46,731 bases of DNA, taken from NCBI GenBank assembly GCA_937872095.1, contig CALMNW010000025.1:1-46731 (forward strand), read 5' to 3'. This document shows positions 1 through 46,731 of this stretch, piece after piece. The notes under the pieces are model-generated. The model worked only from the letters and a program-made list of their open reading frames with translations. It ran no database searches and had not been told where the DNA came from. A program made the translations under genes and the position numbers. This DNA comes from an uncultured Verrucomicrobiota bacterium (GTDB lineage Bacteria > Verrucomicrobiota > Kiritimatiellia > CAIQIC01 > Lenti-01). Within the stretch, counting starts at the first letter, position 1, and every line of letters starts with the position of its first letter.

Positions 1-1253
1 GCGGCTTCTTCCATCATTTTCACACTGTTGGACGACCCGACGCGGGTCGCTCCGTTGCGGATCATCAGCATGGCGTCCGCGTAGGTGCGCACGCCGCCGG
101 AGGCCTTCACGCCGAGGCGCTTGGGCGCGACCGTGCGGGCCATCAGCGCGATGTCCTCGGCCGTGGCGCCGCCCTTGTTGAAGCCCGTCGAGGTCTTCAC
201 GAAGTCCGCGCGCGCCTTCATCGACGCCTCGCAGGCCTTCGCGATCTCGTCCTTGGTCAGCAGGCAGGTCTCGAGGATGACCTTCAGCAGCGCGCTGCCG
301 TCCTTGCAGGCTTCCGACACCGCCCGGATGTCCTTCGTCACCGCGTCCCAGTCGCCGGACTTCACCAGGCCGACGTTGATGACCATGTCGATTTCCTTGG
401 CGCCCTCGCGGATCGCGCGGCGGGCTTCCAGGGCCTTGATTTCCGGCGCCGCGGCGCCCAGCGGGAAGCCGACCACCGCGCAGACCTTCACGGACGAGCC
501 GCGGAGGATCTGGGCGGCGACGCGCACCCAGGCGGAATTGACGCAGCAACTGAAGAAGTTGTGCTTGAGGGCTTCCTCGCACAGCTTCTTCACGTCGGCC
601 TGGGTGGCCTCCGGCTTGAGGATGGTGTGGTCGATCATGCGGGCCAGCTGGGCGGGGGCGAGGTTGCCGCCGCCCGCAGCGCCGGCCGCGGTTCCGCCGC
701 CGACGATCTGCTTCACGCGTTCGGCGATGCGCGCGACGTCTTGGGGGCTCAATTCCAATTTCATCTCCTTAATGGCGGTCATGACGGGGGTGCCCGCCCG
801 GCCGCTCTCGAGGTCCTGGATCATCCGGACGCGCCGAAGGTGCCTCTCTTCGGTGCAATCCGTGGCGATGAAGACATCCGCGATGGCCTTCGCCTGTTCG
901 AAATTCGTCTGGCCCGACCCGAGGGTCAGGACGTTCGCCCCGTTGTGCTGGCGGGAATTCTTGGCCAGCGCCTCGTTGTAGCACGCCGCCGCCCGCACGC
1001 CCGGAATCTTGTTCGCCGTCATCGCCGACCCGATGCCCGCCCCGTCCACCATGATCCCCAAATCGCAGCGTCCCGCCGCCACCGCCCGGGCCACCGCCGC
1101 CGCGAAAACCGGATAATCCACGGCTTCCTTCGAATTCGTGCCCACGTCCGTGACGTTGTGCCCCTGGCTCCGGAGCCAGTCGGCCAATTGGGTCTTCAAT
1201 TCGTACCCGCCGTGGTCGGACCCAACGGCGATTCTGCAGCGACGATTGGACAT
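1..1253 (-). CDS. RpiB-DeoC fusion: RpiB-family sugar-phosphate isomerase joined to deoxyribose-phosphate aldolase (C-terminus beyond window)
   Basis: I read one continuous minus-strand frame from ATG 1253 to the window edge, 417 codons without a stop. Residues 1-155 are RpiB/LacAB-like: GSDHGGYELK near the start and SRQHN with the ring-opening His103. The usual RpiB catalytic Cys is replaced: the CGTG motif reads D70-G-A-G, and the position of the mycobacterial Glu is Ser76. A linker rich in Gly/Ala (about 184-200) leads to DeoC from about 206 (MIDHTILKPEAT). It has EIDMVINVG (Asp289), FVKTSTG (Schiff-base Lys353) and GVKASGGVRT (Lys383). Internal ATGs at 782 and 764 exist, but the AAGGAG before 764 touches the ATG with no spacing, so separate initiation is unlikely. 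The expected reactions are pentose-phosphate isomerisation and cleavage of deoxyribose-5-phosphate to glyceraldehyde-3-phosphate and acetaldehyde. From family knowledge, RpiB plus DeoC is typical of sugar-phosphate-utilising microcompartment loci. Shell genes would have to lie left of the window. Confidence 0.88.
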   Translation of the reverse strand, partial: MSNRRCRIAVGSDHGGYELKTQLADWLRSQGHNVTDVGTNSKEAVDYPVFAAAVARAVAAGRCDLGIMVDGAGIGSAMTANKIPGVRAAACYNEALAKNSRQHNGANVLTLGSGQTNFEQAKAIADVFIATDCTEERHLRRVRMIQDLESGRAGTPVMTAIKEMKLELSPQDVARIAERVKQIVGGGTAAGAAGGGNLAPAQLARMIDHTILKPEATQADVKKLCEEALKHNFFSCCVNSAWVRVAAQILRGSSVKVCAVVGFPLGAAAPEIKALEARRAIREGAKEIDMVINVGLVKSGDWDAVTKDIRAVSEACKDGSALLKVILETCLLTKDEIAKACEASMKARADFVKTSTGFNKGGATAEDIALMARTVAPKRLGVKASGGVRTYADAMLMIRNGATRVGSSNSVKMMEEA

Positions 1254-1389
1254 ATGCGGGGTATGTTTATCCCATGGCGCGACAAGGGCAAGCCTTATCT
1301 GCCGGTTTTCCGAAAAAGCGTTAAACCGTTTTCACAAAACCTAAAATATGCCCCCGCGCGGGGAATCGCGGTTCATGTCCGCTGCCGGG

Positions 1390-1434
1390 TTTTCCACACC
1401 GTGGAAACTTTTTTTCCACGGTGTGGAAAAATCT
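1390..1434. repeat. Two-arm TTCCAC/GTGGAA palindromic repeat, copy 1
   Basis: Arm one (1390-1407) is TTTTCCACACCGTGGAAA. After four bases, arm two (1412-1433) follows the pattern TTCCAYRGYGTGGAAAAATC. Each arm is itself a near-palindrome and the arms are also inverted relative to each other. The same two-arm unit recurs at 33846-33890 and a single arm at 23959-23980. It lies about 140 bp upstream of the RpiB-DeoC start. The rest of the 1254-1505 spacer holds no gene that I can support. Confidence 0.8.
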
Positions 1435-1505
1435 ACGTAGCGCGGAAAACGGCGGGAAGGGGGGGGACTCGGGCATGGCCCGGTTCCCCGCGCCGGGGGA
1501 GACCC

Positions 1506-1706
1506 CTACGAAAATGTCCAATATAGAGAAAGGACGAAGACGACGAGGGCGGCAGCAAACAGGAGGCTGATCGCCCAGTACGCGATTTGGGCGGGCCACT
1601 TCAAGGCGCGCCGGCCTTTCTGGAAGAAGTGACCGGCCGGTGCCCCGAGAAGGACGACCCCCACCATGAACACGATGCGCCACGCGATGCTGGCTCCGCC
1701 CGTCAT
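1506..1706 (-). CDS. small membrane protein, unknown function
   Basis: 66 residues starting MTGGASIAW. The ATG at 1706 is chosen because GGGAGG lies about six bases upstream; a longer in-frame start at 1775 would add a Pro/Arg-rich stretch unlike a membrane protein. Two hydrophobic segments (about residues 8-25 and 43-63) flank a basic loop (FFQKGRRALKW), giving a two-helix hairpin topology. I do not recognise a family. It is the last minus-strand gene of the left gene run, and no recombination site follows it, so it could be a chromosomal flank or a cassette that lost its attC. Confidence 0.55.
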   Translation of the reverse strand: MTGGASIAWRIVFMVGVVLLGAPAGHFFQKGRRALKWPAQIAYWAISLLFAAALVVFVLSLYWTFS

Positions 1707-1852
1707 GACGCCCTCCCGGTTCCGTCGTCCCGGTCCCGATGCCGACATGCCGGGACGACTAAATATGGCGACCAAACTCTATGCGCGCTCTTCATCATTT
1801 TTCCGAGTTGAGGCAAAAAATGCGGGCAAACCTGACGATCGTTTTCATCGAT

Positions 1853-2245
1853 TCATTCCGGAATGGGGATGTCCTGGACGTCAACCCGCGCGACGCTCAC
1901 GCCTTCGCTCGCGACGAACCGGAGGCTCCGCAGGTCGGCCGTGAGGGCGGAGGTCTCCAGGTATCTGCCCGCGGAATCGAAAATATACGTGCGCGGGCCG
2001 CGCGAATCGTAGCGCGCGTTGTCGTTGTCGACGTAGTAGTTGGTGATCCGGCCGTAGGCCACCCGATGCGCATTCGTGAACGTCGGCCGCCAAGCGCGGA
2101 AGTCGGCGATCGTTTTCAAGGAGGGCGGAGGCCGATCCGCCTGCGCGGCCTGCATGGAGCGCAGCATGAAATAGACCGTCGTGCCCATCAGCGCCGCGAC
2201 GACTGCAACGCCCAACGAAATCGCCCAGATGGAGCTTTTCATCAT
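1853..2245 (-). CDS. single-pass membrane or secreted hypothetical protein
   Basis: 130 residues starting MMKSSIWAISLGVAVVAAL. One N-terminal hydrophobic helix (about 6-28) acts as anchor or signal. The soluble remainder has no motif I recognise (it contains YGRITNYYVDNDNARYDSRG). The start follows the stop of the upstream lipoprotein gene (2259) by about 13 bases, with no attC between them, so the two are probably co-transcribed or share one cassette. The preceding ribosome site (AAAGAA) is weak. Confidence 0.6.
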   Translation of the reverse strand: MMKSSIWAISLGVAVVAALMGTTVYFMLRSMQAAQADRPPPSLKTIADFRAWRPTFTNAHRVAYGRITNYYVDNDNARYDSRGPRTYIFDSAGRYLETSALTADLRSLRFVASEGVSVARVDVQDIPIPE

Positions 2246-2258
2246 TTCTTTTGTTGAA

Positions 2259-2882
2259 TCATTCGGCCCTTGAATAGTTCTCAAGCGCTTCTTGAGCCGC
2301 TTGGTTTCCTAGTGCGGCAGCGCCAACGAGTCCCTTTGACGCACCCCGCCATAGCGCTTTATGCCGCGGGTCGTTCATGACTTCTACGAGAAAGTTCACC
2401 GCTTCAGGTATATTCTTCTCGGCTGCTGGCCGCAGGGCAAATACGGTCGAGGAAAGAAGAAATCCGTGTTCCTTGTAGTTCAACAAGACGTCGAGCGCTT
2501 CCGTGTTCCCCATGCCTGCCGCTATGCCGAAAGCATCCGGAGTGAAAGAGCGAAGCCGGGGATTGCCATTTGCGTATTGCAGGGCATCCAGGGCCGTTTG
2601 GGAGCCTTTTCCCGCCAAGGTTCCAATCGGCGTAAAGGCAGCCCTCATCAGAACTAGATTATTTGCAACTCGCGCGTGGTCTTTTTCATAATCAATGTCC
2701 TGATAGAGCGCCTCTGCGGTCATGGCCAATTCATCGATGGCCGCCAGGCGCCCCTTCGCCGCCAGGCATCCCAGTTTGTCCATGTCCGCCGCGGTGGGGG
2801 TTTTCGTATGAACGATGGGAATGGAAATGCACCCTGCCATGAGGGTTAACGCAAAAAGCAATGCCGTCGTCTCTTTCATCAT
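2259..2882 (-). CDS. putative lipoprotein with helical-repeat character (cassette gene)
   Basis: 207 residues starting MMKETTALLFALTLMAGC. The signal peptide ends in a lipobox (LMAGC, Cys at about 18), so the protein should be lipidated and exported. The body is Ala/Leu-rich, with recurring helix-pair patterns (AGMGNTEALDVLL, AALGNQAAQEALENY) that recall TPR/Sel1 or ankyrin-type solenoids without matching a family clearly. AGGAG stands three bases before the first ATG and six before the second (2879), so either may be used. A degenerate attC ends just upstream (2894), which places the gene at the 5' end of its own cassette. Confidence 0.65.
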   Translation of the reverse strand: MMKETTALLFALTLMAGCISIPIVHTKTPTAADMDKLGCLAAKGRLAAIDELAMTAEALYQDIDYEKDHARVANNLVLMRAAFTPIGTLAGKGSQTALDALQYANGNPRLRSFTPDAFGIAAGMGNTEALDVLLNYKEHGFLLSSTVFALRPAAEKNIPEAVNFLVEVMNDPRHKALWRGASKGLVGAAALGNQAAQEALENYSRAE

Positions 2883-2893
2883 CGTCTCCTGTG

Positions 2894-2957
2894 AGCGTCG
2901 GCGTTCAGGCTGAAGCACACCTATGTCCCGCAGGGGAGAGTGCTTGAATGCCATATT
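2894..2957 (-). other. degenerate attC site
   Basis: Read on the minus strand, the left half contains GCATTCAAGC and the right half AGCCTGAACGC followed by CGACGCTCAC. The halves pair imperfectly, and the right half matches the CAGCCTGAACCCTGACGTT pattern of the better sites in this array. Both core triplets are mutated (AAC to AAT, GTT to GCT), so I expect it to be recombination-poor. It follows the stop of the SecD-like gene. Confidence 0.5.
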
Positions 2958-3416
2958 ATTTCAATGCACCGTTGATCTCGTTCGCCAGCTCGGTCGCCTC
3001 TTGTTCGGACATTCTTCCTGAAAGCCAGAATTTGCCTCCGGCAATCTCCGCTTTTACGATGGGAGCTACAATGAGCGTTCCATCTACGAAAATGACGACA
3101 CGCTTCTCGATGTTCTGTCGCGTGAGCGCGGCCAAACGGTCGCGGCCCGCATCGGTGAACTCCACTTCGACATATGCGTACGGATCGTGTTCGAGTGTTT
3201 GCACGTTCGCGGAACGAACCATGGTCTCGTCGAGATCAGGCGTCTTTTTACGTGCATGAGCTCTGTGGCTTTCGTTACTTGATTCGTAAAAACGATATCA
3301 TCGGTGTCGGGGGCTGGTTGCGCCGTCGTTACGCGCATTTCAAACATGTGCGGGACGTCATCCGCAAGGGCAACGACAGCCATCAGGACAAAGATCATTG
3401 CGGCGAGTGTTTTCAT
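2956..3416 (-). pseudogene. exported SecD P1-like protein, frameshifted (cassette gene)
   Basis: The gene opens with MKTLAAMIFVLMAVVALAD, a signal peptide, after AGGA at good spacing. It reads MFEMRV...TELMHVK and then leaves frame at a run of five A (plus-strand T run 3245-3249). Restoring one base joins it to KTPDLDETMVRSANVQTL and then to a stretch with EVEFTDAGRDRLAALT, VIFVDGTLIVAPIV and SGRMSEQEATELANEI. That order matches the P1 periplasmic domain of SecD (head and base) without the membrane part. The wild-type product would be a roughly 153-residue exported stand-alone domain. A programmed -1 slip on the A run is possible but less likely than mutation or sequencing error. It is the first gene after a promoter/att-like module. 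Confidence 0.6.
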
Positions 3417-3434
3417 GGCGTTGTTCCTGATATT

Positions 3435-3533
3435 CATCCACCAGTTTGTCGGGCCGATCGGAGACCGGTATAATGCCAACGGATAAGCCCTCCTGACTGG
3501 CCAAAGAATAGCGGAAATGCGGGGAAGGGTCAA
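3435..3533 (-). promoter_or_regulatory. promoter plus att-like module, copy 1
   Basis: Minus strand: -35 TTGACC (3528-3533), 17 bases, -10 TATTCT (3505-3510), then TTGGCCAGTCAGGAG, and 62 bases after the -10 the block TCGGCCCGACAAACTG followed by GTGGATGAA. Copy 2 (31091-31190) shares the promoter, the GCCAGTCAG leader and the TCGGCCCRAYAAA block at the same spacing. Here the core GTT is altered to GGT. It would transcribe the SecD-like cassette and the genes beyond it. Confidence 0.6.
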
Positions 3534-3555
3534 CGGCGCAACGGGCTGAGGTTAT

Positions 3556-3622
3556 GTAGGGGCGCAGCTTGCTGCGACCGGACGGCAGCCGATAAACCGG
3601 TCCGAGCAAGCTCGGCCCCTAC
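3556..3622. repeat. inverted GTAGGGGC repeat pair
   Basis: Two 26-bp arms begin GTAGGGGC and end GACCGG (3556-3581 and, inverted, 3597-3622), around a 15-bp centre. Each arm also contains its own small hairpin (GCAGCTTGCTGC and CGAGCTTGCTCG). It lies directly upstream of promoter/att module copy 1. It resembles the pair at 45518-45592 in outline (GTAGGG edge plus hairpin) but not in the hairpin sequence. Confidence 0.75.
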
Positions 3623-3654
3623 GATTGGCAGCCTGAAATCCATCTCGTGCTCTT

Positions 3655-3756
3655 TCAGGAAATATAGAGCAGGCCATGTTGGGCGAGTAAAAAGCCGTAA
3701 ATCGCGCCTGCGGAGGCAAACCATTGGCCCGCGCGGATGGCCATTTTCTTTTTCAT
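3655..3756 (-). CDS. 33-residue small membrane protein (tentative)
   Basis: ATG 3756 reads MKKKMAIRAGQWFASAGAIY and continues with a hydrophobic GFLL...LLYIS end. An alternative start two codons upstream adds MH. Three lysines precede one hydrophobic segment, as in a single-pass small membrane protein. There is no clear ribosome site, and an open frame this short can occur by chance, so support is modest. It lies between a weak attC remnant (about 3757-3805) and the inverted repeat at 3556. Confidence 0.35.
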   Translation of the reverse strand: MKKKMAIRAGQWFASAGAIYGFLLAQHGLLYIS

Positions 3757-3819
3757 GTGCATGTCAGCGTTTGTCTATCTCGCTGAACTCGCCTGTCTTC
3801 GTTGGAGGATCTCCGATGA

Positions 3820-4329
3820 TTATTCGGGTTCGATTTCGCAGGTGGGTTCACGTTGCCGCCGCATCTGTTCGCGGATTTGAAAATACGCGCGAAGTTCTTT
3901 CGAATAGGCGCAACAGGCGAAGACGCCGCCCTGCACCATGGCCACGGCCAATAAAACAACGGATCGCCGTGCGACGGCAAAAGAAGCGAGATCCATGGCC
4001 ATGTGGAGAAAACTCATGCCGAGCACGGTCAATCGTGCCCAATTCCGGCCGTCGAGAAAATACGGGATCACCCACAGCAGCAAAATCGGCGGCACGGCCA
4101 CAAGGGCCACGATGGCGCCGCGAACCAGGAGAATATGTTCCCGGCTGTGGCTGCCGTAGATCCGCATGAGATCCGTCGAATTCAGGCTCGACGTCAGGAC
4201 GACCAGAATGCCGAAACCGACGGCAACGCCCATTATGCCCAAGACGGCAAGAACGCGCTCGACCCATCCGATCGATTTAATGATCGGGGGGATTTCTTCT
4301 ACGGTGTAAAATCGAAGCGTTGTCGTCAT
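3820..4329 (-). CDS. four-helix integral membrane protein, unknown (cassette gene)
   Basis: 169 residues starting MTTTLRFYTVEEIPPIIKSI. Four hydrophobic segments can be seen at about 25-47, 69-92, 101-117 and 121-140. The N-terminus and the tail (REQMRRQREPTCEIEPE) are charged. I do not recognise the family. It starts just after the GTTGGAC core of a short attC and is on the same strand as all other genes here, as expected of a cassette. Immediately after its stop only a degenerate CGCTGACATGC motif remains of a possible attC. Confidence 0.7.
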   Translation of the reverse strand: MTTTLRFYTVEEIPPIIKSIGWVERVLAVLGIMGVAVGFGILVVLTSSLNSTDLMRIYGSHSREHILLVRGAIVALVAVPPILLLWVIPYFLDGRNWARLTVLGMSFLHMAMDLASFAVARRSVVLLAVAMVQGGVFACCAYSKELRAYFQIREQMRRQREPTCEIEPE

Positions 4330-4336
4330 CGTTTCA

Positions 4337-4374
4337 GTCCAACGTCGCTCGGCGCCTGCAGGATGTCGTTAGGC
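4337..4374 (-). other. short attC-like site with consensus cores
   Basis: On the minus strand the site runs from GCCTAAC, an exact RYYYAAC core, to GTTGGAC, an exact GTTRRRY core, in 38 bp. That is shorter than usual attC sites, and the internal L boxes are not recognisable. It therefore looks like an internal deletion. The TAA stop of the cupin gene lies inside the first core. Confidence 0.5.
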
Positions 4375-4764
4375 CCGGTATTGCTCGTCGCTGACCGGTT
4401 CCAGCCACTCGATCGACTTGCCGTCGAGTTCTTCGTAGACGGCGATGTGCGTCATGGCCGTCGTTGCCGCGGCGCCATGCCAATGCTTCTCGCCCGGCGA
4501 GAACCAGACGACGTCTCCCGCCCGGATTTCCTCGACCGGGCCGCCCCAGCGCTGCACCCGCCCGCAGCCCGCCGTCACGATGAGGGCCTGACCGAGCGGG
4601 TGGGTGTGCCATTTGGTGCGCGCCCCCGGCTCGAACGTGACGTTGACGGCCTGCGCCCGTGCCGGGGCGATTCGCTCGAACAGGGGCTCCACCCGCGCCG
4701 TGCCCGTAAACCAATCCGCCAGTCCCGATTTCGACGGTTGTGAACCGCATCGCTTGATTTCCAT
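4369..4764 (-). CDS. small cupin-domain protein (cassette gene)
   Basis: 131 residues starting [19 protein letters not shown]. The start has a strong GAGGAGAAGG site. The cupin barrel shows the first metal motif ([15 protein letters not shown], two His plus a downstream acidic/Gly pattern) and the second ([18 protein letters not shown]). This layout is that of the small single-domain cupins annotated as carboxymuconolactone-decarboxylase-associated or hydroxynitrile-lyase-like. The substrate cannot be inferred. It has no signal peptide, so it is one of the few cytosolic cassette products. The stop codon lies within the core of the following attC. Confidence 0.85.
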
Positions 4765-4789
4765 CGCCTTCTCCTCGTTTCCTGGCCTT

Positions 4790-4853
4790 AACGTCAGGGT
4801 TCAGACTGAGGCGCGCTTTGGCGCCGATAGCCCGCAACGCCTTTTCCGGTGTT
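4790..4853 (-). other. attC site
   Basis: Minus strand: AAC (4851-4853) opens the site, then GGCGTTGCGGGCTATCGG, a GGCGCCAAAGCGCGCC central hairpin, the right box AGTCTGAACCC and the CTGACGTTAAGG core end. The right half and centre match the site at 7597-7661 closely; the left half has diverged. The upstream GspG-like gene reads into it and stops at the TGA within CCCTGACG. Confidence 0.65.
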
Positions 4854-5201
4854 ATTTTCATTCCAAATTATGTCGTCGACCGTTTTAAGCACTCGGTCTG
4901 GACCTGCCGATCTGAGTTCGTATCGGTTTGATAATACTGAATAGGAATATGGTATGCCCCAGGCATCAACGAGCGAGATGTTGGCCTTAATATAGGTGGC
5001 AGCGAACGGTTGGTGAGTGTTAAGCACGGCCAGGTTGGCGGGCAAGTGCTCGTAGTCCACTTCATACGAATCGATCGCTGTTGCTAGCCCGGCAATATCT
5101 AGCTGCACCGCATTCATTTTGTTTGCTTGGCTGTAACATCCCACCGTAACTATTTGGGTTGCCCCAAGAACCCATAATATTGGCGCGCATCTCATATTCA
5201 T
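4794..5201 (-). CDS. exported GspG pseudopilin-like globular domain protein (cassette gene)
   Basis: 135 residues starting [20 protein letters not shown] hydrophobic N-terminus ends at a Cys that could be a weak lipobox (TVGC). The body resembles the C-terminal domain of the type II secretion major pseudopilin: [20 protein letters not shown], then [10 protein letters not shown] and the DAWG-to-SAGPDR spacing of GspG. The prepilin peptidase motif and the long N-terminal helix are absent, so it is not a functional pilin. The last twelve residues ([11 protein letters not shown] region) are encoded by the attC. GAGAAG precedes the start. Confidence 0.7.
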
Positions 5202-5211
5202 CTTCTCACCG

Positions 5212-5268
5212 AATGTCAGGGTTCAGGCTGAGGCGTGCTTTGGCGTCGATTGCCGACCCCCTCTTGTT
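5212..5268 (-). other. attC site
   Basis: 57 bp on the minus strand: CCAACA left core, GGGGGTCGGC left box, central GACGCCAAAGCACGCC, right box AGCCTGAACCC, then CTGACATTCGG. The right core GTT is changed to ATT. Box pairing GGGGTC-GGC / GCCTGAACCC is imperfect but in register with the other sites. Confidence 0.65.
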
Positions 5269-5656
5269 GGTCATTGATGTTGTCATACATCTCATTTTTA
5301 AAGAATCGCCTGCAGGAGGTGCCATTAGAGGGCATACCGCCATTGAGAAAGAGGTAATTTCCAATAACCGTGTGGGAGATAGAATATGTATTTGTTTGAG
5401 ACCATTCTTGTTGGGCAAAAGTCATGCCAAGGGTGACATTTGTTTCCGCTAGGAACCCGTTAATGACGAAAGGAACGTCTTGCGTTATGCAGGTACTCAT
5501 TTGTCCGTTACCGGATATGCAATTGCCGGTCTGGACAAGATCGAGGGTATATATCGTGTAGCCGCCCTCCGAGATCCAAGTGCCCGACAAATCGTTTTCA
5601 GAAGATGCAAATGCGGTTGCGGCTAACACCCCAATGCAAATGACAATCGCTTTCAT
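5216..5656 (-). CDS. secreted hypothetical protein, possibly lipocalin-like (cassette gene)
   Basis: 146 residues with a signal peptide (MKAIVICIGVLAATAFASS). The mature part begins with DLSGTWISEGGYTIYTLDLV and a following GNCISGNG pattern. This recalls the opening strands of small calycin-like barrels, but the evidence is weak and I assign no function. Four cysteines could form disulfides. The C-terminal tail GNRRQSTPQPEP is encoded by the following attC and closely resembles the tail of the neighbouring 4794-5201 product. Base composition is clearly more AT-rich than in the chromosomal genes. Confidence 0.65.
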   Translation of the reverse strand: MKAIVICIGVLAATAFASSENDLSGTWISEGGYTIYTLDLVQTGNCISGNGQMSTCITQDVPFVINGFLAETNVTLGMTFAQQEWSQTNTYSISHTVIGNYLFLNGGMPSNGTSCRRFFKNEMYDNINDQQEGVGNRRQSTPQPEP

Positions 5657-5664
5657 GTATTAAT

Positions 5665-5730
5665 GTCGAACGTTTACGGGTCGGGGTGTCCGACACCTTG
5701 CGGCGGGAGCCCTGGACCCGCTTGTTGGCC
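5665..5730 (-). other. attC site
   Basis: Minus strand: GGCCAAC left core (5724-5730), left box GCGGGTCCAGGG, centre CCCGCCGCAAGG, right box ACCCCGACCCG, right core GTTCGAC (5665-5671). The boxes pair as CGGGTC[C]AGGG against CCCCGACCCG, with one unpaired base in the left box, as is typical of attC. The left half resembles the two sites of the second array. Confidence 0.7.
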
Positions 5731-6171
5731 TTCGTCTTTCATCTCTAGATATGTCCGAACGAACATATCCCAGTAGGAGCGGGTATCCGGTTTATCGATC
5801 ACGTTCAAGATGACGCCGGTAGAATGGTTCTCGAACATAACGAGTGCGGGGATTTTATGCGAACCGCAAAATGCCGTTAATAGCTCAAGGGTGTCTTCGG
5901 CATCCGCGCGAGGGGACTGAATCGGGATGTTAAAGGAGGAGAGATACCCCAGCCGTTTAAGAGCGGCAATGGCGTCGGCTTGCGTGGCCACGCCCGCTTT
6001 CATTGCGTCCATGTCGAGTTGATGCGATCGGTCGAATAAACGGCTCATCTCGAAGGAGGCGCGGTCGTATTTGCACAGGAAATGTTTGATCAACATTGGT
6101 TTTGCCGACACGCCAACGACGATGATGGCGATGATTGTGCCCAGGACGATCTTCGGCGTGCGTTTATTCAT
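5674..6171 (-). CDS. membrane-anchored hypothetical protein (cassette gene)
   Basis: 165 residues starting MNKRTPKIVLGTIIAIIVVG. A basic N-terminus and one hydrophobic helix (about 7-24) form an uncleaved anchor or signal; the rest is soluble (MDAMKAGVATQADAIAALKR, LLTAFCGSHKIPALVMFEN). There is no recognised family. The tail QQAGPGLPPQGVGHPDP is encoded by the attC at 5665-5730, whose CCCGTAA supplies the stop. The start lies just after the degenerate core of the preceding site. Confidence 0.65.
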   Translation of the reverse strand: MNKRTPKIVLGTIIAIIVVGVSAKPMLIKHFLCKYDRASFEMSRLFDRSHQLDMDAMKAGVATQADAIAALKRLGYLSSFNIPIQSPRADAEDTLELLTAFCGSHKIPALVMFENHSTGVILNVIDKPDTRSYWDMFVRTYLEMKDEGQQAGPGLPPQGVGHPDP

Positions 6172-6187
6172 CTTGTTCCTTTAGGCC

Positions 6188-6244
6188 GGCGTCAGCTTTC
6201 AGGCTGGGGCGCACCTTGGCGCCGATAGCCAGGAATTCCTTGTT
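6188..6244 (-). other. attC site
   Basis: 57 bp on the minus strand: GAACAA left core, left box GGAATTCCTGGCT, centre ATCGGCGCCAAGGTGCGCC, right box AGCCTGAAAGCTG, then CTGACGCC where GTT is expected. The left half is nearly the same as at 7597-7661. The mutated right core suggests a fixed, old junction. Confidence 0.65.
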
Positions 6245-6247
6245 CAA

Positions 6248-6862
6248 CTATTCCGATGTCCATGTGTTTAGATTCGTGATGCACTCGAGGGCCGCATTGG
6301 TTGGAATATTGTTTGTCCCCTTGACTCGAATGAATCCGGTGGCCTCGTCCGCCGGGACATAGACCGTATTGCTATACAAACCCTCGCCATACGTGATGGC
6401 AAGTACATGCCCCGTATTTGTTGGCACCGATGTGATCGAAGAAATATCGGGCGATGTGAAGAATGGGTAGGGAGCAAAGATTTCGTTTGGGCCAAGGATA
6501 TATAATTCCCCGACTTCTGGAGTAACCGCGACATTATATGTGCGTCCTGATTGAGATAAGGGTGCCGACGTGTCATACAAGAGCAATGAGGAGTCCGTTC
6601 CTTTAACCCAGTCAGATACGATGACTCGCTCAACCCCACCGGTGGCCCCCACGGGTTCTCCTTCGTAGGCCTCCAATGCAAAATAATATTTCGACCAAGC
6701 GTTAGTGACATTGATGGAAACATAAAAGCTGGTTGGATTCAGGCTGATGTCCTCAAGAGAAATCCAGGGTATGTCGGAGGATCTGGCCGGCGTAGCGAAA
6801 ATGGCGATGCATACACCAGCTATTATAGCCGCGTATCGGTAATGTACGGTGTGCACAATCAT
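6248..6862 (-). CDS. secreted hypothetical protein (cassette gene)
   Basis: 204 residues. An N-terminal hydrophobic stretch (about 10-27, ending FATPARSS) is a probable signal peptide. The remainder is rich in Ser, Thr, Tyr and Val, with a beta-strand character (FYVSINVTNAWSKYYFALEA, TGFIRVKGTNNIPTNAALE). The last part resembles the short beta-sandwich ends seen on secreted proteins of this group. No catalytic motif is visible. The TAG stop lies just before the attC, so unlike several neighbours it carries no attC-encoded tail. Confidence 0.65.
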   Translation of the reverse strand: MIVHTVHYRYAAIIAGVCIAIFATPARSSDIPWISLEDISLNPTSFYVSINVTNAWSKYYFALEAYEGEPVGATGGVERVIVSDWVKGTDSSLLLYDTSAPLSQSGRTYNVAVTPEVGELYILGPNEIFAPYPFFTSPDISSITSVPTNTGHVLAITYGEGLYSNTVYVPADEATGFIRVKGTNNIPTNAALECITNLNTWTSE

Positions 6863-7590
6863 TCCTTTCGTCGAACGTCAGCGTTCGGTTGAGGCGTCTT
6901 GCCGCTGTTGGTCGCCGCGGCCTGGGCGGCGACGGCTTGCTTCAATCGCATCCGGTACCAGAAAATCGCGAGACCATTGGCGACGGCTCCGAAGACACCC
7001 ATCGCGGCAAACGTACCGACGTAGAGCAGGACGGGCAACGCGGGGAGGAGGGCCAGGGGATATGCCAGCAAGACCGGGGACAGCCGGGGTTCCGCGGTCC
7101 GGTTGAAGAGCTTGTGGGCCACTTCAACGTTGAGCCAGATGCCGAGACCGAGCGCGAGCGGCAAGGCCAGGACGTAGGGCGTGCGGAGATCGATCAGGCG
7201 CAGGAAGAACATCGCCATTGGGCTGGATTCGGGTCTCAGCACGGAGACATGCAGCAGCTTGGAAGACCAGAAACACAGCGTCGGCCAGATCGGCGTCAGG
7301 AGAAAGCCGACGACGAACACCGGAGGGGCCGGATTGCGCCCGCTGCGGATCCGTTTCTGAACGTGGAAAACCGAGACCGCCCATATCGCGAAAGAACCGA
7401 GAATCAGGAAGGGCAAATACGAATAATCGATCCACACGCTGCTGAGGGCGACGACGACGGACGTCGTCACGCCGATGCCGAGGGCCCACAGACAAAACCA
7501 CAGCCACATCCATGCCCCGGCGGCCCAAAGCAGAACCAGCCACGGGTAGGTCCCGATCAGCGGGCGATCATTTCCAGGCGGCGCGATCAT
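6859..7590 (-). CDS. polytopic membrane protein, unknown (cassette gene)
   Basis: 243 residues starting MIAPPGNDRPLIGTYPWLVL. The ATG at 7590 is the first after the core of the preceding attC; the frame is open upstream only because it reads through that attC. About six hydrophobic segments can be seen, with short loops (KRIRSGRNPAPP, RPESSPMA). No family is recognised. The final residues (KTPQPNADVRRKE) fall in a shortened attC. Overlap with the next gene's ATG is four bases. Its base composition is nearer to the chromosomal average than that of its neighbours. Confidence 0.65.
   Translation of the reverse strand: MIAPPGNDRPLIGTYPWLVLLWAAGAWMWLWFCLWALGIGVTTSVVVALSSVWIDYSYLPFLILGSFAIWAVSVFHVQKRIRSGRNPAPPVFVVGFLLTPIWPTLCFWSSKLLHVSVLRPESSPMAMFFLRLIDLRTPYVLALPLALGLGIWLNVEVAHKLFNRTAEPRLSPVLLAYPLALLPALPVLLYVGTFAAMGVFGAVANGLAIFWYRMRLKQAVAAQAAATNSGKTPQPNADVRRKE
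6874..6909 (-). other. truncated attC-like site
   Basis: Minus strand: ACCAAC left core, then only 36 bp to the right core, which reads CGCTGACGTTCGAC. The right half (GCCTCAACCGAACGCTGACGTT) follows the family pattern, but the left box that should pair with it is missing. I read it as a half-site left by deletion. It overlaps the 3' end of the 6859-7590 gene. Confidence 0.45.
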
Positions 7591-7596
7591 TTTTCG

Positions 7597-7661
7597 TTGC
7601 AACGTCAGGGTTCTGGCTGAGGCGCGCTTTGGCGCCGATAGCCAGGAACCCATTGTTCGCT
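7597..7661 (-). other. attC site (best example in the first array)
   Basis: Minus strand: AGCGAAC, then AATG, left box GGTTCCTGGCT, centre ATCGGCGCCAAAGCGCGCC, right box AGCCAGAACC, CTGAC and core GTTGCAA. The boxes are exact complements except for one extra C in the left box, the extrahelical base characteristic of attC. AAC to GTT spans 57 bp (7601-7657). The opening AACAAT...GGTTC is also like the start of classical 59-base elements. Confidence 0.8.
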
Positions 7662-7669
7662 TTCATTTC

Positions 7670-8143
7670 TTATGAGATCGCAATAAGTTCATCTTTGGTC
7701 ACAACCCAACGACCGTCAATAAGCTCTATAGTGAGGCGTATGACGGACCTGCTCTGATTGGCCTCTGCCATCAGGCAGATGACCTCAGCCTTTGTATCTG
7801 TAATCCAATGTATTTCTGAATGGGTAAATAGTAATCCGACTTGTCCCGTTATGGCATCGGTAATGCGACTGCCATTCGCGTCATCTCGGATTGATTCTGA
7901 CGAAGCCTTAACGGGAGTGGATACATCTTTGAATCGAGCAAGAAATTCATCGGGCGGGGTTGTCTCTCTCCCCATCGCAATGAAGAATACGGCTGCATTT
8001 GTCTGAGCCCCTGATGTGTTGTGTTGGAATTGGTGCCTAAATTCTGCCTCAATCACGTCTAATTCATTCGTTGATACGCGTGATTCAGCGCGGGAACATA
8101 TGCAGGCGAGCATAAGCCCAATGGTGGCAATAATTGTTTTCAT
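7670..8143 (-). CDS. secreted hypothetical protein (cassette gene)
   Basis: 157 residues with a signal peptide (MKTIIATIGLMLACICSRAE; the Cys residues give no clean lipobox). The mature part alternates strands and helices and ends WITDTKAEVICLMAEANQSR...ELIDGRWVVTKDE. That pattern of a strand with W, a Ser-rich turn and a terminal G-R/K-W-V-V strand recalls NTF2/SnoaL-like folds, but I make no firm claim. It is the 5'-most gene of the first array and stops just before the best attC. The start at 8143 is preferred over 8182, which would place coding across the att-like core. Confidence 0.65.
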   Translation of the reverse strand: MKTIIATIGLMLACICSRAESRVSTNELDVIEAEFRHQFQHNTSGAQTNAAVFFIAMGRETTPPDEFLARFKDVSTPVKASSESIRDDANGSRITDAITGQVGLLFTHSEIHWITDTKAEVICLMAEANQSRSVIRLTIELIDGRWVVTKDELIAIS

Positions 8144-8156
8144 TATTTCTTTAGCG

Positions 8157-8243
8157 AACGTTCTATAGGTCGATGTAGTCATTTGCCGGGGAAAAGGCCG
8201 GCTTTCCGGTCAAAAGGGTAGGTAGCTGGAGAGGATTTAGCAA
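8157..8243 (-). promoter_or_regulatory. diverged promoter plus att-like module, copy 3
   Basis: Minus strand: TTGCTA (8238-8243), 17 bases, TACCCT (8215-8220), TTTG, and 55 bases later TCGACCTATAGAAC directly followed by GTTCGCT (core at 8157-8159). The order and spacing match copies 1 and 2, and the TCG-CC-ATA-AAC-GTTCG end is similar to copy 2, but the promoter hexamers differ. It heads the first array. Confidence 0.4.
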
Positions 8244-9181
8244 GTGGATAAAATGGTTCGCGAAGGCATTGGGGACCGCGGGTGGCTTCGGACAAACAAC
8301 ACAATTGGCCTTGCATCAATGGGTCGCGATGAATGTCGCGCGGGGCGGGGGTTGTCGTGGCGGAAAAGGATCAGCCCGGATACGAAAGCGATTTCCGGTG
8401 ATAGGCCAATGTTGGCCTATCGCGGGAGATTTTTCGTACGGCGAGCCGATTTGAAGCGTTTCGAGTTTGGCTTTTGGCCGGTATTACCCTGATAGGCCAA
8501 TGTTGGTCTATCACGGAAGCCGGGGAAAGGGTGGCAGGCATGGACTTGTGGGAGAAGGGAATGGACCTGGCGGAATCGGGGAATTCCTGTTGCGACGGCG
8601 GATCGTTTCAAAGAACAAACCATTTTTCAACTTTGCGACCACAAAGCCATGCGCGCGGTGCATTTCGATCAAAAATAGCTCCTGTAAGGCGTTTTCGGTC
8701 ATTTTCGAGGCATTTTCGGCTCCCCAAGGTCTTGAAAACCGAGCAGGAACGCAGAAAACACACGAAAACAGGAAAATCTCCGTTCCAATCCTGTTTTCCT
8801 GATTCTCCTGTTTTCCTGCTCCATTTCCCTTTTGATGGCCAAAAAATGAAGGAAATCGCGATAGAACGCGAGATGGGGGCGGAAAATGATCGTTTGGGGC
8901 CGAAATTTGTCTGTTCGGGGCGCAAAACGGCCGATTTTAGGCGAAAATAGCGATTTTAGTCGTTTGGAAGGGCCTGAGCCGCGATTTTTGGGGCGGGAGA
9001 GGCCTTTCTCGCAAAGGCGCAGGGGTTGCAAAGGGGAAGAGGGCCGATAATCTGCTCACACGGAGACGCGGAGGCACGGAGGGGGGCGAAGAGATCGGAA
9101 CGCTTGCGGGGCTTTTGCGTCGATTGCGTCGCTTGCGTTGAAGGGATCGGGCACGAGCCGCGATTTGTGGCGGCGGGGAGG
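8244..9181. other. gene-poor spacer with palindromes
   Basis: About 940 bp without a supportable gene. Open frames exist on both strands but overlap each other and look like low-complexity translations. The stretch holds two GATAGGCC palindromes, an A/T-rich run of repeated CAGGAAAA and ACAGGA words (about 8745-8825), and around 9057-9080 an ACACGGAGACGCGGAGGCACGG word of the kind found repeatedly in spacers of such genomes. A related word occurs near 28857-28915. Confidence 0.6.
8400..8512. repeat. two copies of a 22-bp GATAGGCC palindrome
   Basis: Copy one (8400-8421) is a perfect palindrome: arm GATAGGCCAA, centre TG, and the exact reverse complement. Copy two (8491-8512) differs at one base (TTGGTCTATC). 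Both are followed by a CRCGG word, so they are also direct repeats 91 bp apart. Operator, small hairpin or mobile palindrome are all possible. Confidence 0.7.
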
Positions 9182-9964
9182 CTAAGATTTTGGCGGGAGG
9201 GAGAACTTTTTCATCGGCAGGAAGACGAAGAGCAGGACGCCGGCGAGGAACAGGCCGATGGAGGTGACTTGGGCGACGTCGAGGACGTACCAGGACTGGC
9301 GTTCGTCGCCGCGCAGGTATTCGAGCGCGAAGCGGACGGGGGGATAGAGCAGGAGGTAGAGCGCGAACACGGCGCCGTCTTTTTTGCGCCGGGGATAGGC
9401 GAACAGGAGGATGGCCCAGATGAGGATCAGCGCGGCGGATTCGATGATCTGGACGGGAAAGAGCGGAATGCCGGCGAACAGCTTGCCGGGCTCGCAGATG
9501 GGCGGATAGACGACGCCGCAGGCGTGGTCGCCGGCGGGCCGGCCGTAGCAGCAGCCGTTGAGGAAGCAGCCCACGCGCCCGAGGCCGTGGCCGATGGCAA
9601 GGGCGGGGATGGCGAAGTCGGCCAGGTGCCAGACCGGCAAGCGGTGCTGGCGCGCGAAGAGAATCAGCGCGACGCAGGCCAGCAGGAAGCCGCCGTAGAA
9701 GATGAGCCCGCCCTGGTCGATGCGGACGATCTCGAGCAGGTTGGCGCGGTAGTAGGACCAGTTGGCGAAGACGTAGGCGAGGCGCGAGCCGACGATGCCG
9801 CTGGTCATCAGCCAGAAGCCGAGATCGGAAGCGAAGCCCGCCGGCCGGGATTCGCGACGGGCGAGCCAAACCCAGGTCAGGATGCCGGCCAAAAATCCCA
9901 GGGCGGCCATGACGCCGTAGCTGTGGATTTCCTTGCCGAACACGCTGAACAGGATGGGGTGCAT
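9182..9964 (-). CDS. lgt: prolipoprotein diacylglyceryl transferase
   Basis: 260 residues from MHPILFSVFGKEIHSYGVMA. It transfers a diacylglyceryl group from phosphatidylglycerol to the lipobox Cys of prolipoproteins in the inner membrane, the first step of lipoprotein maturation. About seven membrane segments can be seen. Family hallmarks are IDQGGLIFYGGF and the Lgt signature region AIGHGLGRVGCFLNGCCYG with its essential Arg, then RFALEYLRGDER near the end. The Cys-rich form of the signature (GCFLNGCCYG) is a known variant. An upstream in-frame ATG at 9982 is less likely. The gene is divergent from the permease at 10048. Many lipoproteins in this window depend on it. Confidence 0.95.
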   Translation of the reverse strand: MHPILFSVFGKEIHSYGVMAALGFLAGILTWVWLARRESRPAGFASDLGFWLMTSGIVGSRLAYVFANWSYYRANLLEIVRIDQGGLIFYGGFLLACVALILFARQHRLPVWHLADFAIPALAIGHGLGRVGCFLNGCCYGRPAGDHACGVVYPPICEPGKLFAGIPLFPVQIIESAALILIWAILLFAYPRRKKDGAVFALYLLLYPPVRFALEYLRGDERQSWYVLDVAQVTSIGLFLAGVLLFVFLPMKKFSLPPKS

Positions 9965-10047
9965 CGGAACGGACCGTAGCATGGGCGCGGCGCCGAATCC
10001 AGCGCGGAACTGGAAGAATGCGCCCGGAAGTGGTAAACTCCTCTGTC

Positions 10048-11091
10048 ATGAAAGAGGTTGTCCAACGGATCGGCGAGGTGCTGTGGCGCACGTGGGCCGT
10101 GCTCGGCGAGATGGCCCCGTGGGTCTTGGGCGGCTTCGCGGTCGCGGGGGTGCTGTCGCTGTGGCTCAACGCGCGGGTGGTGCGGGAGCATTTCGGCGGG
10201 GGGCGGTTCGGCGCGATCTTGAAAGCGGTGACGCTGGGCATTCCGCTGCCGGTGTGTTCGTGCGGGGTGATTCCGCTGGGGGTTTCGTTGCGCAAGCACG
10301 GCGCGGGCAAGGGACCGACCGCCGCCTTTCTGATGAGCACGCCGCAGACGGGCGTGGACAGCATCGCGGTGACCTACGGCATGCTGGGCGGGCTGTTCGC
10401 CCTGTTCCGGCCGCTGGCCGCGTTGGTCTCGGGCGTGGCCTGCGGTTTCGCCGTGGAAGCCCTCGACGGCGACGAGCCCTCGACGGCGGCGATGAAGGAT
10501 CCCGAGATCGACGCCGAAACGCGCCCGTGGTGGGCGCGCATCTTCCACAACGGATTCATCGTGCTGCCGCGTTCGGTGGGCGGAGCGCTGGTGCTGGGCG
10601 CGCTGGTTTCGGCGACGGTGATGGCGCTGGTGCCGGACAACTACGTCGCGGAAAAGATTTCGAGCCCGCTGCTGCAGATGGTGCTGACGCTGGCGTTCGG
10701 CATCCCGGTCTACATCTGTTCGACGGCGGCCGTGCCGTTCGCCCTGGGGCTGTTGGCCGCGGGGCTCTCGCCCGGCGCGGCGATGGCGTTTCTGGTAGGC
10801 GGCCCCGGGGTGAGCGCCTCGACGGTGCTCGCCGTCTGGAAACTCATGGGTCGGCGGGCGACGGTCGTCTACGTCGCGGTGCTCGCGCTGTGCGCGATCG
10901 GATTCGGGTTGCTGGTCCAGGCGCTGGTGCCGGCCGGCTGGGTGCCGCCGGGCGCCCGGATCGCCCACCAGCACGTCCACGGGGCGGCGGGTCTGCCGTG
11001 GGCCATGCACGTGCGCGCCGTTGCGTTGCTCGCCGTGGTGGCGTGGGCGAAGTGGGGGCCCCGGCGGAAACCCGCCGCCGCCGCGCGCTAA
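10048..11091 (+). CDS. SO_0444/UPF0718-type permease, putative Cu/Zn efflux
   Basis: 347 residues starting MKEVVQRIGEVLWRTWAVLG. About eight to ten membrane helices in two halves. The first half has the family motif PVCSCGVIPLGVSLRKHGAG, whose paired cysteines are the presumed metal site; the second half has the related GIPVYICSTAAVPFALGLLA. FLMSTPQTGVDS and LVGGPGVSASTV are the repeated helix-capping motifs. The family includes the SO_0444 Cu/Zn efflux proteins and relatives of ArsP. The C-terminal His-containing segment (RIAHQHVHG) may bind metal. The substrate is inferred only from the family. Confidence 0.85.
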   Translation: MKEVVQRIGEVLWRTWAVLGEMAPWVLGGFAVAGVLSLWLNARVVREHFGGGRFGAILKAVTLGIPLPVCSCGVIPLGVSLRKHGAGKGPTAAFLMSTPQTGVDSIAVTYGMLGGLFALFRPLAALVSGVACGFAVEALDGDEPSTAAMKDPEIDAETRPWWARIFHNGFIVLPRSVGGALVLGALVSATVMALVPDNYVAEKISSPLLQMVLTLAFGIPVYICSTAAVPFALGLLAAGLSPGAAMAFLVGGPGVSASTVLAVWKLMGRRATVVYVAVLALCAIGFGLLVQALVPAGWVPPGARIAHQHVHGAAGLPWAMHVRAVALLAVVAWAKWGPRRKPAAAAR

Positions 11092-11138
11092 CGCCGCGGG
11101 GCGCGAGCGATTTTCCGCCGATTCCGATCATTTCGGGA

Positions 11139-11168
11139 TTGGAATGGCGCCGACGGGAGGGCTAAGAT
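11139..11168 (+). promoter_or_regulatory. possible sigma70-type promoter for the GNAT gene
   Basis: TTGGAA (11139-11144), an 18-base spacer, TAAGAT (11163-11168), about 29 bases before the start at 11197. The match is moderate in a GC-rich background. Confidence 0.4.
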
Positions 11169-11196
11169 GGGGCAACATCAAACCGGGAGACGCGAC

Positions 11197-11652
11197 ATGA
11201 GCGAGATCAAGGTGCGGCAGGCGACGGCGGCGGAGGCGCGGCGGCTGGCGGATTTCAACCAGGCGCTGGCGATGGAAACCGAAGGCTTGGCGCTTTCGGA
11301 AACCACGGCGATGTCCGGCGTGGTGTCGCTGATGGGCCATCCCGAACGGGGATTCTACCTCGTGGCGGAAGCGGACGGCGTCCTCGCGGGGAGCCTGCTG
11401 GTCACTTATGAATGGAGCGATTGGCGCAACAAGATGTTCTGGTGGATTTCCAGCTACTACGTGAAGCCGGAACTGCGCGGCCGGGGCATCTACGACGCGA
11501 TGGACCGGAAGCTGCAGGAACTGGCCGCGCAAGACGGCCACGTGTGCGGATTCCGGACCTACGTCGCCAAGGGGTTCAAGCCCGCGCAGGACGTCTGCCG
11601 GCATCTCGGCATGGTCGAGAAGGACTATCTGGTCTTCGAAGACCTGCTGTAG
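11197..11652 (+). CDS. GNAT-family N-acetyltransferase
   Basis: 151 residues starting MSEIKVRQATAAEARRLADF. The start at 11197 has GGGAGA upstream; a longer frame begins at 11167 inside the promoter region. The GNAT fold is shown by the first strand (IKVRQAT), the central strands (GFYLVAEADGVLAGSLLVTYEWSDW) and motif A with the acetyl-CoA loop YVKPELRGRGIYDAMDRKLQ. A C-terminal FKPAQDVCRHLGM segment completes the fold. The substrate is unknown. It is monocistronic and faces the carbamoyltransferase operon across the 85-bp repeat. Confidence 0.88.
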   Translation: MSEIKVRQATAAEARRLADFNQALAMETEGLALSETTAMSGVVSLMGHPERGFYLVAEADGVLAGSLLVTYEWSDWRNKMFWWISSYYVKPELRGRGIYDAMDRKLQELAAQDGHVCGFRTYVAKGFKPAQDVCRHLGMVEKDYLVFEDLL

Positions 11653-11682
11653 ATCGTCCTCCAAAATCCCGTAACCGCCGAG

Positions 11683-11766
11683 CATCCCCCGACGGGGTCG
11701 TCGGGGGCTCCAAAGACATGGATTCCGAGGCTGTTTGGAGCCGGGACGCCCTCGTCCCGGACGGAT
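11683..11766. repeat. 85-bp double-stem repeat, copy 1 (convergent junction)
   Basis: Stem one: CCCCCGACGGGGTCGTCGGG. Then GCTCCAAAGA, a variable middle, GGCTGTTTGGAGC and stem two CCGGGACGCCCTCGTCCCGG. The CTCCAAA and TTTGGAG words are themselves inverted, so the element can fold as a long forked hairpin. The reverse-complement copy is at 28755-28840. It lies between the converging GNAT (+) and DUF5989 (-) genes, so it could stop transcription from both sides. Confidence 0.8.
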
Positions 11767-11831
11767 TCAGCGGCCACAGCGAATCGAAGAATGCGCTGGA
11801 ATAGGGATGGGGGGGGAATCGCCGCCGCGGC

Positions 11832-11996
11832 TCAGAACAGCGTGTAGATGAAGGGGGCCACTGACGTGCCCGTCGCGATCAGCAGCGCGAGCAGCAGGAG
11901 CAGGACGACCATCGGCAAGATCCACCAGGCCTTGTTGTGCCACGCGAACTCGCCGAACTCTTTCAGCATCCTGCCCAAATATTTGAGAAATCTCAT
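11832..11996 (-). CDS. DUF5989-type small membrane protein
   Basis: 54 residues starting MRFLKYLGRMLKEFGEFAWH. An amphipathic basic N-terminus (to NKAWW) is followed by one strongly hydrophobic helix (ILPMVVLLLLLALLIATG) and a short end (SVAPFIYTLF). This is the layout of the DUF5989 family, found next to SxtJ and NodU-type carbamoyltransferases. AGGAG lies just upstream of the ATG. It is the last gene of the operon, 30 bases after the carbamoyltransferase stop. Its function is unknown; membrane recruitment of the neighbouring enzymes is only a guess. Confidence 0.85.
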   Translation of the reverse strand: MRFLKYLGRMLKEFGEFAWHNKAWWILPMVVLLLLLALLIATGTSVAPFIYTLF

Positions 11997-12026
11997 GTTC
12001 TTCTCCTGATCCGCGCCGGAGCGCGC

Positions 12027-13856
12027 CTAGTCCAAAACGTAGTCTTCCTTCCAGTTCTTCTTTTCGTTCCAGGCCGGCTGGTTTTTTTTGTCCAGCAGGA
12101 ACGAGCCGAGCACGAGGTAATCCATTTCCGTCCGCATGAAGCAGCGGTAGGCGTCTTCGGGCGTGCAGACGATGGGTTCGCCGCGCACGTTGAACGAGGT
12201 GTTGATGATGACCCCGTAGCCCGTGCGGGCCTCGAAGGCCTTGATCAAGTCGTAGTAGCGCCGGTTCGTTTCGGCGGCGACCGTCTGGACGCGGGCGGAA
12301 TAGTCCACGTGGGTGATGGCGGGGATGTCCGACCGGATCTGGTTGATCCGGTCGCGGATGGGCACGTTCCGGTTTTCCTCGAGCCCGAGGCAGCGCTCTT
12401 TCTTCACCTGCGCCACCAGCAGCATGTAGGGCGAAGGGCGATCCAGCTCGAAATAGTCCGAAACCCGTTCTTCGAGACAGGTGGGCGCGAAGGGCCGGAA
12501 GGATTCGCGGTACTTGATCTTGAGATTCATGATGGACTGCATCTTGGGCGAACGGGCGTCGCCGACGATCGAGCGGCCGCCCAGCGCGCGGGGGCCGAAC
12601 TCCATGCGGCCCTGCAACAGGCCCACGACGTTTTCGGTCGCCATGATTTCGGCGAGGACCGGGGCCCACTCCGTTTCGCCCAGCTTGCGGGCGGGATAGC
12701 CCTTGGCGGTCAGGAAGGCTTCGATCCGGTCGTCGTCGAACGCGGGGCCGAGATAGGCGCCTTGCATGGAATCCCGCTTGCCGTCGGGCGTCCGGGGTTG
12801 GCCCTGGACCTGGTGCCAGACCATCAGGGCCGCGCCCAAGGCGCCGCCGGCATCGCCGGCGGCCGGCTGGATCCAAATATCTTCGAACGGGCCTTCGCGC
12901 AGGAGGCGACCGTTGGCCACGCAGTTCAACGCCACGCCGCCCGCCATGCACAGGTATTTCTCGCCGGTGGTTTTCTTCAGGTGGCGGGCCATGCGGAGAA
13001 CGATGTCTTCCGTGACGACCTGGATCGAGCGCGCCAAGTCCATTTCGCGCTGGCCGATTTCCGATTCCGCCGCGCGGGCGGGGCCGTCGAACAGATCCGC
13101 GAACTTGTCGTTGGTCATGGTCAGGCCGTCGAGATAGCCGAAGTAGTCCATGTTCAGGCGGAAGGAGCCGTCTTCTTTCAGATCGACGAGATTCTTCCAG
13201 ATGGCGTCGACGTATCGGGGTTCGCCGTAGGGCGCCAGGCCCATGAGCTTGTACTCGCCGGAGTTGACCTTGAAGCCGGTGAAATAGGTGAAGGCGGAGT
13301 AGAGCAAGCCGAGCGAATGGGGAAAGCGCAGTTCGCTCAGGATCTCGATCCGGTTGTCCACGCCGTGGGCCATGGCGCTGGTGGCCCACTCGCCCACGCC
13401 GTCCACCGTCAGGATGGCCGCGCGCGGGTAGGGGGACGGGAAGAACGCGCTGGCGGCGTGCGATTCGTGATGCTCGGGAAAGTACATCGCGGGGATCTGG
13501 CGGACGCCCGCTTTTTCGAGGGCGATTTCCACGTCGAGCGGAATCCAGAGTTTCTGCCGCAACCAGAGCGGCAGCGCCATCAGGTACGACTTCAGGCCGC
13601 GGGGCGCGACGCTCATGTAGGTTTCCAAGATCCGGTTGAACTTGGTGATGGGCTTGTCGTAGAACGCCACGGCGTCCAGCTCGCCGGATTTCACGCCGCC
13701 TTCGGCCAGGCAGTATTTCACGGCGTTCGTCGGGAAGCCGGAATCGTGCTTCTTGCGGGTGAACCGCTCTTCCTGGGCGGCGGCGACGATGGCGCCGTCG
13801 CGGACGAGGGCGGCGGCGGAGTCGTGATAAAACGCGCTGATGCCGAGTATGTTCAT
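12027..13856 (-). CDS. NodU/CmcH-family carbamoyltransferase
   Basis: 609 residues, a typical length. It is expected to transfer carbamoyl from carbamoyl phosphate, via carbamoyl-adenylate, to a hydroxyl of a sugar or other small molecule. The N-terminal Kae1-like domain starts MNILGISAFYHDSAAALVRD and carries the metal-binding EHHESHAASAFFPSP motif and TVDGVGEWATSA. A central CMAGGVALNCVANGRLL belongs to the ASKHA-like nucleotide fold. The C-terminal domain shows FGPRALGGRSIVGDAR and GYGVIINTSFNVRGEPIVCT. Its ATG overlaps the SxtJ stop by four bases (ATGA), so translation is coupled. The acceptor is unknown; the adjacent SGNH hydrolase and UGP suggest a glycan or glycolipid. Confidence 0.93.
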   Translation of the reverse strand: MNILGISAFYHDSAAALVRDGAIVAAAQEERFTRKKHDSGFPTNAVKYCLAEGGVKSGELDAVAFYDKPITKFNRILETYMSVAPRGLKSYLMALPLWLRQKLWIPLDVEIALEKAGVRQIPAMYFPEHHESHAASAFFPSPYPRAAILTVDGVGEWATSAMAHGVDNRIEILSELRFPHSLGLLYSAFTYFTGFKVNSGEYKLMGLAPYGEPRYVDAIWKNLVDLKEDGSFRLNMDYFGYLDGLTMTNDKFADLFDGPARAAESEIGQREMDLARSIQVVTEDIVLRMARHLKKTTGEKYLCMAGGVALNCVANGRLLREGPFEDIWIQPAAGDAGGALGAALMVWHQVQGQPRTPDGKRDSMQGAYLGPAFDDDRIEAFLTAKGYPARKLGETEWAPVLAEIMATENVVGLLQGRMEFGPRALGGRSIVGDARSPKMQSIMNLKIKYRESFRPFAPTCLEERVSDYFELDRPSPYMLLVAQVKKERCLGLEENRNVPIRDRINQIRSDIPAITHVDYSARVQTVAAETNRRYYDLIKAFEARTGYGVIINTSFNVRGEPIVCTPEDAYRCFMRTEMDYLVLGSFLLDKKNQPAWNEKKNWKEDYVLD

Positions 13857-14311
13857 GAAAACTGCTTTTGGTAGTGGTCCAGGTTGGGGTTCGATTTTTT
13901 AGGCGTCCAGCACGACGCGTCGGGACAGGGGAACCGGCGGTTCATGGGGTCCTTGCCCCGGAGAGTCAGGATGGCGTGCGCGGGCGCGAAAACCAGGAAG
14001 TAGAACGGGACCAGCAGCAGATAGGTCAGGCACAGTCCCGTGCCCGCGCCCAAGCGCTGACCGAACCGTTCGATGGCCTTGAAGACGCGGGGCGCCCAAA
14101 GGCCGCTGAGGCCGATCAGCGCGCCCATGGCCCAGACCACCGCGCCCATGGCCCGGTGGTGAAGACCGAAGAAGAGTCCGGCGCCGATCGCGGCCAGAAC
14201 GCCGGCCTGGATCGCCGCCCGGCGGCCGGTATGGTCGGGCGCGGCCTCCTTGGGGGGCTGCCACCAGGGCCAGACCGTTTCCATCACGGGATCGGAGGTT
14301 TTTGCGTGCAT
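13853..14311 (-). CDS. SxtJ-family membrane protein
   Basis: 152 residues starting MHAKTSDPVMETVWPWW. The ATG at 14311 follows the stop of the SGNH gene by 16 bases; an earlier in-frame ATG (14347) would overlap that gene. Two hydrophobic hairpins (about 33-70 and 92-115) and a soluble end (GKDPMNRRFPCP) fit the SxtJ family first named in the saxitoxin cluster and common beside NodU carbamoyltransferases. The biochemical role is unknown. Coupling to the carbamoyltransferase through ATGA supports one functional unit. Confidence 0.82.
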   Translation of the reverse strand: MHAKTSDPVMETVWPWWQPPKEAAPDHTGRRAAIQAGVLAAIGAGLFFGLHHRAMGAVVWAMGALIGLSGLWAPRVFKAIERFGQRLGAGTGLCLTYLLLVPFYFLVFAPAHAILTLRGKDPMNRRFPCPDASCWTPKKSNPNLDHYQKQFS

Positions 14312-14327
14312 CGGGGTTTCCAGGGGT

Positions 14328-15392
14328 TCACGGTTGTTCCATTCCATCCGCCGGGGGCGGCGCTTCTTCGGCGCAGCGGACGTGCTGGATGGTTCGTTGC
14401 CAAATTTCGTGCACGACCGCATTGCCGCCGCTTTCCGCCGGCTGGTAGGCGCGGGCGACGAGGCCCCGTTCCACGAGATGCGCCAGGATCGCTTCGGCGG
14501 CGATCCGGTGGGCGATTTCGTCGGGATGGGGATCGATGCCGGGGACGGCCTGCATGCGTTCGGGCGAGGTCCCTTGGAACGACGGCAGGAGATCGAGGCC
14601 GGGGATGCCTTCTGCGCGGCAAACCTCGCGGATGGCGTCGTGCGCGAACTGCAAGGGGTAGCGTTCGGGTGAGAAATCGAAAGACAGGAGCGGGAAGATG
14701 ACGGGGACGAAGGCGATCTGGCGCGCCGCGCATTCGTCCCGGAACCAGGCGATGGCGTTCCGGAAGCGCAAGAGGCCGGCGCCCTCCGGGTCGTACAAGT
14801 GGCGATAATAGGCCACGCAACGTGCGGCCGAGCCCGCCGCCCACCGGCGCGCGGCGATGAACGCGGCCGCCCGGGAATGGCGCCGGAGGAACGCCTGGAA
14901 GGGGGAGGGCACGGGCGTCATCCATTCGTCCCGCCAGCGCTGGATTTTCTGGGGATGCGTCCAGTCCTCCATGTCGTTCAGGCAAATCCCGAGGATCACG
15001 ATCTGCGGCGGCGGGTCGAGGGCTTCCGGCAGCATCTTGCGCTGCTGGAAGGTCGAGGTGCCCGCGTGGGCGACGACGTGCACCTCGGCGGGCGGCGCGC
15101 CGGTGTTGAAGTTGAGCAACCGTTCGAGTCGCGCCCCGTAGGTGTCGTCTTTCTGCACGCCGACGCCCGCGGTGAACGAATCGCCGATCACGGCGATCCG
15201 GAGCACGTTGCTTGCGCCGCGGGACCAGGGGTGCTGCCGGTCTACCGCCTGGGAAAAGAAGACGGGACTGCGATCCGCCGTTGGATCCGCTTGGGGGGGG
15301 AGGGGCAGAACCCGCAGGGCGATTTCCAATCCGACCAGCAGGATTGCCACGGAAAACGCCAGCAACCCGATTTTTTTCAGTATGGTTTTCAT
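14328..15392 (-). CDS. SGNH/GDSL hydrolase with N-terminal membrane anchor
   Basis: 354 residues starting MKTILKKIGLLAFSVAILLV. A hydrophobic anchor at about 8-28 places the enzyme outside the cytoplasm. Block I is IAVIGDSFTAGVGV (nucleophile Ser), the Gly block is AHAGTSTFQQ, block III is LGICLNDMED (Asn), and block V is IDPHPDEIAH (Asp and His). The spacing between blocks is large, as in acyl-transferase-like SGNH proteins of polysaccharide clusters. It is probably an esterase or O-acyl-modifying enzyme acting on an extracellular glycan or lipid. It is the first gene of the four-gene operon ending with DUF5989. Confidence 0.88.
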   Translation of the reverse strand: MKTILKKIGLLAFSVAILLVGLEIALRVLPLPPQADPTADRSPVFFSQAVDRQHPWSRGASNVLRIAVIGDSFTAGVGVQKDDTYGARLERLLNFNTGAPPAEVHVVAHAGTSTFQQRKMLPEALDPPPQIVILGICLNDMEDWTHPQKIQRWRDEWMTPVPSPFQAFLRRHSRAAAFIAARRWAAGSAARCVAYYRHLYDPEGAGLLRFRNAIAWFRDECAARQIAFVPVIFPLLSFDFSPERYPLQFAHDAIREVCRAEGIPGLDLLPSFQGTSPERMQAVPGIDPHPDEIAHRIAAEAILAHLVERGLVARAYQPAESGGNAVVHEIWQRTIQHVRCAEEAPPPADGMEQP

Positions 15393-15468
15393 GCGTGCCA
15401 CCTGCCGTTGCAAACTGACACGGACAATAATATTTCAAAGCGGCGCGCAAAATGCACGCGCGATGTTT

Positions 15469-16887
15469 TTAGGCCGTCCGGACGGGGGTGTGGAGGCGGG
15501 TGCCGTCGGCGATGCGGGCGGGGCCGTCGGTGGGGTTGCGCAGGTGGACGGCCCCCTCGATGCGGACGTTCGCGCCGAAATGGATGTCGCCGTCGATTTT
15601 CAGCGACTCGCACTGGAGGAGCGACGGGGCGCCCTTGGGGAAGCGCAATTCGAAGTCGGCGATGTTCTTGTAGAAGCGCGGATCGAGGACGACGTCGGGC
15701 GGCGGCGCAAAGCGCAGGGGGTGAAGGGCGACCTGGTGTTCCTCGCCGAGGGTGTAGAGGTCGGAGCGGATGGCGAGCAGGTCGTTGGTGGTTTTGACGG
15801 GGGCGAAGCGGAAGCGGGGCACGACGAGGGCGGCGGCGTGCTCGAAGCAGGAAATGGCGGAGCCCATGGCGGCTTCGAGCTGGGCCACGGCGGGGGAGTC
15901 GGCGCGCACGGGATCGACGGTCTTGCGGTTGACGATCAGCGGCAGGTCCGGCAGGCCTTCGCAGGCGCGCAGCATGTCGCGCAAGGCTTCGAGATCGAGC
16001 CAGAGGTTGTTGGTGTTGAACAGGCGGTATTTCGCGACGTCCTGGAAGTCGGCGATTTCGTCGTCGGGGCATTGGGCGGATTCGCGCAGCAGCAGGCGGC
16101 CGGTTTCGCGGGCGCGGGCGAGGTGCCCGCCCTTGCGGTCGCATTCGGTGCGGGCGGTCACTTCCATCAGGAAGGGGATGCGCCGGGAGGCGACGTGGGC
16201 GAGAATGCCCATGTGCAGGAGCGCGCCGAGGTTGTCGGCGTTGGAAACGAAGGCGTAGCGGAAGCCGAGGGAGAGCAGGCGGTCGAGCAGGCCCGTGGTC
16301 TGGAGGGCGTGGTAGATGTCGGCGTGTCCCGGCGGACACCATTCGAGGGCCGGATTTTCCGGCCAGCGCACGGGCGCGCCGGTGGCGAGATCGAGCTTGG
16401 GCACGCGGTGCTGGCAAAACGAAAGCGGCAGGCCGCCGGCGTTGGCGAAACCGGGGTGCCGTTCGGCCAAGGCGGCGAGGGAATCCGCCTCGGTGGAAAA
16501 GCTGTTCATCAGCAGCAACGGCAGCGGCGCCCGGCAGCGGCGACGCAGGAAGTCGACCTGCCGGACGATGACGTCGAGAAAAGACAAGCCGTTTTTGGCG
16601 ACGATGAGCGACTTGGCGCGGTCGAGGCCCATGCTGGTGCCGAGGCCGCCGTTGAGCTTGATCAAAACCGTTCGGGCGATGGCCGTTTCGCCGGCCGGAT
16701 CCCATTCGTCGAGATCCTCGAGGCGGGGCAGGGAGCCGATGGGCGCCAAGGAGTCGCCGGGAATGACGCCGACGTCGCCCGCGCTCCACCGGCGCACGTT
16801 CCGGAGAAACGCGTCGACGACCAGCGGCGGCACGCCGTCGGCGACCATGCGCGCGCGGATATCGGCTTCGTTCGGGGTCGGTTTCAT
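15469..16887 (-). CDS. UTP--glucose-1-phosphate uridylyltransferase (UGP2-like)
   Basis: 472 residues, the length of the eukaryote-like UDPGP family rather than the short GalU type. It makes UDP-sugar from UTP and a hexose-1-phosphate. The nucleotide loop is VLIKLNGGLGTSMGLDRAKS; further family motifs are LLLMNSFST, ECPPGHADIY in variant form (WCPPGHADIYHAL), FVSNADNLGA, TARTECDRKGGHL and FNTNNLWLDLEAL. The C-terminus (LKIDGDIHFGANVRIEGAVH) forms a short left-handed beta-helix as in UGP2. Its product could feed the neighbouring glycan-modifying operon. The gap to the SGNH gene is only 76 bases, but that spacer is AT-rich and may hold a promoter. Confidence 0.93.
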   Translation of the reverse strand: MKPTPNEADIRARMVADGVPPLVVDAFLRNVRRWSAGDVGVIPGDSLAPIGSLPRLEDLDEWDPAGETAIARTVLIKLNGGLGTSMGLDRAKSLIVAKNGLSFLDVIVRQVDFLRRRCRAPLPLLLMNSFSTEADSLAALAERHPGFANAGGLPLSFCQHRVPKLDLATGAPVRWPENPALEWCPPGHADIYHALQTTGLLDRLLSLGFRYAFVSNADNLGALLHMGILAHVASRRIPFLMEVTARTECDRKGGHLARARETGRLLLRESAQCPDDEIADFQDVAKYRLFNTNNLWLDLEALRDMLRACEGLPDLPLIVNRKTVDPVRADSPAVAQLEAAMGSAISCFEHAAALVVPRFRFAPVKTTNDLLAIRSDLYTLGEEHQVALHPLRFAPPPDVVLDPRFYKNIADFELRFPKGAPSLLQCESLKIDGDIHFGANVRIEGAVHLRNPTDGPARIADGTRLHTPVRTA

Positions 16888-16905
16888 GCGCAGCGTCGGC
16901 GCGGG

Positions 16906-17787
16906 TTATTCCGCGGCGGCGGGGAGATGCGCCTCGATGGCGCCGCGGAGTTGCGCGATCCGCTGGTCCTCTGCCGCGAGCAGCGTCTGATGCACGCGAA
17001 ACACTTCGGATTTCCAGCGCGGCCGCGCCAAGGCCATGAGCGGATCCACGGGCAAATAGGCGGCGACGCCGGGATGCAGTTCGCTCAGCGAATAGGTGGC
17101 GGTGCCGCCGACGAACATGACGGAAACCTTGTCGCCGTCGATGCCGGCCACCTCGGCGTTTTGCCGCAGGACCTGGCCGTCGGGACCGGGCAGCACCGGG
17201 AAGACGATCTTGCGGCCCTGCACGCCCAGACCGGGGGCGACGTCGGTGACGATCGGCGCGACGGGCAGGCCGTTCTTGGCGGCCTGGACCAGTTCGCCCA
17301 TGTGGGTTCGGAGCAGCTTGGTCCGGTCGTCGGCGCTGTTCTCGAGCAGGCGCTGGCGGGTGGTGCCCAACTCGCGCGCAAGGCGTTCGGCTTCTTCGAG
17401 GGCCGCCTGCGCGGCTTGTCCCAGCGCGTCGACGTCGGGCATCTGGATGGCGGACAGTTCTTTTTTCAGGCGGTCGATTTCGGCCTCCTGTTCCATGTTC
17501 ATGGCCTGGGCCCGCTGGAGGATCTCGTTCAGGGGTTGGAGTTCGGCTACCTGCCGATGCAGGTTCTGCGCGCGGGACCACAGCACGAGGTTGATGGCCA
17601 GCAGCAGCAGGATGGCCAGCAAGGTGGCGACGGCGCCGGCGATTTTCCGCATCCGGCGGGACTTGGGCAATTCGGGGATTTGCAGGGGATTCCCGCACTC
17701 GGGGCACTTGACGATGAACCCCGCGCCGCCTTCGTCGACTTCGAGGTTGTGGCCACATTCCGGACAATCAAAGTTGATCAGCGACAT
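16906..17787 (-). CDS. zinc-ribbon, single-pass membrane, coiled-coil protein
   Basis: 293 residues starting MSLINFDCPECGHNLEVDEG. Two CPEC-type knuckles (CPECGHNLEV and CPECGNPLQI) form an N-terminal MJ0042-like zinc ribbon. Basic residues (KSRRMRK) precede one membrane helix (about 57-78), then a long coiled coil (about 80-165). The last third may form a small beta barrel (VGGTATYSLSELHPGVAAYL). Related zinc-ribbon membrane proteins are common in planctomycete-like genomes, without known function. The more distant start at 17859 is rejected because it reads across the divergent promoter region of hisB. Confidence 0.8.
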   Translation of the reverse strand: MSLINFDCPECGHNLEVDEGGAGFIVKCPECGNPLQIPELPKSRRMRKIAGAVATLLAILLLLAINLVLWSRAQNLHRQVAELQPLNEILQRAQAMNMEQEAEIDRLKKELSAIQMPDVDALGQAAQAALEEAERLARELGTTRQRLLENSADDRTKLLRTHMGELVQAAKNGLPVAPIVTDVAPGLGVQGRKIVFPVLPGPDGQVLRQNAEVAGIDGDKVSVMFVGGTATYSLSELHPGVAAYLPVDPLMALARPRWKSEVFRVHQTLLAAEDQRIAQLRGAIEAHLPAAAE

Positions 17788-17936
17788 GCTTGCCTTCTTT
17801 CCTGCGGGGAACCCATCCCTGCAAAAGCCGAATATAGGGGGAAAGAACGGCCATCGCAAGCACTTTGGGCCGCCCCGCCGGGCCCGGACGGAAATCCGTT
17901 GCGCCGCGGAAGCCGGACAGGTATCGTGCAGCCATC

Positions 17937-18527
17937 ATGAAAAAACGCAAGGCCATCGTGGAGCGGAAGACGCGCGAGACGCAAATCCGCCTGGAATTGG
18001 ACATGGACGGAAGCGGACGCTACGCGATCGATACCGGTCTGCCGTTTTTCAACCACATGCTCGAGCTCTTTTCGAAGCATTCGCTGATCGACCTCGACCT
18101 GCGGGCGACGGGCGACCTGGCGGTGGATCACCACCACACGGTGGAAGACGTGGGGCTCGCGCTGGGCGACGCGCTGAACCAGGCGCTGGGCGACCGCAAA
18201 GGCATCGAGCGCTACGGGTTCAGCCTGATGCCGATGGACGAGACGCTTTCCCGGGTGGCGCTGGATTTGGGCGGCCGCCCTTATCTCGTGCTGGAGATGG
18301 CGAACAAGAAACGGAAAATCCTCGATTTCGAACTGAGCCTGCTGGGCGAATTCCTGCGGGCGTTCGCGACGCAGGCGCGCATGAACCTGCACATTCGCCA
18401 GTTCTACGGGACGGATGCGCACCATGCCTGGGAATCCGTGTTCAAGGGGCTGGCGCGCGCGCTGAAAGCGGCCTGCCGCCGCGATCCGCGGGTCAAAGGC
18501 GTGCCCTCGAGCAAAGGAATTCTGTAA
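17937..18527 (+). CDS. hisB: imidazoleglycerol-phosphate dehydratase
   Basis: 196 residues, the length of a monofunctional IGPD without the phosphatase domain. It dehydrates imidazole glycerol phosphate to imidazole acetol phosphate in histidine synthesis. Manganese-binding motifs are present in both halves: FFNHMLELFSKHS with DHHHTVEDVGLALGDAL, and HHAWESVFKGLARAL near the end. The start at MKKRKAIVERKTRET is chosen because the family begins with a short basic strand (ERKTRETQI). It is the first of a hisB-hisH-hisA run. Confidence 0.96.
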   Translation: MKKRKAIVERKTRETQIRLELDMDGSGRYAIDTGLPFFNHMLELFSKHSLIDLDLRATGDLAVDHHHTVEDVGLALGDALNQALGDRKGIERYGFSLMPMDETLSRVALDLGGRPYLVLEMANKKRKILDFELSLLGEFLRAFATQARMNLHIRQFYGTDAHHAWESVFKGLARALKAACRRDPRVKGVPSSKGIL

Positions 18528-18578
18528 ACCGCCGCGGGCGGTAACCGCCCCGCCGCGGGGCCGGATGGAAGAAATGTC

Positions 18579-19199
<621 letters not shown>

Positions 19200-19203
19200 A
19201 CCG

Positions 19204-19944
19204 ATGGGCGACTTCACGATCTTGCCGGCGGTGGACCTGAAAGGCGGCCAGTGCGTCCGCCTGCGCCAAGGCCGGGCGGACGACGCGACGGTCTACGGAA
19301 ACGATCCCGCGGCGCAGGCCCGCGACTGGGCGCGCCAAGGAGCCGCGTGGCTGCACGTGGTGGATCTCGACGGCGCCTTCCAGGGCCAGCCCGTCCATCT
19401 GGACGCGATCGAACAAATGGTGCGGGCGGCGGGCATTCCCGTGGAATGCGGCGGCGGGTTGCGCACCGACGCGGACATCGACGCGCTGCTGGCGCGCGGC
19501 GTCCGCCGCGCGATCCTGGGCACGCGCGCCCTGGAACGCGTGGACGAATTGGCCGCGCTGGCCGGAAAGTACGGCGAGCGCCTGGCCGTCGGCATCGATG
19601 CGCGCGACGGCTTCGTGCAGACCAAGGGCTGGACCGAGACGTCGCGCACGACGGCGGTGGAACTGGCGCGCCGCGCGGCGGCGGCCGGCGTGAAAACCAT
19701 CATCTATACCGACACGGCGACGGACGGCATGCTGAGCGGTCCGAATTTCGCCGGCAACGCGCAGCTCTGCGACGCCGTGGGTCCGGCCTGCCAGGTGATC
19801 GCTTCGGGCGGCATCGCGGCGGCCGCCGACGTCGCGCGGCTGCGGGCGCTGGGCAAGGCGAATCTGGCGGGCGCGATCGTCGGCAAGGCGCTCTACGAAG
19901 GGCGCACGAGCATCGCGGAACTGCTGGCCGCGGCCCAGTCCTGA
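19204..19944 (+). CDS. hisA: phosphoribosylformimino-5-aminoimidazole carboxamide ribotide isomerase
   Basis: 246 residues. An Amadori isomerase with a (beta-alpha)8 barrel. It begins MGDFTILPAVDLKGGQCVRL with the catalytic Asp in the first strand (AVDLKGG). The second catalytic Asp lies in IYTDTATDGMLSGPN. The two phosphate loops are VECGGGLRTDADI and IASGGIAAAADV, with AIVGKALYEG at the end. The start overlaps the ribosome site GGAG of the hisH 3' end, so the pair is translated together. hisF normally follows in this arrangement, but here the converging SGNH gene is next. Confidence 0.95.
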   Translation: MGDFTILPAVDLKGGQCVRLRQGRADDATVYGNDPAAQARDWARQGAAWLHVVDLDGAFQGQPVHLDAIEQMVRAAGIPVECGGGLRTDADIDALLARGVRRAILGTRALERVDELAALAGKYGERLAVGIDARDGFVQTKGWTETSRTTAVELARRAAAAGVKTIIYTDTATDGMLSGPNFAGNAQLCDAVGPACQVIASGGIAAAADVARLRALGKANLAGAIVGKALYEGRTSIAELLAAAQS

Positions 19945-19972
19945 GATGAATCGGGGGATCCGGCGGGGCGGA

Positions 19973-20653
19973 TCAGAACAGATCGGCGCAGGCGAGCGCG
20001 ATGATCTGCGTGCCGGCGTCGTTGGGATGCAACCCGTCGGGACCCATGAGGGCCGGATCGGTCGTGGGCCACTCGGGATACAGCGGGTCCGCTCCCGAAG
20101 AGAATTCTTTTTCGAGATCGACGCACTTGATGCCTTCCGCCGCGGCGATCATCCGGACGTTCTTGTTGAGCGTGATGACGCCGCCGGCAAAAAGCTGGTG
20201 GCCCAAGATGGGCCGCGGATACGTCATGAGGACCGGCACCACGTTGTTCCGCTTGCAGATGGCCACCATCTGGTTGAGGGCGCCCGCCGCGCTGCCGGCG
20301 TTGCTGCTGTGGATGATGTCGTTGACGCCGTAGAGAATGAACATGAAGGCGGGATGGTACTTGTTGATGGCTTCCTGGGTGCGGCCCACGTTGTCGCTCG
20401 CGGTGCTGCCGCCCACGCCCGTGTTGTAGACGATCTTGCCGACCAGCCCGGCGAGCCGGGCGGGATAGGGCACGCAGCTGCACTCGCTGCCCTGGGTGAT
20501 GCTGTCGCCGAACGCCACGACGACGTTCAGGTCGTTGTTGCCGGGATTGTTGTTTTCCAGCGCGCTGTCGCCCCCTCCGCAACCCACCAGCAAGCCCAAA
20601 ACCAAGGCCATGGCTCCCGTCGAACCCAAACCGCGGAAACGCCGAACGTTCAT
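19973..20653 (-). CDS. SGNH-hydrolase lipoprotein, paralog A
   Basis: 226 residues. The signal peptide ends in a lipobox (LGLLVGC, Cys at about 25). The SGNH fold shows FGDSITQGSECSC (block I Ser), YNTGVGGSTASDN (Gly block), FILYGVNDIIHS (block III Asn) and DGLHPNDAGTQII (Asp/His). A conserved CxCxPYPARL motif follows the nucleophile and is shared with paralog B. The likely location is the inner leaflet of the outer membrane, with an esterase or acyl-hydrolase role; the substrate is unknown. GGAGG lies before the start. It is tandem with paralog B on the same strand. Confidence 0.88.
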   Translation of the reverse strand: MNVRRFRGLGSTGAMALVLGLLVGCGGGDSALENNNPGNNDLNVVVAFGDSITQGSECSCVPYPARLAGLVGKIVYNTGVGGSTASDNVGRTQEAINKYHPAFMFILYGVNDIIHSSNAGSAAGALNQMVAICKRNNVVPVLMTYPRPILGHQLFAGGVITLNKNVRMIAAAEGIKCVDLEKEFSSGADPLYPEWPTTDPALMGPDGLHPNDAGTQIIALACADLF

Positions 20654-20748
20654 CTGCCGACCTCCTTGTGCATCTTCACATCTTCTTGGAGCGTACGAAA
20701 ATGGAAAGATAAGTCTAGCGCAAAATGAGGGAATCCTTGCCGGGACGG

Positions 20749-21387
20749 CTAGAACAGATCGGCAAAGGCCATGGCGATGATCTGGGTGCCCGCGTCGTTG
20801 GGGTGGAGGCCGTCGGCTTGGCGCAGGTCGCCCTCGACGTCGAACTCCATTTCGAGATCCACGCACTCGATTCCCAGCTCGACGGCCAGATTCCGGACAT
20901 GGCTGTTGAGCACGAGGACGCGCGGCGCATAAGCCGCATGGTCTCCGATCGGCTCCGGATAGGTGGCCAGCACGGGCACCACGTGGCGTTCCCGGCAAAT
21001 CGCGACCATGGCTTGCAGGGCCTCGATGATCGAACCCGTCTGGACGCCGTGGACGACGTCGTTGTGGCCGTACAGGATCAGCATGAAGCCGGGGTGAAAG
21101 CGCGCGATCATTTCCGCCGCGCGGTCGACGTTGTCCGTCGCCATGCTGCCGGACAGGCCGGCGTTGCGGACGATCTTGCCGGTCTGTTCCTGCAAGCGGG
21201 CGGGATACGGCGCGCAGGCGCATTGGTCGCCCAGCGTGATGCTGTCGCCGAGCGCCACGACGACGTCGACGTCGTTGTCGCCGGGGTTTTTGTTTTGAAG
21301 CCCGCTGGGCGGGCCGCCGCCTCCGCAGCCCGCCAGCAGGGCCAGGGCAAAGACAAACGGCAAAACGCGGCTTTTCGTGCGGGTCAT
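20749..21387 (-). CDS. SGNH-hydrolase lipoprotein, paralog B
   Basis: 212 residues. The lipobox is ALLAGCGGGG (Cys at about 21). Block I is LGDSITLGDQCAC, then PYPARLQEQTGKIVRNAGLSG, block III LILYGHNDVVHG, and the terminal DGLHPNDAGTQII. It shares the gene plan, linker (NNxNPGDND) and both catalytic ends with paralog A, so the pair arose by tandem duplication. It differs by His for Val in block III and by a shorter insertion before the C-terminus. AAGGAGAAAT precedes the ATG. The spacer between the paralogs (20654-20748) may hold a promoter but no clear one is seen. Confidence 0.88.
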   Translation of the reverse strand: MTRTKSRVLPFVFALALLAGCGGGGPPSGLQNKNPGDNDVDVVVALGDSITLGDQCACAPYPARLQEQTGKIVRNAGLSGSMATDNVDRAAEMIARFHPGFMLILYGHNDVVHGVQTGSIIEALQAMVAICRERHVVPVLATYPEPIGDHAAYAPRVLVLNSHVRNLAVELGIECVDLEMEFDVEGDLRQADGLHPNDAGTQIIAMAFADLF

Positions 21388-21509
21388 TCGATTTCTCCTT
21401 GGAACGATATGGTCCGCAGAGTAGCGAATTTCCGGAAATTGGCCAGCGCGGAAATCCGGCCGGCTTTCGCGGCGGAAAAATGTGGCGCGCGGGGAAGGCG
21501 GAGTGTTTA

Positions 21510-22643
21510 ATGGGCGCCGTCATGAATTGCGACGGATCATGGGTCGAAGTGGATTTGCGGAAACTGCGCGGCAACGCGGAGGCCATCCAGGCCTCGCTGG
21601 GCGGCGCGGGGCTGATCGCCGTCATCAAGTCGGACGCCTATGGACACGGCTTGGAAACCGCGGCGGCGGCGCTGGCGCGCGCGGGGGTGTCGCGTTTCGC
21701 CGTGGCCTACGCGGCGGAAGCGGAGGCGGTGCGGGCCGCGGCGCCGGACGCGGAACTCATTTTGGTGCTGGGGGTGGCGCGGGCGGCGGACGTGCCCCGG
21801 CTGCTGCGCGGGCGCATCGCGCCCGTGGTGGTTTCGGCCGAGCATGCGCGCGCGCTGTCCGACGCGGCGACGGCCGCGGGCGGACGCCTGGGCGTCCACG
21901 TGAAGCTGGATACCGGCATGGGGCGCCTCGGTTTCGTCTGTCCGGCCGAGACCGAGCTGGCCGCGGGCGTCGCGCGCCTGCCGGGACTGGACGTCCAAGG
22001 CGTCTGCACCCATTTCGCGATGGTGGAACCGGAGAAGAAACCGACGGCGGCCCGGGGCCAGGCCGAAAAATTCCGCCAGGCGTTGCCGGTCATCGAAGCG
22101 GCGGCGGGCCGCCGCCTCTTCCGGCACATGTCCAGCAGCCGCGCGGCGCTGCTTCTGCCGGAGTGCGACCAGGACGCCGTGCGCGTGGGCATTTCGCTTT
22201 ACGGCTACGGCGCGGCGGACCCGGACAAGCGCTTCGCGACCGTTCCCGTGCTGAGCTGGAAGGCGCGCGTCATGCAGGTCAAGAAAGTCCCTGCCGGCTT
22301 CGCCGTGGGTTATTACGGCAGCTACAAGACGACCGCGCCGACGGAACTGGCGACCATCAGCTGCGGCTACGCGGACGGCTACCAGCGGCATCTGGGCAAC
22401 AAAGGCCACGTGCTGATCGGCGGCAAGCGCCGCCCCGTGGTCGGCCGCGTCAGCATGAACTGGATCAGCGCCGATCTCGGCCCCGACAGCGGCGTCCGCG
22501 CCGGCGACGAAGTCGTGCTGATCGGCGAGCAGGGCGGCGCATCCATCTGGGCCGACGAATTGGCCAAACACTGCGGCACCATCGCTTACGAAATCCTGAC
22601 GGGCATCTCGCGCCAGATCGAACGGCGCGCCGTCGGGGCCTGA
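21510..22643 (+). CDS. alr: alanine racemase
   Basis: 377 residues. A PLP enzyme that interconverts L- and D-alanine for peptidoglycan. The PLP lysine is Lys40 in LIAVIKSDAYGHGL. The C-terminal beta domain carries the catalytic Tyr287 (ISCGYADGYQRHL), GRVSMNWISADL and the GDEVVLIGEQG loop; KLDTGMGRLGF is the usual barrel motif. The start at 21510 has GGAG six bases upstream; an in-frame ATG at 21522 is an alternative. rdgB follows after 16 bases and is probably co-transcribed. Confidence 0.95.
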   Translation: MGAVMNCDGSWVEVDLRKLRGNAEAIQASLGGAGLIAVIKSDAYGHGLETAAAALARAGVSRFAVAYAAEAEAVRAAAPDAELILVLGVARAADVPRLLRGRIAPVVVSAEHARALSDAATAAGGRLGVHVKLDTGMGRLGFVCPAETELAAGVARLPGLDVQGVCTHFAMVEPEKKPTAARGQAEKFRQALPVIEAAAGRRLFRHMSSSRAALLLPECDQDAVRVGISLYGYGAADPDKRFATVPVLSWKARVMQVKKVPAGFAVGYYGSYKTTAPTELATISCGYADGYQRHLGNKGHVLIGGKRRPVVGRVSMNWISADLGPDSGVRAGDEVVLIGEQGGASIWADELAKHCGTIAYEILTGISRQIERRAVGA

Positions 22644-22659
22644 ATACGGAAAGAACCCC

Positions 22660-23271
22660 ATGAAGATCCTCATCGCGTCCCGCAACGCCCACAAAATCCA
22701 GGAAATCCGCGAAATCTTCGACCTGCCCGGCGTGGAGTGGGTCTCCACCGCGGCGTTTCCCGATCTGCACGACGTGGAGGAAGACGGCGACACCTTCGAG
22801 GCCAACGCGCTCAAGAAAGCGACCGAACTCGCCCGCGCGACGGGCCTCTGGGCGCTGGCGGACGACTCGGGGCTCGAGGTGACGGCGCTGGGCAACGCGC
22901 CGGGCGTCTATTCCGCGCGCTATGCGGGCGAGCCGTGCAGCCACGCGAACAACAACGCCAAACTGCTGCGCGAGCTGGAAGGAAAGACCGACCGTTCCGC
23001 GCGCTTCCGCTGCGTGGCGGCCCTGAGCGATCCGGCGGGCCGCGCCGAAACGGTGTCGGGATCTTGTCCGGGGCGCATCATCGAAAAACTGCGCGGCGCG
23101 GCCGGGTTCGGCTACGATCCGTTGTTCGTGCCCGACGGCTTCGAGCAGACCTTCGCCGAGATGGGCAACGAGCAGAAGAACCAGCTCAGCCACCGCGGGC
23201 GGGCGCTGGCCCAGGCCAAGGAAAAGTGGGGAGCCTTGATCGCCTCGAACGCCGCGCGCTATCCGGCGTGA
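22660..23271 (+). CDS. rdgB: XTP/dITP pyrophosphatase
   Basis: 203 residues. A Ham1/RdgB-type nucleotide sanitising enzyme that hydrolyses XTP, dITP and ITP to the monophosphates. Motifs: ILIASRNAHKIQEIREI at the N-terminus, EEDGDTFEANALKKA, the catalytic ALADDSGLEVTALGNAPGVYSARYAG, GFGYDPLFVPDG and the closing AEMGNEQKNQLSHRGRAL. GAAAGAACCCC before the ATG gives a moderate ribosome site. Downstream, the CPBP gene converges with a gap of only seven bases. Confidence 0.95.
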   Translation: MKILIASRNAHKIQEIREIFDLPGVEWVSTAAFPDLHDVEEDGDTFEANALKKATELARATGLWALADDSGLEVTALGNAPGVYSARYAGEPCSHANNNAKLLRELEGKTDRSARFRCVAALSDPAGRAETVSGSCPGRIIEKLRGAAGFGYDPLFVPDGFEQTFAEMGNEQKNQLSHRGRALAQAKEKWGALIASNAARYPA

Positions 23272-23278
23272 GGCGTCC

Positions 23279-24091
23279 TCAGCCGAGCAGGCCCGTTCGC
23301 AGCAAGGCGAGCAGCAGGGCCAGGTTCGCGGCGTTGAACAGCGCGTGCATCGCCATGGGGACGAGCAGCGTACCCGTCCGGGCGTAGGCCAGCGACAGCG
23401 CGACGGACAAGACCGCTAACCCCGGGAAGCTGCCGACGTCGCCGTGCAGCGCGGCGAACCCGATCGCCACCAGTGCCAAGCCGATTCCCGCGCCCAGGCG
23501 CCGAACCAGCAGCGGCAGGAGGATCCCCCGGAACAGCGCCTCTTCCGCGATGGGCGCGAGGATCACGGCGAAAACGATGAATTGGGCCCGTGCCCAGGGA
23601 TCGTCGGTCTCGATGAAAAGGTGGATGGCCATCTGGAAATCCGGAGCGCGATCCAGCGCGGTCAGCAGGATCTGCCACGTGAAGGAGACCAGCCAAAGGA
23701 TCGGCAGGATGGCCAGCCAGCGCACGACGGCTTGCGGCAGAACGGATCGCGTCGGCGCAGGGCCGCCGAAGGGCCGCGATTTGCCGCGCAGGCGCCAGGC
23801 GATGCCGCCGAGCAGCGCGACCTGGAATGCCATCACGTCCCAGATGATTGCGGCGGGCAAGAAGCGCCGGACGAGCTGCGCCGCGGCCAGCACCAGCAAG
23901 ATGGCCAGCAGATCGCGGCCGCGCCATGGATTCGCGACGGCAAACAGGGCCAGCCGCGTTTTCCACGGCGTGGAAAAATCGCGGGGGCGAAGCGCCAAAT
24001 GCGCCAGCGCCGCGACGCCCGCCACCAGCAGCGTCGCCAGAACCGCGCCGACGGGCAGCAGGAGCCGGAGCGTGTCGGGAGAGGGCCTCAA
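23279..24091 (-). CDS. CPBP-family intramembrane protease (CaaX-like)
   Basis: 270 residues if it starts at TTG 24091, whose last bases overlap the TGA of the upstream glycosyltransferase (TTGA). No ATG fits the membrane topology. The frame stays open far upstream only as a high-GC shadow. Eight or so hydrophobic segments. The ABI/CPBP motifs are visible: AEEALFRGILLPLL (EExxxR-type, Glu pair), FAALHGDVGSF (second motif His) and PMAMHALFNAAN (third motif His). It is related to Rce1-type proteases, with unknown substrate. Codons for FSTPWKT come from a palindromic repeat inserted in frame. Confidence 0.82.
   Translation of the reverse strand: MRPSPDTLRLLLPVGAVLATLLVAGVAALAHLALRPRDFSTPWKTRLALFAVANPWRGRDLLAILLVLAAAQLVRRFLPAAIIWDVMAFQVALLGGIAWRLRGKSRPFGGPAPTRSVLPQAVVRWLAILPILWLVSFTWQILLTALDRAPDFQMAIHLFIETDDPWARAQFIVFAVILAPIAEEALFRGILLPLLVRRLGAGIGLALVAIGFAALHGDVGSFPGLAVLSVALSLAYARTGTLLVPMAMHALFNAANLALLLALLRTGLLG
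23959..23980. repeat. TTCCAC/GTGGAA palindrome, copy inside the CPBP coding frame
   Basis: Plus strand TTTTCCACGGCGTGGAAAAA followed by TC. It matches the second arm of the repeats at 1390 and 33846 in both sequence and orientation, and translates in frame on the minus strand. It sits in a loop between predicted membrane segments. Confidence 0.65.
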
Positions 24092-25074
24092 GCGCCGGGG
24101 GAATCGAAGGTCTCGCGGATCGAGTAGATGCGCTTGTCCTGCGATTCGTGGTAGGTGCGGATCTGCACTTCGGCGAGCAGGCCCATCGAGATGAACTGCA
24201 TGCAGAAGGCGAAGAGCATGAACGGCGTGATGACCCAGAACGGCCGCTTGATCAGATAGAGGTGGTTCGCGATCCCGCCGCCGAAGATCCGGTCGAGCAA
24301 CACCACCAGCAGCATGAGCGCGCCCGCGCCGCCGAAGAGGAACGCGATCTTGCCGAACAGCTGCATGGGACCGCCCGTGAACCGCAGCAGGAACTTGACC
24401 GTGAAAAGGTCGAGGATGACGCGGAACGTGCGGCCGATGCCGTACTTGGACACCCCCGCCACGCGCGGATGGTGCGTGACGACGACTTCCGAGGTCTCGC
24501 CGCCGACCCACGAGCACAGGGCCGGAATGAACCGGTGCATTTCGCCGTAGAGGCGGACGCCCTGCAGCACGTCGCGGCGGTAGGCTTTCAGCGTGCAGCC
24601 GTAGTCGTGCAGGTGCACGCCGGTGATGTAGGAAATCAGCCCGTTGGCCAGCATCGACGGCAACCGCCGGTTGATGAACGGGTCCTTGCGGTCCTTGCGC
24701 CAGCCGGACACGACCGCGTAGTCGTTCTTTTCCATCTCCGCCAGCAGCATCGGGATGTCGGCGGGATCGTTCTGCAGGTCGGCGTCCAGCGTCACGATCA
24801 CGTCGTTCTTCGCGGCGTCGATGCCGGCGGACATCGCGGCGGTCTGGCCGAAGTTGCGGCGGAAGCGGATGAGCCGGAAACGGGGATAGCGGGCCGCGGC
24901 CTCCTTCAGGCGCGCCCAGGTGGCGTCGCGCGAGCCGTCGTCCACGAGCAGGATCTCGTAGTCGCGGCCGATGCCGGCGAGCGCCGCGTGGAGCTTGTCC
25001 GCCAGGGCGGCGACGTTGGCCTCCTCGTTGAAGACCGGGATCACGACCGAAACGCTGGAAGAAGAAGTTGTCAT
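24088..25074 (-). CDS. family 2 glycosyltransferase, DPM1/ArnC-like, membrane anchored
   Basis: 328 residues starting MTTSSSSVSVVIPVFNEEAN. The GT-A domain has VVIPVFNEEANVAAL, YEILLVDDGSRDAT, the metal motif VTLDADLQNDPADI and SGWRKDRKD. Two C-terminal membrane helices (about 230-255 and 265-295) follow. That plan is typical of polyprenyl-phosphate glycosyltransferases such as undecaprenyl-phosphate aminoarabinose or dolichol-phosphate-mannose-type enzymes. It probably makes a lipid-linked sugar for envelope glycan decoration. The ATG at 25074 is the first before the conserved strand. The gene is divergent from ugpC and translationally coupled to the CPBP protease. Confidence 0.9.
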   Translation of the reverse strand: MTTSSSSVSVVIPVFNEEANVAALADKLHAALAGIGRDYEILLVDDGSRDATWARLKEAAARYPRFRLIRFRRNFGQTAAMSAGIDAAKNDVIVTLDADLQNDPADIPMLLAEMEKNDYAVVSGWRKDRKDPFINRRLPSMLANGLISYITGVHLHDYGCTLKAYRRDVLQGVRLYGEMHRFIPALCSWVGGETSEVVVTHHPRVAGVSKYGIGRTFRVILDLFTVKFLLRFTGGPMQLFGKIAFLFGGAGALMLLVVLLDRIFGGGIANHLYLIKRPFWVITPFMLFAFCMQFISMGLLAEVQIRTYHESQDKRIYSIRETFDSPGA

Positions 25075-25122
25075 GCGGCGCAGTATGGCCCAAGGCCGGG
25101 CGCAATTCAAGCGGGGTTTGTT

Positions 25123-25152
25123 TTGACAGGGGGTTTCGGGGAGTGCTACAAC
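25123..25152 (+). promoter_or_regulatory. sigma70-type promoter of ugpC
   Basis: A perfect -35 TTGACA (25123-25128), an 18-base spacer and -10 TACAAC (25147-25152). A start near 25159 would give a leader of about 40 bases with GAGGAG before the ATG. Confidence 0.7.
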
Positions 25153-25198
25153 CAAGGGCCATGTGGGCGGCCTGCGGGCGCCCCGCGAGGAGTGTTCC

Positions 25199-26302
25199 AT
25201 GGCGAAAGTCGTTCTCGAAAGCGTATATAAGATCTACCCCGGCGACGTGACGGCGGTGCACGACGCCTGCCTGGAAATCCAGGACCAGGAGTTCGTGGTG
25301 CTGGTCGGGCCTTCGGGCTGCGGCAAGTCCACCACGCTGCGCATGGTGGCGGGCCTCGAAGACATCAGCAAGGGGTCCATCTACATCGACGGCAAGAAGG
25401 TCAACGACATCCCGCCGAAGGACCGCGACATCGCGATGGTGTTCCAGAACTACGCGCTCTATCCGCACATGAGCGTCTACAACAACATGGCGTTCGGCCT
25501 GAAGCTCCGCAAGTATCCCAAGGCCGAGATCCACAAGCGCGTGATGGAAGCCGCCGAAATCCTCGGCATCGTGGACTATCTCGAGCGCAAGCCCAAGGCG
25601 CTTTCCGGCGGACAGCGCCAGCGCGTGGCCGTCGGCCGCGCCATCGTCCGCAAGCCCAAGGCGTTTCTGTTCGACGAGCCGCTGTCCAATCTCGACGCGA
25701 AGATGCGCGTGCAGATGCGCGCCGAAATCAGCAAGCTGCACAACAGCCTCAAGAGCACGATGATCTACGTGACCCACGACCAGATCGAGGCCATGACGAT
25801 GGGCGACCGCATCGTCGTCATGAAGGACGGCTGGATCCAGCAGGTGGACACCCCGCTCAACATCTACAACCATCCCGCCAACCAGTTCGTCGCCGGCTTC
25901 ATCGGCAGCCCGCCCATGAATTTCTTCAAGGGCAAGATCGTCCGCAAGGGCGGCGCCGTGCACTTCGAAGAGGGCAAATTCAGCGTCGCGCTGTCCGGCC
26001 AGACCGCCGAGAAGATGGCCGCCTACGACGGCCAGTCCGTCGCGATGGGCATCCGCCCCGAAAACGTCGACGAACGCTCCGCGCGGCCCGATGCGGATCC
26101 CGCGCACGTCGTGAAGGCCTCCGTCGAAGTCGTCGAAATGATGGGTTCCGAGGTGTATCTCTACGCCAGCACGGGCCAGACGAGTTTCACGGCCCGCGTC
26201 GATTCGTCCTGCCGCAAGCAGATCGGCGACGCCGTCGAAGTCGTCCTGGACATGGGCAAGGTCCATTTCTTCGGCGGCGCCGACGAAAAGGCCTTGCTGT
26301 AA
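25199..26302 (+). CDS. ugpC: sugar ABC transporter ATPase, UgpC/MalK family (orphan)
   Basis: 367 residues starting MAKVVLESVYKIYPGDVTAV. It energises uptake of sugars or glycerol-3-phosphate by carbohydrate ABC importers. Walker A is GPSGCGKST, then the Q-loop (VFQNYALYPHM), the signature LSGGQRQRVAVGRAIV, Walker B FLFDEPLSNLD, and the H-loop YVTHDQIEAMTM. The C-terminal OB-type MalK regulatory domain follows (GFIGSPPMNFF, MGIRPENVDERS). No permease or binding protein genes are nearby, as with shared MsmK-type ATPases that serve several importers. It has a clear promoter and ribosome site. Confidence 0.92.
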   Translation: MAKVVLESVYKIYPGDVTAVHDACLEIQDQEFVVLVGPSGCGKSTTLRMVAGLEDISKGSIYIDGKKVNDIPPKDRDIAMVFQNYALYPHMSVYNNMAFGLKLRKYPKAEIHKRVMEAAEILGIVDYLERKPKALSGGQRQRVAVGRAIVRKPKAFLFDEPLSNLDAKMRVQMRAEISKLHNSLKSTMIYVTHDQIEAMTMGDRIVVMKDGWIQQVDTPLNIYNHPANQFVAGFIGSPPMNFFKGKIVRKGGAVHFEEGKFSVALSGQTAEKMAAYDGQSVAMGIRPENVDERSARPDADPAHVVKASVEVVEMMGSEVYLYASTGQTSFTARVDSSCRKQIGDAVEVVLDMGKVHFFGGADEKALL

Positions 26303-26319
26303 AGGGGGGGGCGCTGCCC

Positions 26320-26457
26320 GTGAGCCTGGCTCTCAGCGAATTGCTCCAGACCGCCGCCGTCGCCGTCGTGGCGTACGTCCTGATTACCGCGCTGGCGCTG
26401 TTCTTCAAGGCGGAATCCGCCGCCTGGCGGAAGCCGGACGGCAAAACCTCGCCATGA
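26320..26457 (+). CDS. 45-residue membrane microprotein upstream of pdxJ
   Basis: GTG start at 26320 with a purine run (AAGGGGGGGG) upstream. It reads MSLALSELLQTAAVAVVAYV, continues hydrophobic to about residue 29, and ends in a basic tail (SAAWRKPDGKTSP). One membrane helix. The stop overlaps the pdxJ start by four bases (ATGA), so the two are translationally coupled. I know no family. Coupling, a plausible start and the membrane helix together make it more than a chance frame. Confidence 0.6.
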   Translation: MSLALSELLQTAAVAVVAYVLITALALFFKAESAAWRKPDGKTSP

Positions 26458-27164
26458 AACTCGGCGTCAACGTCGACCATGTCGCCACGCTGCGGCAGGC
26501 GCGCGGCACGACCTATCCCGCGCCGCTCGAAGCCGCCCGCCTCTGCGAAAAGGCCGGGGCCGACGGCATCACCATCCATCTGCGCGAAGACCGGCGCCAC
26601 ATCCAGGATGCCGACGTGCGGGAATTCCGCCGGGCGCTGAAAGTTCCGCTCAATCTCGAAATGGCCAACAGCCCCGAGATCGTGGAAATCGCGGTCGCGG
26701 TGAAACCCGCCGAAGTCTGCCTCGTGCCGGAACGCCGCCAGGAACTCACCACCGAAGGCGGACTCGACGCCGCCGGCCAGTTCGACGCGCTGAAACCGTC
26801 CATCGCGAAGCTGAAGGCGGCGGGCATCGTCGTCAGCCTGTTCATCGAGCCGTCCGTCCGGCAGCTCGACGCCGCCGTCGCGCTGGGCGCGCCCGTCGTC
26901 GAACTGCACACGGGAAAATATTGCGACTTGGCCGGCGCGGCGCAGGCGGACGAACTGCGGCGGCTGGCGGAAGCCGCGGAATACGGCCACCGCCTCGGTT
27001 TGCGCATCAATGCCGGGCACGGGCTCAACTACGACAATTTGCCGGCCTTCCGGCAGGCCGTGCCGCATCTGGAGGTCCTGAACATCGGCCACAGCATCGT
27101 GGCCCGCGCCGTTCTCGTCGGCATGGAACAGGCCGTGCGCGAAATGAAAGACCTGCTCGCATGA
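26454..27164 (+). CDS. pdxJ: pyridoxine 5'-phosphate synthase
   Basis: 236 residues. It condenses 1-deoxyxylulose-5-phosphate with 3-amino-2-oxopropyl phosphate to pyridoxine phosphate. Family motifs: KLGVNVDHVATLRQARGTTYP, ITIHLREDRRHIQDADV, LNLEMANSPEIV, VCLVPERRQELTTEGGLD, VVELHTGKY, NAGHGLNYDNL and EVLNIGHSIVARAVLVGM. All are intact. The ATG overlaps the microprotein stop, and its own TGA overlaps the start of the NAD(P)HX repair gene (ATGA), so three genes form one coupled unit. Confidence 0.97.
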   Translation: MKLGVNVDHVATLRQARGTTYPAPLEAARLCEKAGADGITIHLREDRRHIQDADVREFRRALKVPLNLEMANSPEIVEIAVAVKPAEVCLVPERRQELTTEGGLDAAGQFDALKPSIAKLKAAGIVVSLFIEPSVRQLDAAVALGAPVVELHTGKYCDLAGAAQADELRRLAEAAEYGHRLGLRINAGHGLNYDNLPAFRQAVPHLEVLNIGHSIVARAVLVGMEQAVREMKDLLA

Positions 27165-28696
27165 AATTCATCGCCTCGGAATCGCTGCGCAAGGCCGAGA
27201 CCCGGGCGATCGCCAAGGAAAACGCGCTGGCGACGGGCATGATGGAACGCGCCGGCCGGGGCTTGGCCCGCGCCATCCACGAAATCGCCGTCCAGATGGG
27301 CCGGCCCACCGCGCCGGTCCGCTTTTTGGCCGGTCCCGGCAACAACGGCGGCGACGCCTTCGCGGCGGCGATCGCCCTGCGCGATCTCGGCCAGCCGGCG
27401 GACGTCTGGCTGACCTGCCCAAAGGAAAAACTGCGCGGCACGGCCAAGCTGTTCTTCGCGGAACTGGCCAAGCTCGATTTGCCGTGGCGGGAAGTGGTGG
27501 GGGAACGGGCCTGGCAGCGCCAAAACGAAGCGACGCTGGCTTCGCCGATCCTGGTGGACGCCCTGCTGGGCACGGGCGCGCGCGGCGCGCCGCTCGGCGA
27601 CATCCGCCGGGCCGTCGAATACGTCAATTCCAAGCGTGCGTTTTCCATCATCGTCGCCGCCGACGTTCCAACGGGCCTGGACGCCGATACCGGCGTGCCG
27701 GCCGAATGCGCGGTCCGCGCCGATTTCACCGTCACCATGTGCCTGCCCAAGGCCGGCATGGCCGCGCCGGTCGCCCGGGAATACTTGGGTTCGCTGACCT
27801 TGATTCCCATCGGCCTGCCCCGCGACTACGTCGACGACATGCCCGACGCCAGTCCGGACCTGCAGATGACCTCCGTGATGGACGTGCGCCGGCTGCTGCC
27901 GCCGCGTCCGCGCGACGCAAACAAGGGCACCTACGGCACCGCGCTGCTGCTGGGCGGTTCCGCGCGCTATCCCGGCGCCATCGTGCTTGCGGCCGAAGGC
28001 GCCGTTCGCTCCGGCGCGGGGCTCGTCCGCGTGTCCACGGTGGACAGCGCCGCCGTTGCGCTCGTCGCGCGCGTGCCCGAAGCCATCGCCGACGTCCGCC
28101 TCGGCGCCGAACCTGCACTCGACGGCGCCACCGCCGTCCTGGCCGGACCGGGCCTCGGCCGCGGCTCCGAAGTTGCCGCGCTCGTGGATTACCTGCTGCG
28201 CGAAACGCCCGTGCCGCTGCTGCTCGACGCCGACGCCCTCAACGCGCTGGCCGGCCGCCCCGAAGCCGTGCGCGCCTGCAAGCAACCCGTCGTCCTGACG
28301 CCGCACCCCGGCGAACTGGCGCGCCTGCTGGGTACCGACGTCGCAACCATCCAGGGCGACCGTCTGGCCGCCGCGCGCGCAGCCGCCGAACGCACCGGCG
28401 CCATCGTGGTGCTGAAAGGGGCGGGAACCCTCATCGCGCAGACCGGCCAACCCACGTGGATCAATTTGACCGGCAATCCCGGCATGGCTTGCGGCGGCTG
28501 CGGCGACGTGCTTGCCGGCCTGCTGGCCGGACTCCTGGCCCAGGGCCTGCCGCCGTTCGACGCCGCCTGCGCGGCCGCCTGGCTCCACGGCAACGCCGGC
28601 GACTACGCCGCGCTGCGCTGCACCCAACCCGCCATGCGCGCCGGCGACATCGCCGCCGCGCTCCCCGACGCCTTCCGCTACGTCTCCCTCCGCTGA
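27161..28696 (+). CDS. nnr: bifunctional NAD(P)H-hydrate epimerase / ADP-dependent NAD(P)H-hydrate dehydratase
   Basis: 511 residues with both repair domains, as in E. coli YjeF/Nnr. The N-terminal epimerase (about 1-215) has FLAGPGNNGGDAFAAAIAL and PTGLDADTG. The C-terminal dehydratase (about 235-505) has KGTYGTALLLGGSARYPGAI, GAGLVRVST, LDADALNALAG, TPHPGELARLLG, KGAGTLIA and GMACGGCGDVLAGLLAGLL (the last a Cys variant of the usual GSGD loop). It restores hydrated NADH and NADPH. The start at 27161 overlaps the pdxJ stop, a common genomic pairing. Confidence 0.95.
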   Translation: MKFIASESLRKAETRAIAKENALATGMMERAGRGLARAIHEIAVQMGRPTAPVRFLAGPGNNGGDAFAAAIALRDLGQPADVWLTCPKEKLRGTAKLFFAELAKLDLPWREVVGERAWQRQNEATLASPILVDALLGTGARGAPLGDIRRAVEYVNSKRAFSIIVAADVPTGLDADTGVPAECAVRADFTVTMCLPKAGMAAPVAREYLGSLTLIPIGLPRDYVDDMPDASPDLQMTSVMDVRRLLPPRPRDANKGTYGTALLLGGSARYPGAIVLAAEGAVRSGAGLVRVSTVDSAAVALVARVPEAIADVRLGAEPALDGATAVLAGPGLGRGSEVAALVDYLLRETPVPLLLDADALNALAGRPEAVRACKQPVVLTPHPGELARLLGTDVATIQGDRLAAARAAAERTGAIVVLKGAGTLIAQTGQPTWINLTGNPGMACGGCGDVLAGLLAGLLAQGLPPFDAACAAAWLHGNAGDYAALRCTQPAMRAGDIAAALPDAFRYVSLR

Positions 28697-28754
28697 TCCG
28701 CCGCGCCCCCTAAGCCCGCGCCCTCCCGCTGCGTTTTATCGCGGCTCAACGCCG

Positions 28755-28840
28755 AATGACCCCGGCACGGGGTCGTGCCGGCTCCAAACAGCCGTTGGAT
28801 TTTCCTCTTTGGAGCCCCCGACGACCTCGTCGGGGGATGA
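28755..28840. repeat. 85-bp double-stem repeat, copy 2 (convergent junction)
   Basis: The reverse complement of the element at 11683-11766: GACCCCGGCACGGGGTCGTG stem, GCTCCAAACAGCC, a variable middle, TTTGGAGC and a CCCCCGACGACCTCGTCGGG stem. It lies between nnr (+) and the DUF1801 gene (-), again a converging junction. The rest of 28697-28974 contains only a rearranged CGCGTCTCCGTG/CGCGGAGACGCG hairpin-like stretch (about 28857-28915). Confidence 0.8.
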
Positions 28841-28974
28841 TTGCCCCTCTGTGGCTCCGCGTCTCCGTGAGAGACGGATCCCGGATCGAAAACCGGATTT
28901 TCTCGCGGAGACGCGAAGGTCGCGGAGAGGGGATGCGGATCTCGAAATCGCTTTGCGTCTTTGCGTGAAAGAAA

Positions 28975-29376
28975 TCAGGTCTGGCAGGGATCGTACTTCG
29001 CCGCGGCGCGGAGCAGGGCCAGAAAGCGCGGGTCTTTCAGGAAAGCCGGGGAGGGGATGGGAAGAACGCGCTTGGCCTTGGCGGCGCCTTGCAGCAGGTG
29101 CGCGGGATCGGGCAGGAACGCGCCGTGGATAAACCCCACCAAGACCTGGCCGCGCCAGTGATAGAGCTGGCAGATGCCGCCCTTGACCGCCGCGTCCGGA
29201 TCCGGCTTCTGGTAGGAAAGCGCGCCCCATTTGACGCGCTCGTGGCAGGCCGGCACGGTTTTCAGGATCGCCCGGCGAGTGGCTAGCAACAACCGCAACT
29301 CCGCCTGCGTGGCGCCCGGAAACAACCGCGCGATCTGGTCTACGTACAGGCGCAACATGGCGGGTTTAGAGATCAT
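28975..29376 (-). CDS. DUF1801/YdhG-like domain protein
   Basis: 133 residues starting MISKPAMLRLYVDQIARLFP. The family of small cytosolic proteins (DUF1801, also called YdhG or iron-chaperone-like) shows a helical start, CHERVKWGALSYQKPD with a conserved W-G pattern, then CQLYHWRGQVLVGFIHGAFL and a terminal helix (FLALLRAAAKYDP). The function is not established. It starts just after the core of an attC but has no attC behind it, so it is either the chromosomal flank of the second array or a cassette that lost its site. Confidence 0.8.
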   Translation of the reverse strand: MISKPAMLRLYVDQIARLFPGATQAELRLLLATRRAILKTVPACHERVKWGALSYQKPDPDAAVKGGICQLYHWRGQVLVGFIHGAFLPDPAHLLQGAAKAKRVLPIPSPAFLKDPRFLALLRAAAKYDPCQT

Positions 29377-29382
29377 AGGACT

Positions 29383-29437
29383 TACGTCACGGGTCACCGT
29401 CGCGCCGCTTGCGGCGCGTAAGGTGGACCCGGTTGTT
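29383..29437 (-). other. attC site (second array)
   Basis: 55 bp on the minus strand: GCGAAC left core, left box CGGGTCCACC, centre TTACGCGCCGCAAGCGGC, right box GGTGACCCG, then TGACGTAAGTC. The boxes are exact complements apart from one extra C in the left box. The core GTT reads GTA. It differs from the site at 30519-30573 at only four of 55 positions. Confidence 0.8.
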
Positions 29438-30494
29438 CGCCTACGTTTGTTTCGTTGCCGTCATTTGGGTTCTCTGCAGGGAGAACCTGATTATACTCGT
29501 ACAATTTGGAGTCGGTGGTGCCCGCGTAGAGTTTGCCATTCAGCACGGCGATGCTGCAGGTATTCGATGGCGCAGTTGAGAACATTGACCAAGTGGAGAA
29601 ATCAGTCGTTGCGTGAATGCGCATTTTACTCTCGCCCAGAAGATATAATGCCTTTTTCGAAACGCAGAAGGCTCGAACCGGGCGGCCGCGATCAAATGCC
29701 AACTGAATTTTCTCGCCATCGAACGTTAACAGCCGTTTTTGGGTCAGGATCAACATCTTGCCCAAGAAGACTTCTGTGTGTTGCGTATACCAAGGAAGGA
29801 GAGGGCCCTGGGTCCAGTTCGCGCCATCGAATACCATGCTGTTCGTCTCGTAACTGCATTGAAGGTAGAGTTTGTTGTTCATGGCCTCGGCGAAATAAAA
29901 GCGGTTCCTGTCATCCCCGGGCTGATTGGAGAGCTCCAACGATTTCTTCCACGTCGCACCCCCGTCGAGGCTTCGGAGCGCCACGGCACGAGTATCGCGA
30001 TCGCTCGACCCGACAAGCCAAAGGTCAGTTCCTGTCAGCGTGGCCATATCGTAGGCGTGTGTGATGGTTTCACCCCCCGGCATATATATACGCCCGTCGC
30101 TCCATTGTCCGGCGGGATCACAAACCGAAAACACTGGGTCTCTTGTACGTATGGGATCGATCGCGGGAACGTAAAGGCGACCCATCAGGGGGCGGAACAC
30201 TTCGATGGACTCGGTCCTGGACGTCCATGCATTTGCAAATGTCCGGGTGGTCGGATCATAGGCTGTGATGACAATCGGCCCTGTGTTCTTGTCGTAGTCG
30301 CCATAGCCCAGATACAATTTGCCGTTCCAGGGACACAATGCATGGATTTCCCTTCCCCATGTTGTCGGTTGGGCCGCAGCCGGCGAAATCGTTCCCAACT
30401 CGGTCCATGCGTCATTCGTTTGGGCTAATACGGGCAATGGAATGGCGAGCAGGCACCCTGCCGTCGAATACAACAAGGCCTTGAACATTCTCAT
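29394..30494 (-). CDS. secreted beta-propeller-like protein with Asp-box (cassette gene)
   Basis: 366 residues. The signal peptide is MFKALLYSTAGCLLAIPLPV (ending LAQ), preceded by MR. The mature protein consists of recurring strands such as NGKLYLGYGDYDKNTGPIVI, GTDLWLVGSS, NNKLYLQCSYE, KMLILTQKRLLTF and NGKLYAGTTDSKLYEY. It has one Asp-box (SLDGGATWKK), the motif of sialidase-type and related propellers, but no catalytic Arg triad is evident. The fold is probably a propeller with unknown ligand. The tail PGPPYAPQAARR is encoded by the attC, which also supplies the TGA stop. Confidence 0.7.
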   Translation of the reverse strand: MRMFKALLYSTAGCLLAIPLPVLAQTNDAWTELGTISPAAAQPTTWGREIHALCPWNGKLYLGYGDYDKNTGPIVITAYDPTTRTFANAWTSRTESIEVFRPLMGRLYVPAIDPIRTRDPVFSVCDPAGQWSDGRIYMPGGETITHAYDMATLTGTDLWLVGSSDRDTRAVALRSLDGGATWKKSLELSNQPGDDRNRFYFAEAMNNKLYLQCSYETNSMVFDGANWTQGPLLPWYTQHTEVFLGKMLILTQKRLLTFDGEKIQLAFDRGRPVRAFCVSKKALYLLGESKMRIHATTDFSTWSMFSTAPSNTCSIAVLNGKLYAGTTDSKLYEYNQVLPAENPNDGNETNVGEQPGPPYAPQAARR

Positions 30495-30518
30495 TCGTTT
30501 TTTATTCCTTCCCTTGCG

Positions 30519-30573
30519 AACGTCATGGGTCACCGTCGCGCCGCTTGCGGCGCGTAAGGTGGACCTGCTTGTT
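30519..30573 (-). other. attC site (second array, best cores)
   Basis: 55 bp on the minus strand: TCGAAC left core (AAC at 30571-30573), left box AGGTCCACC, centre TTACGCGCCGCAAGCGGC, right box GGTGACCC, ATGAC and core GTTCGCA (30519-30521). The pairing has one extrahelical C. Intact triplets at both ends make it a good candidate for an active site. Confidence 0.82.
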
Positions 30574-30602
30574 CGATGCGATTTCCTTTATGCATTTTAC
30601 AT

Positions 30603-31076
30603 TCAGGCCTTTGGCTTCGAGGTTTGTTCCATTGTGCTATTCTTTAGAAGGATGTCCTGGTGGCGTTGTAGCTTGAAGTACCACATAACAAATCCCCAAG
30701 CAGCCATTACTGCTCCAATAAGCATTATAACTGGGGTGAGATAATATATTCGTCTTAATGACACAGCCGAGGCTTCCGTTTTTTCGGATTTCTCTCTTAA
30801 TGAGAGAGAATCCTCAAAAAGAGCAGTGTAGTTCTTAATTGCATCATTAAGTTCCTTACCCAGCACATCACTATGCGGAAGGAGCACTTCTATATTCTTT
30901 TTATGAAATTCAGTACGTGAATGTAATGCTTCTATCCCCACCCGCATTTCTGCATCCAGTTGGGCTTGCCTGTCGATTCGGAATTCAAGAAGGGCTGCCA
31001 TGGAGAAAACAAGGAATACTCCTGATATGGCTGCGAATTTGTAAAGGCTGTCGGTCGGGAAATTAGGAATATTCAT
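30603..31076 (-). CDS. two-helix membrane protein with periplasmic coiled coil (cassette gene)
   Basis: 157 residues starting MNIPNFPTDSLYKFAAISGV. One membrane segment near the N-terminus (about 14-29), an amphipathic alpha region with coiled-coil character (about 35-100; LDAEMRVGIEALHSRTEFHK) and a second membrane segment (about 110-131) before a basic tail (HQDILLKNSTMEQTSKPKA). The topology is that of a sensor-like or scaffold hairpin without a signalling domain. It is among the most AT-rich genes in the window and follows promoter/att module copy 2, so it is the first cassette of the second array. Confidence 0.7.
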   Translation of the reverse strand: MNIPNFPTDSLYKFAAISGVFLVFSMAALLEFRIDRQAQLDAEMRVGIEALHSRTEFHKKNIEVLLPHSDVLGKELNDAIKNYTALFEDSLSLREKSEKTEASAVSLRRIYYLTPVIMLIGAVMAAWGFVMWYFKLQRHQDILLKNSTMEQTSKPKA

Positions 31077-31090
31077 TGAGTATCTCTTTT

Positions 31091-31190
31091 CATCGAACAG
31101 TTTTATTGGGCCGACCCGAGGTTGGCTTTACGTGGCGGGGTGTTTTCTGCTGACTGGCAAAAGAATAGCGGAAAAATGGGCGCGGGTCAA
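31091..31190 (-). promoter_or_regulatory. promoter plus attI-like module, copy 2
   Basis: Minus strand: TTGACC (31185-31190), 17 bases, TATTCT (31162-31167), TTTTGCCAGTCAGCAG, then 63 bases after the -10 the block TCGGCCCAATAAAACT and the core GTTCGATG (triplet at 31096-31098). The end resembles the classical attI1 end, which has GTCGCCCTAAAACAAAG before GTTAGATG. Both core and promoter are intact here. No integrase gene is adjacent. Confidence 0.65.
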
Positions 31191-31894
31191 TGGCGCAACG
31201 GGATGCGGGTTTGGGGAATAGGGAGTTCGCCGGAACATCGGCGGCAGGCGCGAAGTAGGCTTTATGCCGGTTGTTGGCTTCTGCATAAAGCCTCCTTCGC
31301 GGGCCAGGCCTCGCGGGCGGCAAATTTCGCCAAAAACGGACCGTAAAGAGCGATTTTGTTCGCTGGAGAACAAAAATGGGCTTTTGGGGACCGAAAATCG
31401 GCGCGCAGAGGCGCGAAGCGGCGAAAAACGAGGTGCAACGGGCTTGAATGGTCAAAAACGGCATGGGAACGGGAAAAACTACGAAATTCGCGAAAATCGC
31501 GAAATAGGGAGAAATCCGATCGAGTGGACCCATCCGTGTCCATTCGTGCCATTCGTGGTGAAAAATCCCCGGTTTTGGGGGCTGGAAGGCCGAAAATCGG
31601 GCCAAAATCGACTGAAAATGGCCGTTTTGACGCCTCGAAGGGCAGTCATCCCGAGATTATTTGCCCGCCGGCTTGTCCGCCGGAGCTTCAGCGAAGGTGG
31701 AAGCCTTGCGCGAAGGCGGGTCGAGGGATCTGGGCTTATACATTGGCGATGGCCGGCGGAGAAGCCGAGATGTCTCGACTGACGCTCGACATGAACGGAT
31801 TCAACTGTCGGCGAAAGGTCGTGGACGGTTTTGGTGGCCGCCAGGGGCCCATTTGTGTCGATTTGCGGTCAAAACGGCCGGAAACCGGCTTTCA
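31191..31894. other. gene-poor spacer between second array and mutM
   Basis: About 700 bp without a supportable gene; the open frames overlap and translate to low-complexity Arg/Ser text. It contains the strong inverted repeat at 31249-31301, a TCCGTGTCCATTCGTGCC word (about 31530) and a GCCGGCTTGTCCGCCGGAGC word (about 31670) of the kind scattered in spacers of related genomes. Confidence 0.6.
31249..31301. repeat. 19-bp-arm inverted repeat upstream of module copy 2
   Basis: Arms CGCGAAGTAGGCTTTATGC (31249-31267) and its reverse complement with one mismatch (31283-31301) around a 15-base loop. It could form a stable hairpin. No T-run follows on either strand, so it is not a typical terminator. 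Confidence 0.8.
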
Positions 31895-32728
31895 TCAGAG
31901 CTTCGGGGCGCGCTGGCAGGTCGGGCAGAGGTGGGTCGAGCGCTGGCCGACGAGAATGCGACGGATGGGAGTGCCGCAGCGGGGGCAGGGCGCGCCGGTC
32001 TGGCCGTAGGCGTTGAGTTGTTCCTGGTTGCGGCCGCGCTCGCCGCGCGGCAAGACGAAATGGGTTTTGCCCGCTCCGAACGTGGTGCCGAGGTTGCGGA
32101 TGCCCTTGCGCAGGACGGAGCGGAGCGCTTGCAGCAGTTCCGCGGCCTGCGCGCCCGTCAGCGCGTCCGAACGGTGCCGCGGATGCAGGCGCGCGGCCCA
32201 AAGGGCTTCGTCGGAATAGATGTTGCCGACGCCGGCGAGGAACGACTGGTCGAGCAGCAGCGGTTTGAGTTGGCGTGCGCGGGCCGCGAGGCCGGCGGCG
32301 AATTGCGCTTGGGAGATCGCCAGCGGTTCGGGACCCAGATTGCGCAGAACAACCGCGGGATCGCGCACCAGCCAAACGCGGCCGAACTTGCGCACGTCTT
32401 CGAAATGCACTTGCCGGCCGTCGTCGAGCGTCCAGACGACGCGGTCGTGGAGGCGCGGACGGGTTTTCGGGGGCTGGACGTCCAGATGTCCGCTCATGCG
32501 CAGGTGGACGAGCAAGGTGCGGTCGCCGGACAGTTCGGCCACGATGAATTTGCCGCGGCGGGATAGGTCTCGGATTTCCCGCCCGCGGATTTCGCGCGCG
32601 AAGCGCCGGGCGTCGGGCGCGGCGACGGTCTTGGGCCAGAACACGCGCGCTTGGACGATGCGTCGGCCGATCAGACCGACGGAACGCAGTTCGCGGACGA
32701 CGGTTTCGACTTCGGGGAGTTCGGGCAT
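31895..32728 (-). CDS. mutM: formamidopyrimidine-DNA glycosylase
   Basis: 277 residues. Removes 8-oxoguanine and formamidopyrimidines. The mature N-terminus PELPEVETV carries catalytic Pro2 and Glu3. Lys in SRRGKFIVAEL is the conserved beta-elimination residue, VHLRMSGHL and the H2TH motif (FLAGVGNIYSDEALWAARLH) follow. The C-terminal zinc finger is CPRCGTPIRRILVGQRSTHL then CPTCQ. The ATG at 32728 is fixed by the need for Pro at position 2; an upstream ATG (32785) would block activity. Confidence 0.97.
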   Translation of the reverse strand: MPELPEVETVVRELRSVGLIGRRIVQARVFWPKTVAAPDARRFAREIRGREIRDLSRRGKFIVAELSGDRTLLVHLRMSGHLDVQPPKTRPRLHDRVVWTLDDGRQVHFEDVRKFGRVWLVRDPAVVLRNLGPEPLAISQAQFAAGLAARARQLKPLLLDQSFLAGVGNIYSDEALWAARLHPRHRSDALTGAQAAELLQALRSVLRKGIRNLGTTFGAGKTHFVLPRGERGRNQEQLNAYGQTGAPCPRCGTPIRRILVGQRSTHLCPTCQRAPKL

Positions 32729-32775
32729 GGGGGGGATCAGAGGTCGGAGGTCAGAAGGGGGGAAACCATGGATCT

Positions 32776-32817
32776 CAATATCCAATGTTCAATATCCAAT
32801 GTTCAATATTCAATCAT
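32776..32817. repeat. 14-bp tandem repeat, three units
   Basis: Two exact units CAATATCCAATGTT (32776-32789, 32790-32803) and a third diverged one (32804-32817). It lies directly after the hydE stop, upstream of mutM. AT-rich, of the kind often seen as slipped-strand repeats in spacers. Confidence 0.75.
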
Positions 32818-33875
32818 CAAGTAATTGAACCTGTTGAGGGGCGCTTCAGGGAATGGGAGGGGCCCTGGGCGACGGGACGGCCGAGGGCTCGGAGGCGGGC
32901 CTGGACGCAGCGGGAGCAATCGGCGGCATCTTCGTCGATGCACGGTTTGCCGGGATAGAGTTGGTAATTCTTGCGCAGGGGGCCGGGGGTGGCGTTGGGC
33001 ATGAAGACGTTGGCGCCGCGCTGCAGGGCCAGGTCGCGGCCGTCGGGAAAGACGGCGTCGAACGCGGTGGTGGCGGGGATGTGCGCATCGGGATTGGCGA
33101 GGCGCAGGACGGCGATGGCGCGGAAGAACATGTCGGGATCGCCGGCGTAGGCGTTGGGCTGGTCGCCCAGCGGGGTGTCGGGGTTGGGGACGTAGGGGCC
33201 GATGCCGATCATGTCGAAATCGTATTCGCGGCAGAGGAGGACGTTGTCGGCCAGGGTTTCGACGGTTTCGCCGGGCAGGCCGATCATGAAGCCGCCGCCG
33301 GTCTGGACGCCGAGGTCCCGCAGGTCGCGCAGGCATTGGAGGCGTTCGGCCAGCGTGCAGGCGGGATGGAGGCGGGCGAAGAGAGCGGCGTCGGAGGTCT
33401 CGAAGCGGAGGAGATAGCGGTCCATGCCGGCGTCTTTCCAGCGGGCGTAGACGTCGCGCGGGCGGTTGCCGACGGACAGCGTGATGGCGAGGCCGGGCAC
33501 TTCGGCCTTGATGCGGCGCAGGAGGGCCGCGATTTCGTCGCCGTCGCCCGGGGTTTCGCCGCCTTGCAGGACGATGGTCCCGGCCGTTCCTTGAGCCGCG
33601 ATTTGCCGGGCGGCGGAGACGACGTCGTCGGGCGGCATCCGGTAGCGCGTCGGCACGGGATTCGATGCGCGGATGCCGCAGTAGAGGCAGTCGTTGGCGC
33701 AGACGTTGGAAAATTCGACGATGGCGCGGATGGGCACGGCGTTGCCGCAATGCTCCCGGCGGACGGCGTCGGCGCGGGCGTAGAGCGCGGCCAAATCGGC
33801 GCCCGTCGCGCGCAGCAGAGGGAGCCAATCGCCGCGCGCCGCATGTTTTCCACACTGTGGAAATGTTTTTTCCAT
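32817..33875 (-). CDS. hydE: [FeFe]-hydrogenase maturase HydE-like radical SAM enzyme
   Basis: 352 residues from ATG 33875. A radical SAM enzyme of the BioB/HydE group. The cluster motif CANDCLYCGI (CxxxCxxC) is preceded by the HydE-like ALYARADAVRREHCGNAVPI and RAIVEFSNV and followed by RYRMPPDDVVSAARQIAAQG and TIVLQGGET. Later motifs LRFETSDAALFARLHP, GGGFMIGLPGETVETLADN, IGIGPYVPNPDTPLG and ANVFMPNATP match HydE. It works with HydF and HydG, which are not in the window. The first ten codons (MEKTFPQCGK) lie inside the palindromic repeat at 33846-33890, and no ribosome site is visible, so the true start is uncertain. PylB-like function is less likely. Confidence 0.85.
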   Translation of the reverse strand: MEKTFPQCGKHAARGDWLPLLRATGADLAALYARADAVRREHCGNAVPIRAIVEFSNVCANDCLYCGIRASNPVPTRYRMPPDDVVSAARQIAAQGTAGTIVLQGGETPGDGDEIAALLRRIKAEVPGLAITLSVGNRPRDVYARWKDAGMDRYLLRFETSDAALFARLHPACTLAERLQCLRDLRDLGVQTGGGFMIGLPGETVETLADNVLLCREYDFDMIGIGPYVPNPDTPLGDQPNAYAGDPDMFFRAIAVLRLANPDAHIPATTAFDAVFPDGRDLALQRGANVFMPNATPGPLRKNYQLYPGKPCIDEDAADCSRCVQARLRALGRPVAQGPSHSLKRPSTGSIT

Positions 33876-33890
33876 AGCGTGGAAAAATCT
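33846..33890. repeat. Two-arm TTCCAC/GTGGAA palindromic repeat, copy 2 (hydE start)
   Basis: Arm one TTTTCCACACTGTGGAAA (33846-33863), four bases, arm two TTCCATAGCGTGGAAAAATC with two extra leading T (33868-33889). It has the same orientation and layout as copy 1. On the minus strand arm two supplies the hydE ATG. Confidence 0.8.
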
Positions 33891-33916
33891 AGCACGTGTC
33901 CGGCCGCGCCGAAAGG

Positions 33917-35194
33917 CTAGAGCGCGGCGAGGGCCTGGTCGACGTCGGCGAGGACGTCGTCGACGTGTTCGATGCCGACGGAGAGGCGGACGAGGTCGGC
34001 GGAGATGCCGGCGGCGCGGAGCTGTTCGTCGGAGAGCTGGCGGTGGGTGGTGCTGGCGGGATGCAGGACGCAAGTGCGCGCGTCGGCGACGTGCGTGACG
34101 ATGGCCGCGAGCCGGAGGCCGTCCATGAACCGGGTGGCGGCCTCGCGCCCGCCTTGGATGCCGAAGGAAACGACGCCGCAGGTGCCGTTGGGCAGGTACT
34201 TTTGCGCCAGGGCGTGGTAGGGGTTGCTTTCCAGGCCGGGGTAGTTGATCCAGGCGATGCGCGGATGCTTTTCCAGATGCTTCGCGACGGCGAGGGCGTT
34301 GCTGCAATGCCGCGGGATGCGCAGATGCAGGGTTTCGAGGCCGAGGTTGACGATATAGGCGGCAAACGGATTCTGCTGCGCGCCGATGTCGCGCTGGAGC
34401 TGGACGCGGGCCTTCACGATATAGGCGGCGGGGCCGAATTTCTCGACGTAGACCACGCCGTGGTAGGTCGGATCGGGCTCGCAGAATTCGGGGAACTTGC
34501 CGTTGGTCCAGTCGAACTGGCCGCTGTCCACGATGACGCCGCCGGTGGTCTGCGCGTGGCCGTCCATGTACTTGGTGGTGGAGTGGGTGACGACGTCCGC
34601 GCCCCATTCGATGGGCCGGCAGTTGATCGGCGTCGGGAAGGTGTTGTCCACGATGAACGGCACGCCGCGGTCGTGGGCGATCTTCGCGAGTTTTTCGAGA
34701 TCGGCGATTTCGAGGGACGGATTGGTGACGGTTTCGGCGAAGAACGCCTTGGTCGCGGGCCGGAAGGCGGCCGCGATCTTGGCCGGGGCGTCGTTCTGGT
34801 TCACGAAAGTCACCTCGATGCCCATGCGGCGGAGGGTGACGGCGAAGAGGTTGAACGTGCCGCCGTAGATGGCGACGGTGCTGACGACGTGGTCGCCGGC
34901 CTTGCAGAGATTGAGGATGGCGAAGAGGGAGGTGGCCTGGCCGGAAGAGGTCAGCAGCGCGCCGACGCCGCCTTCGAGGGCGGCGATCTTGTTCTCGACG
35001 CATTCGAGGGTCGGGTTGCTCAGGCGCGTGTAGAAGTGGCCGGGCACTTCGAGGTCGAACAGCTTGCCGAGGTAATCGGCGGAATCGTACTTGAACGTGG
35101 TGCTCTGGAAGATGGGCAGCACGCGCGGATCGCCGTTTTTCGGCTGCCAGCCGGCCTGCACGCAGCGGGTTTCGATGTGTTGGTTCGGATCCAC
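33917..35194 (-). CDS. metY: O-acetylhomoserine (or O-acetylserine) sulfhydrylase
   Basis: 425 residues from GTG 35194, with AGGAG at good spacing. It makes homocysteine (or cysteine) from the acetylated amino acid and sulfide, and is PLP-dependent in the Cys/Met metabolism family. The length and the insertion after the PLP lysine (THSTTKYMDGHAQTTGGVIV, then DSGQFDW) are those of MetY rather than MetB or MetC. Other motifs: TRLSNPTLECVENKIAALEG, SSGQATSLFAIL, VDNTFPTP and ALETLHLR in variant form (GLETLHLRIPRHCSNAL). Some readings of the frame extend upstream of the GTG but lack a start with a ribosome site. Confidence 0.93.
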   Translation of the reverse strand: MDPNQHIETRCVQAGWQPKNGDPRVLPIFQSTTFKYDSADYLGKLFDLEVPGHFYTRLSNPTLECVENKIAALEGGVGALLTSSGQATSLFAILNLCKAGDHVVSTVAIYGGTFNLFAVTLRRMGIEVTFVNQNDAPAKIAAAFRPATKAFFAETVTNPSLEIADLEKLAKIAHDRGVPFIVDNTFPTPINCRPIEWGADVVTHSTTKYMDGHAQTTGGVIVDSGQFDWTNGKFPEFCEPDPTYHGVVYVEKFGPAAYIVKARVQLQRDIGAQQNPFAAYIVNLGLETLHLRIPRHCSNALAVAKHLEKHPRIAWINYPGLESNPYHALAQKYLPNGTCGVVSFGIQGGREAATRFMDGLRLAAIVTHVADARTCVLHPASTTHRQLSDEQLRAAGISADLVRLSVGIEHVDDVLADVDQALAAL

Positions 35195-35339
35195 GGGGTT
35201 CTCCTGGTTGACGGAGCATGGTTCTACCGCTTGGCGCGCGGATTGAAAAGCAGGAAAGGGCGGTCGAAGATCCCGCTTGCCAGAAGCGCCGGGAGAGGAC
35301 GTAATGCAAGGAGATAACCGTCTACGGGAAGAGCTGCCG

Positions 35340-35561
35340 ATGAGAAGCAACGGGGCAAGAAGCCTATTTGCGGGGGTCATGGCCGGAATCGCCGCCTGGG
35401 CCGTGGGCTGCGGGCAGGGGCCCGCCTACGTTTCCGAAGAGGAAAAGTACCAGATCGACGAACCTCCCGGCCAAGAACACATCATCGGCTACGACCAGAC
35501 GGGATTTCCCGTCTATGGCATCGACGAAGAAGGCCAGCCCATCATCAAGCCGCCCAAATAG
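35340..35561 (+). CDS. small lipoprotein
   Basis: 73 residues starting MRSNGARSLFAGVMAGIAAW. The lipobox is AWAVGC (Cys at about 24), so about 50 residues remain after processing. They are acidic and tandem-like (YQIDEPPGQEHIIGYDQTGF, then PVYGIDEEGQPIIKPPK), with Gly-Tyr/Ile-Asp repetitions. GGGAAGAG lies before the ATG; an upstream in-frame ATG at 35304 would give a poorer signal. No family is recognised. It is divergent from metY with overlapping promoter regions. Confidence 0.7.
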   Translation: MRSNGARSLFAGVMAGIAAWAVGCGQGPAYVSEEEKYQIDEPPGQEHIIGYDQTGFPVYGIDEEGQPIIKPPK

Positions 35562-35585
35562 GGACGGGCTTTTGGATTCGGGGCA

Positions 35586-36917
35586 TCAAGGGGTTTCAGT
35601 GGCGACGCGGTAGAACGTGAAGCCGAGCAGATCGGACACGTCGACGGTGGCCGCGTTGCGCGGGACGTCGGCCGGAATATTCGTCTGGACGATGTTGGTG
35701 AAGCCGAGGGCGAGATCGGCGGTCGATTGGATCGCATAGCTCCGGCCGGTCGCGCTTTGCCAGTTCAGGACCAGCGATTCGGTGCCGTCCTCGGGGACGT
35801 ATTGAATCAGGGCCGAGGTCGCATTGGTCGGATCGGTCCCGGCGGCGATTTCGTCGGCGTTGGACATCCGGTCGCCGTCCGCATCCGCGGCGCCGACCGT
35901 CTGCGTGACGGAACCGAAATGCCAAAGTTCCGCGCCGTCGGACAGGCCGTCCGCGTCGACGTCGTCGGACGGCTGGAACTCGCGATACCACAGGACGGCT
36001 TCGCCGCCGACGTTGTCGTCGTCGGTCAGAATGCACCCGCCGGCGTCGTCGGTGGCGGCGGAAGGAACGAGGGCGAAACCTTCCAGGTTCCCGATGCGAG
36101 GGCCGACGTATTCGGCCAATGGCCGCAGGCGGCGGTCGGCGCCGTCGGCGACGGAACGCAATTCGACCACTTCCAGATAGTTGCTGCCCGTGTTGTGCCA
36201 GACGTAAAGCTTGCCGCTGGCGCGGTCGAATTCCAGATCGGCGGTTTCGGTGCGTCCGGTTTTATAGCGGCCGACGAAGCCGTACGTGTTGAAGGCGCGG
36301 TTCAAATCGAAGGCATAGACGAAGCCATCCTGCTGGTAGCCGACGAACATCAGGCCGCCCATGCCGTTGGTGCTGGCATAGGGCGCGCCGGTCGAGTCGC
36401 AGAACCCCTGTCGGCGCAGATGCTCGTCGGGAACGAAAACGAGGCCTTCCCCGCCGACGTTGACCGTATTCGTGCAGACGGGCCGGACGTCCCAGACATG
36501 AAGGGGCTGGACCACGCCGAATTGCGAGACGTCGTATTCGCGGATATATCCGTTTTCGTCCATCGCGAAAACGGCGGCGGCATCGAGATCGGCCTGGCAA
36601 ATGGCTTCGAGATCGCCGCCGGGAGTCCATTTGGCGGGCGTGCCTGCGGCATTCGTGGCCACTTGGAAGCTGTCCGCGCCGTTCTCCGAGAGCGCCCAGA
36701 ACGAGCCGGGATTGTTGCAGGCGAGCCAAAGCGTCCGGGTCTGGGAATTCCAGAACGCGCCGCTCCAATTGAAGGCATTCAGGCCGGGATCGATGTCCGT
36801 CAGCCGGACGGCGGCGGCATGGGCTTCGGCGGGCCACGGTTCGGCGGCGGGAGCGGTCCAGACGCCGGTCACGAGAAGCAGCAGCAGCGTGCGGGCAACG
36901 TTCGGCATGATCTTCAC
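35586..36917 (-). CDS. secreted propeller-like protein with calcium-loop and C-terminal beta-sandwich
   Basis: 443 residues with a signal peptide (VARTLLLLLVTGVWTAPAA). The first 310 residues have recurring strands typical of a propeller (SQTRTLWLACNNPGSFWALS, LEAICQADLDAAAVFAMDEN, GRTETADLEFDRASGKLYVW), resembling SdiA-regulated/phytase-esterase-like propellers. Then come calcium-binding type 3 loops (DDVDADGLSDGAELWHFG and DADGDRMSNADEIAAGTDP). The last 70 residues (SATGRSYAIQSTADLALGF... ending FYRVATETP) form the small sandwich also found at the end of the GH31 protein in this window. No catalytic residues are evident. Confidence 0.75.
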   Translation of the reverse strand: MKIMPNVARTLLLLLVTGVWTAPAAEPWPAEAHAAAVRLTDIDPGLNAFNWSGAFWNSQTRTLWLACNNPGSFWALSENGADSFQVATNAAGTPAKWTPGGDLEAICQADLDAAAVFAMDENGYIREYDVSQFGVVQPLHVWDVRPVCTNTVNVGGEGLVFVPDEHLRRQGFCDSTGAPYASTNGMGGLMFVGYQQDGFVYAFDLNRAFNTYGFVGRYKTGRTETADLEFDRASGKLYVWHNTGSNYLEVVELRSVADGADRRLRPLAEYVGPRIGNLEGFALVPSAATDDAGGCILTDDDNVGGEAVLWYREFQPSDDVDADGLSDGAELWHFGSVTQTVGAADADGDRMSNADEIAAGTDPTNATSALIQYVPEDGTESLVLNWQSATGRSYAIQSTADLALGFTNIVQTNIPADVPRNAATVDVSDLLGFTFYRVATETP

Positions 36918-37015
36918 TCCTTTCCGGCCTCATTGCGAATATACGCTGAGCGCGGTAAACGGGGCCATCCAAAATTCGAGGCCGACCGGTATTCGGCCGT
37001 TCCGGAATCGATCCG

Positions 37016-37573
37016 CTACGGATCGGGCTGGATATAGAGGAGGGGGGTGCCGGGGCGGACGACGTCGCCGACGGCTGCCGCCGGGCCGACGACGCGGCCG
37101 GCGCAGGGGGCGTAATGGCGGAGTTGCTCGCGGGTTTGCTGGGCGGTTTCCAGATCGGTCAACGCTTGATTGCGGTCGACTTCGGCGGTCTCGAAGGCCT
37201 GGCGAGCGGCCGCCAACTGGGCGGTTCCGCTGCGGCCCGTTTCGGTGCGCTGCTTGATCTCCAGATAATCCGTGCGGGCGGTGCCCAAGACGCGTTCGCG
37301 CTCTTGCAGGGCTTGGCGCAGCCGGGCGGGATCGGGCAGGGGGGTTGGCAGGGCGAGGGTGGCGACCCATTCGCCGGCCTGCACCCGGCTGCCGGAAGCC
37401 GCACGCAGTTCCTCGACCGTTCCCGGAACGCGGGCCCGGACACATAGCGGCTCCAAGGGCGGCAAGAGAACCTCCGGAGGGAGGGACGACCGGCAGGAAC
37501 CCAGCGCGGCCGCGAAAACCACTGCACGGGCGAAGCGGAAGACGAAGGAAAAAGATGCAGGAACCCATTTCAT
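37016..37573 (-). CDS. short HlyD-like lipoprotein (periplasmic adaptor fragment)
   Basis: 185 residues starting MKWVPASFSFVFRFARAVVF. A signal sequence ends at a Cys (AAALGSC). A half lipoyl motif (VRARVPGTVEELRAASGSRV, QAGEWVATL) is followed by a coiled coil (about 85-145) and a second lipoyl half (YAPCAGRVVGPAAAVGDVV, ending in LYIQPDP). This is the plan of RND-type membrane fusion proteins, but the beta-barrel and membrane-proximal domains are absent. It may be an adaptor remnant or a minimal adaptor; no pump genes adjoin it. Confidence 0.7.
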   Translation of the reverse strand: MKWVPASFSFVFRFARAVVFAAALGSCRSSLPPEVLLPPLEPLCVRARVPGTVEELRAASGSRVQAGEWVATLALPTPLPDPARLRQALQERERVLGTARTDYLEIKQRTETGRSGTAQLAAARQAFETAEVDRNQALTDLETAQQTREQLRHYAPCAGRVVGPAAAVGDVVRPGTPLLYIQPDP

Positions 37574-37682
37574 GCCGCGAAGATACACCGCCCGCGCGCC
37601 CATTGGAAATGTGTATTTTCCGGTATGCCGGGACATGCCCCGGCCCCTAATCGGATGCCCCTAAACCCATTATGTTAAACGC

Positions 37683-37711
37683 TTGACTTGAAAGGGTCCG
37701 GAAGCTATTAT
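37683..37711 (+). promoter_or_regulatory. strong sigma70-type promoter of the GH31 gene
   Basis: TTGACT (37683-37688), exactly 17 bases, TATTAT (37706-37711). A start near 37718 gives a 40-base leader to ATG 37757, which is preceded by AAGGAACTGCTGAA. This rules out the earlier in-frame ATG at 37688. Confidence 0.75.
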
Positions 37712-37756
37712 GAAAATCACATTAGGTTGCGATATTCCCTCCAAGGAACTGCTGAA

Positions 37757-40700
37757 ATGAAATGGCCCTTGTTCGATCCGATCTTCCGCCGCACCGGGAC
37801 GATGCACTGGAGGCTGGTCCTGTGGCTGGTCGTTGCGATGGGGGCTTCGGTTCCGGTCGCAAAGGGGGCGCTGGGAACGATCACGTCGGTGGCCGTGTCC
37901 GGGAATCGATTGCAGATCGCCTGCGGATCGGATCAACTGGAAGTGCAGGTTTGTTCGAGCAACGTCTTGCGGATGGACTACAAGCCCGGGGGCAGCGGCG
38001 ATGCCCGGACGGCGATCGTCGGGACGACGAACTGGACCTACGCGGGGGCGACGATCGATACGAACGCCGATCCGATCGTGGTGACGACGCCGGCGATGCG
38101 GGTGGAAATCGCGCGTTCGCCTTGCCGGGTGGCGGTGGCGGATGCGGACGGCACGCCGGTGGTCTGGGAACCGGCGGCGGAAGGAATATTTTCCGACGGC
38201 ATCCGGCTGGCGCACGGGGCGGGATCCGATTTCTACGGCATCACCGGGTACAACGTTTGGGACGACTCGTCGGCCGGCCTGTTGCGCTCCTCGGGCGGCT
38301 GGGCGGAAGCGGGCTACCAGGGCGATTGCGGCGCGCCGCTGATCTGGAATCGGAACGGCTTCGGGCTGCTGGTGGATTCGGACGGCATCCAGTTCAACGC
38401 CTCGGCCACCAATCTGGTGGCGGAATATTGTTCGCGCACGGAGGTGGAGGCCTACCTGCTGATCGGCGGGCCGGAGGCGATCCTGTCGGCGGCGGCGGAA
38501 GTCAGCGGCCTGCCGCCGATGTTCCCGAAGTGGGGCATGGGTTTCGCCAACACCGAGTGGGGCATCACGCAAAGCGAACTGACGAACGTCGTGGCCGGCT
38601 ACCGCTCGCGCGACATTCCGATCGATCTGTACGTGGTGGACTTCGACTGGAAGCAATGGGGCGCGGACCACTACGGCGAATGGATCTGGGACACGACGAA
38701 GTTTCCCGGCGGACCGTCCGGCGCGCTCAAGACGCAGATGGATGCGCAAGGAATCCGGATCGGCGGCATCATGAAGCCGCGGATCCACGTGTATACCGAG
38801 CAGGGCGGCTACGCGACGACGAACGGTTTCTGGTGGCCGGGGCAGGCGGAATACAGCGACTATTTCTCGGGGCAGCCGGTCAAGGACGTGAACTTCTCCA
38901 ATGCGGCGTGCCGGACGTGGTATTTCAACCACATCACCAATGCGTTCGACACGGGGATGGTCGCCTGGTGGAACGACGAGGCCGACCAGGCGGGCGGCGG
39001 CAGCATGCTGTTCGGCAACTGGCAGTTCCTGAACATGCAGCGGGCGCTCTACGAGGGCCAGCGCGGCCATACGGACCGGCGGGTGTGGTCCATCAACCGC
39101 AATTTCTGGCCGGGTTCGCAGCGCTACGCCTACGCGATGTGGTCCGGCGACATCGACGGCGGGTTCACGTCCATGGCGAACCAGCGCGAGCGCATGCTGT
39201 CGGCGATCGGCGTGGGCGCGGCGCGGTGGGGCATGGACATCGGCGGGTTCAACAATGCGGACCAGACCACGTCCGAATGCTACGCGCGCTGGATGCAGTT
39301 CGGGGCGGTGGTGCCGATCTTCCGCGTGCACGGCCAGCAGGACCAGCAGCGGCAGCCCTGGGTCTACGGCACCCAGGCCGAAGCGGTGGCCACGGCCGCC
39401 ATCCGGCTGCGCTACCGCCTGATTCCCTACGTTTATTCCTACGACCGCCGGCTGCATGAAACGGGCGTGGGGATCGTGCGCACGCTGGCGATGGCGTTCC
39501 CGGACGACGTCCATACGGCCAACGTCAAGGACGCCTGGATGTTCGGCGATTCCCTGCTGGCGGCGCCGGTCGTCGCGGCGAGCCAAACGCAGAAGAGCGT
39601 CTACCTGCCGGCCGGCACGTGGCGCGATTTCTTCAAGGGCACGGAATACGCCGGCGGCCAGACCATCGCCTATGCGGTGAACAGCTCCACCTGGGAGGAT
39701 TTGCCGCTGTTCGCGCGCGACGGGGCGATCATCCCGCTGCAGCCGGTCCAGAACTACGTCGGCGAAGTGCCCGTCACCAACCTCGACCTGCTGATGCTGC
39801 CGTCCACGAACGCGACGTCGTTCACGTACTACGACGACGACGGGGAGACCTACGGCTACGAAACCGGCGCCTACTACCGGCAGACGATCGCGCTGGCGGA
39901 CGCCGGCGAAACGATCCAGGCCGATTTCTCCGCGCCGGCAGGCGATTTCGATCCGGATCTGGAATATTTCTACGCCTATGTGCGCTGCGCGACCAACAAC
40001 GGCGCGAGCCTGAACGGAACGGAACTGGCCCAGGCCGCCGACGAGGCCGCTTTGCGGGCGGCGCCGACGTCCGGCTGGGCGCAGGCCACCAACCAGTTCG
40101 GCTATGCGGCGTTGGTCAAGATCCCCGCCGGCTCCGCGCAGACGCTGGTCCTGAGCAACAATCTGGCGGCGACGCCGCAGTTTTCGCCGGCCGCGGGCAC
40201 CTACTCCGGATTGGTGCTGGTGGAAATCGCCTGCGCGACGCCCGGGGCGGAAATCCGCTACACGCTGGACGGAACGGATCCCGACGAGTCGTCGGCGCTG
40301 TACGCCGCGGCGATTCCCGTGGCGGCCACCACGGAAATCCGCGCGCGGGCCTATGGGACGGGCCGGGATCCGAGTTCCATCGCGGCGGCCGTTTTTACGA
40401 TCGACGCCAATCTGCTGAACAACGCCGGCTTCGAAACCCAGGCCGGAACCAACTCCGAAGCGGCGCAGTATTGGGAAGCGGATTATCCCGATGCCCACGG
40501 CGCGCGGTGGGGCACGGCCGCGCGCGTGGCCTGGCGGCCGACGGAAGGTTCGTGGCACGGGGCCGTTCGCGGCACGTGGTCGCCTTCCGGCGGCACGAGC
40601 GGCGGTTTCCGGCAGGAAGTCGAAGCCCTGCCGGGGCAGGAATACGTCTTTGCCGTCTGGTGCTGGGCCGACAACACGTGGTCGGCCACGGCGGAGGGCA

Positions 40701-43700
40701 TCAAGCTGGAATTTCTCGATGGGTTGAACGGCGGATCGAACGTTCTGCTGGCCGTGACCAATTCGACGGCCGACGTCGGGGAGTCCTGGGCGCAGAAATC
40801 GCTGACCGCCACGGCGCCGGCGAACGCGACCTGGGTGCGCGCGACGATCTACGCCGACGGCGTGGGCGCGAACGGCGCGCTGCAATTCGACGAATGCTCG
40901 CTGGAAGGTCCCGACCGGCACGTGTTCACGGTGGTCTCCGCGCACGGGACGCCCGCTCCCGCCGCGGGCTACCATCTCGTGACGTCCGGCACGGTCCTGA
41001 CCAACTCCGTGGAAGCGTCGGTTTCCAACGGGCTGCTGGAATACGTGTGCACGGGCTGGACGCTGGCCGGCAACGAGCCCGCCAGCGGCACGACCAACCT
41101 GTTTGCGGCAACGGTCACCAACGCGGCGCAACTGACGTGGCTGTGGGAAACCAATTCGCTGGTGCCCAGCGCGATCGAATTCGTCGCGGCGAGCAACGCC
41201 GCGGACGAGGGGACGGGCGGCGTCTGGATCGCCTTGCAGCGGGATACGACCAACGCGGCGGCCTCGGTGCGCGTCACGGCCGTCGACGGCACCGCGACCG
41301 CCGGGTCGGACTACGTGGCGCTGTCCACCGTCGTGGATTTCCCCGCCGGCACGTCGACGGCCGCGGTCGAGCTGGTGTTGCTGGACGACGCCCTCGACGA
41401 AGCCGACGAAACGCTGGCGCTGTGGCTTTCCGATCCCGGCGGTTCCGGCGTGTTGGGCGCGCAAAGCAACGCCGTTTTCACGATCCTGGACAACGACGAA
41501 CCGATGCCCGACCGCACGCTGACGGTGGAATCGGCGCATGGTTCCTGCGCGCCGGAAGTCGGCACGAACGTCTACGTCCACGGCACGCTGGTATCGTGCG
41601 CGGCGACCGGTTCCGTGTCCATGGGCTCGACCCAGTACGTGTGCGCAGGGTGGACCGGCACGGGCTGCGTGCCGGCGTCCGGCGGCGGCGTTTCGGTTCC
41701 GGCATTCGCCCTGACGAACGATTCCGCGATCGCATGGCGGTGGGACACGAACGTGTGGCTGGACGTGGCGGCGGAAGCCGGCGGGTCCGTCACCGGCGCG
41801 ACGTCCGGCTGGCAGGAGCTGGCGGCCGAAGTGTCCCTGACGGCGGCGCCGGACGACGGCTACGTGTTCGCCGGCTGGACCGGGGACGTTGCCGCGGGAC
41901 AGGTACTGGAGAATCCGCTGGCGCTCGCGCTCGACCGGGCCAAGGCCGTCACCGGCCGGTTCATTTCCGTTTCGAGCGGCAATCTGCTGAACAATCCGGG
42001 CTTCGAGGATGCCGCGGGCACGAACGGCAACGGGGCGGCCTATTGGGAAGCGGGCGTGCCCGACGAGCACGGCGAGCGCTGGGGTTCGGCCGCGCGCGTG
42101 GCTTGGCGGCCGGCGGAAGGGTCCTGGCACGGGGCGATCTGCGGCACGTGGTCGAACAGCCTAGACTACGGCGGGTTCTGGCAGGAAGTGCCGGCGATGC
42201 CCGGACGCGACTACACCTTCGGGGCGTGGTTCTGGGCCGACGCCACGTGGTGGGCCGGCGCGCAGAGCATCAAGCTGGAATTCTTCGACGGCGGCACCAA
42301 CATCCTGCTGGGCTTGACCAACGCGTTCTACGACGTGGGCGAAACATGGGCGTACAAGGAAGTGGCCGGCACGGCGCCTTCGAACGCGGCCTGGGTGCGC
42401 GTGGTCGTCTATGCCGACACCATCGGGGCCAACGGCGCGCTGCAATTCGACGATCTGTCGCTGGCCGGTCCCGACCAGCACGTGTTCACCGTGGCGTCCG
42501 AACACGGCGAACCGGTGCCCGCGCGCGGGGCGCACGCCATCGACAGCGGCGCCGTTCTGACCAATTCCGTGCCCAGTCCGGTGTCGGACGGCCCGGCGCA
42601 ATACGTTTGCACGGGTTGGACCTTGGCCGGTCTGGAGCCGGCGGCGGGAACGTCCAACGCCTTCGCGGTCGCGGTGACCAACGACGCGCAGCTGACTTGG
42701 CTGTGGGAAACGAACTCGCTGTATCCCTGCACGATCTCGCTGGGCGCGGCGACGTACCAAGCCGGCGAGGGCGACGGGCAGGCTTTGATCGCCGTGGTGC
42801 GCGACGACGCTCAAGGTGCGGCCTCGGTCGAACTGCTGGCCGCGGCCGGCACGGCTACGGCCGGCGCCGATTTCGCGGCCGGCGCGTACGACGTGCAGTT
42901 CGCCGTGGGCGTGGCTTCCCAGAACGTCCAGATCGCGATCGTGGACGACCTGCTGCACGAGACGAACGAAACGGTGCTGCTGTCGCTCGCGAACCCGTCG
43001 TCCGCGGCGTCGCTCGGCGCGCTCAGCAACGCGACGCTGACGATCGTGGACGACGATGAAGACCTGGGCACGCGGAATCTGGACGTGACGTCGGCGCATG
43101 CCTGGTGCGATCCGGCGCCGGGCACGCAGTCGTATCCGTACGGGACGACGCTGGCGTGCGCGGCCAGCGCCACGGTGGCGCAGGCCGGCACGCAGCTGGT
43201 CTGCACGGGGTGGGCGGGCACCGGCAGCGTGCCTTCGTCCGGCGCGACCAGCGCCGTGCCGGCGTTCGCCCTGACGGCGGACAGCGCGCTGGCGTGGCAG
43301 TGGGCCACCAACGTGAACGTGGAATGCGCGACGCCGGATCACGGGCACGTCGTCGGCTTGACCAACGGCTGGCATCCGCTGGGCGCGACGCTGACGCTGA
43401 CGGCGACGGCCAGTTCCAACTACCATTTCACGAGCTGGGCGGGCGACGTGCCCGCGGCGCAGCAACTGGACAATCCGCTGACGCTGACGGCCGACTGCGC
43501 GCGGGCGATCGGCGCGGAGTTCGGCGTGGATGCCGGCGTGAACCTGCTGCACAACCCCAGTTTCGAGGATGCGGGCGCCAGCAGCGGCGTGGCCGCCTAC
43601 TGGGCGACGAACGATCCGGACGTCCACGGCGCCGCCTGGGGCAGCATCATCCGCATCAACTGGGACAGCCACGACGGCACGTGGTTGCAGGCGCTGCGCG

Positions 43701-45502
43701 GCACGTGGGCGGCGGCGGGCGATGCCGGCGGCTGCTGGCAGGAACTGCCGGCCCTGCCCGGCGAGCGCTATCGGTTCGCGGCCTGGTTCTGGGCCGACGA
43801 CGGCAATCCCTACGGGCCTTGGGATTCCTCCAGCCGCGGCATGAAGATCGAATTCTATGCCGGCGCAAGCGGCGGCGAAACCCTCCTGCTGGCGGCCACC
43901 AACGAATTGAGCGTGGTCGACCAGACCTGGCGGAACTATTCGGTCGAAGCCGTGGCGCCGTCGAACGCGACCTGGGTGCGCGCGGTCGTGCAGGCCGAAG
44001 GCGTCAGCTACGACGGTTCGCTGCGGTTCGACGACACGTCGCTCGAATTGATGAGCGTGCTCGACGCCCCGGCGATCGCGCCCGCGACGGACGAGGCCGC
44101 GACCTCGTTCACGGCCAACTGGCAAGCTTCCGCCGAGGCCACCGGCTACCTGCTGGACGTGGCCACCAACGCCGATTTCACGCCCGACACCTTCGCGGAC
44201 GACCTGTTCCTTTCCGAATACGCGGAGGGTTCGGGGTCCAACCGCTACGTGGAGATCTACAACGGCACGGGCGCGGACGTGGATTTGTCCGCCTATCGCG
44301 TGTGCATGATCGAAAACGGCGGCTCCTGGTCCGAACGGACGCTGGCGCTGAGCGGCACGCTGGCCCACGGCGCCGTCTACGTCGTGTCGGCGCCCGGCGC
44401 CACCAACGAGGCGATCCTGGCCGCGACGGACCTGGTGGCGCCGGCCAACGGGCCGCTGGGTTTCACGGGCGACGACGCCGTGGGGCTGGCGCGCGTTTCG
44501 GGCACTTTCACCAACGTCATCGACGCCGTGGGGGAGGAAGGCGCCGATCCCGGCACGGGCTGGGACGTGGCGGGGACGGTGGACGCCACCTACAACCACA
44601 CGTTGGTCCGGCTGGCGTCCATCCGCTCCGGCAATTCCGACTGGAGCACGTGTTCCGGCGAATGGACCGTGCTGGCCCGCGACGACTTTACGAACATCGG
44701 CGATCACGCCATGGAAGGCGGGCTGCCGGGGGCCTTCGTGGCGGGCTACCAGGACCTGTCTTGCGCGGGGCTTTCGCAGGTCGTGACCGGCTTGGCGGAA
44801 AACGCCACGTACTACTACCGGGTGCGCGCCACGAACGACACCGGTCTCAGCGACTATTCGGACGTCGCCGTGGCCGAAACGCGCACCTCGTTCTGGGTGG
44901 TGGCGCTGGCCGGTCCGCACGGATCGATTTCCCCGAGCGGCGCCGTGTCCGTGGTTTCCGGAAACGGGCAGGATTTCCAGATTCTGGCCGACGCGTTCTA
45001 CCACATCGAAACCGTGGCGGCCGACGGCACGCCGGTCGCCGTCACCAACGGATCGGCCATGATCGTGACGTGGGGACCGGCCGCCGCCAACGGCACGGTC
45101 GACGTGGCTTTCGCCGAATCCCTCGCCATCCACGACGTGCCCCAGTACTGGCTCGACGCCTATTATCCCGGCGACACCAACTACGACGCGCTGGCCTTGG
45201 ACGATGACGACGTCGATGGCGTCCTCACCTGGCAGGAATTCATCGCGGACACGGACCCGACCGATTCGAACGACGTGTTCCGCATCCACTGGGTTCCGGA
45301 CGTGCCGCTGGCGACGGCGGACTTCACGTCTTCGTCCAACCGCACCTATACCCTGATCGCGTCCAGCAATCTGGTCGAAGGCGTGTGGAATCCCGTGCCG
45401 GGCGCGGGTCCGCGCTTGGGCGCGGGCGGGGCCGACAGCCTGCAAGACACGAACGATCCGCCCATCGGCTGGTTCTACCAAGTGCAGGTGGAACGGCCTT
45501 GA
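37757..45502 (+). CDS. giant secreted multi-domain GH31 glycoside hydrolase
   Basis: 2581 residues. A membrane or signal segment lies at about 17-36 (LVLWLVVAMGASVPVAKG). GH31 catalytic domain to about 640: LYVVDFDWKQWG, nucleophile in VAWWNDEADQ (Asp407), acid/base in MWSGDIDGGF (Asp465), and GMDIGGFNNADQ. A DUF5110-like region (YYDDDGETYGYE, about 690) and a chitobiase-C-terminal-like domain (about 805-880, IRYTLDGTDPDES) follow. Then three copies of a 165-residue sandwich (starts NLLNNAGFE 885, NLLNNPGFE 1409, NLLHNPSFE 1929), InlB/Listeria-type repeats (1055, 1252, 1575, 1772) and two Calx-beta domains (about 1138-1250, 1658-1768). An FN3 domain split by a lamin-tail domain (about 2102-2375) and a calcium-loop end (DDVDGVLTWQEF) complete it. 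Exported alpha-glycosidase; the substrate is unknown. It is transcribed alone. Confidence 0.9.
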   Translation: MKWPLFDPIFRRTGTMHWRLVLWLVVAMGASVPVAKGALGTITSVAVSGNRLQIACGSDQLEVQVCSSNVLRMDYKPGGSGDARTAIVGTTNWTYAGATIDTNADPIVVTTPAMRVEIARSPCRVAVADADGTPVVWEPAAEGIFSDGIRLAHGAGSDFYGITGYNVWDDSSAGLLRSSGGWAEAGYQGDCGAPLIWNRNGFGLLVDSDGIQFNASATNLVAEYCSRTEVEAYLLIGGPEAILSAAAEVSGLPPMFPKWGMGFANTEWGITQSELTNVVAGYRSRDIPIDLYVVDFDWKQWGADHYGEWIWDTTKFPGGPSGALKTQMDAQGIRIGGIMKPRIHVYTEQGGYATTNGFWWPGQAEYSDYFSGQPVKDVNFSNAACRTWYFNHITNAFDTGMVAWWNDEADQAGGGSMLFGNWQFLNMQRALYEGQRGHTDRRVWSINRNFWPGSQRYAYAMWSGDIDGGFTSMANQRERMLSAIGVGAARWGMDIGGFNNADQTTSECYARWMQFGAVVPIFRVHGQQDQQRQPWVYGTQAEAVATAAIRLRYRLIPYVYSYDRRLHETGVGIVRTLAMAFPDDVHTANVKDAWMFGDSLLAAPVVAASQTQKSVYLPAGTWRDFFKGTEYAGGQTIAYAVNSSTWEDLPLFARDGAIIPLQPVQNYVGEVPVTNLDLLMLPSTNATSFTYYDDDGETYGYETGAYYRQTIALADAGETIQADFSAPAGDFDPDLEYFYAYVRCATNNGASLNGTELAQAADEAALRAAPTSGWAQATNQFGYAALVKIPAGSAQTLVLSNNLAATPQFSPAAGTYSGLVLVEIACATPGAEIRYTLDGTDPDESSALYAAAIPVAATTEIRARAYGTGRDPSSIAAAVFTIDANLLNNAGFETQAGTNSEAAQYWEADYPDAHGARWGTAARVAWRPTEGSWHGAVRGTWSPSGGTSGGFRQEVEALPGQEYVFAVWCWADNTWSATAEGIKLEFLDGLNGGSNVLLAVTNSTADVGESWAQKSLTATAPANATWVRATIYADGVGANGALQFDECSLEGPDRHVFTVVSAHGTPAPAAGYHLVTSGTVLTNSVEASVSNGLLEYVCTGWTLAGNEPASGTTNLFAATVTNAAQLTWLWETNSLVPSAIEFVAASNAADEGTGGVWIALQRDTTNAAASVRVTAVDGTATAGSDYVALSTVVDFPAGTSTAAVELVLLDDALDEADETLALWLSDPGGSGVLGAQSNAVFTILDNDEPMPDRTLTVESAHGSCAPEVGTNVYVHGTLVSCAATGSVSMGSTQYVCAGWTGTGCVPASGGGVSVPAFALTNDSAIAWRWDTNVWLDVAAEAGGSVTGATSGWQELAAEVSLTAAPDDGYVFAGWTGDVAAGQVLENPLALALDRAKAVTGRFISVSSGNLLNNPGFEDAAGTNGNGAAYWEAGVPDEHGERWGSAARVAWRPAEGSWHGAICGTWSNSLDYGGFWQEVPAMPGRDYTFGAWFWADATWWAGAQSIKLEFFDGGTNILLGLTNAFYDVGETWAYKEVAGTAPSNAAWVRVVVYADTIGANGALQFDDLSLAGPDQHVFTVASEHGEPVPARGAHAIDSGAVLTNSVPSPVSDGPAQYVCTGWTLAGLEPAAGTSNAFAVAVTNDAQLTWLWETNSLYPCTISLGAATYQAGEGDGQALIAVVRDDAQGAASVELLAAAGTATAGADFAAGAYDVQFAVGVASQNVQIAIVDDLLHETNETVLLSLANPSSAASLGALSNATLTIVDDDEDLGTRNLDVTSAHAWCDPAPGTQSYPYGTTLACAASATVAQAGTQLVCTGWAGTGSVPSSGATSAVPAFALTADSALAWQWATNVNVECATPDHGHVVGLTNGWHPLGATLTLTATASSNYHFTSWAGDVPAAQQLDNPLTLTADCARAIGAEFGVDAGVNLLHNPSFEDAGASSGVAAYWATNDPDVHGAAWGSIIRINWDSHDGTWLQALRGTWAAAGDAGGCWQELPALPGERYRFAAWFWADDGNPYGPWDSSSRGMKIEFYAGASGGETLLLAATNELSVVDQTWRNYSVEAVAPSNATWVRAVVQAEGVSYDGSLRFDDTSLELMSVLDAPAIAPATDEAATSFTANWQASAEATGYLLDVATNADFTPDTFADDLFLSEYAEGSGSNRYVEIYNGTGADVDLSAYRVCMIENGGSWSERTLALSGTLAHGAVYVVSAPGATNEAILAATDLVAPANGPLGFTGDDAVGLARVSGTFTNVIDAVGEEGADPGTGWDVAGTVDATYNHTLVRLASIRSGNSDWSTCSGEWTVLARDDFTNIGDHAMEGGLPGAFVAGYQDLSCAGLSQVVTGLAENATYYYRVRATNDTGLSDYSDVAVAETRTSFWVVALAGPHGSISPSGAVSVVSGNGQDFQILADAFYHIETVAADGTPVAVTNGSAMIVTWGPAAANGTVDVAFAESLAIHDVPQYWLDAYYPGDTNYDALALDDDDVDGVLTWQEFIADTDPTDSNDVFRIHWVPDVPLATADFTSSSNRTYTLIASSNLVEGVWNPVPGAGPRLGAGGADSLQDTNDPPIGWFYQVQVERP

Positions 45503-45517
45503 TGAGCATATTCGCGC

Positions 45518-45592
45518 GGACGCCTCGGAGAGGCGTCCCTACCTTTCGATCATGGTTTTCGGCTGTGGTAGGGACCGCTCTCCGAGCGGTCC
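45518..45592. repeat. inverted GTAGGGA repeat pair after the GH31 gene
   Basis: Arm one (45518-45543) is a hairpin GGACGCCTCGGAGAGGCGTC followed by CCTACC. Arm two (45567-45592) is GGTAGGGACC and a hairpin CCGCTCTCCGAGCGG. The two GTAGGG edges face each other. The surrounding 45503-45708 holds no gene that I can support. It may terminate the GH31 transcript. Confidence 0.75.
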
Positions 45593-45708
45593 GATTCGGT
45601 GCGGTTGACGCCGGGCAAGAGCGGACTTATGATGTCGCTCGGTTTGCATGGGAATCCGGCCCCAGTCGTTGCCGGCTCCCGAGTCGAAGCAGGAAGGATG
45701 CGCAGCAC

Positions 45709-46578
45709 ATGAGGATCGGTCAACGTTGTTTTGCGGGGATGCTGCTGCTGACAGTCCTGTGCGCCGGCTGCGTCCATCCGCCCCAACCGGAACCGGTCGC
45801 CCAATGGGGCAAATTGCATGCGGCGGCGGCGGACGACGACCTCGACGCGGTGTTCCGCCTCGTGCGGCGGGGCGCCGACGTGGATGCCCGCGACGAGCAT
45901 GGCTTGACCCCGCTGATGGCCGCCGCCGTCAACGGCCATCTGTATCCGGCCAAGTGGCTGGTGGAAAACGGAGCCGACGTCGATGCGGCCAACGACGACG
46001 GGCTCACCGCGTTGATGGGGGCCGCCTTCTACGGCAAGCTGGATATCGTGCGTTTGCTGGCGGACAAGCACGCGGACGTGAACGCCCAGGATCCCGCCGG
46101 GATGTCCGCCCTGATGCTGGCCGTCGAGAACAACCGCTTGACCGCCGTCCGGTTCTTGTTGGAGCGGGGGGCGGACCCGAATCTCCCGAACGCCGCCGGC
46201 GACGTTCCGTTGGCGTTGGCGGTCCGTGAAAATCGACTCGACCTCGCGACGGCGCTGCTCGACCGGGGGGCGGACGCGAACGTCCGGGCGCCCAACGGCA
46301 CGACGGTCCTCATGGAAGCCGCGAGCCAAGGCCGCGCGGAACTCGTCCGGTTGCTGCTGGACCGGGAGGCGGACATCGACGCCAAGACCCCGAAGGGCGC
46401 CACGGCCCTGATGGGCGCGGCCGTCAAAGGGCACTTGGACGTCGTGAAAATATTGGTGGAGCGGGGCGCGGACGCGACGGCGAAGACCGACCGCGGCCTC
46501 ACCGCGCTGGCGGCGGCGAAGGCCAAGAACCATGCCGACGTCGTCGAGTTCTTGAGCAAAAAGCGCGCGAAGGAATAA
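45709..46578 (+). CDS. ankyrin-repeat lipoprotein
   Basis: 289 residues starting MRIGQRCFAGMLLLTVLCAGC. The lipobox is LCAGC (Cys at about 21). Eight ankyrin repeats fill the rest, each of 33 residues with the TPLMAAA / LL..GAD pattern (HGLTPLMAAAVNGHLYPAKW, then GLTALMGAAFYGKLDIVRLL and so on). It ends with a basic helix (FLSKKRAKE). Exported ankyrin lipoproteins usually act as binding scaffolds at the outer membrane; the partner is unknown. AGGAAGG lies 11 bases before the ATG. It converges with the tRNA-Lys gene. Confidence 0.9.
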   Translation: MRIGQRCFAGMLLLTVLCAGCVHPPQPEPVAQWGKLHAAAADDDLDAVFRLVRRGADVDARDEHGLTPLMAAAVNGHLYPAKWLVENGADVDAANDDGLTALMGAAFYGKLDIVRLLADKHADVNAQDPAGMSALMLAVENNRLTAVRFLLERGADPNLPNAAGDVPLALAVRENRLDLATALLDRGADANVRAPNGTTVLMEAASQGRAELVRLLLDREADIDAKTPKGATALMGAAVKGHLDVVKILVERGADATAKTDRGLTALAAAKAKNHADVVEFLSKKRAKE

Positions 46579-46632
46579 ACCGGCTGCCGAAACCTTCCTG
46601 CGGGGGCCGGTTGGCAGGACCGGCAAACGAAG

Positions 46633-46673
46633 AACCCGAAAACCGGCGATCTCGCCAGATTTTCGGGTTTTCC
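46633..46673. terminator. hairpin terminator between ankyrin gene and tRNA
   Basis: Stem AACCCGAAAA (46633-46642) pairs with TTTTCGGGTT (46660-46669) over an inner CGGCGA/TCGCC-like loop region. A-rich on one side and T-rich on the other, so it can work in both directions at a converging junction. Only a short T-run follows, so efficiency is unsure. Confidence 0.65.
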
Positions 46674-46686
46674 TGCGCTTTATAGA

Positions 46687-46731
46687 TGGTAGAGGCGGAG
46701 GGGCTCGAACCCACGACCCACTGATTAAGAG
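46687..46731 (-). tRNA. tRNA-Lys(CTT), 3' part only
   Basis: The minus strand reads from anticodon-loop position 32 to the CCA end: CTCTTAATCAG, anticodon CTT (plus strand 46727-46729), T-loop TTCGAGC, acceptor CGCCTCT, discriminator A and an encoded CCA (46687-46689). The 5' half lies beyond the window. The T stem has one T-T mismatch at positions 50-64. The anticodon reads AAG for lysine. Confidence 0.85.

Follow-up and report, generated by a model that had tools for sequence, protein, structure and literature searches.

Cassette arrays of the window

The window, that is, the whole analysed stretch of 46,731 nucleotides, contains two arrays of gene cassettes on the minus strand. attC sites were scored with two covariance models, R1, built from the seven window sites of the 2.9-7.7 kb array, and R2, built from 37 sites with those seven among them; R3 is a model of the type B head (predicted promoter and attI). 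Fold z values are relative to shuffles, and the crossover G/TT is written as G|TT. The first array (2.9-8.3 kb) and the integrase remnant beside it are composed as follows.

8540..8612, plus: 5' stub of an integron integrase gene, about 24 codons long and containing an indel, oriented divergently to the cassettes
8157..8304, minus: type A head, predicted attI core (AACGTTCTATAG) and leader with predicted promoter
8157-8168, minus: predicted attI core of the type A head
7670..8143, minus: first cassette gene, no Pfam family
7599..7664, minus: attC, canonical hairpin, 81.8 bits (R2), fold z -3.4
6859..7590, minus: cassette gene, no Pfam family
6872..6934, minus: degenerate attC, 32.9 bits, z -3.0, a good fold but non-canonical and not as attC
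6248..6862, minus: cassette gene, also in first position behind a type B head of G002 (C59)
6186..6251, minus: attC, eroded hairpin, 68.3 bits, fold z -0.8
5674..6171, minus: cassette gene, no Pfam family
5667..5733, minus: attC, eroded hairpin, 58.8 bits, fold z -0.2
5216..5656, minus: cassette gene whose frame runs into its own attC, no Pfam family
5210..5275, minus: attC, eroded hairpin, 63.0 bits, fold z +0.3
4794..5201, minus: cassette gene, T2SSG-like (PF08334)
4788..4853, minus: attC, eroded hairpin, 70.7 bits, fold z +0.4
4369..4764, minus: cupin gene (PF07883), starting directly after the preceding crossover, probably a cassette
4339..4377, minus: shortened attC-like site, R boxes GCCTAAC / GTTGGAC (by eye), without inner boxes, 8.0 bits, E 5.5 (R2)
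3820..4329, minus: gene at the array tail, no Pfam family over its cut-off
3440..3548, minus: type B head (predicted promoter and attI), crossover degenerate, R3 71.2 bits, part of the R3 build
2956..3420, minus: SecDF P1-head-like cassette gene in two reading frames, PF22599 on 2956-3222
2892..2957, minus: degenerate attC, 28.9 bits, weak fold (z -1.6)

This region is AT-richer than its surroundings, as the preliminary description had stated, with a GC content of 0.51-0.60 at 2-9 kb, whereas most of the remaining window has 0.62-0.71. The second array (29381-31204), absent from that description, sits on the same single contig between mutM and the gene of 26921-28696.

31093..31204, minus: type B head, predicted promoter and attI core ending AATAAAACTG|TT, R3 83.5 bits, part of the R3 build
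30603..31076, minus: gene of the first cassette in this array, without a Pfam family over its cut-off
30517..30580, minus: attC, canonical hairpin, 43.8 bits, fold z -3.0
29394..30506, minus: second cassette gene, Kelch match weak and under its cut-off
29381..29444, minus: attC, canonical hairpin, near-copy of 30517-30580, 33.3 bits, fold z -3.2

Validity and preservation of the attC sites

A total of seven attC sites were identified by the covariance model at 2.9-7.7 kb, every one on the minus strand, with two further sites at 29.4-30.6 kb. The four sites on which the preliminary description had staked its case were all recovered on the minus strand, at 7599-7664, 6186-6251, 5667-5733 and 5210-5275 (58.8 to 81.8 bits with R2). 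Since R1 and R2 were built with window sites, these matches alone are partly circular, and independent support comes from the rest of the genome: R1 gave 48 matches at E<=10, window included, with 150 of 4043 first-look candidates scored, and R2 gave 53 matches at E<=0.05 in 20 stretches of sequence. All 34 pairs of sites lying less than 3.5 kb apart were on the same strand. In the 37-site alignment 74.6% of cells were paired, against at most 43.0% in slid versions, and covariation, measured on an alignment fitted to the structure, amounted to 105 double-changed cells, where shuffles gave 49 +/- 4.6. The sites thus present an imperfect palindrome with paired hairpin arms, AAC...GTT ends and a G|TT crossover, and their earlier identification as attC is borne out by the model matches, the wider genome and the covariation. 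Among 14 IntI loci of other lineages, R2 gave two marginal matches.

The canonical attC fold was found in three of the nine window sites. The tidy inverted repeats of the preliminary description were confirmed within the first array at 7597-7661 only (z -3.4); the folds at 6186, 5667, 5210 and 4788 do not surpass those of shuffles (z -0.8 to +0.4). Because most of its attC hairpins are eroded, the first array is regarded as a relic, and the second array is better preserved. The proposed cassette reservoir applies to the genome and not to this eroded array.

Integrase genes and dispersed predicted attI-promoter heads

No Phage_integrase or tyrosine recombinase match was found on the window contig (C25), in agreement with the preliminary description, and the array lacks the intact adjacent intI of a complete integron. 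With at least two attC sites and no neighbouring integron integrase, it falls under the definition of a CALIN. The label integrase-less is nevertheless correct only for an intact gene, since the predicted attI core (8157-8168) and the intI stub (8540-8612) are still present. The stub (73 nt) matches the start of the intact intI of the sister species G001 (L127 13366-14760) at 78% over 82 nt, scoring 64.4 bits, where the best of 60 block shuffles reached 31.0. G001 contains the whole unit, intI with 17 same-strand attC sites, and shares with the window the type A attI core, there located 5' of intact intI; the two sequences diverge right after its G|TT. A putative attI with the AACG|TT core conserved in G001 thus appears to lie between the intI remnant and the first cassette.

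The recommended search of the full genome for intI gave six TIGR02249 matches, one of them over the cut-off of 265: an intact IntI on contig C54 (369.7 bits). This protein is a tyrosine recombinase with R-H-R-H-Y and the IntI-specific insert; the residues matching R, H, R, H, Y of VchIntIA (2a3v), which we take to be catalytic, are invariant in 10 aligned sequences. Its relatives are named Kiritimatiellae and Lentisphaerae, consistent with the Kiritimatiellota-like chromosome suggested earlier.

Analysis with R3 revealed 14 type B heads in the genome of the window at E<=0.001, 13 of them without an adjoining integrase; the ratio of heads to intact intI is 14 to 1 in a draft of 102 contigs (93% complete), from which further intI may be missing and in which contig ends may split arrays. 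A same-strand attC was present within 2.5 kb downstream of 12 of the 14. Ten of the 14 heads, first noticed for their nearness to attC, had been taken into the R3 build. Among fetched heads outside the build, a same-strand attC followed three of four in this genome, all seven in G002, the single one in G003 and three of four in G009; no head of G019 had an R2 attC within 2.5 kb. In none of the arrays behind the 12 solo heads with an attI-like end does the first cassette abut ordinary attI-free sequence.

The attI half of the head was found on the 5' side of intact class-B intI, in divergent orientation, on C54 and in LaPlata (L179), Loclat (L180) and STCSWMC_75 (L181). R3 did not match at the more distant L183, and L182 offers 74 nt upstream only. 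This position, together with conservation up to G|TT and variability beyond it, suggests on sequence grounds that the type B head is an attI with a Pc promoter. The crossover is degenerate in five heads of the genome (C8, C27, C49b, C25a and C66). The C48 head matches R3 in its promoter half only, the nearest attC of the C49b head lies beyond the next head, and the C66 head has no R2 attC. The C54 head runs into the contig end and is unlike most other heads of the genome in its promoter-side half.

That C54 begins 82 bp past the 3' end of the would-be first cassette gene, and that the arrays on C8, C9, C27 and C42 lie near contig ends, is what would be expected if draft assembly had broken up one large integron array. 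This reading is extremely improbable, as most arrays examined have their own head, the second window array is enclosed by other genes on one contig, and 2.7-15.5 kb were fetched upstream of the heads on C25, C26, C48, C49, C66, C82, C85 and C100, contigs without a Phage_integrase match.

Probable filling of heads in trans and rival readings

Overall, our analysis makes it likely that the window holds a real integron array keeping a predicted attI and about 24 integrase codons, and that the one complete integrase of the genome fills about a dozen integrase-free predicted heads in trans. A wider reading, a distributed integron, is offered more tentatively and at somewhat less than even confidence: the attI-promoter head would have been freed from the integrase gene as a multi-copy platform, one IntI would shuffle cassettes between a dozen expression sites simultaneously, with the islands as breakpoints of chromosome rearrangement. 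Already the first, likely reading takes the heads to be working attI sites and promoters that multiplied as truncated modules and are recognised by the C54 enzyme: a distributed integron in the sense of many attI platforms, likely supplied with cassettes in trans by a single integrase.

The arrays could also be plain CALINs or attG-inserted cassettes, with an ordinary dispersed promoter repeat accounting for the similarity upstream. Dispersed non-coding repeats do occur around the heads, six attC islands have no R3 head (C32, C42, C69 with two, C84 and C9), and excerpts of PMC12444791 report attG insertion for E. coli and CALINs at seven Xanthomonas loci. We consider this very unlikely, since the conserved block stops at the crossover base, its attI half equals what lies 5' of an intact intI gene in four genomes, and intI stubs occur in the head block in two genomes. 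Furthermore, R3 has almost no background: 142 of 146 genomes of the class gave no match at E<=0.001. Weak R3 matches at E<=1, which count against the reading of filling in trans, were found in G001, G003, G004, G005, G012, G015, G016 and others.

The main rival to the distributed integron is decay of many old integrons, in which the heads are remnants of separate integrons, acquired or duplicated, each of which lost its intI, with no service in trans today and arrays that only decay. The window stub, the eroded hairpins of the first array and of the genome at large (28 of 51 sites fall short of z -2), the degenerate heads, and G002, which has heads and no intI over the cut-off at 90% completeness, all agree with it. 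However, stubs occur in two copies each in G009 (C1 and C94) and G019 (C4 and C27), with ends at most 3 nt apart within each genome, and such cuts at a near-identical nucleotide are unlike independent losses; in G019 the C4-C27 homology ends at the stub end. In these two related genomes the copies of the stub break off at roughly one codon, which makes copying of the truncated module itself probable. This copying is indicated for G009 and G019 and not for the genome of the window, since its type B heads except C54 have no intI stub upstream.

Decay alone also fits poorly with the intact IntI, with the well-folded attC sites behind solo heads (six of seven on C49 at z<=-3 and both in the second window array), and with the different cassettes behind an orthologous head. 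C66 and G003:C89 are 84.6% alike along 3.1 kb that end at a stop codon, past which each has the head and then different cassettes. One cassette was found behind two different junctions, as the window cassette 6248..6862 and its counterpart in G002:C59 are 79% alike over 625 columns, the similarity beginning at G|TT. Decay of separate integrons is hence rated as rather unlikely, while remaining the rival of most weight.

In the usual description an integron has a single integrase and a single attI, which restricts expression to the first cassettes. If many heads were served by one integrase, many first-position cassettes would be expressed at once, and if service in trans is true, arrays now classed as dead CALINs would become live.

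Comparison with known systems revealed both shared and distinct features. As in a sedentary chromosomal integron (intI, attI, Pc and attC array; G001:C27), attC sites, the G|TT crossover, an attI core and an array divergent from intI are present, whereas intI is a 73-nt stub in the window and the draft has 14 type B heads per intact intI. Like CALINs, the arrays have at least two attC sites without a neighbouring intact intI, but those of this genome have a predicted attI and promoter. According to excerpts of PMC9024848, IntegronFinder 2.0 detects attI in class 1 integrons only; its CALINs are thus unscreened for attI, and attI heads may be common yet unseen. The closest precedent found, in the excerpted text of PMC9892861, is Shewanella prophage M16-3, with a complete integron and a CALIN starting with its own attI; that is one prophage array, against about a dozen dispersed heads here, with copied intI stubs in some relatives. 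Xanthomonas CALINs away from ilvD form several dispersed arrays with intI inactivated in many strains and are stated to be mobilisable in trans, with no attI heads mentioned in the excerpts of PMC12444791. In delta-attI-type cassettes of mobile integrons (PMC12901181), additional attI copies sit inside arrays and are recombined by IntI1; attI lies downstream of the cassette gene there and heads dispersed chromosomal arrays here. Insertion at attG (Loot et al. 2024, as cited in parts of PMC11023631 and PMC12444791) places cassettes at many chromosomal loci, whereas most arrays examined in this study have a conserved head in front of their first cassette.

Our literature search found no integron paper with attC sites for this lineage, which now gains a testable system, with G001 as the complete unit and the genome of the window and G002 as the dispersed form. 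The type A leader is likewise repeated, at arrays on C27 and C29 and in a shorter form on C26 and C54. Because it also matches C54 at 2899-2964, off the array side of intI, it occurs outside arrays as well.

attC sites in the window, the draft genome and the class

The array of attC sites reported in the preliminary description was borne out at 2.9-7.7 kb, where R1, a covariance model made from the aligned window repeats (A1) of that stretch, found seven sites, all on the minus strand. R1 also identified two attC beyond this array, at 29381-29444 and 30517-30580. A total of 48 R1 matches (E<=10) were found in the draft genome (3.33 Mb, 102 contigs) among the 150 of 4043 first-look candidates scored, forming islands on C25 (the window), C49, C8, C27, C42, C47, C29, C100, C32, C84, C85, C69 and other contigs. 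A second covariance model, R2, built from 37 sites, gave 53 matches (E<=0.05) spread over 20 stretches of the genome; all 34 pairs of matches spaced under 3.5 kb shared their strand.

Compensatory changes in attC pairs amounted to 105 cells against 49 +/- 4.6 in shuffles, and the covariation score was 0.306 (slid structures <=0.131), in an alignment that had been fitted to the structure and so biases the test in its favour; pairs showing at least one double change (14) were no more numerous than in shuffles (14.4). Single-stranded folding reached z<=-3 in 18 of 51 attC sites and in 3 of 100 random 66-mers. Across the class, R2 matches (E<=0.01) were present in 35 and the integron integrase profile TIGR02249 exceeded its cut-off in 21 of the 56 genomes searched; integrons are therefore widespread in the class.

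The window array and its predicted attI

The array had been described as integrase-less. An intact intI is indeed absent, but upstream of the array lie a 5' remnant of intI and a predicted attI core:

8157-8168: predicted attI core AACGTTCTATAG, directly upstream of the array's first gene

The same 12 bases occupy the equivalent place in the sister species G001, followed by an intact intI of 464 codons that faces away from 17 same-strand attC. At this place the two sequences match up to the crossover and diverge on the cassette side, the pattern expected of attI. Window 8526-8606 is a 78% match to the start of the G001 intI, comprising ~24 codons with one indel, beyond which similarity ends; crossover-to-start-codon distances are comparable (383 bp in the window, 461 bp in G001). 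Among the seven attC sites the canonical fold is limited to 7597-7661, and four sites fold no better than shuffles. Because of the attI core, the intI remnant and the poorly folding attC, we read the array from its sequence as what is left of a type A integron after truncation of the integrase gene and erosion of the attC sites. Caution is needed, as similarity to a portion of the type A leader is also present on C54 (2899-2964) and C26 (14734-14805).

Further leader copies, with the crossover degenerate or missing, occur at or within arrays on C27 (L044 2977-3119) and C29 (L047 7997-8195). Between attI core and intI stub, the leader contains two copies of a GATAGGCCAATGTTGGCCTATC-like palindromic element (8399-8428, 8490-8519), possibly an operator. 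The non-coding stretch 8645-9175 is composed of dispersed repeats that recur near islands on C27, C8, C29, C32 and C100, some also upstream of type B heads. A perfect 18-bp inverted repeat, TTTTCCACACCGTGGAAA, is present at 1390-1430, and a related stretch lies directly 3' of intI in G001 (L127 14787-14831).

The C54 integrase and the type B heads

The genome-wide check for intI found one intact integron integrase, on C54: among six TIGR02249 matches in the draft genome, only C54:1459-2376 exceeded the cut-off (369.7 bits). The protein has 482 residues, of which 178-481 align to VchIntIA (2a3v). Among ten aligned sequences, R300, H431, R434 and Y466 show no variation and H457 almost none; the IntI-specific insert is largely conserved. 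Identity to the G001 IntI is 41%. A second core-binding-like helical domain is predicted in an N-terminal extension of ~160 residues, which is common to Kiritimatiellae, Lentisphaerae and some Verrucomicrobia MAGs. This conserved extra domain of Kiritimatiellae/Lentisphaerae integron integrases (L011 931-1400, residues 1-160 of C54 IntI) is predicted as four helices, then a low-confidence linker. The gene occupying the first-cassette position is followed, past its 3' end, by 82 bp up to the contig start; the remaining array is therefore off the contig.

Upstream of this first-cassette gene and 5' of intI, C54 carries a predicted promoter, TTGACC-17-TAATCT, with AATAAAACTG|TT ~64 bp after it. 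This unit also heads other islands, and six copies fitting the search pattern have 95-96 bp from -35 box to crossover. R3, a sequence model of this type B head from ten copies, gave 14 matches in the genome with E<=0.001, rising to 16 with E<=1. Of the 146 class genomes searched under stricter filters, 142 had no match with E<=0.001. Its attI half lies directly 5' of intact class-B intI in C54, LaPlata, Loclat and STCSWMC_75. No intI stands beside 13 of the 14 own copies (solo heads); Phage_integrase matches of the draft genome are confined to C2, C34, C42, C54, C60 and C87, and tblastn searches covering 1.5 kb upstream of these solo heads (less at contig ends) detected no remnant of intI. In the solo head on C48 the R3 match is confined to the promoter half; ACTG|TT is kept in seven of the other 12. 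On G003:C89 (L175 640-1000), both strands of the DNA upstream of the head show, by eye, further copies of the attI-half motif GCATAAAGACAACTT, possible extra IntI or regulator sites.

Same-strand attC occur <=2.5 kb downstream of 12 of the 14 heads, counting C49b, whose attC is past the next head (chance per head 0.0115 by crude estimate, binomial 5e-22); the other two are C54 (contig end) and C66 (degenerate attC, by eye). Ten of these heads went into R3, so a fair test needs heads outside the model, where attC lie downstream in three of four own heads. Among heads retrieved from other genomes of the class, the counts are 7/7 in G002 (eight heads found), 1/1 in G003 (two found) and 3/4 in G009 (six found; the exception runs off the contig). 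In G019, R2 attC are downstream of 0/4 heads. R3 heads are absent at six attC islands (C32, C42, C69 twice, C84, C9), and the C29 island has a type A leader only.

Solo heads as relics or as platforms

Solo heads could all be relics. Favouring instead platforms that functioned without intI in cis is the repeated intI cut in relatives. In G009, C1 and C94 are 94-95% similar to the intact C50 unit over 347 nt, and similarity ends within 3 nt of one another inside intI, near codon 41. In G019 (different family, same order), C4 and C27 are alike at 90.6% over 415 nt, with a further 40-nt piece in common; in both, intI is kept to ~codon 36, where shared homology stops, and C62 matches C4 at 89% over 436 nt with a shorter stub. 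In both genomes the head was probably copied with its integrase gene already cut, because independent losses would hardly repeat the same cut. For own type B heads, which have no recognisable stub, we can only infer such a history.

Different cassettes at an orthologous head also speak against relics: a chromosomal gene region is common to own C66 and G003:C89 (84.6% over 3.1 kb, up to a stop codon) and is followed in both by a head, with different cassettes behind it. The cassette at window 6248-6875, here behind an attC, immediately follows a type B head in G002:C59, with 79% similarity beginning at G|TT and differing attC sites. By these alignments, cassettes differ and move. Well-folded attC behind some solo heads favour the same reading, and the comparisons together favour solo heads having functioned as platforms. 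Island 2 of the window looks in good order, with its head at 31093-31204 and two canonical attC.

We consider it fairly probable that the window array is a relic and that the one C54 integrase fills about a dozen predicted heads in trans, with confidence in the latter, and in the bolder reading below, slightly reduced because some islands lack a head and the type A leader also has matches away from arrays. This IntI would recognise the attI core of dispersed heads and insert circular cassettes at G|TT, the promoter of each head would drive its first cassette, and old heads such as the window type A copy would decay; no integrase of type A class was found in the draft genome. More tentatively, the freed attI-promoter head may constitute a multi-copy chromosomal platform of a distributed integron, one IntI shuffling cassettes among sites.

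According to excerpts of the respective papers, attI detection by IntegronFinder 2.0 is limited to class 1 (PMC9024848), Xanthomonas has CALINs at seven loci that are described as capable of being mobilised in trans (PMC12444791), CALINs and single cassettes are scattered in Shewanella (PMC9229058), and archaeal CALIN cassettes are said to be open to trans excision or capture (PMC9668308). Our literature search found no account of many copied attI heads per genome; the dispersed-head arrangement is filed as a variant of the integron.

Homologues of window 11652 and of window 15483 flank the complete G001 integron (L127, G001:C27:60001-80000); in G006 (L128, G006:C133) these two points are 18 bp apart, an apparent empty site by sequence. 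Synteny with the sister species is broken at cassette islands (window 31904-31912 and 9209-9216; L044 4925), and mutM and the gene adjoining the C27 array are adjacent in G006, G003 and G004.
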